This document shows, one piece after another, positions 1-46,085 of a stretch of DNA of 46,085 bases. The position numbers and the translations under genes are program-made. The number at the start of each line of letters is the position of its first letter. The stretch's first letter is position 1. This stretch comes from Candidatus Effluviviaceae Genus V sp. (GTDB lineage: Bacteria; Joyebacterota; Joyebacteria; Joyebacterales; Joyebacteraceae): NCBI GenBank assembly GCA_014728125.1, contig WJMD01000115.1:1-46085 (forward strand). Reading direction: 5' to 3'. The notes beneath the pieces are model-generated. The model saw only the letters and a program-made list of their open reading frames with translations. It ran no database searches and was not told where the DNA came from.

Positions 1-37
1 GGCAACCCGAGAGAACACCGAGACCTGGGGAAGAAAC

Positions 38-481
38 ATGAAGGTCATTCTGACAGAGGACATCCCTCGGCTGGGCGCCAAGGGTGAGCTGGTCACGATC
101 AAGGACGGCTACGGCAGGAACTACCTCATTCCGAGCGGCAAAGCGCTTCTCGCGACCCCCGCCAATCTCGCGAAGCTCGAGACGCGGATGAAGAAGGAGG
201 AGGCGAAGGTCCGCCGCGACAAGGCGGCCGCCGAGCGGCTGGCCGAGCGACTGAGCGGCGTCTCCTGTACGATCCGCGTCCAGGCTGACGAGGGCGACAA
301 GCTCTACGGCTCGGTAGGCCCCAGGGACATCGCCCAGGCCCTGTCGGACCAGGGTATCGAGGTCGACCAGTCCCACGTGCTCATGGACGAGCACATCAAG
401 ATGCTGGGGGTCTATCCCGTCGAGATCGAGCTCTTCAAGGACGTGCGGGGCGAGGTGAAGGTCTGGGTCATCAGGGAGTGA
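38..481 (+). CDS. rplI: 50S ribosomal protein L9
   Basis: This encodes bacterial L9 (bL9), a 23S rRNA-binding protein of the large subunit at the base of the L1 stalk. The 147-residue length matches the family. The N-terminal globular domain (about residues 1-50) begins MKVILTEDIPRLG and contains the signature GYGRNYLIPSGKA at about 25-37. A charged connecting helix follows (about 50-75, rich in Lys/Arg/Glu), then the C-terminal domain ending in VEIELFKDVRGEVKVWV. A GGGGAAG ribosome-binding site lies about 8 bases before the ATG. The usual partners (rpsF, ssb, rpsR) would lie upstream, outside the window. The next gene is 110 bp downstream across an inverted repeat. Confidence 0.97.
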   Translation: MKVILTEDIPRLGAKGELVTIKDGYGRNYLIPSGKALLATPANLAKLETRMKKEEAKVRRDKAAAERLAERLSGVSCTIRVQADEGDKLYGSVGPRDIAQALSDQGIEVDQSHVLMDEHIKMLGVYPVEIELFKDVRGEVKVWVIRE

Positions 482-496
482 ACCGCCCCCCACGGA

Positions 497-527
497 CGAC
501 CCGGGACGACGTCTGAGGCCCGGGTCG
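497..527. terminator. Inverted repeat after rplI, possible terminator or attenuator
   Basis: A perfect 9-bp inverted repeat (CGACCCGGG at 497-505 and CCCGGGTCG at 519-527) encloses a 13-base loop just after the rplI stop. No T-tract follows on either side, so it is not a textbook intrinsic terminator. It could weaken read-through, stabilise the rplI mRNA 3' end, or be part of the leader of the next gene. Confidence 0.4.
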
Positions 528-591
528 CTCCTGAGATCCCGACACGGAAGAGGACCACGTTCGGCCGAAAGTGTGCAACAACGGAGGGACC

Positions 592-1776
592 ATGAGAGCA
601 CGACACGCTATGCTGCTGCTCCTCGTCGTCCTCGCGACGTCCCTGCTTCTCGCGGGATGCGGCAACGACAAGGAAGGGGCCGTCGTCGCGCGCGTCGGGA
701 GCACCGAGATCACCGAGCTGGAGTTCCGCAGACGACTCGAGGAGCTTCCGCCGTTCGCGCGCCAGCAGTTCTCGGGCCCCGAGGGAATGCTTGAGTTCCT
801 CGACCGGCTGGTCGAGGAGGAGGTCGTCTATCAGGCGGCGAAGGACGCGGGGTACGCGGACGATCCTGAGGTCCGGCGGGCGGTCCGCGCCGTGGAGCGT
901 CGTACGATGATCCAGAAGTACTACAGTGACGTCGTCGAGGGCGGCGTCGAGGTTCCCGAGGAGGAGATCGTCGCCTACCACGAGGAGCACGACGAGCTCT
1001 TCCAGCGTCCTGCGAGGATTCAGTTCCGACACATCATGACGTCCACGCGGCCGGCGGCCGAGGCGGCGCGGCAGCGTGCGCTGGCCGGTGAGGGCTTCGC
1101 CGAGGTCGCGCGGGACGTCTCGATCGACACGGCGACGCGCGATGCCGGCGGGCTGATGTCGCCCGTCTCGCGCGGCAGCGGAGTGCCCACGCTGGGAATC
1201 GACGCGGACCTGGTTGAGTCGCTCTTCGAGTGGAAGGTCGGCGAGGTCACCGACGTCATCCGTTCAGGCAAGGGCTGGCACATCTTCCGGATCGAGGAGA
1301 AGAACGAGGCCGGCAAGAAGCCTCTCGAGGACGTCCGTGAGCAGATCGTCAACAGCCTGAAACCGCAGGAGGCGAGGGAGCGGTACGAACAGCTTCTCGA
1401 GGAGTACCGGGAGCGGTACCGCGCCACGATCAACGAGGGGCATTTCCGCAAGCAGCCGCGCAGCGAGGAGGAGCTCTTCACGCTGGCCCAGGAGACCGAG
1501 GACCCGCTCAACCGTCTCAACTACTACTCCGAGCTGGTGTTCAACTACCCGGAGAGCGAGCACGCGGCCGAGGCCCAGTTCATGATCGGCTTCATCCAGG
1601 CCGAGGAACTCCAGAACTACCCCGCGGCCAGGAACGCCTTCCAGCGGATGCTCGAGCGGTATCCCGACTCGGAGCTCGCCGAGTCGGCGCGCTGGATGCT
1701 GGACAACATGGAATCGGAGTCCCCGCCCTTCGGTGAGGCGGACGTGCTGGAGACTGAGCAGGGGGCAGGTTCCTGA
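592..1776 (+). CDS. Peptidyl-prolyl isomerase lipoprotein (parvulin/SurA-like) with TPR-type tail
   Basis: This is a predicted envelope foldase that helps exported proteins fold at prolyl bonds. The ATG at 592 is chosen because GGAGG precedes it and it directly starts a lipoprotein signal peptide: a hydrophobic run, then lipobox L-A-G-C with Cys23. An in-frame GTG at 571 would give a poor signal peptide. A SurA-N-like helical region (about 35-135) precedes one parvulin domain (about 142-236) with typical FRHIM, GGLM and GWHIFRIEE blocks. After a charged linker, residues about 287-376 form TPR-like helices (YYSELVFNYPESEHAAEAQF, then AFQRMLERYPDSELAE), as in BamD or CpoB. Parvulin plus TPR in one lipoprotein suggests work near the outer-membrane assembly machinery; that is inference. 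Confidence 0.87.
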   Translation: MRARHAMLLLLVVLATSLLLAGCGNDKEGAVVARVGSTEITELEFRRRLEELPPFARQQFSGPEGMLEFLDRLVEEEVVYQAAKDAGYADDPEVRRAVRAVERRTMIQKYYSDVVEGGVEVPEEEIVAYHEEHDELFQRPARIQFRHIMTSTRPAAEAARQRALAGEGFAEVARDVSIDTATRDAGGLMSPVSRGSGVPTLGIDADLVESLFEWKVGEVTDVIRSGKGWHIFRIEEKNEAGKKPLEDVREQIVNSLKPQEARERYEQLLEEYRERYRATINEGHFRKQPRSEEELFTLAQETEDPLNRLNYYSELVFNYPESEHAAEAQFMIGFIQAEELQNYPAARNAFQRMLERYPDSELAESARWMLDNMESESPPFGEADVLETEQGAGS

Positions 1777-1785
1777 GGGGACGGG

Positions 1786-3099
1786 ATGCTCCAGATCGGC
1801 ATCGTGACGGCCATCTTCGTCGCCACGTACTTCTTCATCGTCACTGAGAGGATCCACAGAACGACCATCGCCCTGGCGGGAGCCCTGGCAGTCCTGCTCC
1901 TGCCGGGGCTTTCGTTCACCCAGGAAGAGGCCGTCGGCTTCGTCGACTTCAACACGCTCGGCCTCCTCGTCGGGATGATGGTCATCGTGGCGGCCCTCAA
2001 GAGGACCGGCGCCTTCCGCGGACTCGCACTGACCGTCGCCCGGGGCGGCCGTGGGCGCATCTTCCTGATCTACGCCGGCTTCGCCGTCGTGACGGCCGTG
2101 TCGTCCGCCTTCATCGACAACGTCACGACCGTGCTGATGATCGTGCCGGTGATCTATCTGATCTCCGACTTCCTCGGAAAGAGCGCCGTGCCGTTCCTCA
2201 TCATGGAGATCATGATGGCGAACATCGGCGGCATGGCCACCCTGATCGGCGACCCTCCGAACATCCTCATCGGAAGCCGGGCTCTGCTTCCGCCGGACGG
2301 TGGAGGGCTCTCGTTCCTCGACTTCCTGCTGAACCTCGGACCGATCGCCATCGTCTGCTTCGGGGCCGTGCTTGTCTTCCTCCGCCTCAGGGAGCGGGGC
2401 GAGTTCCTCGCGCGTCCGAGCGAGGAGAAGCTCAAGGCGCTCGACGCCATGAACGCGCGGCAGGCCATCAAGGACCCCGCGCTCCTCAGGAAGTGTCTGC
2501 TCGTACTCGGCCTCGTCCTTGTGGGCTTCATGCTCCACCACCAGCTGGGGCTCGAGCCCGCAACCGTCGCCCTCGCCGGGGCGGCGCTGCTGCTGATCAT
2601 CAGCCGGATCGATCCGGAGGAGCTTCTCGTCGAGGTCGAGTGGACGGTGCTTTTCTTCTTCATCGGCCTGTTCGTACTGGTCGGGGCCCTGGAGAAGGTC
2701 GGCGTGGTGGGGTTCCTCGCGACGCGCTTCATGGCCGTCTCGGACAGTCCTGTGGTGCTCGTCGTCCTGCTGCTCTGGCTTACGGCGATCGTCAGCGCGT
2801 TTCTCTCGGCCGTGCCGACCGTGACCGTCCTGATCCCGCTCGTTCAGGTCGTCGTCAACCACATGGGCCAGTCCGGCATGCCTGAGGCGGCACCGGCGTT
2901 CTGGTGGGCGCTCGCGGCGGGGGCCTGTCTCGGCGGCAACGCCACCGTCGTCGGCGCCGCGTCGAACATCGCCGTCGTCGGTCTTTCGCAGAAGGAGCGG
3001 GAGCCGTTGAGCTTCCGGACCTTCGCCTCGGCCGGCGTGCCCGCGACGGCGATCTGCCTTGCGCTGACGAGCGTCTACATCGTCTGGCGCTATCTCTGA
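1786..3099 (+). CDS. ArsB/NhaD-type (ion transporter superfamily) permease
   Basis: This is an inner-membrane transporter of the ArsB/NhaD/SLC13-like ion transporter superfamily, whose members move arsenite, sodium/proton or dicarboxylates. The 437 residues are almost all hydrophobic, with about 10-12 predicted membrane segments in two halves. The family blocks are clear: FIDNVTTVLMIVPV followed by NIGGMATLIGDPPNILIGS in the first half, and FLSAVPTVTVLIPL with GGNATVVGAASNI in the second. The start follows a GAGGGG site, 9 bp after the foldase gene, so the two are probably co-transcribed. The substrate cannot be told from sequence; no arsenic regulator or reductase is nearby, which argues weakly against an arsenic role. 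Confidence 0.85.
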   Translation: MLQIGIVTAIFVATYFFIVTERIHRTTIALAGALAVLLLPGLSFTQEEAVGFVDFNTLGLLVGMMVIVAALKRTGAFRGLALTVARGGRGRIFLIYAGFAVVTAVSSAFIDNVTTVLMIVPVIYLISDFLGKSAVPFLIMEIMMANIGGMATLIGDPPNILIGSRALLPPDGGGLSFLDFLLNLGPIAIVCFGAVLVFLRLRERGEFLARPSEEKLKALDAMNARQAIKDPALLRKCLLVLGLVLVGFMLHHQLGLEPATVALAGAALLLIISRIDPEELLVEVEWTVLFFFIGLFVLVGALEKVGVVGFLATRFMAVSDSPVVLVVLLLWLTAIVSAFLSAVPTVTVLIPLVQVVVNHMGQSGMPEAAPAFWWALAAGACLGGNATVVGAASNIAVVGLSQKEREPLSFRTFASAGVPATAICLALTSVYIVWRYL

Positions 3100-3139
3100 G
3101 AGGTCGGGCACCGGACGGCGGGCATCCTGGAAACACGAA

Positions 3140-3169
3140 GAGGGCGGCGGGACAGGTCCCGCCGCCCTC
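3140..3169. terminator. Bidirectional intrinsic terminator between convergent genes
   Basis: A perfect 13-bp GC-rich stem (3140-3152 with 3157-3169) closes a 4-base loop between the permease and the convergent secreted-protein gene. The + side continues GTTCAGTGTTGTGT; the minus side continues TTCGTGTTTCC. Position, stem strength and T-rich flanks on both strands support shared termination. Confidence 0.85.
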
Positions 3170-3197
3170 GTTCAGTGTTGTGTCTGTCGTCCCGGAC

Positions 3198-4421
3198 CTA
3201 GCGGAACATGGACTTGACGGCGCCCCAGGTCGTCTCCTCGACCGGCGACCCGGTCCAGTCCTCGAGCCAGGTGTCGTCCAGCATGATCCCTGCGCCTCCC
3301 GCGGCGCCCGGACCGCATCCGTTGTCGGTCGTGTAGAACGACAGCCGGAACTGGAACGTCGTTCCCGGAAGCAGCGGCGAGAGGTCCGTCCCGCTGATGC
3401 CGCTGGTGCCCCAGCCGTCGCACTGACCGAAGTCACCCCACCAGGCGCCCGTCATGACCCAGGTCGAGCCGCCGTCCACGGTGACCTCCTCGGTCCAGTA
3501 GTCGTTGTCGACCGTGGGAACCTCCGCGTGGAGCAGGAAGCGGAGCGTGCAGACCGAACTCCCGGCGATGTTGACGGCCGGCGAGATCAGCGAGTTGTCG
3601 AGATTCGGCGGGATCAGCGTCGTGTCGGCGTCGTCGCCGCACCACCAGCAGTGCGGATCCGAGTAGGCCGGGCAGGCGCGGCTGACGATGTGCCAGTAGT
3701 CGCCCGCGGAGGCGGGGATCGACGGCGTGCAGAGGCCGCCCGTCTCGCCGTCGTCATAGAAATAGGTGTAGCCGCCGTAGAAGTCGAAGATCTTGATGTT
3801 GTCGACCATGAACGCGCCGCCGTCCGAATCGTAGAGACCGTCGGAGTCGGACCACGCGCCGTCGGACACGAAGCGGAATCGGGCCTGCACGGGGTTGTCG
3901 TAGGGAGCAAGCACGAAGCCGTACGCACCGATGTCCTGCCAGCCGCCGCTCGAACCGTCGTAGCCGCGGTTCATGTCGACGTAGACGCCGCTCGACTCGG
4001 CCTGAACGTACGTGAAGTCGAACCCGGGCTCGGAGTCGTGACGGAACGCGTACGTCAGAATCGGGTAGTAGGCGCCCGACACGTCGGTCGAGGGGATGAC
4101 CAGCCGCTGGTCCCAGCCGTTCGCGTAGCCGTCGCCGCCGGCGAACGCGGCATTCAGCTCGCCGCACCACCAGGAGTAGGAACCCTGGTAGGCGTAGTAC
4201 GAGTCCAGGTGGAACTTCGGCGAGGCCGAAGCCGTGTTGTCGACGGACGTCCAGCCGTTGACGCCGCTCTCGACGTCATCGAAGAAGAGGATGATCGGGC
4301 TGCGGGTGTTGGGACGCTCGACCACGGTCGTGTAGTCGGCGACGTCCTTCATCGCGAACGCCGGACCAGCCGCGAGCACGGCCACCATCGCAAACGTGAG
4401 AATCAAGGTCGCTCTGCGCAT
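3198..4421 (-). CDS. Secreted protein with duplicated WWCG beta-sandwich-like domain
   Basis: This is the only long gene on the minus strand. The 407-residue product starts with a clear Sec signal peptide (about residues 1-23, ending PAFA), and the ATG is preceded by CAGGAGG. The rest is acidic, aromatic and Gly/Ser-rich, with no membrane segment and no metallopeptidase HExxH motif. It contains two similar halves. Each opens with an F-x-D-D-x-E-(S/T)-G motif, contains a WWCG motif, then an I-(S/P)-x-x-V hydrophobic strand, and closes with a Gly-rich segment plus (V/L)D(N/D). This looks like a tandem duplication of a jelly-roll or MAM/laminin-G-like fold. It ends WGAVKSMFR, possibly a short C-terminal signal. 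Function unknown; a surface or matrix protein is a reasonable guess. Confidence 0.8.
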   Translation of the reverse strand: MRRATLILTFAMVAVLAAGPAFAMKDVADYTTVVERPNTRSPIILFFDDVESGVNGWTSVDNTASASPKFHLDSYYAYQGSYSWWCGELNAAFAGGDGYANGWDQRLVIPSTDVSGAYYPILTYAFRHDSEPGFDFTYVQAESSGVYVDMNRGYDGSSGGWQDIGAYGFVLAPYDNPVQARFRFVSDGAWSDSDGLYDSDGGAFMVDNIKIFDFYGGYTYFYDDGETGGLCTPSIPASAGDYWHIVSRACPAYSDPHCWWCGDDADTTLIPPNLDNSLISPAVNIAGSSVCTLRFLLHAEVPTVDNDYWTEEVTVDGGSTWVMTGAWWGDFGQCDGWGTSGISGTDLSPLLPGTTFQFRLSFYTTDNGCGPGAAGGAGIMLDDTWLEDWTGSPVEETTWGAVKSMFR

Positions 4422-4476
4422 CGTCTACCTCCTGAAGAAGATCCGGTCAACTCCTCGAGAGTCGTGAACGCGACCC

Positions 4477-4614
4477 TCAGCTGCACTTCGTCCGGCCGCC
4501 CCTCGAGGGGAACGGCACGTCGTACCAGTCCCGCTTCTCCACCTCCTTGTTGTTCTGCTCGTCCCGGCAACCTGCGGTTTGCGTTGTTCTGCCCTTCCTG
4601 TCCGCCTGAAACAT
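4477..4614 (-). CDS. Possible small protein of 45 residues, unrecognised
   Basis: An ATG-started minus-strand frame reads through 45 codons to a TGA 55 bases before the secreted-protein start. Its last 30 codons all end in G or C, as in real genes of this window, while the first 15 are mixed. The product is hydrophilic, ending KRDWYDVPFPSRGGRTKCS, with Cys residues at 16 and 44. An AGGAGG lies about 19 bases before the ATG, too far for a normal start, so the true start could be internal, for example a GTG next to a second AGGAGG. I do not recognise the family. The GC3 signal could also arise from another frame on the opposite strand, so this is tentative. Confidence 0.3.
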   Translation of the reverse strand: MFQADRKGRTTQTAGCRDEQNNKEVEKRDWYDVPFPSRGGRTKCS

Positions 4615-4653
4615 GCAATCGACGTGCCAAGAACCTCCTGTGAGAGGCGTTCC

Positions 4654-4675
4654 CGGGCGGGACGAACCCCGCCCG
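4654..4675. repeat. GC-rich hairpin in the secreted-protein/selA gap
   Basis: An 8-bp perfect stem (CGGGCGGG at 4654-4661 with CCCGCCCG at 4668-4675) closes a 6-base loop. No T-tract follows on either strand. On the minus strand it lies about 40 bases before the possible small ORF and could belong to its leader or to an operator. Confidence 0.35.
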
Positions 4676-4811
4676 CATCGGCACGCTCACCGGTCTCCGT
4701 ATCGTCCCGCGTAGGCGCTCAGGTGCATCGTGCATGCTCGCCCCGGCGGCGCGTGCGTCACGCACGCCGGCCTGTGCACCCGTTGGGCAGCCCGTGGGCG
4801 GGCGAAACCGC

Positions 4812-4840
4812 TTGACCGGCCCTTCCCACGGGCCTATCCT
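4812..4840 (+). promoter_or_regulatory. Sigma70-like promoter for selA
   Basis: TTGACC (4812-4817) and TATCCT (4835-4840) are separated by exactly 17 bases, matching the -35/-10 consensus at 5 and 4 of 6 positions. Initiation would fall near 4847 and give a leader of about 93 bases. The spacer contains a small dyad (GGCCC/GGGCC) that could be an operator. Confidence 0.55.
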
Positions 4841-4861
4841 GAGCCGCCGTGTCGGGCAGCC

Positions 4862-4907
4862 GAGCCCCACCGGCATGCGTTGCCGTCCGGGCGCCCGTGC
4901 GGGGCTC
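4862..4907 (+). promoter_or_regulatory. Structured 5' leader of selA
   Basis: Within the predicted selA leader, GAGCCCC (4862-4868) can pair with GGGGCTC (4901-4907). The enclosed part contains a hairpin CGGCA-TGCGT-TGCCG (4871-4885) and a second palindromic segment (4888-4897), so a branched structure is possible. A pyrimidine-rich CTCTTCTCC follows the outer stem. It matches no riboswitch class that I recognise and may be a regulatory leader. Confidence 0.35.
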
Positions 4908-4939
4908 CTCTTCTCCACAGCAGACAGACGGAAGCAGGA

Positions 4940-6337
4940 ATGGAACCAGTTGAGCGCCTCAGAGCTGTTCCATCGGTCGAGGGCGTTCTGAGAAAGGCCG
5001 ATGACGAGGGACTGCTGGACGACCTCCCGAGACCGCTGGCGGCCCGCGCCGTGCGCCGGGCGCTCGACCGGGAGCGCCGGCGCATTCTGTCCGGCATGTT
5101 CGTCGACGTCGACGACGAGACGCTCCGTGAGGACATCCTCGAACGGGCGCTCGAGACGGTGCGCCGCGCGGGCTCCGAGGGGCTCGTCCGGGTGCTCAAC
5201 GCGACGGGGATCGTCGTTCACACGAACCTCGGCAGAGCGCCCCTCTCGTCAGCAGCCATCGACTCCATTCGGGAGATAGCCTCGGGCTACTCGACGCTCG
5301 AGTTCGACCTCGCGTCCGGTACGCGTGGCAGCCGCCACGATCTCGTCCGGGATGCTCTGGTCGAGCTGACCGGTGCCGGAGACGCGCTCGTCACCAACAA
5401 CAACGCGGCGGCCGTGCTGCTGGCCATCAACACCCTCGCGGCGGGCCGCGAGGTCGTCGTCTCGCGCGGCGAGCTCATAGAGATCGGGGGTTCGTTCCGG
5501 CTGCCGGATGTGTTCGCGCGAAGCGGGGCCAGGATGGTCGAGGTCGGAACGACGAACCGCACCAGGCTCGAGGACTACGAGGAGGCGGTCCGCCAGCAGA
5601 CGGGCTGCCTGATGAAGGCGCACTGGAGCAACTACACGATCGCCGGGTTCGTCGAGACCGTGTCGATCGCGGCACTCGCCGGGCTCGGCGACCGCATCGG
5701 CGTCCCCGTCCTTCACGACCTGGGGAGCGGACTCCTGACGGACGGGACGGCGCTTGGTCTTCCGGGAGAGCCGACCGTGCGCGAGAGCGTCGAGGCCGGC
5801 GCCGGTATCGTCACGATGAGCGGGGACAAGCTCCTCGGAGGTCCGCAGGCCGGCATCATCGTCGGTCGGAGGGACCTCGTGGCGCGGATGCGCAGCAATC
5901 CCCTCATGCGGGCCCTGCGCCCGGGCAAGCTCACGCTGGCGGCGCTCGCCGCGACACTCGATGCCTATCTCGGAGGGGACGCCCTCGAGAGCGTGCCCGT
6001 GCCGGCGATGCTGACGGCGTCAGTCGGGACGCTCGAGGTCCGCGCTCGAGCACTCGCCGATGGGCTCAACCGGGTGCTCCGCGACGACCCGGCCCGCGTC
6101 GTCGCGCTGGAGGCGCGCGCCGGCGGCGGGTCGGCCCCGGAACGCACCATCCCGAGTTCCGGCGTCGCTGTCCGCGTGCCGGACGCGACGGCCTGTTCGG
6201 ACCGGCTGCGAGGAGGGGAGCCGGTCGTCGTCGCGCTGGTCAGGGAGGGCGAGCTCGTGTTCGATCTGAGGACCGTTGCGGCGGAGGATGTCTCGTTACT
6301 GGAGCAGGCGATCATCAAGGCGGTGGATTCCCGATGA
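4940..6337 (+). CDS. selA: L-seryl-tRNA(Sec) selenium transferase
   Basis: SelA is the PLP enzyme that converts seryl-tRNA(Sec) to selenocysteyl-tRNA(Sec) using selenophosphate. The ATG at 4940 gives 465 residues, the family length; upstream in-frame codons to 4730 look non-coding. Family blocks include the N-terminal helical domain, VRVLNATGIVVHTNLGRAPLS, the fold-type I core, HDLGSGLL, and MSGDKLLGGPQAG with the expected PLP lysine at K297, matching the position in the E. coli enzyme. The start has GGAAGCAGGA just before it. SelB and tRNA-Sec are not in the window, so selenocysteine use by this organism is implied but not completed here. The stop overlaps the next start as ATGA. Confidence 0.95.
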   Translation: MEPVERLRAVPSVEGVLRKADDEGLLDDLPRPLAARAVRRALDRERRRILSGMFVDVDDETLREDILERALETVRRAGSEGLVRVLNATGIVVHTNLGRAPLSSAAIDSIREIASGYSTLEFDLASGTRGSRHDLVRDALVELTGAGDALVTNNNAAAVLLAINTLAAGREVVVSRGELIEIGGSFRLPDVFARSGARMVEVGTTNRTRLEDYEEAVRQQTGCLMKAHWSNYTIAGFVETVSIAALAGLGDRIGVPVLHDLGSGLLTDGTALGLPGEPTVRESVEAGAGIVTMSGDKLLGGPQAGIIVGRRDLVARMRSNPLMRALRPGKLTLAALAATLDAYLGGDALESVPVPAMLTASVGTLEVRARALADGLNRVLRDDPARVVALEARAGGGSAPERTIPSSGVAVRVPDATACSDRLRGGEPVVVALVREGELVFDLRTVAAEDVSLLEQAIIKAVDSR

Positions 6338-8130
6338 ACGACGCAGAGCTGTGGAAAGACCAGGACCCGGAGCCGTCGGAGATCGAGAAGCTGGTGGAAC
6401 GCGGACCGTTCGATTCGGCCGCGGAACTCGAGCTGACGACGTATCCCGATCCTCCCATCCTCGTCCGTCCCCTCGTGGCCGACCCGGATGCCGAGTGGGT
6501 CGCGCCGCTCAGAGGAGCGATCCCGCCCGGCGACGGCCAGCGGATCGGTGTCACCGCGCCCGACCCGGCCCTGGCCGCGAAGCTGGCCGCCGACGCCGCC
6601 GTCTGGTTCGCGGACCGCGGCCGCCGCGCGGTGGTGATCGACGGCTGCGTAATCGCTCCCGTCCTCGCCAAACCGCTCCCCGAGGACGGCGACGAGGGAC
6701 TGGTCGATGCGGCCCTCTTCGGTGTCTCGACGTCGCTCGCCGCGCGCCGCACACTGGCGTCCGGCGTCACGGTCATGACGGCCGGGTCGTATCCGGTGTC
6801 GGTCGAGGCCGTTCTCGGAGGAGACGACCTTGAACGCGTTCTCGGGAGCTTCGCGAACGATGTGCTCGTGCTGGTCGTTCTTCCCGTGGAGCACGTCCCG
6901 ATGGCCGCCCACGCTCTGACCGGCATCGTCGTCGCCGGGGAGTCGCCGGAGGAGGTCGGGGAGACGGCGGACCGGGCCGGCCTGCCCGTGGCGGGGACCC
7001 TGGCCGCGACCGCGGTCGTCGTGTCGACGCCGCGGGCCGAGCAGACCGGAGGACTCCAGGAGACCGCCGCGTTCGAGCCTGAGGAGCCGGCCGACGAGGA
7101 GAGGGACCTCGAGAGAGAGGAACCGGAGCCTGAACCGTCGGTCGTCGGCGAGACCGATCGGGAGTCCGAGGGCGAACCCCCCGAGGACGACCGTGAACCC
7201 TCCGGCGAGGACGAGCCGGGACTCTCGGTCTGGAGCGCGGGGCGCTCCGAGGAGGCGCGGCCCTCTGCCGAGCGCACTGCCGAACCCGACGAAGAGTCGG
7301 CGGCATCGACGGGCGCCGGCACCGGAAGCCGGGAGGAAGTGGACGGCCGCTCCGAACTTCGTCTGTCCTCGTCGCGTCCCCAGCCGCGCCCGCCGCGACG
7401 CCGCAGCCGCATCGGCATCGTGCTGCCGATCATCGTGCTGGCGGCGGCGGTCGGGTGGTGGCTCTTCACCGGCGGTCCCCTCTCGGACTCGGGCGACGCG
7501 CCTCCGGCACGGCCGGCCGGGGAGCGGACCGCCGCGCTCACCGACGAGCGCGAGGATGCGTCGGCTCGGTCCGGAAGTATGGAAGAACAGTCCGCGGCGA
7601 CACCGGATACTCCGTCCGGGGAGTCCGAACGACGAACGCCGGCGGGCGGCCCCGACGAGAGGGCCGTCGAACAGGACGTGACAACGGACGACGAACCGTC
7701 CGGCCACGCCGGAGCCCCGGACCGCGCGGACGATGACGCTCGGCCGGCCCCGGGAACCGCGTCGTCGCGCGGCGAGGCCGTCGACGGAACCGCCGGACGG
7801 GCCGGTGAGGTCGAGGCGTGGATCACGCCGGACGATGAAGAGTCGGACGAGCCGCCTCTCGTGGGACCGGGCGGCCGGTACGTTGTCTATCTGAGCTCGC
7901 ACCGGCGCGAGAGCTCCGCCGAGCTCGGCGTCCGGCGGGCGGCGGAGCGGGGTCTCGAGACCGAGATCATCGCCGCCGACCTCGGCGAGGAGGGCGTCTG
8001 GCATCGTCTGAGGCTCCCGGGCGGCTATCCGACCCTGGACGACGCGCGGGTTGCGCTTGACAGATTGAACGAGCTCGGCTACGAAGGAGCATGGATCGAG
8101 TACCTCAGAGAGACCCCCGGGGAGGGCTGA
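6334..8130 (+). CDS. SPOR-domain membrane protein with degenerate CpsD/ParA-like N-terminus
   Basis: The 598-residue product has four parts. Residues about 65-200 resemble the Rossmann core of CpsD/BY-kinase or ParA ATPases (IGVTAPD, then a helix, RRAVVIDGC, VTVMTAGSYP, VLVLVVLPVEHV), but the Walker A position reads APDPALAAK with no GxxGxGK[ST]. A long Glu/Pro/Ser-rich linker follows, then one membrane segment at about 360-378 preceded by Arg residues. A second acidic, low-complexity linker (about 380-505) leads to a C-terminal SPOR fold (about 514-590; YVVYLSSHRRESS to ALDRLNELGYEGAWIE). SPOR domains bind denuded septal peptidoglycan, so a division or envelope role is likely, with the SPOR domain periplasmic. 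It overlaps selA and smc, suggesting one transcript. Confidence 0.75.
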   Translation: MNDAELWKDQDPEPSEIEKLVERGPFDSAAELELTTYPDPPILVRPLVADPDAEWVAPLRGAIPPGDGQRIGVTAPDPALAAKLAADAAVWFADRGRRAVVIDGCVIAPVLAKPLPEDGDEGLVDAALFGVSTSLAARRTLASGVTVMTAGSYPVSVEAVLGGDDLERVLGSFANDVLVLVVLPVEHVPMAAHALTGIVVAGESPEEVGETADRAGLPVAGTLAATAVVVSTPRAEQTGGLQETAAFEPEEPADEERDLEREEPEPEPSVVGETDRESEGEPPEDDREPSGEDEPGLSVWSAGRSEEARPSAERTAEPDEESAASTGAGTGSREEVDGRSELRLSSSRPQPRPPRRRSRIGIVLPIIVLAAAVGWWLFTGGPLSDSGDAPPARPAGERTAALTDEREDASARSGSMEEQSAATPDTPSGESERRTPAGGPDERAVEQDVTTDDEPSGHAGAPDRADDDARPAPGTASSRGEAVDGTAGRAGEVEAWITPDDEESDEPPLVGPGGRYVVYLSSHRRESSAELGVRRAAERGLETEIIAADLGEEGVWHRLRLPGGYPTLDDARVALDRLNELGYEGAWIEYLRETPGEG

Positions 8131-11100
8131 TGCACCTCAAGCGCCTCGACGTCTTCGGCTTCAAGTCGTTCGCACACAAGCTGTCGCTGGAGTTCGGCCC
8201 GGGCATCACCTGCGTCGTCGGCCCGAACGGCTGCGGCAAGACCAACGTCGCGGACGCCATCCGCTGGGTCCTGGGTGAGCAGAGCGCCTCGGAGCTCCGC
8301 GGCTCGAGCATGTCGGACGTCATCTTCAACGGCACGAAGAAGCGACGCCGCCTCGGAATGGCCGAGGTCACGCTCGCGATCGACAACTCCTCCGGGTACC
8401 TTCCGACGGACTATTCCGAGGTGCTCATCGGTCGACGCGTCTTCCGCTCCGGCGAGAGCGAGTACTCGATCAACAAGACGCCCTGCCGGCTGCGGGACGT
8501 CAAGGACCTCTTCCTCGACACAGGCATCGGAACGCGGACCTACTCGCTCATCGAGCGCAAGATGGTCGACTCGGTCCTGTCCGACTCGACCGGGCACCGG
8601 CGCTTCATGTTCGAAGAAGCGTCCGGGATCATGAAGTACAAGGTACGGAAACGCTCCGCCCTCTCCAAGCTCAAGGCGACCGAGGCCGACATGCAGCGCG
8701 TGTCGGACATCATCTCCGAGGTGGAGAAACAGGTCCGTTCACTGAAGCGCCAGCTGGCTCAGGCGCGCCGCCACCGCCGCTACACGGACGAGCTGAGGGA
8801 CCTGGAGATCGCGCTCGCCCGCCGGGACTTCTCCATCTGGGAGCGCCAGAGGAAGGAGGCCGCCGAAGCCGCGGCGGCCGTGCGGGCCTCGCTCGACCAA
8901 TCGGGCGGCTCCCTCAGATCGTCAGAGGACTCGGCCGCATCGCTCCGGGTGACGCTGGCCGACAAGGAAGAGGCGCTCTCGTCGCTCCAGATCGAGGTCG
9001 ACGAACTCGAATCGAAGACCCGCGCTCTGGCCGACGGCCTCCTCGTCGCGAGAGAGCGCCGGAGCTCATCGGCCCGCCGCGTGGAGGAGCTCAACCGGGA
9101 GATCGACGAGCTCTCGGCCGATCTCGAGACCGCTTCGGCCCGGGCGCAGAGACTGGGGAGCGAGGCGAGAGGCGTCACGGAGCGCTCCGAGGTGCGCGAC
9201 GCGGCCCTGGCCGAGCGCTCCCGGCGAGCCTCAGAGACCGAGCGGGAGTACAGACAGCTCAGGGAACAGCTCGCCGGCCGGAAGCAGACGAGGATCGAGG
9301 GACTGGAGAGCTCTGCCGGGCTCAAGGGCGAGCTGGAGAGCTACCGAGCCCGTCTCGACGATCTTCTGACGGAACACGTCGAGATCGAGCGGAACCTGAG
9401 CGACACCAGGCGCGAGCTCGCCGACCGTGAGCGGACGGCGCTCGAGACACTCGAGAGGGAGAAGGTGCTCCGCGAGTCCGCGGCCCGCGCGCATGCCGAG
9501 GTGCGGGACGCGGGCGAGCGCCTCGAGGGAACCAGGGAGGCCCTGTCGAGCGCAAGAGAGGCGAGAACCCGCTACGAGAGCGAGCTCGAGGCGGCGCGGC
9601 ACAAGCGCGACCTTCTCACGGAGATCAGGGACGGGTACGGCGGGTTCGAGGAGGGCGTCCGGGCGCTCCTGTCGGACAGGTCGCACGGGGTCGACGGGTT
9701 GAGGGGAACCGTCGCGGACATCCTCGACGTCGACCCTTCGAAGGCGAGCGCGGTCGAGGCCGCTCTCGGGGGCACGGCGCAGTGCATCGTCACGGACGAC
9801 ACGGCCAGCGCGCGGCGTGCCATGCGCCATCTCGAGGCCTCGGGTCTGGGGCGAGCCAGTTTCCTGCCGCTCGACCGTCTGGCCTCGCTTCAGAGCGAGC
9901 CGGTACCGCACGACGTCCTGTCTGCCGAAGGGGTCATCGGCGCCGCGACCGACTTCGTCCACGTGGACCCGTCACTCGAGGGACTCCCGGCATTCGCTCT
10001 CGAGGGCGTCGTGATCGTCCGCGATCTCGACTCCGCCATCCGGCTGACCTCGAACGGCGCCGGGGGGCTGGCTTTCGCCACGCTCTCGGGTCAGCTGGTG
10101 ACACAGGGCGGCATTCTCACAGGGGGGCGGGCTCGCGGCGGCGAGGAGGCGGGGCTGCTGCGCCGAGCGGAGCGGCTCGAGAGCGCCGAAGCGCAGGTCA
10201 TCACCCTGGAGCGTGCGCTGGAGAACGCACGTGCCCGGGAGGGGCAGGCGGCACGGAGCCTCACCGAAGCGACCGACGCGGCCCGGGCCGCGGAGGAAGC
10301 GGCCGAGACGGCCGACCAGGAGCTCTGGGAGACCAGGCGCCGCCTGACCGAGCTCGAACTCGCCAGGACGAACCTCGCGGAGCAGGCGTCGCAACTGGCG
10401 TCCCGTCGCGATGCTCTCGGCGCCCGGGTCGAGTCGACCCGAGGAGAGATCGACGCGCTGGCGCGACAGCTCGACTCGCTGTCGCGCGGCGAGGACGAGC
10501 TGGGCGAACAGCTGGAGGAGCTCGAACGGAGGTTTCACTCGGCCGAGCAGGAACGCGCGAAGGCCGCCGAGGAAGAGAAACAGGCCGAGATCGAGGCCGC
10601 CTCGGCGCGTGCTGCTCTGACCGCGATCAAGAACGAGCAGGCCGCGCTCGAGGAGACGATCCGAAACTCGAGAGCGGCGATCGAACGGAAGACCGACGAG
10701 CGGGCCGGTCACGAACGAACCGTCGCCGAGCTCGACGGGAAGATCGAGGAGGACGCCCGAGCGCTCGACCAGCTCAATGCCGAGAAGTCGGCCGTCGAGC
10801 GTGACCGGAACGTCATGCGCGACGAGGCGAGAGCTGTCCGCAACCGCATCGACGAGATCGAGACGGCGGTCCGGGAGGCCAGGACGTCGCGCGAGCGGCG
10901 ACAGCAGGAGCTCCACGAGCACGAGATCCGGGAGACCGAGCTGCGGGGCCGGGCGGACTCGCTCCGGGAGCGCATCCTCGAGGAGTACTCGACGGACGTC
11001 CGCGAGCTCGGGGACTTCGAGACCCCTGAGGACGAGCCGCCGTTCGACGCGGCCGCGGCCCGCGAGGAGGTGGAGCGACTGCGGGCCCGCCTGCGGTCGA

Positions 11101-11747
11101 TGGGTCCGGTGAACCTGCTCGCGCTCGACGAGTACGACGAGGAGAGCAAACGGCTGGAGTTCCTGCGCGGGCAGTACGAGGACCTAGAGCGCTCGCAGGC
11201 CTCGCTCCAGGAGGCTATCGCGCGCATCAACAGGACCGCCCGGGACATGTTCGTCGAGACGTTCGGGGAGATCCGTACGAACTTCATCACGACGTTCCAG
11301 CGCCTCTTCGAGGGCGGAGAGGCCGACCTCAAGCTCCTGGAGCCGGACGATCCGCTCGAGTCACCCATCGAGATCGTCGCGTCTCCCCGGGGCAAGCGAC
11401 TGGGGAGACTCAGTCTGCTTTCCGGCGGCGAGAGGGCGCTGACGGCCATCGCGCTCCTCTTCGCCATCTACCTGGTGAAGCCGTCTCCGTTCTGCATCCT
11501 CGACGAGGTCGACGCCCCGCTCGATGATGCCAACGTCGAGCGCTTCGTCAGGATGCTGCGAGACTTCTCGGAGCGTACGCAGTTCATCATCATCACACAC
11601 AACAAGCGCACGATGCAGTCCGCGGACCGCCTCTACGGCATCACGATGGAGGAGTCGGGGGTGTCCAAGGTCGTCTCGGTGCGTCTCGACGCTGATACCT
11701 CTGCACAGGACACGACCCGTGAAGAAGTCACTCTCGAAGCTCTTTAG
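8130..11747 (+). CDS. smc: Chromosome segregation SMC ATPase
   Basis: SMC is the dimeric coiled-coil ATPase of bacterial condensin, which extrudes DNA loops and aids segregation with ScpA/ScpB. The ATG at 8130 (TGATG overlap with the previous stop, GGGGAGGG site) starts MHLKRLDVFGFKSF, the standard N-terminus. Walker A is GPNGCGKT at residues 31-38. Long charged coiled coils run from about 165-500 and 665-1020. The hinge lies at about 505-660 (DGLRGTVADIL to GGILTGGR). The C-terminal head carries the LSGGE signature and Walker B FCILDEVDAPLDDAN. The length of 1205 residues is typical. The common smc-ftsY pairing follows, with a 29-base overlap. Confidence 0.97.
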   Translation: MHLKRLDVFGFKSFAHKLSLEFGPGITCVVGPNGCGKTNVADAIRWVLGEQSASELRGSSMSDVIFNGTKKRRRLGMAEVTLAIDNSSGYLPTDYSEVLIGRRVFRSGESEYSINKTPCRLRDVKDLFLDTGIGTRTYSLIERKMVDSVLSDSTGHRRFMFEEASGIMKYKVRKRSALSKLKATEADMQRVSDIISEVEKQVRSLKRQLAQARRHRRYTDELRDLEIALARRDFSIWERQRKEAAEAAAAVRASLDQSGGSLRSSEDSAASLRVTLADKEEALSSLQIEVDELESKTRALADGLLVARERRSSSARRVEELNREIDELSADLETASARAQRLGSEARGVTERSEVRDAALAERSRRASETEREYRQLREQLAGRKQTRIEGLESSAGLKGELESYRARLDDLLTEHVEIERNLSDTRRELADRERTALETLEREKVLRESAARAHAEVRDAGERLEGTREALSSAREARTRYESELEAARHKRDLLTEIRDGYGGFEEGVRALLSDRSHGVDGLRGTVADILDVDPSKASAVEAALGGTAQCIVTDDTASARRAMRHLEASGLGRASFLPLDRLASLQSEPVPHDVLSAEGVIGAATDFVHVDPSLEGLPAFALEGVVIVRDLDSAIRLTSNGAGGLAFATLSGQLVTQGGILTGGRARGGEEAGLLRRAERLESAEAQVITLERALENARAREGQAARSLTEATDAARAAEEAAETADQELWETRRRLTELELARTNLAEQASQLASRRDALGARVESTRGEIDALARQLDSLSRGEDELGEQLEELERRFHSAEQERAKAAEEEKQAEIEAASARAALTAIKNEQAALEETIRNSRAAIERKTDERAGHERTVAELDGKIEEDARALDQLNAEKSAVERDRNVMRDEARAVRNRIDEIETAVREARTSRERRQQELHEHEIRETELRGRADSLRERILEEYSTDVRELGDFETPEDEPPFDAAAAREEVERLRARLRSMGPVNLLALDEYDEESKRLEFLRGQYEDLERSQASLQEAIARINRTARDMFVETFGEIRTNFITTFQRLFEGGEADLKLLEPDDPLESPIEIVASPRGKRLGRLSLLSGGERALTAIALLFAIYLVKPSPFCILDEVDAPLDDANVERFVRMLRDFSERTQFIIITHNKRTMQSADRLYGITMEESGVSKVVSVRLDADTSAQDTTREEVTLEAL

Positions 11748-12654
11748 GGGCCTCAGAAAGACACGCCGCACCATCGTCGAGGGCATCTCCGGCGCCCTGT
11801 CGGGCGGCGGGCTCGATGAGGACGCCCTCATGGACATCGAGGAAACGCTCATCCAGGCGGACCTCGGGGTGGACGCCGCGGGCCACCTGACCGACCATCT
11901 CCGCGACAACGCCTCGAGTATCGAGGACGGGGGCGTCGACGCCGCCCGCGAGCTCCTGGCCTCCGAACTCGTCAGGATCGTCCAGGCGTGCGGTCCGGAC
12001 GAGCCGGTCGCCGAAGCGGCACGTCCCCGCGTGGTGATGGTCGTCGGCGTCAACGGCGCGGGGAAGACAACGAGTATCGGCAAGCTGGCATCGAGACTGA
12101 CGGCCGAGGGCAGGACGGTCATGCTGGCGGCCTCCGACACATTCCGAGCGGCGGCAGTCGAGCAGCTCGTCATCTGGGGCGAGAGGAGCGGCGCCGATGT
12201 GGTCGGCGGACAGGAGGGAGGCGATCCGGCCGCCGTAGCCTACGACGCCGTCGAGGCGGCCGTCTCCCGTGATGTCGACGTGCTTCTGGTCGACACCGCC
12301 GGACGGCTCCACACGCAGCGCAATCTCATGGAGGAGCTGAAGAAGATAAGGCGGGTCATCGAGCGCAGACTCGGACGTCCGCCCGACGAGGTCCTGCTCG
12401 TACTCGACGCCAACACCGGCCAGAACGCCCTCTCGCAGGCCAGACTGTTCCATGAGGCGCTGGATCTGACGGGGATCATCCTCGCCAAGCTCGACGGCAC
12501 GGCCAGGGGCGGCATCGTCATCCCGATAGCCCGGGATCTGGGAGTGTCCGTCCGGTTCGTCGGCGTGGGAGAGGGGATCGACGATCTCCTGCCGTTCGAT
12601 GCCGGGGCCTTCGCCCGGGGGCTCGTCGAGGCCTCCGAAGCCTCTCAGCCTTGA
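11719..12654 (+). CDS. ftsY: Signal recognition particle receptor FtsY
   Basis: FtsY is the membrane-associated SRP-receptor GTPase that docks Ffh-ribosome complexes for cotranslational insertion. The start is taken as GTG at 11719, inside the 3' end of smc, because the protein then begins MKKSLSKLFRGLRKTR, a usual short basic amphipathic FtsY N-terminus; the longer upstream frame is smc shadow. The N domain occupies about residues 15-95. The G domain shows GVNGAGKTT, the DTFRAAA insertion-box motif, VDTAGR, the TKLD-equivalent AKLDGTA and the closing GVGEGIDDL. At 311 residues it is a compact FtsY without the long acidic A domain of E. coli. Confidence 0.96.
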   Translation: MKKSLSKLFRGLRKTRRTIVEGISGALSGGGLDEDALMDIEETLIQADLGVDAAGHLTDHLRDNASSIEDGGVDAARELLASELVRIVQACGPDEPVAEAARPRVVMVVGVNGAGKTTSIGKLASRLTAEGRTVMLAASDTFRAAAVEQLVIWGERSGADVVGGQEGGDPAAVAYDAVEAAVSRDVDVLLVDTAGRLHTQRNLMEELKKIRRVIERRLGRPPDEVLLVLDANTGQNALSQARLFHEALDLTGIILAKLDGTARGGIVIPIARDLGVSVRFVGVGEGIDDLLPFDAGAFARGLVEASEASQP

Positions 12655-12679
12655 CTCCGCTCTCCGGGCGTGGTAGATT
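12651..12679 (+). promoter_or_regulatory. Sigma70-like promoter of the riboflavin operon
   Basis: TTGACT (12651-12656) and TAGATT (12674-12679) are 17 bases apart. The -35 box overlaps the ftsY stop codon. Initiation would fall near 12686, about ten bases before the FMN riboswitch, the expected arrangement for a riboswitch-controlled transcript. Confidence 0.65.
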
Positions 12680-12694
12680 CCGGGATGAACAGCA

Positions 12695-12807
12695 GTCCTT
12701 CGGGGCGGGGTGCAACTCCCCACCGGCGGTGACAGCCCGCGAGCGGACCTTCCGCTGAGCCCGTGGAATCCGGGCGCCGACAGTGAGAGTCTGGATGAGA
12801 GAAGGAC
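12695..12807 (+). promoter_or_regulatory. FMN riboswitch (RFN element)
   Basis: The segment carries the conserved RFN blocks in order: CTTCGGGGCGGGGTG, ACTCCCCACCGGCGGTGA, AGCCCGCGAGC, a variable stem-loop, GTGGAATCCGGGCGCCGACAG and AGTCTGGATGAGAGAAGGA. The two GGGC/GCCC-type arms and closing P1 strands (TCCTTC with GAAGGA) are recognisable. It lies between the promoter and ribD. Flavin mononucleotide binding normally shuts down riboflavin synthesis, here probably through the terminator immediately downstream. Confidence 0.96.
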
Positions 12808-12847
12808 GAGAGACCGCCCGGCCCTGTGAGAGGGGTCCGGCTCTTCT

Positions 12848-12882
12848 GCCCCGGAGCTTGTTTGCCCGGGGCATTCGTTTGT
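12848..12882 (+). terminator. Riboswitch expression-platform terminator before ribD
   Basis: GCCCCGG (12848-12854) pairs perfectly with CCGGGGC (12866-12872) around an 11-base loop, followed by ATTCGTTTGT. It lies 41 bases after the riboswitch and 16 bases before the ribD start. Position and shape fit an FMN-controlled intrinsic terminator, with antitermination when FMN is scarce. Confidence 0.75.
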
Positions 12883-12897
12883 CCGCCGGAGACCGAG

Positions 12898-14067
12898 ATG
12901 ACCTGGAGCGACGAGGACAGGCGCTTTCTCAGAGAGGCGTTCGCGATCGCTGAGCGAGGCAGGGGAGGAACGAGCCCCAACCCGCTCGTCGGAGCCGTCG
13001 TCGTGAGGGACGGGCGCATCGTCGGTCGGGGGTACCACGAGCGGTGCGGGGGACCGCATGCCGAGCGCGTCGCGCTCGACGAGGCGGGAAAGCTGGCACG
13101 CGGCGCCGCGCTGTATGTGACACTCGAGCCCTGTTCGGTCCACGGCAGAACGCCGCCGTGCACCGAGCGGATCGTCTCCGCGGGCATCCGTCGCGTCGTG
13201 GCGCCGTGCTGTGACCCGAATCCCGAGGTGGACGGGCGGGGCTTCGAGACCCTCAGGCTCGCCGGCGTCGAGGTCGACGCGGGACTCCTGAGGGAACTGG
13301 CCGCCGACCAGAACGCGCCGTACATGACGTACCGCCGGACGGGCCGTCCCTACGTTCGTCTCAAGCTGGCCTGTTCGCTCGACGGCAGGATCGCGGGGCC
13401 GTCGTCCGGCCCCCGCGCGATCTCATGTCCCGAGTCGCTCGAGGAGGTCCACACCCTCAGATCCCGCGTCGACGGTGTCCTGGTCGGCATAGGGACGGCC
13501 CTGGCCGACGACCCCATGCTGACCGACCGACGCGACGGACGCCCCGGACGGCAGCCCCGGAGATTCGTTCTCGACACGGAGGCCCGTCTGGCCACGGACT
13601 CGGCCCTCGTCCGGACTGCCGGGGAGGTTCCAACGCATGTCGTCTGCGCCGACGACGCCGACGCAGCGAGGCGCTCGGAGCTCGAACGCCTGGGTGTCGC
13701 GACGATCCCCGCACCGCGCGGCCCGGACGGCGTCGACCCGCGCGCGGCGCTCGAGCGCATCGCGGCGAGGGGGACGCTCGACCTTCTCTGCGAGGGAGGG
13801 AGCAGCCTGGCGACCTCGCTCCTCGCGCGGCGGCTCGTCGACCGCCTGACGCTCTACATCGCGCCCAGGCTCCTCGGAGAGCGCGGTACGCCCTCGTTCA
13901 CCCAGCTGCCGGTCGAAGGGCTGGCGGACGGCTCGTGCATGCGGCGGGTCACCTGGACGCAGACGGGGCGCGACATCCGGTTCGAGGCCGATCTTGCGGC
14001 GGCTGCACCGGCGGACGGCCCGGATGCCGCCTTCGACAGGGAGCGGTCATCATGTTCACGGGGCTGA
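12898..14067 (+). CDS. ribD: Bifunctional riboflavin deaminase/reductase RibD
   Basis: RibD catalyses deamination of the pyrimidine from GTP cyclohydrolase II and then reduction of the ribosyl side chain. The 389-residue product has an N-terminal CMP/dCMP-type zinc deaminase domain with H54-A-E56 and PCSVHGRTPPC, followed by a DHFR-like reductase domain from about residue 145 (YVRLKLACSLDGRIA, VDGVLVGIGTALADDPMLTDR, LLCEGGSSLA). The ATG has GGAG upstream and starts MTWSDEDRRFLREAF, matching the family. It is the first gene after the FMN riboswitch and overlaps ribE by 16 bases. Confidence 0.96.
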   Translation: MTWSDEDRRFLREAFAIAERGRGGTSPNPLVGAVVVRDGRIVGRGYHERCGGPHAERVALDEAGKLARGAALYVTLEPCSVHGRTPPCTERIVSAGIRRVVAPCCDPNPEVDGRGFETLRLAGVEVDAGLLRELAADQNAPYMTYRRTGRPYVRLKLACSLDGRIAGPSSGPRAISCPESLEEVHTLRSRVDGVLVGIGTALADDPMLTDRRDGRPGRQPRRFVLDTEARLATDSALVRTAGEVPTHVVCADDADAARRSELERLGVATIPAPRGPDGVDPRAALERIAARGTLDLLCEGGSSLATSLLARRLVDRLTLYIAPRLLGERGTPSFTQLPVEGLADGSCMRRVTWTQTGRDIRFEADLAAAAPADGPDAAFDRERSSCSRG

Positions 14068-14732
14068 TCGAGACGGTAGGAACGGTCCGGAGAGCGACGC
14101 GGACGGCGACGGGAGCGCGCCTGACGGTCGACGCGTCCTTCGGCATGGAGCTCGAGACCGGCGAGAGCGTCAGCGTGAACGGGGCCTGTCTGACCGTCGT
14201 CGGACACGAGAGCGGCTCGTTCGTGAGCGATGCCGTCCGGACGACGCTTGAGCGGACGACCCTCGGCGCGGCGCTCCCCGGAACGAAGGTCAACCTGGAA
14301 CGGGCCCTCCGTGTCGGCGATCGACTCGGAGGCCACTTCGTTACCGGGCACGTCGACGCGGCGACGCGCGTCAGGGACGTGACGGCCGAGGGCGACGGGC
14401 GGGTGGCGACCATCGAGCTCCCCGGCCCGGAGGCGCGCTACGTTGCGCTCCGGGGTTCGGTCGCGCTCGACGGGATCAGCCTCACCGTATCAGGACTCGG
14501 AGACGGCGTGTTCAGCGTCGCTCTCATTCCGGAGACGCTCAGGAGTACGACGGCCGGCTCCTGGAAACCAGGGACGATGGTCAACCTGGAGACCGACCTG
14601 CTCGCCCGGCACCTGGATGCACTTCTCGAGGGCGACCGAGGAGCCGACGGGTCGACGACGAAGAGGCACACATCGGGCATCACACACGAGCGCCTCGAAG
14701 CGCTCGGCTTCACGGGACGGAAGCGACGATGA
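14052..14732 (+). CDS. ribE: Riboflavin synthase alpha subunit
   Basis: Riboflavin synthase dismutates two 6,7-dimethyl-8-ribityllumazine molecules to riboflavin. The 226-residue product starts with the invariant MFTGLIE and consists of two similar lumazine-binding barrels: residues about 1-97 with VNGACLTV, and about 98-200 with GHFVTGHVD and LDGISLTVS. The start sits inside the end of ribD after a GGGAG site. A short hydrophilic tail (about 200-226) reaches to the ATGA overlap with ribBA. Confidence 0.96.
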
Positions 14733-15982
14733 AGGACGCGATCGCACGGGTCGAAAGCGCCATCGAGGACGTCCGGAGCGGCCGGATGCTCATCGTGGTC
14801 GACGACGAGACGAGAGAGAACGAGGGCGACCTCATCATGGCCGCGGACCGCGTGACGGCCGACGGCGTCAACTTCATGTCGCGCGAGGGACGCGGTCTCA
14901 TCTGCGTGCCGATGACGGGCGCGCGGCTCGACGAGCTCGACCTGCATCCGATGGTCGGCAAGAACACATCCAAGATGGGAACCGCGTTCGCCGTCTCCGT
15001 GGACGCGGTCGAGGGCACGACGACCGGGATCTCGGCCCACGACCGGGCCGTCACCATCCGTGCCCTCGTCGACCCCTCGACCACGCCCCGGGATCTCGCC
15101 CGACCGGGGCACGTGTTTCCGCTGAGGGCGCGCGACGGCGGCGTGCTCCGGCGCGCCGGCCACACGGAGGCCGCCGTCGATCTCGCCAGGCTTGCGGGAC
15201 TCTCACCGGCCGGCGTCCTGTGCGAGATAATGAGCGAGGACGGGACGATGGCACGTCTTCCGGAGCTACGGGATATGGCCGAGCGATTCGGGCTCCATCT
15301 CGTCAGCGTCGAGGATCTCATCGCCTATCGCCAAAGGACCGAGCGGCTGGTCGAACCGGTCGCGAGGACCACGCTGCCCACCAGATACGGGACATTCAGA
15401 CTGCGGCTCTACGAGAGCCTCGACGGTCGCATGCTCCACGTTGCTCTCGTCAAGGGAACCCCTGAACCTGATCGGGACGTTCTCGTGCGCGTCCACTCGG
15501 AGTGCCTGACGGGCGACGTCTTCGGGTCGAGACGCTGCGACTGCGGCGACCAGCTCGGCGAGGCCCTCCGGATGATCGAACGGGAGGGCGAGGGCGTCTT
15601 CTTGTACATGCGGCAGGAGGGCCGCGGCATCGGGCTTCGCAACAAGATGCTCGCCTACATGCTGCAGGACGAGGGACGCGACACGGTCGAGGCGAACGAG
15701 GAGCTGGGGTTCGACGCCGATCTCAGGGACTACGGCGAGGGCGCCCAGATCCTGGCCGACCTGGGCGTCCGGCGGATCCGTCTCATCACGAACAACCCGA
15801 GGAAGGTCGTCGGGCTCGAGGGATACGGGCTGACGATCGTGGAACGCGTTCCGCTCGAGATCCCGCCGACCGAGTGCAACGAACGCTATCTCCGTACGAA
15901 GCGAACGAAGCTGGGACATCTGCTGGAGCTCAGGGAGGAGCCTGTCGGATCAGAGGCCCAACGCAAGGGAGAGGACGAATGA
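14729..15982 (+). CDS. ribBA: Bifunctional DHBP synthase / GTP cyclohydrolase II
   Basis: This fusion supplies both riboflavin precursors. The N-terminal DHBP synthase half (about residues 1-205) makes 3,4-dihydroxy-2-butanone 4-phosphate and shows [15 protein letters not shown] and [12 protein letters not shown]. The C-terminal GTP cyclohydrolase II half (about 210-405) has the zinc motif [15 protein letters not shown] and RQEGRGIGL. At 417 residues the length is normal for RibBA. It overlaps ribE upstream and ribH downstream by ATGA junctions, so translation of the set is probably coupled. Confidence 0.96.
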
Positions 15983-16446
15983 GCAAGGTTCTCGAAGGCA
16001 ATGTGACCGGCGAGGGGCGCCGCTTCGGCATCGTCGTCTCGCGGTTCAACGAGTTCGTGTCGCTCCGCCTTCTCGAGGGCGCGATGGACTGCCTCAGACG
16101 CCACGGCGCCGCCGACGACGACATCACGATCGCGTGGGTCCCCGGCGCGTTCGACATCGCGCCGGTCGCCAAGAGAATGGGTGACTCGGGGAAGTACCAT
16201 GCAGTACTATGCTTAGGGGCCGTCATCCGCGGCGCCACGCCGCATTTCGACTACGTTGCGGCGGAGGCCGCCAAGGGCGTCGCCCAGGCCGGCATGACTG
16301 CGGACGTGCCCGTCGTCTTCGGGGTCATCACGTCCGACACGCTCGAGCAGGCGGTCGAGCGCGCGGGCTCCAAGGCCGGCAATCGCGGCTGGGACGCCGC
16401 GATGTCCGCGATGGAACTGGCCGATCTCGTCGCCAGACTCGACTAG
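15979..16446 (+). CDS. ribH: 6,7-dimethyl-8-ribityllumazine synthase
   Basis: RibH condenses the RibD-derived pyrimidine with DHBP to give lumazine, the substrate of RibE, usually as a 60-mer or pentamer. The 155-residue product has the family blocks [41 protein letters not shown] (with the catalytic His of the HFDYV region) and [16 protein letters not shown]. The ATG follows GGGAGAGG. A short 15-bp gap and a new ribosome-binding site separate it from nusB, a common neighbour. Confidence 0.97.
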
Positions 16447-16461
16447 GTTCCGGAGGCGATC

Positions 16462-16938
16462 TTGGGCGTCCGACGCGAGGGCAGGGAACTCGCACTGAAG
16501 CTCCTGTACCGTGAGGAGGTCACGGGGCTCGTGGACGACGCGATCCCCGGGATCGAGGGCGTTCACGAGGAGGCCCGGGCCTTCGCTGAGGAGCTGACGG
16601 CCGGCGTGCGCACCGAACGCGGCAGCATCGACCGCGCGATCTCGGATGCCAGCGAGCACTGGGAGATCTCCCGCATGGGGGCCGTCGACCGGAGCATCCT
16701 CCGGATCGGCGTCTACGAACTCCTTTACAAACCCGACGTCCCTGTCGGAGCGATAATCAACGAGGCCGTCGACGGAGCGAGGAAGTACAGCTCGCAGGAG
16801 TGCGGGCGGTTCGTCAACGGTGTGCTCGACCGCATCGCGAGAGAGCGGAAGGACCACGGAGCGTCCGCGGCGCACGCGAGCGAGCCCGGCGCCGCCGGAG
16901 TCGATGAGCTGGGGGACGAGTGCGCTACGGGATCCTGA
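16462..16938 (+). CDS. nusB: Transcription antitermination factor NusB
   Basis: NusB binds boxA RNA with S10 (NusE) and supports rRNA antitermination. A TTG start is used, with GGAGG six bases upstream, giving GVRREGRELALKLLYREEV, the normal NusB N-terminus. The helical fold ends with the diagnostic DRSILRIGVYELLYKPDVP, INEAVDGARKYSSQECGRFVNGVLDRI. At 158 residues it carries an extra Ala/Glu/Gly-rich tail of about 20 residues that overlaps the next gene. The rib-nusB order is widespread. Confidence 0.94.
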   Translation: MGVRREGRELALKLLYREEVTGLVDDAIPGIEGVHEEARAFAEELTAGVRTERGSIDRAISDASEHWEISRMGAVDRSILRIGVYELLYKPDVPVGAIINEAVDGARKYSSQECGRFVNGVLDRIARERKDHGASAAHASEPGAAGVDELGDECATGS

Positions 16939-17645
16939 GCGACATCCACGGCAACATCGACGCCCTCGAGGCCGTCGTAGCGGCCCTCGAGGATGTTGCG
17001 GTGGACGGCTGGTTGTGTCTGGGTGACCTCGTCGGATACGGCGCCGAGCCGCGGGCGGTCGTAGACCGCGTTCGGGAGCTCGACACGCTCGTCGTCAGAG
17101 GTAACCACGACCACGCCGTCGGGGATCCCGCCCTCGACGCCTCGTTCAACGTGTGGGCCGCCAGGGCCATCGCGTGGACGCGGGAGCGGCTCGACGACGG
17201 CGCCTCGGACTACCTGTCCCGGCTTCCGTTGACCCACGTCCTCGACGACGTCCTGATGGTCCACGCGGCGCCGTCCGACCCGATCGGCTGGCCGTACATA
17301 CTCGATATGGCGACGGCAGACCGCGAACTGGACGAGTTCCAGCAGGCACTGTGCCTCTTCGGCCATACGCACGCCCCGCTCTCGTATTCCGACGCGAAGG
17401 GGGCGGGGACGGTGGAGGCGGGCACGGTCGCGCCGTACGGTGACGGCCTCCGGGCCATCGTCAACGTCGGCAGCGTCGGCCAGCCGAGGGACGGCGACCC
17501 CGCGGCGGCCGCCGGCGTCCTCGACACGACGGAGCACACGGTCAGCTTCATGAGGGTGGCGTACGACGTGGAACGCGCCGCCGGCAGGATCCGCGACGCA
17601 GGACTCCCGCCGCTTCTGGCGGACAGGCTCTTTCAAGGCAGATGA
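16920..17645 (+). CDS. Metallophosphoesterase of the YfcE/MJ0936 type
   Basis: This is a calcineurin-like dimetal phosphoesterase of 241 residues. The metal-binding blocks are in order: SDIHGN (about residue 7), GDLVGYG, GNHDH, VHAAPSDP and GHTHAP. A GTG start inside the nusB tail gives MRYGILSDIHGN with no spare sequence before the first strand. Such enzymes act on phosphodiesters or nucleotides in the cytoplasm; the substrate is unknown. It bridges the riboflavin genes and the glycan locus, overlapping both neighbours. Confidence 0.88.
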   Translation: MRYGILSDIHGNIDALEAVVAALEDVAVDGWLCLGDLVGYGAEPRAVVDRVRELDTLVVRGNHDHAVGDPALDASFNVWAARAIAWTRERLDDGASDYLSRLPLTHVLDDVLMVHAAPSDPIGWPYILDMATADRELDEFQQALCLFGHTHAPLSYSDAKGAGTVEAGTVAPYGDGLRAIVNVGSVGQPRDGDPAAAAGVLDTTEHTVSFMRVAYDVERAAGRIRDAGLPPLLADRLFQGR

Positions 17646-18574
17646 CGGAGGCCCTGTTGAGAGTCAGCATCGGCGTCATGGCCTACAACGAGGAGCGCAA
17701 TATCGACCGGCTCCTCCAGGCGCTCGTGGACCAGAGGCTCGTCGACGCGGAGATCGCGGAGATCTTCGTCGTCTCCAGCGGCTCGACCGACCGTACGGAC
17801 GAGATCGTCCGCCGCTGGGAGACCCGCGACGCACGGATCCGGCTGCTCCCCCAGGCGTCCCGGCAAGGGAAGGCCTCTGCCATCAACCTGTTTCTGGCGG
17901 AGGCGACCGGAGACGTTCTGGTGCTCGAGAGCGGCGACACCGTGCCGGCGCCCGACTGCGTCGAGCGCATGGTCGCGCCCTTCAACGACCCCGCGATCGG
18001 TATGACGGGCGGCCGTCCCGTCCCGGTCGACGACGAGAACACCTTCATGGGCTTCGTCGTGCACATGCTGTGGCGCCTCCACCACAAGCTCGCCCTGAAG
18101 CACCCGAAGCTCGGGGAGATGGTCGCATTCCGGAGCTTCGTCGCGTCGATTCCAGAGGACACGGCCGTCGACGAGGCGAGCATCGAGGCCATCGTCGCGC
18201 AGGAGGGCAAGCGGCTGGCGTACGTACCGGACGCCGTCGTCCGCAACAAGGGCGCCTCGAACGTGCGGGACTTCCTCAGACAGCGACGCAGGATCTACGC
18301 CGGGCACCTGTGGCTCGAGGCGAGTGAGTCGTACGAGGTCTCCACGAAGAACGTCGGAGGGATCCTCGACGTCCTCTTCGAGGACCTCGAGTGGCGGCCG
18401 CGGACCCTGCTCTACACTCTGGGCGGCGTGTTCCTCGAGTTCGTCGGGCGTCTCCTCGGTACGTACGACTACCATGTCCGGGGAAGGAACCCTTACACGT
18501 GGGCCGTCTCCGAGTCGACGAAGGACCTCGAGGAACTCGACGGCGCGCCGGCCGATCCCGAGGAACGGACATGA
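17642..18574 (+). CDS. Family 2 glycosyltransferase
   Basis: This is a GT-A fold glycosyltransferase and the first gene of the glycan locus. The N-terminal nucleotide-binding part reads VSIGVMAYNEERNIDRLLQAL and VVSSGSTDRTDEI. The usual DxD position reads ESGDT, a conservative variant. A hydrophobic stretch near the C-terminus (about residues 260-280) may touch the membrane. The ATG at 17642 overlaps the previous stop; an in-frame TTG at 17657 has a good GGAGG five bases upstream and begins right at the first strand, so the shorter protein (305 residues rather than 310) may be the real one. It overlaps the radical SAM gene by ATGA. Confidence 0.83.
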   Translation: MTEALLRVSIGVMAYNEERNIDRLLQALVDQRLVDAEIAEIFVVSSGSTDRTDEIVRRWETRDARIRLLPQASRQGKASAINLFLAEATGDVLVLESGDTVPAPDCVERMVAPFNDPAIGMTGGRPVPVDDENTFMGFVVHMLWRLHHKLALKHPKLGEMVAFRSFVASIPEDTAVDEASIEAIVAQEGKRLAYVPDAVVRNKGASNVRDFLRQRRRIYAGHLWLEASESYEVSTKNVGGILDVLFEDLEWRPRTLLYTLGGVFLEFVGRLLGTYDYHVRGRNPYTWAVSESTKDLEELDGAPADPEERT

Positions 18575-19680
18575 TCGGGGTCGTCTCACGCATACCGCTG
18601 TACTGGTGCATGCGGGCGTTCGGCCGCCCCCGCATGCTGCCGCTCAACCTGACCGTCAGCGTCACCTACCGCTGCAACTCCCGATGCAGGACGTGCAACG
18701 TCTACAACAAACGGGCCGAGGAGTTCACGGCGTCCGAGTTCGACCGCGTCTTCGCGTCGTTCGGGACGACGCCGTACTGGTTCACGATGAGCGGGGGAGA
18801 GCCGTTCCTTCGCGACGACCTTCCGGAGATCTGCCGGAGCGCGCACGACCGGACGAGGCCGGGGATCATCAACATCCCCACCAACGGCATTCTCCATGAC
18901 CGCATCCCGGGAATGGTCCGGGAGATCTGCCACGGCGCGCCGGACACGCAGGTCATCGTCAACCTCTCGCTCGACGACATCGGGGAGCGTCACGACGCAA
19001 TCCGGGGCGTCCCCGGGAACTTCGAGAAGGCCGTGCGAACCTACGAGGGGCTCCGCGGGCTCGGCGCCCGGAACCTGGCCATCGGCGTCCACAGCGTCAT
19101 CTCGGTGCACAACGTCGACCGCATACCCGAGATCTACGAGACGATCCACAGAGAGCTGGCCCCCGACTCGTTCATCACCGAGATCGCCGAGGAGCGCGTG
19201 GAGCTCGACACTGTCGGCGCGGGGGTGACGCCGTCGCCGGAGCAGTACGGCCGCGCCGTCGACTACCTGATCGAACGGATCAGGGCGGAGCGTCACGCAG
19301 GCATCGCCCGGGTCACACAGGCGTTCCGCGTCCGATACTACGAGATGGTCAAGCGCTACCTCGCGTCACATCGCCAGATCATCCCGTGCTACGCCGGCGT
19401 CGCCTCGGCGCAGATCGCCCCCGACGGCGACGTCTGGTTCTGCTGTATCGAGGCGGCCTCCGTCGGGAACCTCCGGGAGGCCGGCTACGACTTCCCGACC
19501 GTCTGGTTCAGCCCGGAGGCACGCCGTCTCCGGGGCCACGTGCGCCGCGGGGAGTGCGCCTGTCCGCTCGCGAACGCGGGCTACACGAACATGCTCATGC
19601 ACCTCCCGACGCTTTCGGGCGCGGCCTTCGACCTGGCGACGGGCGGAAGCGCGTCCAGGGACGAGGGAGGTGAGGCGTGA
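18571..19680 (+). CDS. Radical SAM protein with SPASM-like C-terminus
   Basis: This radical S-adenosylmethionine enzyme has 369 residues. The 4Fe-4S/SAM motif is C35-x3-C39-x2-C42 in VTYRCNSRCRTCNVYNK, followed by SGGEPFLRDDL (SAM-binding GGE) and NIPTNGI. The C-terminal third resembles SPASM/twitch domains: IPCYAGV, IAPDGDVWFCC, VGNLRE and GECACPLANAGYTNML, giving several Cys for auxiliary clusters. Such proteins modify peptides, lipids or sugars; the substrate here is unknown. It lies between a GT2 and a DUF362 Fe-S protein, overlapping both, so a glycan- or lipid-linked substrate is plausible. Confidence 0.88.
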   Translation: MIGVVSRIPLYWCMRAFGRPRMLPLNLTVSVTYRCNSRCRTCNVYNKRAEEFTASEFDRVFASFGTTPYWFTMSGGEPFLRDDLPEICRSAHDRTRPGIINIPTNGILHDRIPGMVREICHGAPDTQVIVNLSLDDIGERHDAIRGVPGNFEKAVRTYEGLRGLGARNLAIGVHSVISVHNVDRIPEIYETIHRELAPDSFITEIAEERVELDTVGAGVTPSPEQYGRAVDYLIERIRAERHAGIARVTQAFRVRYYEMVKRYLASHRQIIPCYAGVASAQIAPDGDVWFCCIEAASVGNLREAGYDFPTVWFSPEARRLRGHVRRGECACPLANAGYTNMLMHLPTLSGAAFDLATGGSASRDEGGEA

Positions 19681-20816
19681 GCGTCTTCGTCGAGTCCGCC
19701 GGAGCCTATCGCGTACCCGAGATCGCGGACTTCGTCCGGCGCGCCCTGCTCGAGCTCGAACTCGACCTGGACGGACGACGGTCGGCGCTCCTCAAGCCGA
19801 ACCTCGTCATCGCCGCGAAGCCGTCGACCGCCATCGTGACCCACCCTGCCGTCACGGAGGCCGTCGTCCTTGTGCTCCGGGAGCACGGCATCGATCGGAT
19901 CACGATCGCCGACGGCCCGGGAGTCGGGCTCGACGTTCCCGAGGTCTTCCGCGTCACCGGCTACGATGCGCTCGCCGAGCGTCTGGGCGTCGAGCTCGTC
20001 TCGTTCAACGATGCGGAGCGTCGGGACAGGGAGTGGAAGTACGGAACCATAGGGGTGCCCGTCGTCCTCGAGGATGCCGACCTCTACGTCAACCTCCCGA
20101 AGATGAAGACGCACGGCTATACGCGCGTGACGCTCTCCGTGAAGAACCACAAGGGGATGCTCTCCGAGGCCGCCAAGAAGCAGGACCACCAGCTGGGACT
20201 CCACGACCCGCTGGCGCAGCACGCGGGCATCGTCCCGCCGCACCTGATCATCGTCGACGGTATCGTCGGGCTCGAGGGCGACGGACCGCTGAACGGTCGC
20301 CCCAAGCGGTCGCGCATGCTGGCGGCCGGGACCAACATGCTCGAGGTCGACGCGGCCTGTGCGCGCCTCATGGGCTTCGACCCGGAGAAGATCCGTCACC
20401 TGACGTTCGCGGCCGACGAGGGACTGGGCTCGCTCTCGCCGACGGTCATCGGCGACGCGACGCCGGTCGCCTTCGAGCCGGCGAACGAGCAGTACGGCCG
20501 AGTGATGAACATCTACTCCTGGCGGGACTGCACCGCCTGCTCGATGTGCATCGACTCCTTCAGCGCCGCGGTCAAGCTGGCGGTACACGAGCCGAAATAC
20601 TGGTTCACCCTCGTGCCGAAGCTCCTCTACTGGGGCTTCTTCGGGAAGCTTCACATCATCCAGGGACGGAAGGCGTCGATCCCTCCGGAACGCGGACGGG
20701 TCGTCTGCCTGGGCCGCTGCACGAAGGGCCTTGCCGAGAAGGAGGCCCTTGTGCACATTCCGGGCTGCCCGCCGTCGGCCCGCGACGTCGCCGAGACACT
20801 GAGGAAGGAGCTGTAG
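19677..20816 (+). CDS. DUF362-family iron-sulfur protein
   Basis: This is a 379-residue DUF362 protein (GTG start, GTGA overlap with the radical SAM stop). The domain shows SALLKPNLVI near residue 40, DGPGVG, LPKMKTHGYTRVTLSVKNHKG and DGIVGLEGDGP. A Cys cluster C285-x2-C288-x2-C291 follows; the fourth ferredoxin-type Cys is not at the normal place but CLGRC and PGCPPS downstream could complete clusters. DUF362 members are poorly characterised and are often next to redox or radical enzymes; here it could supply electrons to the radical SAM protein. That partnership is inferred from gene order. Confidence 0.83.
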   Translation: MSVFVESAGAYRVPEIADFVRRALLELELDLDGRRSALLKPNLVIAAKPSTAIVTHPAVTEAVVLVLREHGIDRITIADGPGVGLDVPEVFRVTGYDALAERLGVELVSFNDAERRDREWKYGTIGVPVVLEDADLYVNLPKMKTHGYTRVTLSVKNHKGMLSEAAKKQDHQLGLHDPLAQHAGIVPPHLIIVDGIVGLEGDGPLNGRPKRSRMLAAGTNMLEVDAACARLMGFDPEKIRHLTFAADEGLGSLSPTVIGDATPVAFEPANEQYGRVMNIYSWRDCTACSMCIDSFSAAVKLAVHEPKYWFTLVPKLLYWGFFGKLHIIQGRKASIPPERGRVVCLGRCTKGLAEKEALVHIPGCPPSARDVAETLRKEL

Positions 20817-20824
20817 GAGAGGTC

Positions 20825-21673
20825 ATGCCGGCAGTCGAGAAGGACACGGGACTCGGAACCACCTACGAACGCATCGCGCTGGCGCGTCTGGTCGAGAGAC
20901 TGGCCGCGGATCTCGACGTCTCATCCGTGCTCGAGGGCCCAGCCGACGGGATCACCGGTATCAGGGGCCTGAACAGCGTGCCGTTCGCTCAGGGCGGCGC
21001 CGACGTTGAGGTCGTGCTCTCCGACCCGGACGAGGTGGCGCTCGCCAGGAGGGCGTGGCGCAACCTCCGCCTCTCGGACCGCGTCACGCTGCGCACCTCC
21101 CGCGACTTTCGTCTGGAACGCGAGGGCGCGCGGTTCGACCTCGTCTGGAACTTCAACGCGCTGCCCCAGGCGCCCGAGCCTGAGGCGCTCATCGGCGACA
21201 TGTGCGAGGCATCGAAGCGCTACGTGCTCATCTTTGTGTCGAATACGCTCAACTACGGCTTCCCCGTCCACAGGCTGCACCATCGCGCCGCGTCGGAGGC
21301 GTGGTCCCACGGGAACATCGAGATGATGAACGTGGGGAGGATCTCGAGGATGCTCCAGGAGCGCGGCTGCCGGGTCGTACGGAAGCTCCTGGTCGACGTC
21401 CCGTGGTGGCCCGACATCGACTCGCCGATCGAGGAGGTGGCGGCCACGTTCCTGCCGTTCCTCAAGCGCTTCGTCTCGGGGTCGAAGCGCCTCGAGCGCT
21501 ACACGTGGACGGCGGACGACCTCCCGTACTTCGACGGCCCGAAGCGAGACGACCTCGTGCGCGACCTGGAGCGCCACTTCTTCATCGAGCGCCGGACCAG
21601 GTCGCCGCTCCGCATCCTCTTCGCGCATCACCGGGGCGTCCTGGCCGAGAAGGAGCGGGCACATGCGGCGTAG
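20825..21673 (+). CDS. Methyltransferase-like protein
   Basis: This encodes 282 residues after a GGAGAGG site. The first 130 residues resemble a class I SAM methyltransferase Rossmann fold: a strand (VSSVLEGP), an acidic strand (VEVVLSDPDEVALARR), then FDLVWNFNALPQ in the post-IV position and a long helical end. Motif I lacks a clear GxGxG, so SAM binding is not certain. The C-terminal half has conserved-looking HRLHHRAASEAWSHGNIEMM and PWWPDID. It overlaps the next membrane protein by 11 bases. It may methylate a glycan or lipid, or be a non-catalytic relative. Confidence 0.6.
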   Translation: MPAVEKDTGLGTTYERIALARLVERLAADLDVSSVLEGPADGITGIRGLNSVPFAQGGADVEVVLSDPDEVALARRAWRNLRLSDRVTLRTSRDFRLEREGARFDLVWNFNALPQAPEPEALIGDMCEASKRYVLIFVSNTLNYGFPVHRLHHRAASEAWSHGNIEMMNVGRISRMLQERGCRVVRKLLVDVPWWPDIDSPIEEVAATFLPFLKRFVSGSKRLERYTWTADDLPYFDGPKRDDLVRDLERHFFIERRTRSPLRILFAHHRGVLAEKERAHAA

Positions 21674-22691
21674 CATCAGGATCATCCTCGCGCTCGGTGC
21701 GGGGGCGGCGCTTCTCGCGCTCGCGTTGCACGGGATCGATGTCTCGGAGATCACGGAGAACATCGGCCGCGCCGACTGGAGGTACCTGGCGCTCGGCGGC
21801 CTGCTCTACGTCGTCGCCTATCTCGTGCGAAGCGTCCGCTGGCGGCTGATCCTGATGCCGGTGACCCGCGTCAGCGTCCGCGACAGTTTCTTCATGCTGA
21901 TGGCGGGCTACTTCCTGAACTATGTCATCCCCATCAGGGCCGGGGAGATCGCCAAGTCGTTCTTCCTCAAGCGTCTGAAGGGCATCCCGATCGCCACGAG
22001 CCTCCCGACCGTCTACGTGGACAAGGTCTTCGAACTCGTCTCGATCATCTTCGTCGTCGTGGCCGTGCCCGTGCTCTCGATCCGCGTCGAGGGCCCGTTG
22101 GCCGTCCTCATCTACTCCGTTCTCGCCATCTTCCTGGCCGCGGTCGGCATTCTCATTCTCGCGTTCCGGAGGGGAGAGGCGGCGACGAAGCTCCTGTGCG
22201 GGCTCTTCTCGTGGCTCCCGAGCGGTCCGAGAGCCAGGCTGACGCAGTGGATCTCGCTCTTCGTCGACGGAATGGGCATCGCCAGGGAGAACGTCAGGAC
22301 CGTCGTTCCCCTGATCGGCCTGACGGTGGCCGCCGTTCTGATCGACGCGTCCTACTTCCTCATGATGTTCAGGGCCTTCGCGATCGATGTGCCGTACGTA
22401 TCCGTGCTCTTCGGCTATACGCTGCTGACACTGTCCTACATCCTCCCCACGCCGCCGGCGCAGATCGGCTACAACGAGTTCGTGATCCGCCTCATCTTCG
22501 CCGGGGGCATAGGCGTCGCATCGATCCCGAAGGCCGAGGTCATGGCCGTCATCATCGTGGCCCACGCCCTGACAGGCCTCATCATCACGGGGGTGGGCGT
22601 CGGCTCGTTCGCCGCGATGGGCATCAAGGTCTCCGAGAGTTTCCGGGCGACGGGCCCGGCGTCGGACGCCTGCGAGACGGTCGGAGAATGA
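21663..22691 (+). CDS. Flippase-like integral membrane protein (AglD/LPG-synthase TM family)
   Basis: This is a 342-residue protein with about eight membrane segments of the lysylphosphatidylglycerol-synthase transmembrane/AglD (UPF0104) superfamily. Family blocks include VRSVRWRLIL near residue 58, FFMLMAGYFLNYVIPIRAGE (the hallmark N-x2-[IL]P-x-R-x-GE) and LPTVYVDKVFELVS, with LSYILPTPPAQIGYNEF in the second half. Members have been proposed to flip or ligate isoprenoid-linked sugars. It follows the methyltransferase-like gene and precedes the epimerase. Confidence 0.85.
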   Translation: MRRSIRIILALGAGAALLALALHGIDVSEITENIGRADWRYLALGGLLYVVAYLVRSVRWRLILMPVTRVSVRDSFFMLMAGYFLNYVIPIRAGEIAKSFFLKRLKGIPIATSLPTVYVDKVFELVSIIFVVVAVPVLSIRVEGPLAVLIYSVLAIFLAAVGILILAFRRGEAATKLLCGLFSWLPSGPRARLTQWISLFVDGMGIARENVRTVVPLIGLTVAAVLIDASYFLMMFRAFAIDVPYVSVLFGYTLLTLSYILPTPPAQIGYNEFVIRLIFAGGIGVASIPKAEVMAVIIVAHALTGLIITGVGVGSFAAMGIKVSESFRATGPASDACETVGE

Positions 22692-22701
22692 AGGGAACCC
22701 C

Positions 22702-23658
22702 ATGAACATCGTCCTGGTAACCGGAGCGGCCGGGTTCATCGGCTCACACGTCGCCCGGAAGCTCATCGAGAGCGGGACACATGTCCGCGCGGTCGACGCC
22801 TTCACGAACTACTACGGCAGAGCGCAGAAGGAATCGAATGTGGCCGACCTCCGGGGTCGGGACGGGTTCGAGCTCATTGAGGCCGATCTGTCCTCCGCCG
22901 ACCCGGCTCCGCTTCTCGACGGCGTCGACGCCGTCTGTCATCTGGCGGCGCAGGCGGGCGTCCGCGACAGCTGGGGCGCCGACTTCGACACCTACATCGA
23001 CTGCAACATCCGTTCGACCCAGCGTCTCCTCGAGGCGGCGAGGGACCTCGACCTCTCGAGGTTCGTCTACGCCTCCTCCTCGTCGGTCTACGGGGAGACC
23101 GAGGACCTGCCGATGCGGGAAGACGGCCGGACGTGCCCCGTGTCGCCCTACGGCGTCACGAAGCTGGCCGCGGAGCACCTCGCGGTCCTCTATCACAGGA
23201 GCTACGGCGTCCCGACCGTTTCGCTCCGGTACTTCACCGTGTACGGCCCCGGGCAAAGGCCGGACATGGCTTTTCACAGGTTCATCAGGGCGGCCCTTGC
23301 AGATGAGCCGATCACGATTTACGGTGACGGAGAACAGACCCGGGACTTCACGTACGTCGACGACATCGTCGCGGGAACGGTGGCGGCCCTCACGGACGGT
23401 CCCCCGGGGACGGTCTTCAACCTCGGCGGCGGCAGCCGCGTCTCGCTCAACAGGGCGGTCGAGAGCATCGAGAACGCGCTCGGGACGACGATCCGGCGCG
23501 AGTACACGGAGAAGGCCAGGGGAGACGTGACCGACACGCTCGCCGCGAACGACCGGGCGAGACACGACCTGGGCTTCGCGCCCGGGGTGACTCTCGACGA
23601 CGGCATCCGCGCTCAGTGCGCGTGGATGCGCTCGCTCGTGGCCTCCGACCAGGCCTGA
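22702..23658 (+). CDS. NAD-dependent sugar epimerase (GalE/WbpP-like)
   Basis: This is an extended short-chain dehydrogenase of 318 residues acting on a nucleotide sugar. It has the NAD motif TGAAGFIGSH at about 7-16, SSSSVYGE for the active-site Ser/Thr, and the catalytic Y150-x3-K154 in SPYGVTKLAAEHL. RYFTVYGPGQRPDMA and FTYVDDIV are the substrate-binding blocks typical of UDP-glucuronate or UDP-GlcNAc 4-epimerases. The exact sugar is undetermined. An 11-bp gap with its own ribosome-binding site separates it from the flippase-like gene. Confidence 0.9.
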   Translation: MNIVLVTGAAGFIGSHVARKLIESGTHVRAVDAFTNYYGRAQKESNVADLRGRDGFELIEADLSSADPAPLLDGVDAVCHLAAQAGVRDSWGADFDTYIDCNIRSTQRLLEAARDLDLSRFVYASSSSVYGETEDLPMREDGRTCPVSPYGVTKLAAEHLAVLYHRSYGVPTVSLRYFTVYGPGQRPDMAFHRFIRAALADEPITIYGDGEQTRDFTYVDDIVAGTVAALTDGPPGTVFNLGGGSRVSLNRAVESIENALGTTIRREYTEKARGDVTDTLAANDRARHDLGFAPGVTLDDGIRAQCAWMRSLVASDQA

Positions 23659-23671
23659 GGAGAAGGGGCAG

Positions 23672-24610
23672 ATGAAACTGACGCTTGTGATACCCCTGTA
23701 CAATGAGGAGGAGAGTCTCACCGAGCTCTACGACCGGATCGACGCGGCGCTCGAGCCGACCGACATGGAATGGGATGTTCTCTTCGTCAACGACGGCAGC
23801 ACCGACGGCTCGATGGAGGTCCTGCGCAGTCTCAACGCGGCGAACGGGAACATCACGGTGCTCTCCTTCGGACGGAACCTCGGAAAATCGGCGGCGCTGG
23901 CGGTCGGCTTCCGGGAAGCCACGGGCGACGTCGTCGTCACCATGGACGCCGACCTGCAGGACGACCCCGCCGAGATCCCGAAGATGGTCGCGCTCCTCGA
24001 AGACGGCTACGATCTCGTCAGCGGCTGGAAGAAGGAGCGGCACGACCCGCTGTCCAAGCGGCTGCCCTCGAAGATCTTCAACGGCGTGACGTCCGTGGTC
24101 TCGGGTCTTCGTCTCCATGACATGAACTGCGGACTCAAGGCCTACCGCCGCGACGTCGTCAAGACGATCCGCGTCTACGGAGAGCTCCACCGCTACACGC
24201 CCGTCCTCGCACACTGGGCGGGCTTCCGGGTGACGGAGACGCCGGTCAGACACCACGCGAGGGAGCACGGCGTCTCGAAGTACGGGCTCGAGCGCTTCAT
24301 GCGCGGGTTCTTCGACCTCCTGACGGTGCTCTTCCTTCACCGCTACGTGACGCGCCCCCTGCACCTCTTCGGGATGGTCGGTTCGGCGCTGTTCATTGTC
24401 GGCTTCCTGATCGGCGCCTATCTGACCGTGCTCAAGATCATGGGCGAGGCCATCGGTCGCAGGCCGCTCCTGACGCTGGGCATCCTCCTGATGGTGGTCG
24501 GCGTCCAGTTCGTCTCGCTGGGGCTTCTGGGTGAGATGATGGCGCACGTTCGGGGAGGGGATGCGGACTACCCCGTCCGCGAGCGGCTCGACCCGAAGGA
24601 GGTTGCATGA
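23672..24610 (+). CDS. Polyprenyl-phosphate glycosyltransferase, GtrB/DPM-like with two TM segments
   Basis: This family 2 enzyme likely moves a sugar from a nucleotide to polyprenyl phosphate. The 312-residue product shows VIPLYNEEESLTELY, FVNDGSTDGS, the DADLQDDPAEIP metal site and MNCGLKAYRRDVV. Two C-terminal membrane hairpin segments (about 230-255 and 265-290) follow RPLHLFG, as in GtrB, ArnC and related enzymes. The lipid-phosphate sugar it makes would serve a GT-C enzyme outside. It overlaps the next GT4 gene by ATGA. Confidence 0.9.
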   Translation: MKLTLVIPLYNEEESLTELYDRIDAALEPTDMEWDVLFVNDGSTDGSMEVLRSLNAANGNITVLSFGRNLGKSAALAVGFREATGDVVVTMDADLQDDPAEIPKMVALLEDGYDLVSGWKKERHDPLSKRLPSKIFNGVTSVVSGLRLHDMNCGLKAYRRDVVKTIRVYGELHRYTPVLAHWAGFRVTETPVRHHAREHGVSKYGLERFMRGFFDLLTVLFLHRYVTRPLHLFGMVGSALFIVGFLIGAYLTVLKIMGEAIGRRPLLTLGILLMVVGVQFVSLGLLGEMMAHVRGGDADYPVRERLDPKEVA

Positions 24611-25809
24611 CGGCGCGCGGCGAAGCCCGCGGAGGATCGAGCGGCTTCACCTCGACCACGTCCGCGAGGATCGCCATCGTCGGACCGTCGTATCCGTTCC
24701 GCGGCGGGAACGCTCTCTTCGTGGCGCACCTCTACGAGAGTCTGAGAAGAGACCACGAGACCTACATCGCGTCCTTCAAGCGTCTCTATCCCGAGCTTCT
24801 GTTCCCGGGAAAGACCCAGATGAACAGGAGCCACGACCCGGTCAAGATGACGCCGTCCCGCCAGATCATCGACTCGATCGGCCCGCTGAGCTGGTGGAGG
24901 GCGGCCCGCTGGATAGCCGAGCCGGCTCGCAGACCCGACCTCGCTGTCTTCGTCTGGTGGAATCCCTTCTTCGGTCCGGCCTACGGCACCATCGCGAGAG
25001 CCCTCAGGCGCAGGACGGACTGCGGCATCGTCTTCGTCGCCGAGAACGTCGTCTCGCACGAGAACCGCTTCGTCGATCAGTACCTGACGCGCTACGCTCT
25101 CTCACAGGCGGACTACTTCATCGTACTGTCGAGCGTCGTCAGAAGCCGCATTCACTCGCTCTATCCGACCGTCCCGATCCGTCAGGCGGCGCTGCCTGTC
25201 TACGACTGCTACATGCCCGAGGGCGTCGACCGGGAGGAGGCGCGGCGCGCTCTGGGACTCTCTCGGCCGACCATTCTGTTCTTCGGCTACGTCCGGGCCT
25301 ACAAGGGACTCGATCAGCTCCTGAGGGCCATGCCGCGCGTCGCCTCGGAGACGGACGCGGAGCTCCTGATCGTCGGTGAGTTCTACGACTCGCGGGCGAA
25401 GTACGACCAGCTGATCCAGGAGCTGGGGATCGGCGACCGCGTCCGGATCGTCGATCAGCACGTTCCGGACGAGGACGTTGCGCGCTACTTCTCGGCCGCC
25501 GACGTCGTCGCCCTGCCGTACCTCTCGGCGACGCAGAGCGGGATCACGCAGATCGCCTTCGCGTGCGGCGTCCCGGTGATCAGCACGAACGTCGGTGGAC
25601 TTCCGGAGGTCGTCGCGGACGGCAGCACCGGCCTGATCGTCGAGCCGCGCAGCCCCGACGCGCTGGGAGAGGCGCTCGTCAGGTATTTCCGGGAGGACCT
25701 CGCGGAGCGCTTCAGAGCGAACGTCGCGGTCGAGGCGAGGAGAGACCGGGCCGGCGACCTCCTGCGGACCGCCGTTCGCGACTTCCTCGAGATGGAGAGG
25801 ACACGGTGA
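24607..25809 (+). CDS. Family 4 glycosyltransferase
   Basis: This is a GT-B retaining glycosyltransferase of 400 residues. The N-terminal half contains IAIVGPSYPFRGG, and the C-terminal nucleotide-sugar half has ILFFGYVRAYKGLDQLL, LLIVGEFYD and the phosphate/nucleotide pocket SATQSGITQIAFACGVPVISTNVGGLPEVV. About 18 extra residues precede the first strand, so the start could be slightly downstream. Its end overlaps the GTG of the next gene. The donor sugar is unknown. Confidence 0.88.
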   Translation: MTARGEARGGSSGFTSTTSARIAIVGPSYPFRGGNALFVAHLYESLRRDHETYIASFKRLYPELLFPGKTQMNRSHDPVKMTPSRQIIDSIGPLSWWRAARWIAEPARRPDLAVFVWWNPFFGPAYGTIARALRRRTDCGIVFVAENVVSHENRFVDQYLTRYALSQADYFIVLSSVVRSRIHSLYPTVPIRQAALPVYDCYMPEGVDREEARRALGLSRPTILFFGYVRAYKGLDQLLRAMPRVASETDAELLIVGEFYDSRAKYDQLIQELGIGDRVRIVDQHVPDEDVARYFSAADVVALPYLSATQSGITQIAFACGVPVISTNVGGLPEVVADGSTGLIVEPRSPDALGEALVRYFREDLAERFRANVAVEARRDRAGDLLRTAVRDFLEMERTR

Positions 25810-26702
25810 CGGCTCCGCGCATAACGGCCATCGTCGTCAACTGGAACGGGATCGACGTGGTCGGGCCGTGTCTCGAGACGCTCCTCGCATCGGACTTCGA
25901 GGGGCTCGACGTACTCGTCGTCGACAACGCGTCGACAGACGGTTCAGTTGCGTTCATCAGACAAACCTTTCCCGGGGTCCGTATCATCGAAGCGGGGGAC
26001 AATCGGGGCTACGCGGCCGGGGTCAACGCGGGCGCCGGGGTTGCGCTCGACGACGGCGCCGACTACATGTTTGTATTGAACAACGACGTCGAGGTCGCGC
26101 CCGACTGCCTGTCGGCACTCGTGGAGGCGGCGTCGGGACGGCCCGATGCGGCCTTTCTCGGCCCGCTGATCTACTACCACGAGATGCCGGATGTCGTCTG
26201 GTCGGCCGGCGGCAGAATCGGCTGGTGGACCGGTCACATCCGGCACGTCGGCATCCGGCAACGCGACCGCGGGCAGTTCGCGGGCGTGCACGACGTCGAC
26301 TACGTGACGGGCTGCGCCGCTCTCGTCAGCGCGCAGGCGGTCCGGCAGATCGGATTGATGGACACGGACTACTTCATGTACAACGAGGACACCGACTGGT
26401 GTGTCCGCGCGGCGAAGGCCGGGTTTGCCATCGTCGCTGTCGGCGACGCGCGCATGTGGCACAAGGTGTCGTCGAGCTCCGGCGGCGGGCTGACGCCGTT
26501 CAAGATCTATCACCGCATCCGGTCGACGTTCAGGTTCTTCTCGCTGCACGGCCGTCCATGGCACTGGATCGGGATCGTCCCGTCGACGGTCGTGCGCGCG
26601 CTCTGGTTCGCCTTCCGGCAGCTCTTCTCGGGCTCGGGGCGCAACGCGGCGGCGGTCGCGAGGGGAGCCGCGGACGTGATCAGAGGCGCACCGAGAACCT
26701 GA
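25806..26702 (+). CDS. Family 2 glycosyltransferase, rhamnosyltransferase-like
   Basis: This encodes 298 residues from a GTG that overlaps the GT4 stop. The GT-A blocks are AIVVNWNGIDVV, VVDNASTDGS, NRGYAAGVNAG, the acidic metal site VLNNDVEV, and YNEDTDWCVRAAKAG, which supplies the ED catalytic-base region. This pattern is typical of rhamnosyl- and related transferases of O-antigen loci. The C-terminus (about 235-265) has an aromatic, amphipathic stretch that may associate with the membrane. Confidence 0.87.
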   Translation: MTAPRITAIVVNWNGIDVVGPCLETLLASDFEGLDVLVVDNASTDGSVAFIRQTFPGVRIIEAGDNRGYAAGVNAGAGVALDDGADYMFVLNNDVEVAPDCLSALVEAASGRPDAAFLGPLIYYHEMPDVVWSAGGRIGWWTGHIRHVGIRQRDRGQFAGVHDVDYVTGCAALVSAQAVRQIGLMDTDYFMYNEDTDWCVRAAKAGFAIVAVGDARMWHKVSSSSGGGLTPFKIYHRIRSTFRFFSLHGRPWHWIGIVPSTVVRALWFAFRQLFSGSGRNAAAVARGAADVIRGAPRT

Positions 26703-26727
26703 GAGGCGGGGACGTGGAGGAGGCAGC

Positions 26728-28095
26728 ATGAGACGGGTACTGCTCCGGTGGATCCTGGTAACGGTCGTCGTCGCTGCGACCGCCGGCTGCGGCGGGAACG
26801 GCGACGAGCCGGCGGGTGAGGGACCGTCGCAGGTCCTCATCTTCGCGGTCGACGCAGCGACCTGGAACGTGCTGACGCCGATGATCGAGGCGGGCGAGCT
26901 CCCGACGTTCGCGCGGCTCGTCAACGAGGGCACCTACGGCGTGCTCCAGAGCGGAGAGCCGGTCCAGTCCCCCCAGATGTGGACCTCGATCGCGACCGGC
27001 GTCGTCCCAGAGAAGCACGGCATCACGCGCTTCACAGCCGAGGTACCGGGGACCGACCGCGAGGTGCCCGTCACGAGCAACATGCGGCTCGTGAAGGCGT
27101 TCTGGAACATACTCTCCGAGCACGATGTCTCGGTCGGCATCGTCGGCTGGTGGCCCAGCTGGCCGTCCGAGAAGGTCAACGGCTTCATGGTCGCCCAGCG
27201 GGCGTGGCCGATGAACTGGAGCCTCCACGGCATCCCGTTCGGCGCGGCGCGGGACGAGCGCGGACGTCTTCTCGTCGAGGAGTTTCCCGGCAGGACGTAT
27301 CCCGAGGAGCTCTACGACGAGTTCGTGCCGTACATCATGACCGAGGAAGACGTCACGGTCGCAGACCTCGACCGCTTCTTCTCCGACTCCCGCTTCACGG
27401 ACCCCAGACGCCAGTTCCACGCGCGCTGGGTCTACGCGAAGGACAAGACCTTCGCGGACGCGGGACTCGCGCTCTTCAAACGCTATGAGCCGGAGGTCTT
27501 CGCCGTCTACCTGCAGGGGACCGACGTGACGGCACACTACTACTGGGGCTACCGCCGTGAGGAGGGCTTCGAGGTGTCCAACCAGGACGCCCGCCTTTAC
27601 GGCAGCGTCGTCGAGAACTACTACCGGTTCGTCGACGGCGTCATCGCGAAGTACCTCGAGAACGCGGCCGACGACGCCGCGGTCATCGTCGTGTCGGACC
27701 ACGGGTTCGAGACGAAGCGCGACCTGAAGGAGCGCTGGGAGCGCGGCGAGCGGATCCGGACGAAGGAGGGCAACAAGGACGTTCCGTGGGACCACGCGCT
27801 CGAAGGAGCCTACATCGTGAGCGGCCCGGGGATACGGAAGGGACATCACGGCGAGCAGGCGAACGTCGTCGATGTGACGCCGACCCTGCTGGCGTACCTG
27901 GGTCTTCCGGTCGCCGAGGACATGGACGGCGAGCCGATGCTCCACATCTTCGAGGAACCGTTCCTCGCCGCGAACCCGGTCGAGACGGTGCCGACGTTCG
28001 AGACGGGGGAGCCGAAGGACCCGGAGGCCCCGCTCGAGTCGCCTATGGACGAGGGGATCAAGGAGAAGCTCAGGTCGCTGGGCTACATCGAGTAG
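26728..28095 (+). CDS. Alkaline-phosphatase-superfamily hydrolase, lipoprotein
   Basis: This 455-residue envelope protein belongs to the type I phosphodiesterase/AP superfamily (COG3379-like). A signal peptide with lipobox A-G-C at Cys21 predicts lipid anchoring. Metal and catalytic blocks are IFAVDAATWN, SPQMWTSIATGVVPEKHGI (T86/S87 as candidate nucleophile), TDVTAHYYWGYRR, VVSDHGFE and a final His region GPGIRKGHHG. The substrate may be a phosphodiester, phosphonate or sulfate ester on a glycan or lipid. The C-terminus ends SPMDEGIKEKLRSLGYIE, nearly the same as the paralogue two genes downstream. Confidence 0.85.
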   Translation: MRRVLLRWILVTVVVAATAGCGGNGDEPAGEGPSQVLIFAVDAATWNVLTPMIEAGELPTFARLVNEGTYGVLQSGEPVQSPQMWTSIATGVVPEKHGITRFTAEVPGTDREVPVTSNMRLVKAFWNILSEHDVSVGIVGWWPSWPSEKVNGFMVAQRAWPMNWSLHGIPFGAARDERGRLLVEEFPGRTYPEELYDEFVPYIMTEEDVTVADLDRFFSDSRFTDPRRQFHARWVYAKDKTFADAGLALFKRYEPEVFAVYLQGTDVTAHYYWGYRREEGFEVSNQDARLYGSVVENYYRFVDGVIAKYLENAADDAAVIVVSDHGFETKRDLKERWERGERIRTKEGNKDVPWDHALEGAYIVSGPGIRKGHHGEQANVVDVTPTLLAYLGLPVAEDMDGEPMLHIFEEPFLAANPVETVPTFETGEPKDPEAPLESPMDEGIKEKLRSLGYIE

Positions 28096-28140
28096 CGACA
28101 CGCCCTGGATCGTCCGGCCCTTCAAGGACTGGTGGGATCG

Positions 28141-29250
28141 ATGCCGAATCACCCGAAGCTGGACTGCAGACACTACATCGGCGACAGGCCGTGCCGTTTC
28201 GGCGGCCCCTGCGACGGCTGCGAGGACTACGCACCGGTGGGTGCGAAGGTCCTCGTCGTCAAGCTGGCTGCCGCCGGCGACGTCCTGCGCTCGACCGCCG
28301 TCCTGCCCGGGATCAGGGAGACCACGGAGCGCTGTCACGTCACCTGGGTGACCGAGGGTCCGTCGGTGCCTCTCCTCGAAGGACACCCGCTCATCGACCG
28401 CCTGCTGGTGTTCGGTTTCGACGCCTGGCTCGAGCTTTCGCGGACGACGTTCGACCTCGTGCTCTGCCTCGACAAGGACCCCCGCGCGGCCGCCTTCGCC
28501 GACTCGATGCAGGCCGACGCCCGACGCGGTTTCGGCCTCTCCGAGTGGGGTACGGTCCGCGCGCTCAACGATGGGGCCGAATACGATCTCGCCCTCGGCC
28601 TCTCCAACGAGATGAAATTCCACGAGAACACCTTGACCTATCCCGAGATCGTCTGCCGCGTCGCCGGCGTGCCCTACGCCAGACAGCCTTACGTCATGGC
28701 GCTCGGCGGAGAGAGCATCGTGCGGGCGGACGCGTTTCTAGAGACGCTCACCCTGAAGGACCCCGTGATCGGACTCAACGTCGGCGCCGGCCCGGTCTTC
28801 GCGAAGAAGGCCTGGACGCCCGCGGGGTACGCCGACCTTGCGAGGCGCATCACGGCGGAGCTCGAGGGCAGCGCGCTCGTGCTCGGGGGGCCGGATGACC
28901 GTCCTCGCATGGAGCGCGTTCTCGAGCTGTCGGGCGGCGCCGCCGTCGACGGCGGTCTCCATCCACTTGCCGAGTTCTCGGCCCTCGTGGGGCGTCTCGA
29001 CGCCCTCGTGACGGGCGACACCATGGCGCTCCACATCGCCGTCGCTCTCGGCGTGCCGGTCGTCGCGATCTTCGGCCCCACCGTCCCCCAGGAGATCGAT
29101 CTCTTCGACCGCGGAACGAAGGTCGTGACGTCCGCGACCTGCGCGCCCTGCTACCGCCGGGCCTGCGATGAGACGCCGGACTGCATGGACGACGTCAGCG
29201 TCGACGAGGTCTTCGGGACGCTCCGGCAGGTGATCGGGGAGGACGCGTGA
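28141..29250 (+). CDS. Family 9 glycosyltransferase (heptosyltransferase-like) with Cys-rich N-terminus
   Basis: This GT-B enzyme resembles LPS heptosyltransferases. The ATG at 28141 follows GGTGGG; a GTG at 28132 is possible. Before the fold, residues 9-27 carry four Cys (C9, C18, C24, C27), a possible zinc knuckle. The body has VLVVKLAAAGDVLRSTAVL, IGLNVGAGPVFAKKAWTP, and the donor-site GDTMALHIAVALGVPVVAIFGPT. It ends in the GT9 Cys motif TCAPCYRRACDETPDCM. The gene sits between two AP-superfamily paralogues and overlaps the second by GTGA, so the three probably act on one structure. Confidence 0.87.
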   Translation: MPNHPKLDCRHYIGDRPCRFGGPCDGCEDYAPVGAKVLVVKLAAAGDVLRSTAVLPGIRETTERCHVTWVTEGPSVPLLEGHPLIDRLLVFGFDAWLELSRTTFDLVLCLDKDPRAAAFADSMQADARRGFGLSEWGTVRALNDGAEYDLALGLSNEMKFHENTLTYPEIVCRVAGVPYARQPYVMALGGESIVRADAFLETLTLKDPVIGLNVGAGPVFAKKAWTPAGYADLARRITAELEGSALVLGGPDDRPRMERVLELSGGAAVDGGLHPLAEFSALVGRLDALVTGDTMALHIAVALGVPVVAIFGPTVPQEIDLFDRGTKVVTSATCAPCYRRACDETPDCMDDVSVDEVFGTLRQVIGEDA

Positions 29251-31001
29251 GCTACTCTGTCGACACGAGACGTTTCGGAACACCCGGGCTCGTTCTGGGA
29301 GCAGCGGCCGCCTTCGCACTGGTCCTGGGCGGCGCGCTCGGTATCGTCGGACTGGACACGACGGGCTTCCGGCTGTCGATCGGGCCGTTCCTGGCGCTCC
29401 AGATCGTCGGCGCGGCCTTCGCGCTCTTCGCTCTCCTCGCCTGTGCCGTCATCGGCGTCGCCCGCCTGGCGCGGCGACGTTTCGCACCCGACGCCGATCT
29501 CAGACGCGTCGTCCACACGCTGACGGCGCTCTCGGCGTGGGGCCTTCTGACGGTGACCTTCCTGCCGCTCAAGGGCTCCGAGGCGTTCGTGCAGGCCGGA
29601 CGACTGACGACGATACAGCTCAACATGATCGGGCTGGCGGCCGTCCTCATCGCCGGTTACGTGCTCGGTCTCGTCGCTGCGTGGGCCGCCGTGCGGGTGC
29701 GCCGCCTCCTGACGCACCGACTGACGCCGCCGGGCCTCAGAACGCTGGCCGGGGCGCTCGCCGCCGCGCTCCTCATCGTGGCTCTCCTCGGTCCCGGAGC
29801 GAGGGTCCCCGGAGCCGGGGTCTCCCGAAGGTCGGCCGCCCGCGTGGCCGTCATCGGGGTCGACGGCTGCGACTGGGACATGCTGGGCCCTCTCGTCGAG
29901 GCCGGACGGCTTCCCACGTTCGAGCGTCTCATGGAGGAGGGAACCTACGGACCTCTCCTCTCGCTGGAGCCGCTCGTCTCACCGAGGATCTGGACGACCA
30001 TCGCCACGGGCCGACTGCCCTCGGCGCACGGCATTGAGGACTTCGTCGACGACTCAGGCACGCCGGTCAACGCCACGATGCGGAGGGCGCCGACGATCTG
30101 GGAGGTCGTGTCTGCGAGCGGAGGCGTCGTCAACGTGATCGGCTGGTACGTCACGTGGCCCGTCGACGACGTCCGCGGCGTGATGATCTCCGACCGGATG
30201 CACACGCTGGCCAGGGCCCCGCTCCAGGCGTACCACGCCCTCTCGGGCGAGCCGACCGACGGACGGCTCGAGCGGTTCGGCCGCTTCTCCTTCGACCCGG
30301 GATACGGCCGCTACGACGAGAGCGACCTCAGGTACCAGCGGAACCGCATCGTCGATGAGCCGCTCAGATGGGGGTTCCTCAGGGACACGATCTACGGGGC
30401 CGCCGCCGAGGCGTCGGTCCCACGCTACCACCCCGACTTCGTCGCCGTCTACTACCGGGGCGTCGACTTCGTCCAGCACTTCTTCTGGCAGTATTCGCAG
30501 CCGGACGCCTTCACGGGTGTCGACCGCGAGGCCGTGGCCGCCTACGGGGACGTCATCCCGAACTACTACGAGTTCCAGGACGCCCTGCTCGCGAGGCTGC
30601 TCGACTCTCTCGGACCGGACATGAACGTCATCATCGTCTCGGACCACGGATTCCAGGCCAGACTGGACCGTGACCCCTCCAAGCCGCAGCTGACCGGCAT
30701 GCACGACCTTCGCGGAGTCTACATCGCCTCCGGTCCCGCGTTCCGGAACGGCGGTCTCGTGGAGGGACCGACGATCCTCGACATCGCGCCGACCGCTCTC
30801 GCGGTCATGGGCGTTCCGGTCTCCGAGGAGATGGAGGGCCGCGTCCTCACGGAGATCGTGCGTCAGGAGCATCTCGCCTCCCATCCCGTCACGACGGTTC
30901 CATCGTACGGCCCCGGCGTACGGGACGAACGACAGCAGATCGAATCGTCGATGGACGAGTCGATCCGCGACCAGCTGCGTTCACTGGGATACATCGAGTA
31001 G
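29247..31001 (+). CDS. Membrane-anchored alkaline-phosphatase-superfamily hydrolase
   Basis: The 584-residue product has an N-terminal block of about four or five membrane segments (residues about 10-190), then a periplasmic AP-superfamily domain. The blocks parallel the upstream paralogue: VIGVDGCDWDML, SPRIWTTIATGRLPSAHGI, VDFVQHFFWQY, VSDHGFQ and GMHDLRGVYIASGP. It ends SSMDESIRDQLRSLGYIE. The lipoprotein and multi-TM versions thus differ in anchoring only. Substrate unknown; phospho-group trimming or transfer on the exported glycan is possible. The GTG start overlaps the GT9 stop. Confidence 0.84.
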   Translation: MSYSVDTRRFGTPGLVLGAAAAFALVLGGALGIVGLDTTGFRLSIGPFLALQIVGAAFALFALLACAVIGVARLARRRFAPDADLRRVVHTLTALSAWGLLTVTFLPLKGSEAFVQAGRLTTIQLNMIGLAAVLIAGYVLGLVAAWAAVRVRRLLTHRLTPPGLRTLAGALAAALLIVALLGPGARVPGAGVSRRSAARVAVIGVDGCDWDMLGPLVEAGRLPTFERLMEEGTYGPLLSLEPLVSPRIWTTIATGRLPSAHGIEDFVDDSGTPVNATMRRAPTIWEVVSASGGVVNVIGWYVTWPVDDVRGVMISDRMHTLARAPLQAYHALSGEPTDGRLERFGRFSFDPGYGRYDESDLRYQRNRIVDEPLRWGFLRDTIYGAAAEASVPRYHPDFVAVYYRGVDFVQHFFWQYSQPDAFTGVDREAVAAYGDVIPNYYEFQDALLARLLDSLGPDMNVIIVSDHGFQARLDRDPSKPQLTGMHDLRGVYIASGPAFRNGGLVEGPTILDIAPTALAVMGVPVSEEMEGRVLTEIVRQEHLASHPVTTVPSYGPGVRDERQQIESSMDESIRDQLRSLGYIE

Positions 31002-31008
31002 TCGGCAC

Positions 31009-31038
31009 GTCCTCCGCCACAGGATGCTCAAGGAGGGC
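31009..31038 (+). promoter_or_regulatory. Hairpin masking the flippase ribosome-binding site
   Basis: GTCCTCC (31009-31015) can pair with GGAGGGC (31032-31038), seven pairs including one G-U, around a 16-base loop. The 3' arm contains the Shine-Dalgarno sequence of the TTG-started flippase gene. This could couple flippase translation to ribosomes finishing the upstream hydrolase gene. Confidence 0.35.
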
Positions 31039-31040
31039 CC

Positions 31041-32300
31041 TTGACGGAACCCCGCCGGGGCGGCCAGCCCCTGCTTTCGGCGACCGGCGCCACGCCACGC
31101 CGCGTGGCCCGCGTCTTCCTCATCGTGCTTGTCGGCGCGGCATGCCAGCTTCTCGTCCAGACGGTCCTCGCGCGCGAGCTGACGAGGGAACACGTCGGGA
31201 TCATCTCGCTCATTCTCGGCGCCCTGCCGCTCCTCTCGACCATCACGCTCGTCGGTCAGGACTCGACGATCGTGCGCTTCCTGTCGCGCGGCGGCGCCGA
31301 GCGCTACGACGCCCGCCGATACCTCACGCGCGTGCTGCTCTCTACGCTGCCGGCCGGCGCCCTGGCCGCTCTGGCGGCGTCGCTCTACTACGGCCTCCCG
31401 GCCCTCGCCGCCGTCTCGGCCGTAACGCTCGTCGCGTGTCAGAACGGACTCACCCTCCTGACATCGGTCGCTCGGGCCGGCCACCGCTACGAGCGGGCGA
31501 TGACCGGGATGCGGCTGCCCTTCGTGCTGGCCGCGCTCGCCCTGGTGGTGCTCAACGCACTCGACGCGCTGACGCTGGTCACGGCACTCTGGACGCTCAT
31601 CGGCGCCTTCGCGGCGGCGTTCGCCGGCTTCGCGTTCACGACGCCGTCCGGGCTCGCCGGGGGCGGAGAGAGGGTCCCGCGCTCGGTCCTCACGGAGGGA
31701 CTGCTGTTCTTCGGGCTCTCGCTGTCGTTCTCCGTCATGATGGCGATCGACAAGCTCATCATCGGACGGATGATGGGATTCGAGGACCTGGCGGTCTACG
31801 CGACGGTCTTCGCCGTCATGCGCGGGTTCGACTTCGTCTTCTACTCCATCGGCTACGTCCTCATGCCCCGCGCGGGCACGCTCTCAAGGGTACCCCTCGC
31901 ACGGCTCAACGCGTGGATCGCCGGGATCGCGGTCGCCATGACGGCGGTCTACCTGCTGCTCGGCGATGAGGCGGTCCACTTCCTCTATGAGGGCCGCTAC
32001 GACGTCGGGACGTACCTCATTCTGCCTTTCGCCTTGTCCGGAGTGCTCAAGCTGTTCTACTCTGTACCTTCAAGCGTCATCGGCGGTCGGCTGCCGAGGA
32101 CGGCGCTCAAGGCGTTCCTCTGGTACAACGCCGCAGGCGTGGTCGTGAACGTCGTCCTCGACATCATGCTGATCCGCACGATGGGGCTCTGGGGCGCCGC
32201 GATCGCGACCGCCATCGCCTGGGGCATCCGTCTTGCAGGCGGCTACGCGATCATGGCACGGCATCGGGACCAGCTCGGTCCGCGACCGTCGAACGGGTGA
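31041..32300 (+). CDS. Polysaccharide/lipid-linked glycan flippase (MVF/Wzx type)
   Basis: This 419-residue integral membrane protein with about 12 predicted segments belongs to the MOP flippase superfamily (polysaccharide biosynthesis proteins such as Wzx). Typical stretches are VLARELTREHVGIISL near residue 45, MMAIDKLIIGRMMGFEDLAVYATVF in the middle and LYEGRYDVGTYLILPFALSGV near the end. The TTG start follows AGGAGG by five bases. It is the most likely exporter of a lipid-linked oligosaccharide across the inner membrane. Confidence 0.85.
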   Translation: MTEPRRGGQPLLSATGATPRRVARVFLIVLVGAACQLLVQTVLARELTREHVGIISLILGALPLLSTITLVGQDSTIVRFLSRGGAERYDARRYLTRVLLSTLPAGALAALAASLYYGLPALAAVSAVTLVACQNGLTLLTSVARAGHRYERAMTGMRLPFVLAALALVVLNALDALTLVTALWTLIGAFAAAFAGFAFTTPSGLAGGGERVPRSVLTEGLLFFGLSLSFSVMMAIDKLIIGRMMGFEDLAVYATVFAVMRGFDFVFYSIGYVLMPRAGTLSRVPLARLNAWIAGIAVAMTAVYLLLGDEAVHFLYEGRYDVGTYLILPFALSGVLKLFYSVPSSVIGGRLPRTALKAFLWYNAAGVVVNVVLDIMLIRTMGLWGAAIATAIAWGIRLAGGYAIMARHRDQLGPRPSNG

Positions 32301-32329
32301 TCGGTTGAGGCGCAGCGAAGGGAACGGGA

Positions 32330-34714
32330 ATGGTACGAAGGAGACGCACGGAGTCCGACGAGAGGATCGCGAACGCGGCGGCGGCTGAGCATCGGGTCGA
32401 CCCGGTGAGGCTCGGAACCTGGATCGCGCTGGCGATCATCCTCGTGGTCGCGCTCGTCTTCTTCAGACGGATCGTCTTCTTCGGAGAGATCCTGACGGGA
32501 GGCGACGTCCTCGCCGCGGCCGCCATCTTCGAGGACTACGCCCTCGAGCGCATGGCCGCCGGCGAGCTTCCGCTGTGGAACCCCTTCATCTTCGCCGGGA
32601 TGCCCTTCTTCGAGAGCATGACCTGGAGCGCCTTCGTCTATCCCAGCTACTGGATCTGGTTCGTCGTCGAGCGCGGGATCGGGATCGACCTCCCGCGCCT
32701 CTTCTTCCTCTTCCTGCACTATCTGATCGCCGGCTTCGGAACCTACTTCTTCCTTCGCTCACGGAACGTGTCGCGCACGGGCGCGATCATCGCCGGCCTC
32801 GGCTTCATGATCTCGCCCCACCTGGTCGGACTGGCCACCATCGGCCACGGCGGAAAGGTCCTGACGGCGGCCTACATCCCGCTCGTCCTCATGGCCGCAC
32901 AGCGCGTCCTCGAGACCGGTTCGAGACGATGGACGGCCGCGCTGGCCCTGTTCGGGGGACTGCAGTTCCTCGCGCGGCACGTTCAGGTCAGCTACTACAC
33001 CTGGATGGTCGTCGGGCTCTTTCTGATCTACTTTCTCGTCGCCGAGCTCAGGTCGGGACGCCGCCCGGCGGCTCTGGGACGTCCGGTCGGCCTTCTCGTC
33101 GCGGGCGTTGTCCTCTCTGCCGCTCTGGCGGCCGTGCTGCTCATCCCGGTACGGGCGTACTCGGAGTTCTCGACGCGCGCCGCCCAGGGCGGAGGGATGG
33201 GGTTCGAGCAGGCCGTGATGTGGTCGTTCCATCCGACGGAGCTCATGAGCTTCCTTGTGCCGTCGTTCCACGGTCTCGCGAACGACACGTACTGGGGCCC
33301 GATGCCCTTCAACCAGGTGTCCCACTACTTCGGCTACTCCGTCCTCGCGCTGGCCGCGCTGGCCGTTGGGCTCAGGAGGAACAGGGACACGCGCTTTCTG
33401 CTGCTTCTGTTCGCCATGGGCGTCTTCCTCTCGTTCGGACGCTACATCGAGCCGATCTACCGCCTGTTGTACAACGTTCTGCCCGGCTTCAGCAGATTCC
33501 GGGTTCCGGCGCTCTTCCTGCTTCCGGCGCAGTTCGCCGCCGCGTGTCTCGCGGGCCACGGCGTGCACGCGCTGCTCTCGAAACAGAGGAGCAGGAAGAC
33601 GCTCATCAGGTGGGCCGTCGCCGTTGCGGCCGTCGGCGCGGTCGTGGGCGTCGCGACGGCACTCTCGTCGGGCGCGCTCTCGCGCTCCGCGGCCTCCGTC
33701 CTGATGGCGAAACACGCCGGGGTCCCTGCCTCCTATCTTCGCGAGCTCGGCTCCCGCGCCGCGGCGATGGCCGCCCGGGACGGCTGGATCCTCGTCGGTA
33801 TCGCACTGGCGACCGGCGGTGCCGTCGCTGCGGCGGCCACGAAGAAGCTCAGGGGGTGGCTGGCGCTGGCGGCGCTCGCGGCGATCGTCCTGGTGGACGT
33901 CTGGATCGTCGACGCGCATTTCATGAAGTCGGAGCGGATGCGGCCGCTCTCGAGCTACTACCCCTCAAACCAGGCTATCGAGTTCATCAAGCGGCAGAGC
34001 GGCACGTTCCGGGTGGCGCCGCTCGACCAGTCGTTCTCCTCGAACACGTGGATGTACCACCGGATCGAGAGCGTCGGCGGATACCACCCGGCGAAGCTCC
34101 GCCTGGCGGACGATCTCATCAACAAGGCGGGCTTGACGAATCTGAAGGTCATGGCGCTTCTGAACGTCCGGTACGTGGTCGGCCCTGAGACGCTCGACCA
34201 CCCGGCCTTCGAAACGGTGTCGCCGGGCGTGCACGAGCTCACCTACACGCTGCCGCGCGCCTATCTCGTCGGCGAGGCCAGGACCTCCGCGAGCGACGCT
34301 CTGGCCCTCCGTGAGCTCGGTGTCGACAGCTACGACCCCTTGAGCTACGCCATCGTCCAGGGAGAGCTCCCGGGCCCGGTCGAGTCGGCTGAGGGCAGCA
34401 CGGCGCGGATCGTCTCGCTCGAGCCGCACGAGATCGTCGTCGATGCATCCATCCGGCGGCCGTGCCTTCTGGTCTTCTCTGAGATCTACTACCCGCCCGG
34501 CTGGCGGGCGACCGTCAACGGCGAGGAAGCAGAGATCATCCGGGCGAACTACGCCTTCCGCTCGGTCTGGCTGCCGGCCGGAGAGCACCGCGTCGTGCTC
34601 GAGCACGTCGCGCCCGACCTGAGACTCGGGCTCATTCTGACCATCATCGCCGCCGTCATCATCGCGCTTCTCTGGCTCGCGCCGACGCGTCGATCTTCGG
34701 AGGACCCCGCATGA
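32330..34714 (+). CDS. YfhO-type membrane glycosyltransferase (GT-C fold)
   Basis: The 794-residue product has about 12-14 membrane segments and a large C-terminal extracytoplasmic domain (about 545-760) followed by a final helix. The front carries GGDVLAAAAIFEDY and PLWNPFIFAGMPF, a YfhO-family signature, with the acidic residues after the first helix in the GT-C catalytic place. The last part (YYPPGWRATVNGEEAEI) is the beta-domain seen in YfhO-type proteins. Such enzymes use polyprenyl-phosphate sugars outside the membrane; the synthase immediately downstream, overlapping by ATGA, is a natural donor source. Confidence 0.82.
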   Translation: MVRRRRTESDERIANAAAAEHRVDPVRLGTWIALAIILVVALVFFRRIVFFGEILTGGDVLAAAAIFEDYALERMAAGELPLWNPFIFAGMPFFESMTWSAFVYPSYWIWFVVERGIGIDLPRLFFLFLHYLIAGFGTYFFLRSRNVSRTGAIIAGLGFMISPHLVGLATIGHGGKVLTAAYIPLVLMAAQRVLETGSRRWTAALALFGGLQFLARHVQVSYYTWMVVGLFLIYFLVAELRSGRRPAALGRPVGLLVAGVVLSAALAAVLLIPVRAYSEFSTRAAQGGGMGFEQAVMWSFHPTELMSFLVPSFHGLANDTYWGPMPFNQVSHYFGYSVLALAALAVGLRRNRDTRFLLLLFAMGVFLSFGRYIEPIYRLLYNVLPGFSRFRVPALFLLPAQFAAACLAGHGVHALLSKQRSRKTLIRWAVAVAAVGAVVGVATALSSGALSRSAASVLMAKHAGVPASYLRELGSRAAAMAARDGWILVGIALATGGAVAAAATKKLRGWLALAALAAIVLVDVWIVDAHFMKSERMRPLSSYYPSNQAIEFIKRQSGTFRVAPLDQSFSSNTWMYHRIESVGGYHPAKLRLADDLINKAGLTNLKVMALLNVRYVVGPETLDHPAFETVSPGVHELTYTLPRAYLVGEARTSASDALALRELGVDSYDPLSYAIVQGELPGPVESAEGSTARIVSLEPHEIVVDASIRRPCLLVFSEIYYPPGWRATVNGEEAEIIRANYAFRSVWLPAGEHRVVLEHVAPDLRLGLILTIIAAVIIALLWLAPTRRSSEDPA

Positions 34715-35424
34715 AGACCATGGTCGTCGTGCCCACGTACAACGAACGGGAGAATCTCGAGGAGCTGATCCCTCGGGTGCTCGGGCAGCGGGAGGGGATC
34801 GAGCTGCTCGTGGTCGACGACGGATCACCGGACGGGACCGGCGAGTACGCCGACTCGGTCGCTGCGGCAGACAGCCGCGTCCACGTGCTGCACCGTCCCG
34901 GCAAGATGGGGCTGGGGTCCGCCTACGTCCAGGGCTTCCAGCACGCCCTCACGCGCGATGTCGACCTCATCATCCAGATGGACGCCGACTTCTCACACAA
35001 TCCCGACGTCATCCCTACCCTCATCGACGCCACGTCCGACTACGACGTGGCCATCGGATCGAGGTACATCACCGGCGCGAACGTGGTGAACTGGCCTCTC
35101 CGGCGGCTCTTTCTCAGCTACTTCGCGAACGTCTACACGCACCTCATCACGGGACTGCCGCTCCGCGACTCGACGGGCGGCTTCAAGTGCTTCAGACGAG
35201 AGGTCCTGGAGTCGATCGAACTCGACACCATACGGTCCGACGGCTACTCCTTCCAGATCGAGGTCAACTTCCGGTGCTGGCGGAGAGGCTTCGATCTCGT
35301 CGAGATCCCGATCGTCTTCGTCGACCGGCACTCCGGGACATCCAAGATGTCGAGACGGATCGTCTGGGAGGCCATGTGGCTCGTCTGGCGTCTGATGTTC
35401 GAGAGGATCTGGAGGAGACCGTAG
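34711..35424 (+). CDS. Polyprenol-phosphate mannosyltransferase-like (DPM1 type, soluble)
   Basis: This GT2 enzyme of 237 residues resembles polyprenol monophosphomannose synthase. It shows VVVPTYNERENLEELIPRVL, LLVVDDGSPDGTGE, the metal site MDADFSHNPDVIP and DSTGGFKCFRREVLE, with no C-terminal membrane helices, as in DPM1-only versions. It would charge polyprenyl phosphate with a hexose for a GT-C enzyme, probably the adjacent YfhO-type protein. The end lies over the start of the next gene. Confidence 0.9.
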   Translation: MKTMVVVPTYNERENLEELIPRVLGQREGIELLVVDDGSPDGTGEYADSVAAADSRVHVLHRPGKMGLGSAYVQGFQHALTRDVDLIIQMDADFSHNPDVIPTLIDATSDYDVAIGSRYITGANVVNWPLRRLFLSYFANVYTHLITGLPLRDSTGGFKCFRREVLESIELDTIRSDGYSFQIEVNFRCWRRGFDLVEIPIVFVDRHSGTSKMSRRIVWEAMWLVWRLMFERIWRRP

Positions 35425-37571
35425 AGACACCGGCGGCATACGAGGTCTCAATCGTCGTCGTCAGCTACAACAGCAGGAAGCACCTCGAGCGCCTCCTGCC
35501 GTCGCTGTACGACACGCCGTGCGACGTCTCGCTCGAGACGATCGTCGTGGACAACGCCTCGAGCGACGGCACACCGGCGTTCGTCCGGGAGCGGTTCCCC
35601 CGGGTCCGCACGATCGAGAACGCCGCGAACATGGGGTACTCGAGGGCCGTCAACCAGGGCATTCATGCCGCCCGGGGCCGGTACGTCCTCATTCTGAACC
35701 CCGACATCGAGGTCTCGGAGGGGGCGATCCGGCGCCTTCACGCGTTCATGGAGGAGCACCCCCGGGCCGGCATCGCGGGGGCGAAGCTCCTCAATGCCGA
35801 CGGCAGTGTTCAGCACTCGTGCCGACGGTTCTACTCGCTGTGGACGCTCCTTCTGCGGCGGACGCCGCTGGGGAAGCTCCTGCCGAGGAACAGGGAGATC
35901 CCGCGCTATCTGATGCTCGACTTCGACCACGCGTCGTCGCGCGAGGTCGACTGGATCATCGGCGCCTGCATGATGGTCAGGCGCGAGGCGCTCGCCGACA
36001 TCGGGCTGATGGACGAGCGCTTCTTCCTGTACTTCGAGGATGTCGACTGGTGCTACCGTGCGTGGCGGGCCGGATGGAAGGTCTACTACGTCGCGGACTC
36101 CGTCATGACGCACCGGTATGCGAGGGAGAGCGCCTCGACCTCGAAGCTCCTGTTCGCGCACATCCTCTCGATGCTGCGCTACTACGAGAAGTGGGGGAGT
36201 CTGATCTACGCGATGAAGAAGTACAGGCACGTCATACTCGTCGCGATGCTCCTGGTGAGCGACCTCGTCGCCGTCAACGGGTCGTTCTCGCTGGCCTTCC
36301 TCCTCCGGTCGAGCCTCCAGGGACTGCTCGAGAAGCCGATGTTCGGCTTCGGCATCTACAGACCCTTCCTGGTCTTCGCCAACATCGTCATCCTGTTCTC
36401 CTTCGCGTTCTTCGGTCTCTATGGACGGAGGATCGAGCGCGAACCGGCGCCGGACATCCTGCTCCGTATCTTCAGGGCGACCGCCGCCGCGGGCATCGTC
36501 CTCATGGCCAGCACGTATCTGACCTCGCAGACGCTGTACTCCCGGGTTCTGGTGGCCGCGTTCCTCGTGCTGCTCGTGGTCGTTTCCTGGCTTCTGCGCC
36601 TTGCCGGCAAGGCGATCCACAGGTCGTTCCGAGCGGGGAGCTTCGATCTCGCGCGGGTCGCCGTGGTGGGGACGGGCCCGGAGGCGACGGGACTGGCGGC
36701 CGGCCTCGTTGAGCGGCGCGAGCTCGGCTACGATCTGGTCGGTCTGGTGACGACCGACGGCGAACGTCACGACGCCGGCTTCCCCGTCGTGGGGACGCTC
36801 GACGAACTCCCGCGCCTGGTCGAGGAGCAGCGCATCGCCGAGGTCGTCTTCGCCGACCCCGACATCCCGAACGAGAAGGTGGCCGGTTTTCTCCTCGCGG
36901 CCAGGAAGAGCACGGTGGACGTTCGGATGGTGTCCGGTCTCTCAGGCATCCTGACGCGGCGTGCCCGCGTCGAGGAGTTCCTCGGGCTTCCGGTCGTCAC
37001 GTTCGAGCGCGAGGCCCTGCTGAAGGCCGGGGCCGGCGCGAAGCGGGCGCTCGACATCGTCGGGGCCGCCCTCCTCGTAGTCGTCTGGTCGCCGGTCCTC
37101 GCGTTGCAGACGATCGGTGCCGCCGCGCGGGGGAGGCGACCGCTTCACCTTGTCCCGCGATTGGGCGTGGGCGGAACCGTCTTCGGCCTCGTCGCGCTGA
37201 CCGACTTGGACAGGCCGGGCCCGCTCCGACGCTTCGCGGAGAGACACTGTCTCTCGCGTGTGCCGGGTGCGCTCAACGTGCTCGCGGGCGACATGAGCAT
37301 GGTCGGCCCGGAGCCACTGCCACCTGGGTCACTCGAGAAGCTCGGACCCGCCGCGCGCGTCCGGCTGGACGCGCGGCCCGGTCTCATGAGCCTGTCGGGC
37401 GCGCCGACCGCGCGCCGGGAAGGACAGCGCGAGTCGGATCGTCTGGAGGCCTACTACGTCCAGAACTGGTCGCTGGGCGGGGACGCGCGCATCGTCCTCC
37501 GCTGGATCGGCCGGGCCTTCGCGGGTCGCTGCTCCGGGACCTCTGAACCGAAGGGAAGGAACACGGCATGA
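35376..37571 (+). CDS. GT2 fused to a catalytically degenerate polyprenyl-phosphate sugar transferase
   Basis: This 731-residue fusion starts best at GTG 35376, with GGGAGG four bases upstream; no ATG fits before the first GT2 strand. Residues about 22-270 are a GT2 domain (VSIVVVSYNSRKHLE, VVDNASSDG, LILNPDIEV, YFEDVDWCYRAWRAG). About 286-410 hold four membrane segments, then a Rossmann domain (VAVVGTGPEATGLAAGL) and from K556 a WbaP/WcaJ-type transferase module. Its LNVLAGDMSMVGPEPL and YYVQNWSLGGDARIVL blocks are clear. However, the DE pair of LDELPQLWNVL is replaced by S627-R628, the QERVG motif is gone and the TGLWQVSGR block is poor. The GT2 half looks active; the second half probably is not. 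Confidence 0.85.
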   Translation: MARLASDVREDLEETVETPAAYEVSIVVVSYNSRKHLERLLPSLYDTPCDVSLETIVVDNASSDGTPAFVRERFPRVRTIENAANMGYSRAVNQGIHAARGRYVLILNPDIEVSEGAIRRLHAFMEEHPRAGIAGAKLLNADGSVQHSCRRFYSLWTLLLRRTPLGKLLPRNREIPRYLMLDFDHASSREVDWIIGACMMVRREALADIGLMDERFFLYFEDVDWCYRAWRAGWKVYYVADSVMTHRYARESASTSKLLFAHILSMLRYYEKWGSLIYAMKKYRHVILVAMLLVSDLVAVNGSFSLAFLLRSSLQGLLEKPMFGFGIYRPFLVFANIVILFSFAFFGLYGRRIEREPAPDILLRIFRATAAAGIVLMASTYLTSQTLYSRVLVAAFLVLLVVVSWLLRLAGKAIHRSFRAGSFDLARVAVVGTGPEATGLAAGLVERRELGYDLVGLVTTDGERHDAGFPVVGTLDELPRLVEEQRIAEVVFADPDIPNEKVAGFLLAARKSTVDVRMVSGLSGILTRRARVEEFLGLPVVTFEREALLKAGAGAKRALDIVGAALLVVVWSPVLALQTIGAAARGRRPLHLVPRLGVGGTVFGLVALTDLDRPGPLRRFAERHCLSRVPGALNVLAGDMSMVGPEPLPPGSLEKLGPAARVRLDARPGLMSLSGAPTARREGQRESDRLEAYYVQNWSLGGDARIVLRWIGRAFAGRCSGTSEPKGRNTA

Positions 37572-38884
37572 AGTGCATCCTCGCATGTGCGGTCGCACTG
37601 GCGGCCCTGGCGGTCCCCGCCGCCGCCCAGTGGCAGCAGGTCGAGATCACCGAGAACCGGATCCTCGACTTCGCGCTCGAGGGGTCGGTCGTCTGGCTGT
37701 CGGCCAACGACACCGGGCTCGTCCGCTACGATGGAACGACGGTCGTGCACAACACCACGACGAGCGGCATCCGCCAGGACAGCTGGGCGTACTCCCTTCT
37801 CGTCGACTCGCGGGGTCTCAAGTGGCTGGGCCGGGACGGCTTCAGAACGGTCGACGTGCTGGACGACGCCGGAACGCCGGGTTTCCTCGAGGACGATGCA
37901 TGGAGCTACTTCACGTATCCGGACGACTTCGCCAACCGCCGCGTCTTCTCGATGACGGAGGACCTGGACGGCAACATCTGGTTCGGCATGCGCGACGAGG
38001 GCGGCGACTGGATCGGTACCCTCGAGCTCTATGTCCCGGACGCCGACACGGTCCTGCACTACGACAACGCCTTCGAGCCGTTCGAGACGCAGTTCTCGAA
38101 CGACGACGTCCGCGCCCTGGCCGTGGACGACGACGGCCGCCTGTGGATCGGCTACTTCGCGGCCGGCATCGACGTCTGGGACTACGGCGACTACGCGACG
38201 TACGAGGACGATTCGTGGACCCACTACGATCTTGGCACGGGTCTTCCATCGAATCGCATTTTCGAGCTCCATGTCGCCGACGACGGCCGGGTCCTGGCAG
38301 GAACACAGGCCGGACTGGTCATCTTCGACGACTCGGGGAACGGGCCGACCGTCATCGACGACCTGCCGGGAAGCGAGGTCCGCTCGGTGGCCACCGACGC
38401 GCGGGGCTACATCTGGGCCGGCACGGACGCCGGCGTGGCCATGCTGTACCCGAACGGAACGACGATCAGGACCTTCGGCGTCGAGGACGGGCTCGCCGAC
38501 CCGACCGTCGACCGGGTGGATGTCCACGGCGCGAGCGGCACGGTCTGGGCGCTGACGATCGGCGAATCGATCGCCGACACGGAGCTTCACTGGTTCGATT
38601 CGGACATCTCGGTCCCCGGCCAGACCATGCCGGTCTTCCCGAACCCCTGGCGGTCCGACGGGACGCGCCGGGATGTCACGGTGCTGGGCGTTGCCGAGGG
38701 CTCGGAGATCAGGGTATACGACATCACCGGTGAACGTGTTCGAACGCTCTCGACGCGCGAGGAACCGTACACCTGGGACACGCTTGACGACGACGGATAC
38801 GAGGTGCCGGGCGGCCTCTACATCTTGCGGGTCGAAGGGCCCGACGGGGCGACGACGTTCGCGCGCGTCGCGATCATCCGTTGA
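37568..38884 (+). CDS. Secreted beta-propeller with C-terminal FlgD/type IX-like domain
   Basis: The 438-residue product has a signal peptide (about 1-20, ending PAAA) and then repeated propeller blades of the two-component-regulator (Reg_prop) type: RGLKWLG, DGNIWFG, DGRLWIG, and GYIWAGTDAG, each preceded by V-x-x-(L/M/V) strands. The last 85 residues form a FlgD-Ig/type IX sorting-like domain, with PVFPNPWRSDG, VRVYDITGERVRTL-like EIRVYDITGERV, and PGGLYILRVEG to a final IIR. It is presumably exported and surface-attached. The ATG overlaps the stop of the glycosyltransferase fusion, an unusual place for such a protein. Confidence 0.82.
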   Translation: MKCILACAVALAALAVPAAAQWQQVEITENRILDFALEGSVVWLSANDTGLVRYDGTTVVHNTTTSGIRQDSWAYSLLVDSRGLKWLGRDGFRTVDVLDDAGTPGFLEDDAWSYFTYPDDFANRRVFSMTEDLDGNIWFGMRDEGGDWIGTLELYVPDADTVLHYDNAFEPFETQFSNDDVRALAVDDDGRLWIGYFAAGIDVWDYGDYATYEDDSWTHYDLGTGLPSNRIFELHVADDGRVLAGTQAGLVIFDDSGNGPTVIDDLPGSEVRSVATDARGYIWAGTDAGVAMLYPNGTTIRTFGVEDGLADPTVDRVDVHGASGTVWALTIGESIADTELHWFDSDISVPGQTMPVFPNPWRSDGTRRDVTVLGVAEGSEIRVYDITGERVRTLSTREEPYTWDTLDDDGYEVPGGLYILRVEGPDGATTFARVAIIR

Positions 38885-38908
38885 GCCTCAGCTGACGGGA
38901 GCGAGTTC

Positions 38909-40357
38909 GTGAGCGAGGAGAGAAGAGACGCCGTCCGCACCCTCGTCGTCGGCGCCGGCGCCGCCGGGGCGATGGTTGCGGAGGAGATGGGGCAGCGCCC
39001 CGATCACGGCTACGTGATCGTGGGGTTCCTCGACGACGACCCAGCGAAGCTCGGTTCGACCATCGCGGGAGCCCCCGTCCTCGCGCCGATATCGGACCTC
39101 GTCTCCGTCGCCCGGGAGCACGACGTCGGCCAGATCGTCATCGCCATTCCATCCGCCTCGGGCCACACGATCCGCGAGGTCGTCAGGCTCTGCGAGGAGG
39201 CCGGGAGGTCCTTCAAGATCGTCCCCGGCGTCTGGGAGATAATCCTCGGCGATGTCGAGATCAACCAGATCCGTCCCGTCGAACTCGAGGACCTGCTCGG
39301 ACGGGAGACGGTGACGCTCGACGCGGAGGAGATGCGGGGCTACCTGTCCGACCGGCGCGTGCTCGTCACAGGTGCCGGTGGATCGATCGGCTCCGAACTC
39401 GTTCGACAGGTCGCGTCCTTCGGTCCGTCGGAGATCGTCCTGATGGGGCGGGGCGAGAACAGCATCCACGCGATCGATCGGGAGCTGGCGCAGAACCACC
39501 CGGAGGTCGACAAGACGCCGTTCATCGGCAGCGTGTCGAACGAGAAGTCCGTCGAGAGGGTCTTCCGAACGCACCGTCCCGAGATCGTCTACCACGCCGC
39601 GGCGCACAAGCATGTCCACCTGATGGAGTACTACCCCGAGGAGGCCGTCCGCAACAACGTGACGGGTACGCGGCTCCTCGTGGACGCCTCGATGCGGTAC
39701 GGGGCCGAGCGATTCGTCCTGCTCTCGACCGACAAGGCGGTGAGCCCGCGGGGCGTCATGGGCGCCTCGAAGCGGCTGGCGGAGCTTCTGCTGGGCCACA
39801 TGTCCCGGCGTTCCGACACCGGCACCAAGCTGGTCGCCGTCCGCTTCGGAAACGTTCTGGGCAGCCGGGGCAGCGTCGTACCGATGTTCAAGCAGCAGAT
39901 CCGGCTCGGCGGACCTGTCACGGTCACGCACCCGGACGTCACGAGGTACTTCATGACGATCCGCGAGGCCGCCATGCTGGTCATCCAGGCCGGGTTCCTC
40001 GGCAGAGGCGGGGAAGTCTTCGTGCTCGACATGGGAGACCCGATTCGTATCGCGGAACTCGCCGACCATCTGATCCGCCTGTCGGGCTTCGAGCCCGGAC
40101 GCGACATCCCCATCGAGTTCACGGGTCTCCGACCCGGTGAGAAGCTCCATGAGGAGCTCTGGTGTTCGACCGAGAAGCTCCGCCGCACCGATCGAAGGAA
40201 GATCCTCGTCGTCGAGCAGGACCCGGCGACCGACCTCGAGGCGCCCCTCGAGGACATCGAGGAGCTCGAGAGACTGGCCCACGCCGGTGACCGCGAAGGC
40301 GTCGTACGCGCCTTCTCTACGATCTTCGAGGGCATTGAGCACAAGGGAGCATCATGA
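38909..40357 (+). CDS. Nucleotide-sugar 4,6-dehydratase, PglF/WbpM/CapD type without TM region
   Basis: This likely converts a UDP-N-acetylhexosamine to its 4-keto-6-deoxy form. Of the usual architecture, the four N-terminal membrane helices are missing; 482 residues begin with the CoA-binding-like Rossmann domain (TLVVGAGAAGAM). The catalytic dehydratase domain starts at VLVTGAGGSIGSE. D275-K276 in LLSTDKAVSP and M284-x3-K288 in GVMGASKR fit the subgroup in which Met replaces the catalytic Tyr. RFGNVLGSRGSVVPMF and THPDVTRYFMTI complete the match. A GTG start overlaps nothing; the stop overlaps the aminotransferase gene by ATGA. Confidence 0.92.
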   Translation: MSEERRDAVRTLVVGAGAAGAMVAEEMGQRPDHGYVIVGFLDDDPAKLGSTIAGAPVLAPISDLVSVAREHDVGQIVIAIPSASGHTIREVVRLCEEAGRSFKIVPGVWEIILGDVEINQIRPVELEDLLGRETVTLDAEEMRGYLSDRRVLVTGAGGSIGSELVRQVASFGPSEIVLMGRGENSIHAIDRELAQNHPEVDKTPFIGSVSNEKSVERVFRTHRPEIVYHAAAHKHVHLMEYYPEEAVRNNVTGTRLLVDASMRYGAERFVLLSTDKAVSPRGVMGASKRLAELLLGHMSRRSDTGTKLVAVRFGNVLGSRGSVVPMFKQQIRLGGPVTVTHPDVTRYFMTIREAAMLVIQAGFLGRGGEVFVLDMGDPIRIAELADHLIRLSGFEPGRDIPIEFTGLRPGEKLHEELWCSTEKLRRTDRRKILVVEQDPATDLEAPLEDIEELERLAHAGDREGVVRAFSTIFEGIEHKGAS

Positions 40358-41553
40358 GGACCGACCTTCCCGCGTCTGAAGGGGGACGTCCCGTCCGCGA
40401 GGCCTTCCTGCCGTTCGCGCGGCCGTCCATCGGGCAGGCGGAGCTCGACGCGGTCGTCGAGACCCTGAAGTCCGGCTGGCTGACCGTCGGACCCCGCACG
40501 CGTGAGTTCGAGAAGACAGTGGCCGAGTACATCGGGGTCCCCGGTGCGGCGGCGCTCCACTCGTGCACCGCCGGCCTCCACCTCGGCATGGTGGCGCTCG
40601 GCATCTCCGAGGGCGACGAGGTCGTCCTCCCGGCGCTCAACTTCGCCGCCGCCGCGAACATGATCGTCCACCTGGGCGCCCGGCCGGTGCTCGTCGACAT
40701 CGACCCGGAGACGCTCAACGCCGACGCGGCGACGATGGCCGACGCCGTGACGGAGCGCACGAAGCTCCTGCTGCCTCTTCACTTCGCGGGTCGTCCGACC
40801 GACATCGACGCCGTCATCGGACTGGCACGCGACCGGAGCCTCAGGGTCCTCGCCGACGGAGCCCACGCGATCAGCGCCACGATCGACGGGAAGCGCATCG
40901 GTTCGATGGCCGATGCGACCTCGTTCAGCTTCTACGTCACGAAGGGCATCACGACGGGGGAGGGCGGCATCGTGACATCTCCCGACGCAGACGTGACGGA
41001 CCGCATCCGGCGACTGGCTCTGCACGGCATGTCGAGCGACGCGTGGAAGCGCTACTCGGACCGCGGTCCCTGGTACTACGAGGTGCTCGAGGCCGGCTAC
41101 AAGTACAACATGAACGATGTCCAGGCGGCCCTGGGCATCTGCCAGATGGAGCGCGTCGATGAGTTCAGATCGTCGCGCAAGGCGATGGCGGCGGCGTACG
41201 CCGAGGGCTTCGCGGAGGACGACGCGGTGTGGACGCCCCCGGAGTTCGACAGAGGGGACCACGCCTGGCATCTCTACACGATCCAGATCGAACCGGACGC
41301 GCTGACCATCGGTCGCGACCAGTTCATCCACGCACTCCTCGAAGAGGGCATCGGCGTCAGCGTTCACTTCATCCCGCTGCACTATCACCCCTACTTCCGC
41401 GAGCATCTGGGACTCGAGCCGGGCAGTTTCCCGGTCACGGAGTCCTACTTCGAGCGGGCCGTCTCGCTCCCGATCTACCCATCGATGACGGAGAACGATG
41501 TGTCGGACGTCGTGCGCGCCGTGCGGAAGCTGACGCGCCACTACCGGAGGTAG
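40354..41553 (+). CDS. DegT/DnrJ/EryC1/StrS sugar aminotransferase
   Basis: This PLP enzyme of 399 residues would aminate the 4-keto sugar made by the preceding dehydratase, as PglE does after PglF. It has GWLTVGPRTREFEK, LHSCTAGLHLGMVALGI, VLPALNFAAAANMI, ADGAHAIS and the PLP lysine K197 in SFYVTKGITTGEGG. The C-terminal GIGVSVHFIPLHYHPYF block is typical. Product chemistry is inferred; the pair strongly suggests a 4-amino-4,6-dideoxy sugar. It is followed after 4 bp by a FemAB-like gene. Confidence 0.93.
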   Translation: MRTDLPASEGGRPVREAFLPFARPSIGQAELDAVVETLKSGWLTVGPRTREFEKTVAEYIGVPGAAALHSCTAGLHLGMVALGISEGDEVVLPALNFAAAANMIVHLGARPVLVDIDPETLNADAATMADAVTERTKLLLPLHFAGRPTDIDAVIGLARDRSLRVLADGAHAISATIDGKRIGSMADATSFSFYVTKGITTGEGGIVTSPDADVTDRIRRLALHGMSSDAWKRYSDRGPWYYEVLEAGYKYNMNDVQAALGICQMERVDEFRSSRKAMAAAYAEGFAEDDAVWTPPEFDRGDHAWHLYTIQIEPDALTIGRDQFIHALLEEGIGVSVHFIPLHYHPYFREHLGLEPGSFPVTESYFERAVSLPIYPSMTENDVSDVVRAVRKLTRHYRR

Positions 41554-41557
41554 GCCG

Positions 41558-42526
41558 GTGGAGGTCCGCCTCTCAGAGGGCATCGCGACGGAACGTCGTC
41601 TCCGGCTTCTCGCTGAGGATCCGGAGGCCACGTTCTTCCACACGCCGACCTGGTCCGGTTTTCTCGAAGAGACGTTCGACGACCACCGGACGCGCGTGCT
41701 TGTCGCAGTAGAGGACGGAGAGGACGTCGCGTTTCTGCCGTACATCGAGCGCGCGAGGCTCGGTCTTCGTCTGCTCGAGTCGATGCCTTTCGGCACGTAC
41801 GGCGGTCCGGTCGTGGGCCGGGACGCGCCCCGGGGGACGGCGGCCGCCCTCGTCGAGGCCTTCGCCTCGCTCGCCCGGTCGCCGGGCGTCGCAATGGCGC
41901 AGATGGTCGACGTCTCGGGACGGACGGCCGGTGAGGCCCCGGGGCTCGTTCGGGAGACGGGCACGATGCAGGTCGTCGACCTGACGGAGGGCTACGAGGC
42001 CGCGCTCGCGCGCTTCCGTCCCTCGGCCCGCAACAAGCTCAGAAAGGCCTCGAAGGCCGGCGTGACCGTCCGGAGAGCCTCCGGCCGGGACGACTTCCTC
42101 GCGTACCACGGGCTGCTCGCGGAGTCCGCCAGACGGTGGGGCGCTGAGGCGCCGCACGACGACGCCTTTTTCGAACGACTGGCCGACGTCGACGACGAAG
42201 GCGTGCAGATGTGGTTGGCGGAGCACGAGGGCCGGGTCATCGGCGGCGACCTCAACTTCGCGTACGGTCGGATGATCATGAACTGGGGGAACGCCTCGTC
42301 GGACGCCGGAAGGAAGCACGCGAGCAACAACATGCTCCACGCTCATGCGATGCGTGTCGGTGCCGAGGCGGGCTTCGAGGTATTCAACATGGGCGCCAGC
42401 AGGGACCTGCCGGGCGTTCGGGCCTTCAAGGCCTCCCTCGGAGCGAGCGACGTCGAGTACATGGTGCTCCGGGCAACGAGCCCGCTCTACCGCGCGGCGC
42501 AGTGGGCCGCGCGCGTCAGGCGTTGA
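41558..42526 (+). CDS. FemAB/GNAT-like acyl- or aminoacyltransferase
   Basis: This 322-residue protein belongs to the FemAB-related/Acetyltransf_6 group. A GTG start with GGAGG seven bases upstream is used. Diagnostic stretches are ARNKLRKASKAGVTV, LAEHEGRVIGGDLNFAYG, MIMNWGNASSDAGRKHASNNML and FNMGASRDLPGVRAFKASLGA. Classical FemAB use aminoacyl-tRNA on peptidoglycan; related enzymes sit in exopolysaccharide loci. Placed straight after the dehydratase-aminotransferase pair, it may acylate the new amino group. Confidence 0.78.
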   Translation: MEVRLSEGIATERRLRLLAEDPEATFFHTPTWSGFLEETFDDHRTRVLVAVEDGEDVAFLPYIERARLGLRLLESMPFGTYGGPVVGRDAPRGTAAALVEAFASLARSPGVAMAQMVDVSGRTAGEAPGLVRETGTMQVVDLTEGYEAALARFRPSARNKLRKASKAGVTVRRASGRDDFLAYHGLLAESARRWGAEAPHDDAFFERLADVDDEGVQMWLAEHEGRVIGGDLNFAYGRMIMNWGNASSDAGRKHASNNMLHAHAMRVGAEAGFEVFNMGASRDLPGVRAFKASLGASDVEYMVLRATSPLYRAAQWAARVRR

Positions 42527-42539
42527 TGGAGGGTACGAC

Positions 42540-43820
42540 GTGAGCATCTCCCGCGGCAGGCTGCTGCTCATTCTCGGGATCGCCGTGCACCTCGTGTTCC
42601 TGGCGTCCCTGATCGCGCCGTCGCACTTCCTGAATCCGCTCTTCATCGAGGGGACCCACAATCTCGAGGAGGGGCAGGGAAGCGACTTCTACGCCTTCTA
42701 CCAGGCCGGGCGCTACGTGCTCGACGGCGAGGACATCTATCAGCGGCCGATGGACGACCCCGACCGCGTCGTGCCGTACGCGTATTTCTACCGCTATCTC
42801 CCGTTCGTCGCCTACACGCTCGGAGTCGCTCTGAACGCGCTGCCGCCCCGGGCGTCCTACTGGTTCTGGGTCGCCGTCGTGGAGGTGGTCCTCCTGCTCT
42901 GCGTGCTGGCGACGCGGAGGATGGCGACCGACGACGATCTCGGCTGCTCACTCGCCGCGATGTGGCTGCTCTTCTCGCCGTTCTACATAGAGCAGTACAT
43001 GGGACAGCTGACGTTCGTCATGGCCGCGCTCACATTCGCGTTCGTCGTGACCTACTCGAGAGGGCAGACGGTCCGGGCCGAGTGGTCGTGGATCGCGTCG
43101 GTCATCGTCAAGCACCTGACCGTGCTCTACGTCCCGATCTTCGTCCGCCTGAGACGATTCCGCCCGGTGCTTCTGGCCGGCGCGCTTCTCATCCTCACGA
43201 CGGTGCCGTACTTCGCGTTCCGGGACGCCGGCGTGGACCAGTTCTCGCACGACAACTTCAACCTCAGTCTGACCCCGATGCCCGGCAACCTCGGGCTGGT
43301 TTCGCTGATGATGACGCTGAAGGACCGCTTCTTCCCGGGAGCCTCCGAACCGTTCGGCTCGATCCAGGGCATCAAGCTGAGCATGACGCGGATCATGGTG
43401 CTGGTCACGATGCTCGCGCCGCTCCTCACCGGCCTGTGGGTCACATTCAGGAGAAAGCCGGTCGACCTCGTTGAGCTGGTGTCGCTCTGGACCATGACGT
43501 ACTTCATGGTGTTCCGCGAGGTCTGGGAGTACCACTACGTGCTCATGATGCCGGTCCTCGTCCTGCTCTATGCCAGGACGAGGGCGAGGATTCTCTGGCT
43601 CTTCTTCGCGCTGCTCGCGATCCCGACGCCGTTCGTGTTCTACGACGTCCCGGGACCGAACCCGCAGGTGCACTGGAGCGCCTTCGAGCACGTGCTCAAT
43701 CACTCGTTCAAGATCGTGCCGCTCGTCGGACTCTTCATATGGGTCGCCGCCGGCTACGCCAGGCGCCACGCGAGGCGCCTCGACGCCCGGCCGGACGACG
43801 GGCTCGCGGTGACCCTGTAG
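42540..43820 (+). CDS. GT87-like membrane mannosyltransferase
   Basis: This is a 426-residue GT-C type protein (DUF2029/GT87) with about 9-10 membrane segments. After the first helix comes the acidic loop GSDFYAFYQAGRYVLDGEDIY, where catalytic Asp residues of the family lie, then an aromatic YFYRYLPFVAY and the EQYMGQLTF block that corresponds to the GQ-motif. The GTG at 42540 follows GGAGGG by six bases; longer forms read antisense-like. It likely transfers a hexose from a polyprenyl-phosphate donor outside the membrane. Confidence 0.76.
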   Translation: MSISRGRLLLILGIAVHLVFLASLIAPSHFLNPLFIEGTHNLEEGQGSDFYAFYQAGRYVLDGEDIYQRPMDDPDRVVPYAYFYRYLPFVAYTLGVALNALPPRASYWFWVAVVEVVLLLCVLATRRMATDDDLGCSLAAMWLLFSPFYIEQYMGQLTFVMAALTFAFVVTYSRGQTVRAEWSWIASVIVKHLTVLYVPIFVRLRRFRPVLLAGALLILTTVPYFAFRDAGVDQFSHDNFNLSLTPMPGNLGLVSLMMTLKDRFFPGASEPFGSIQGIKLSMTRIMVLVTMLAPLLTGLWVTFRRKPVDLVELVSLWTMTYFMVFREVWEYHYVLMMPVLVLLYARTRARILWLFFALLAIPTPFVFYDVPGPNPQVHWSAFEHVLNHSFKIVPLVGLFIWVAAGYARRHARRLDARPDDGLAVTL

Positions 43821-43839
43821 CCGTCTGGAGGGCCGGACA

Positions 43840-44946
43840 GTGCGCATCGCCTATCTCTCGATCGGCGGTCACATCCACACCATCCGATGGCTCCGGTACT
43901 TCGTCGAACAGGGGCACGAGGTCCATCTGATGACCGTGCAGCCGTCGCCGATCGACGGTGTGACCGTTCACGACATCAGAACCGGCATTCCCTTCAAGCC
44001 GCTTCACTACGCGGTCGCCCTCGGTCACGTGAAGCAGCTGATGCGGCGGATCCGTCCGGACATCCTCCACACGCACTTCCTGACGGGATACGGGTACTGG
44101 GGAGCGTTCTCGGGCTTCCACCCGCACGTCCTCACGGTCTGGGGAGACGACGTCTACGTGACGCCGCACGAGACACCGCTCAAGGGATGGCTGGCCCGAC
44201 GGGCCCTGAGGAGCGCCGACCTCGTGACGGGCGACTCCGAGGACATCATTGAACACGCGGTCCGAATGGGCGCCAGACGTGAGGCCTGCCATGTCGTCCA
44301 GTGGGGGGTCGATCTCGACCGGTTCCGGCCGGACGCACCGACAGACGTGCGCGACCGGCTCGGCATTCCATCCGGCGCTCCGGTCGTCATCAGCACCAGG
44401 AGCTTCACGCAGCGATACTACAACATCGAGCTCATCGTCAGGACCATCCCGAAGGTGCTCGACCTGCATCCCGAGACACGCTTCATCATCGCGGGGAACG
44501 AGGGCGACGACACCGAGCTCCAGGATCTCGCCGACGAGCTCGGGGTCCGTCAACAGACGACATTCGTCGGCCGCATCCCGCACGACGAACTCCCGGCGTG
44601 GCTCGCCGCCTCGGACATCTTCCTGACGGTCCCGTCGGTCGACGCCACGGCCGTGTCTCTGCTCGAGGCCATGGCGGCGGGGGTTCCGGTCGTCACGTCC
44701 GATCTGGAGTCGGCGATGGAGTGGGTCGTCGACGGCGAGAGCGGTCTCGCCGTGCCGCCCGAGAACGCCGAGGCGCTCCTCGCTGCCATCGTCCGGCTGA
44801 TCGAGTCGTCGGACCTTCGCGTGCGGCTCGGAGCGAGGGCATCGGAGACGGTCCGCGAACGGGCCGACCACCGCGCGCACATGGCACGCATGGAGCTCCT
44901 CATGGAGACGCTTCTCAACGAGTGGAGGAAGCACGGTGGACGGTGA
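43840..44946 (+). CDS. Family 4 glycosyltransferase
   Basis: This GT-B enzyme of 368 residues starts with GTG in MRIAYLSIGGHIHTIRWL. The acceptor domain has HTHFLTGYGYWGAFSGF and LTVWGDDVYVTP; the donor domain has VISTRSFTQRYYNIELIV, FIIAGNEGDD and the E-x7-E region TAVSLLEAMAAGVPVVTSDL. The order is typical of GT4 lipid-linked oligosaccharide enzymes. It overlaps the last gene by 11 bases. Confidence 0.9.
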   Translation: MRIAYLSIGGHIHTIRWLRYFVEQGHEVHLMTVQPSPIDGVTVHDIRTGIPFKPLHYAVALGHVKQLMRRIRPDILHTHFLTGYGYWGAFSGFHPHVLTVWGDDVYVTPHETPLKGWLARRALRSADLVTGDSEDIIEHAVRMGARREACHVVQWGVDLDRFRPDAPTDVRDRLGIPSGAPVVISTRSFTQRYYNIELIVRTIPKVLDLHPETRFIIAGNEGDDTELQDLADELGVRQQTTFVGRIPHDELPAWLAASDIFLTVPSVDATAVSLLEAMAAGVPVVTSDLESAMEWVVDGESGLAVPPENAEALLAAIVRLIESSDLRVRLGARASETVRERADHRAHMARMELLMETLLNEWRKHGGR

Positions 44947-45901
44947 CCTCACCGTCAGCGTCGTCATCCCGACGCACGGCAGACGTGGGCTCCTCGAACG
45001 GACGCTGGCGTCGCTCGCGGTCCAGACCCATCCTCCCGAACGCATGGAGGTCGTCGTCGCCGACGACGCGTCGCCCGACGACACGAGGGCGTTCCTCTCG
45101 ACGCTCGAGACACCGTGGCGTCTGATCACGGCTGTGCATGAGACCAATCGCGGCCGGTCGGCTGCGAGGAACACGGCACTCGAGCGCGCAACCGGCGACG
45201 TCGTGCTGTTCGTCGACGACGACATGCGCTGCGAGCCGGGCCTCGTCGAGCGGCACGTCGCCTGCCACAAAGCCCATCCGGATACCGCCTTCGTGGGGAC
45301 GGCCCTGTCCGATCCGGAGCTCGGGCGTTCGACCGTCGCGTCCTTCTACGACGGGATGGGCGTGAACCGGCTCTCTCCCGGCTCGAGGATCCCCGCCAGG
45401 TACTTCGTCACGAACAACGCCTCCGTACCGCGGCGGCCGCTGGAGGCGGTCGGCGGCTTCGACGCCGCATTCAGCTGCTACGGTTTCGAGGACTGTGAGC
45501 TCGGGTTCAGACTCGAGGAGGAGGGACTCGACTTCCGGCACTGTCCGGACGCCGTCGCGTATCACATGGAACCGATGACGCTCGACGGGTTCCTTGAGAA
45601 GCGCCGGGAGGCCCCGCTCGCCATCGCTGCCCTCCTCGAGAAGCACCCGCATCGCGCCGTCGACCTTCCCTTCGCCGCGCTCATGCCTCCCGCTTCCGGG
45701 GACCACGCCTGGCTCAGCGTCAGAAAGGCGGCCGTCCGCCTCCTGACCGCCCGGCCGCTCTGCAGCGTGGTGAAAGGCCTCGCCTCGTCGTTCTGGTGGG
45801 GCCGTCTCTCGGTCCCGATCGTCACCTATCTTGTCGCGTGCGAGTACCGTCGGGGCCTGGCGACCGCAACGGCCGCACGACGCCGGTGGGCGGCTCTGTA
45901 A
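44936..45901 (+). CDS. Family 2 glycosyltransferase
   Basis: This is the last complete gene of the locus, 321 residues from a GTG inside the GT4 end, with GGAGG upstream. It has VSVVIPTHGRRGLLERTL, VVVADDASPDDTRAF, RGRSAARNTALERATGD, the metal site FVDDDMRC and YGFEDCELGFRLEEEGLDF, giving the ED base region. A C-terminal basic/aromatic region (about 275-305) may bind the membrane. A terminator follows. Confidence 0.88.
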   Translation: MDGDLTVSVVIPTHGRRGLLERTLASLAVQTHPPERMEVVVADDASPDDTRAFLSTLETPWRLITAVHETNRGRSAARNTALERATGDVVLFVDDDMRCEPGLVERHVACHKAHPDTAFVGTALSDPELGRSTVASFYDGMGVNRLSPGSRIPARYFVTNNASVPRRPLEAVGGFDAAFSCYGFEDCELGFRLEEEGLDFRHCPDAVAYHMEPMTLDGFLEKRREAPLAIAALLEKHPHRAVDLPFAALMPPASGDHAWLSVRKAAVRLLTARPLCSVVKGLASSFWWGRLSVPIVTYLVACEYRRGLATATAARRRWAAL

Positions 45902-45938
45902 CACACGATACGCCTCGCATGGCACGGAACCTGCAACT

Positions 45939-45969
45939 CTCAGGTGGCAGACATCGAGACCTGGGTTTT
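45939..45969 (+). terminator. Intrinsic terminator closing the glycan locus
   Basis: CTCAGGT (45939-45945) can pair with ACCTGGG (45959-45965), seven pairs with one G-U, around a 13-base loop, followed at once by TTTT (45966-45969). It is 37 bases after the last stop and is the first good terminator since 12.9 kb. Confidence 0.55.
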
Positions 45970-46073
45970 GCGTTCCCTGTCATGTGCGTGAGCAATCGCC
46001 AGGTCGTGGGCTGATCCCCTAACCAGTGAGTGAGTCGAATCGAACCTGCCGCACGGCATGCACGGGGAACGCA
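45969..46073. repeat. Imperfect inverted repeat at the right edge
   Basis: TGCGTTCCCTGTCATG (45969-45984) is matched in inverse orientation by the segment 46057-46073, whose complement reads TGCGTTCCCCGTGCATG. The arms differ by two one-base gaps plus a single mismatch-level shift and are separated by 72 bases. The right arm lies inside the tRNA-like remnant. It may be a remnant of a duplicated tRNA fragment or the end of an inserted element. Confidence 0.45.
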
Positions 46074-46085
46074 CTCTACCGCCGA
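46026..46085 (-). pseudogene. tRNA-like remnant, cut by the window end
   Basis: Read on the minus strand, the last bases contain GGTAGAGT (D-arm-like) and, 28 bases on, GGTTCGATTC (T-loop-like), the spacing found in a normal tRNA. CTCACTC follows near the acceptor position. However, the T-stem 3' strand and a proper 5-bp anticodon stem are missing, and no CCA is present. It may be a decayed tRNA or a sequence with a small deletion. The 5' acceptor half lies outside the window, so the isotype cannot be given. Confidence 0.3.

Follow-up and report, generated by a model that had tools for sequence, protein, structure and literature searches.

The gene block and its setting

The window, a stretch of 46,085 nucleotides that represents one contig of a 2.5 Mb metagenome-assembled genome, carries on its plus strand five tightly packed genes, all of them in frame, for a family 2 glycosyltransferase (GT2a), a radical SAM enzyme (rSAM), a DUF362 protein, a methyltransferase-like protein (MT) and a flippase-like membrane protein (UPF0104) (Table 1). 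These genes had originally been described as overlapping, which is true for the pairs GT2a/rSAM and rSAM/DUF362 (4 nt each) and for MT/UPF0104 (11 nt), but not for DUF362 and MT, which are separated by a gap of 8 nt. The start codons of rSAM (at position 18571) and MT are ATG and that of DUF362 is GTG; a ribosome-binding-like stretch, TAGGAGAG, is present shortly upstream of the MT start. The co-directional run is longer than the five genes and reaches at least from RibBA (14729) to GT2c (26702).

Table 1. Genes of the five-gene block and genes downstream of it in the window.
Gene product	Position	Strand	Matches and features
GT2a, family 2 glycosyltransferase	17642..18574	+	PF00535 2e-26
rSAM, radical SAM enzyme, predicted C-terminal Twitch-type domain	18571..19680	+	PF04055 6e-13, PF13186 (SPASM) 5e-7
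DUF362 protein, predicted LarA-like fold and C-terminal Cys motif	19677..20816	+	PF04015 6e-47
MT, methyltransferase-like protein, unusual family	20825..21673	+	Methyltransf_23 below cut-off
UPF0104/LPG_synthase_TM (AglD C-terminus/MprF-type) flippase-like membrane protein	21663..22691	+	PF03706 1e-40; TIGR00374 above cut-off
NAD-dependent sugar epimerase/dehydratase	22702..23658	+	PF01370 3e-61
GT2b, ArnC/PgfS-like polyprenyl-phosphate sugar transferase	23672..24610	+	NF007986 217 bits, cut-off 529 not reached; two C-terminal TM helices
GT4 glycosyltransferase	24607..25809	+	PF13692 5e-31
GT9 heptosyltransferase-like	28132..29250	+	PF01075

Synteny extends over 14-29 kb across the whole family to which the window belongs, and the gene order from the gene at 8091 to that of GT9 is kept in most of the family relatives compared. 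The conserved region around the module is old, and family synteny tells no more than this: since the entire region is conserved, adjacency within the family is weak evidence for a functional unit, and we rejected it as support for one. The evidence for such a unit comes from other phyla. A separate radical SAM paralog present in family relatives is located among GT4 glycosyltransferase genes.

The radical SAM protein

In an alignment of 20 proteins, the invariant Cys residues of rSAM comprise a CxxxCxxC motif (positions 35, 39 and 42) and an auxiliary set with the spacing C273-X17-C291-X37-C329-X-C331; C292 is nearly invariant, and the C-terminal motif CxCPLANxxYTN is a signature of the family. 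A full SPASM domain contains seven Cys residues and two auxiliary clusters (PMC6231123), and its seven-Cys motif is absent from the 20-protein alignment. Enzymes were classed as Twitch-type when they combine CxxxCxxC with the Cys set for one auxiliary cluster (CX33CXC in SkfB, four Cys residues in BtrN). To judge from its Cys pattern and the match of its modelled fold to SkfB and BtrN, rSAM is a Twitch-type enzyme with one predicted auxiliary cluster. Of the radical SAM/SPASM protein with extra Cys clusters envisaged in the original prediction, the radical SAM assignment and an auxiliary Cys set are thus retained, while the full SPASM domain and the plurality of clusters are not.

The AlphaFold2 model of rSAM (pLDDT 92.5) was matched by Foldseek first to SkfB, followed by CteB, SuiB, BlsE, MoaA, anSME, DesII and BtrN, with GDGT-MAS further down; these matches identify the general class of the enzyme and not its substrate. 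A sequence search of the PDB with the rSAM profile likewise placed SkfB first. The N-terminal RRE peptide-binding domain is missing from the model, in which the core begins at about residue 26 and is preceded by two short helices. None of the curated NCBIfam cut-offs compared (HxsC, MftC, PqqE, AhbC/D, NirJ, HpnH, MoaA) was reached, the best score being 63.6 bits for HxsC against a cut-off of 267.9, and rSAM is therefore not a member of a known peptide- or heme-modifying family by these cut-offs. It resembles BtrN and BlsE, Twitch/SPASM enzymes of sugar and aminocyclitol chemistry, in its core and, as regards the Cys residues, in the one-cluster Twitch pattern, but differs from them in its sub-threshold scores, its own C-terminal signature and its linkage to GT2a and MT.

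GT2a, DUF362 and the methyltransferase-like protein

GT2a possesses a PcManGT/AglC-like, cellulose-synthase-like core, and no TM helix is predicted for the copy in the window. The best PDB match of its profile is PcManGT (6YV7-9; E=1e-23), a crenarchaeal protein for which a role in N-glycan assembly has been proposed but confirmation of the predicted mannosyltransferase activity was not obtained (PMC8993221). Residues D99, D177-E178 and R215-R217 are all invariant in the alignment, and the usual DxD-type motif has Glu for its first Asp in the window copy, and Glu or other residues at this position across the aligned family. With its predicted GT-A domain, acidic motif, catalytic acid and basic motif, GT2a has the sequence hallmarks of a GT2 glycosyltransferase.

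The DUF362 protein carries a conserved C-terminal Cys motif consisting of CxxCxxC, CxxxC and GCPP. A PDB sequence search with this protein gave no match; all 18 Foldseek matches of its model (pLDDT 80) at E<=0.001 belong to the LarA superfamily, with modest TM-scores of about 0.4, and DUF362 and LarA are placed in the same Pfam clan, CL0471 (PMC11770544). It differs from LarA proteins by the additional Cys motif. The nickel-insertion protein LarC was not found in any of the four genomes of the window's family that were searched, which makes a nickel-pincer cofactor unlikely for DUF362 there, and we rejected nickel-pincer chemistry for this family. The proposal that DUF362 serves as the electron donor of rSAM finds no support, given its LarA-like fold and the lack of a DUF362 gene beside the module in several lineages. 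A literature search found no paper joining DUF362 with radical SAM enzymes. The protein may act as an enzyme or as an Fe-S protein.

MT on its own scores 22.4 bits with Methyltransf_23 against a cut-off of 27, and its relatives exceed the Methyltransf_11 cut-off. It contains the motifs GLGTxYER and LExPxxGxTG, and the glycine-rich SAM motif I is atypical; D191, E255 and the C-terminal pair H268-H269 do not vary among the 15 aligned members. These residues are unusual for a plain methyltransferase, and the protein may catalyze a different reaction. The MT proteins of one phylum (that of G187) have an N-terminal hydrophobic helix.

Co-occurrence and gene order in distant lineages

GT2a and rSAM were each searched separately in 290 genomes, 20 from the window's own family and the remainder (about 270) drawn from other families across the domain. 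GT2a was found in nine outside genomes, all nine of which also possess rSAM (Fisher's exact test, 1.3e-12, with about 270 outside genomes counted as independent despite their shared ancestry and without tree correction), and the association remains at about 1e-8 when genomes are collapsed to families (assumed total, 211). rSAM itself is present in 17 outside genomes, eight of them without GT2a. A profile search for MT gave nine outside genomes, of which all nine contain rSAM and eight GT2a; the profile included members from seven of these genomes, and those of G198 and G162 were found independently of it. Among 40 genomes of the G092 phylum, rSAM is present in 22, GT2a in 20 and both in 18 (p=8e-6). 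The matched phylogenetic profile of GT2a, rSAM and MT holds even where the genes are unlinked (G092, G123, G198). In a tree of the rSAM proteins, those without partners (G053, G077, G160, G237, G245) form a separate clade (98/99 support), the deep branching order being unsure on account of several long branches. Four further loci (L052-L055) represent distant rSAM relatives that are devoid of partner genes.

GT2a, rSAM, MT and DUF362 are grouped in three phyla. In G143 and G282 the order is GT2a-rSAM-MT-MT-DUF362, followed by two genes for B12-binding radical SAM proteins. The fullest members of the G187 phylum have GT9-GT2a-rSAM-MT-SPASM rSAM-DUF362-B12 rSAM-DPM1-like GT, and hence keep the GT2a-rSAM-MT-DUF362 order with a second radical SAM gene inserted. 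Elsewhere (the contigs L049 and L050, and G198) the adjacent GT2a-rSAM pair is all that is found; the pair of G198 comes after ribH-nusB, an arrangement shared with the window except that one gene intervenes there. In the G187 phylum, the gene immediately preceding GT2a encodes a relative of the window's GT9 protein (339-384 bits; L166, L222-L226); relatives of GT4 are encoded near rSAM in three other lineages (245-397 bits; L173, L177, L058), and weaker relatives of the sugar epimerase/dehydratase near rSAM in L058, L173, L176 and L177.

Taken together, GT2a, rSAM and MT travel together in no fewer than four phyla, where genes for membrane-lipid-carried sugars are often found alongside, and DUF362 is an accessory member of the module. 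Four of the five genes predicted to form a unit thus co-occur in distant genomes. UPF0104 is not part of the core, as it adjoins the GT2a-rSAM module in the window's own family only; in one other family (f108) a weak UPF0104 relative is encoded near an rSAM relative, an epimerase and GT2b, and in one of two genomes near GT4 as well.

Genetic evidence for a possible link to polyprenyl-phosphate-linked sugars

All 20 GT2a-containing genomes of the G092 phylum encode GT2a as a fusion protein with a DPM1-like (polyprenyl-phosphate sugar) domain at its N-terminus. MT is located within 4 kb of this fusion gene in 18 of the 20, with contig ends accounting for the two misses, and genes for a prenyl synthase (13 of 20), UbiA (13) and a PMT-like GT-C protein (12) lie nearby. 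The rSAM gene of this phylum is found elsewhere in the genome, where a geranylgeranyl-reductase (GGR)-family gene adjoins it in 13 of 21 loci (177 bits, above the cut-off of 158.8) and a prenyl synthase gene in two. Removal of GGR in Haloferax leads to the loss of saturated dolichol phosphate (PMC10821996). In the window, the ArnC/PgfS-like GT2b (TM helices 236-254 and 269-287) is encoded 5 kb downstream of GT2a. Through the DPM1 fusion and GT2b, a polyprenyl-phosphate glycosyltransferase partner is genetically tied to GT2a. Polyprenyl genes do not flank the module in every lineage, as the loci with the GT2a-rSAM pair alone exemplify, and no prenyl-chain gene adjoins it in the window.

The fusion, the prenyl synthase, UbiA and PMT-like neighbors, the GGR gene beside rSAM and the likeness to PcManGT all place the module in the context of polyprenyl- or lipid-linked sugars, a reading that this genetic evidence backs with moderate confidence. 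The radical modification of a lipid-linked sugar or polyprenyl carrier, as originally predicted, has therefore gained ground with respect to its context, while the radical step itself would be an extrapolation. The archaeal assembly of dolichol-linked glycans (PcManGT/AglC, DPM1/AglJ-type GT2, AglD) has counterparts in GT2a, in the DPM1/AglJ-like domain of the fusion and in the UPF0104 protein of the window, but no oligosaccharyltransferase was seen at the module loci, and we know of no radical SAM step in the archaeal process.

Alternative interpretations

rSAM might instead target the isoprenoid moiety of a glycolipid, for instance by forming C-C bonds in a polyprenol or terpenoid lipid, by saturating it or by altering its chain, and GT2a would then glycosylate the product. 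The GGR and prenyl synthase genes beside rSAM in the G092 phylum suit this scenario, as does the appearance of GDGT-MAS among the lower structural matches. The hopanoid side-chain pathway offers a precedent, in which the radical SAM enzyme HpnH, the GT2 protein HpnI and the B12-dependent HpnJ act on a membrane isoprenoid; B12-rSAM genes occur at some module loci, and the protein encoded in the G187 phylum has HpnJ as its nearest family, with a sub-threshold score of 167.7 bits. Yet rSAM scores 38 bits against an HpnH cut-off of 225, no squalene-hopene cyclase was seen at the module loci, and the window has no prenyl-chain gene next to the module. A search of 15 genomes for GGGP synthase gave no match in seven (G143, G282, G198, G292 and G177 among them), so that archaeal-type ether lipids do not unite the module-bearing genomes and were rejected as a common product. 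On balance, we consider action on the isoprenoid part unlikely.

Somewhat less probable still is a glycosylated redox cofactor or another small diffusible metabolite in the manner of mycofactocin. This pathway likewise pairs a radical SAM enzyme with a GT2 protein, and a LarA-like DUF362 and additional radical SAM proteins would suit small-molecule synthesis; but the likeness of GT2a to MftF (56.7 bits) and of rSAM to MftC (57.3 bits) is weak and far from the respective cut-offs of 280 and 265, no precursor peptide was seen within the overlapping genes, and the DPM1 fusion and the PMT and UbiA neighbors indicate membrane lipid carriers. That the genes are mere neighbors in a large envelope-glycan island, with no shared step, would explain the conservation of the whole region in all family relatives, but we hold it to be quite improbable given that GT2a, rSAM and MT are found together again in other phyla, amid different neighboring genes, and keep their matched profile even when unlinked. 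Least probable of all is a peptide or protein maturase of the RiPP or sactipeptide type: the sactisynthase SkfB leads the structural and sequence matches, with CteB and SuiB next in structure, but the SkfB match spans the common radical SAM core, the RRE that defines SkfB is absent, no curated maturase cut-off was reached, and nothing the size of a precursor gene was seen between the overlapping genes.

A possible pathway

We tentatively propose, as a reading with somewhat less than even prospects, that GT2a, the Twitch-type rSAM and MT are the central components of an undescribed pathway in which a polyprenyl-phosphate-linked sugar is both assembled and chemically altered for use in the cell envelope. 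From the observed genes, folds, motifs, co-occurrence, fusion and neighbors we infer its substrate, reaction, order of steps and direction of transport as follows. An ArnC/DPM1-type transferase (GT2b in the window, the GT2a-fused domain in the G092 phylum) would place a sugar on polyprenyl phosphate, and GT2a would add or extend a sugar at the cytoplasmic face. rSAM would then abstract a hydrogen from the lipid-linked sugar to yield an oxidized, epimerized, deoxy or decarboxylated residue, its single auxiliary cluster accepting or returning an electron, before the sugar is methylated or otherwise finished by MT. Outward movement and transfer could fall to a flippase-like protein (UPF0104 in the window) together with a YfhO- or PMT-like GT-C enzyme, while DUF362, the second SPASM radical SAM protein and the B12-dependent one may contribute lineage-specific additional steps. 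That radical SAM chemistry takes place directly on the polyprenyl-phosphate-linked sugar, prior to export and in several bacterial phyla, is a more doubtful part of this proposal.

The gene set with its radical SAM enzyme is recurrent and undescribed; the view that no described pathway has this composition agrees with our literature search by title, in which no radical SAM pathway with polyprenyl- or dolichol-linked glycan assembly or with exopolysaccharide was found. The sugar-modifying radical SAM enzymes known to us have as substrates the sugars of secondary metabolites, either free or linked to a nucleotide. If our proposal is correct, radical chemistry would be extended to the assembly of lipid-linked glycans by a trio of enzymes conserved in uncultured phyla, for which GT2a, rSAM and MT, with DUF362 as an option, provide a defined and expressible gene set.

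Genes Surrounding the Module and a Gene Order Shared with G198

In the MT-like family, an alignment (A2) of the protein from the window with its relatives revealed that D191, E255 and the His268-His269 pair are invariant, a pattern that would be unusual, and is not expected, for a plain methyltransferase.

The DUF362 end of the module is adjoined at three loci (L163, L164 and L167) by B12-binding radical SAM genes; for the G187-phylum protein, the nearest match is HpnJ of the hopanoid side-chain pathway, with a score under the HpnJ cut-off. In genomes of the window's own bacterial family, GT4 glycosyltransferase genes surround a second paralog of the radical SAM protein, with 29-33% identity.

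Two type I phosphodiesterase-like genes of the window are located within the module's gene island. The window also encodes an uncommon combination, in which a GT2 domain is fused with CoA_binding_3/Bac_transf, a polyprenyl-phosphate hexose-1-phosphate transferase module.

Locations of the features discussed
Feature	Locus	Positions	Remark
MT-like	window	20825-21673
B12-binding radical SAM, beside DUF362	L163	1-2942
	L164	3386-6343
	L167	4641-6089
Second radical SAM paralog, among GT4 genes	L065	5368-8859
	L066	8359-11877
Phosphodiesterase-like, first	window	26728-28095
Phosphodiesterase-like, second	window	29247-31001	four predicted N-terminal TM helices
GT9 heptosyltransferase-like	window	28132-29250
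GT2-CoA_binding_3/Bac_transf	window	35421-37571	single 716-aa frame
ribH-nusB-GT2a-rSAM	L165 (genome G198)	8529-11450

Relatives of the window's GT9 protein (339-384 bits; L166, L222-L226) are encoded immediately upstream of the glycosyltransferase gene GT2a in the G187 phylum. In genome G198, the order is ribH-nusB-GT2a-rSAM, and in the window it is RibH-NusB-phosphoesterase-GT2a-rSAM; the ribH-nusB-GT2a-rSAM order common to both is an old shared gene order.
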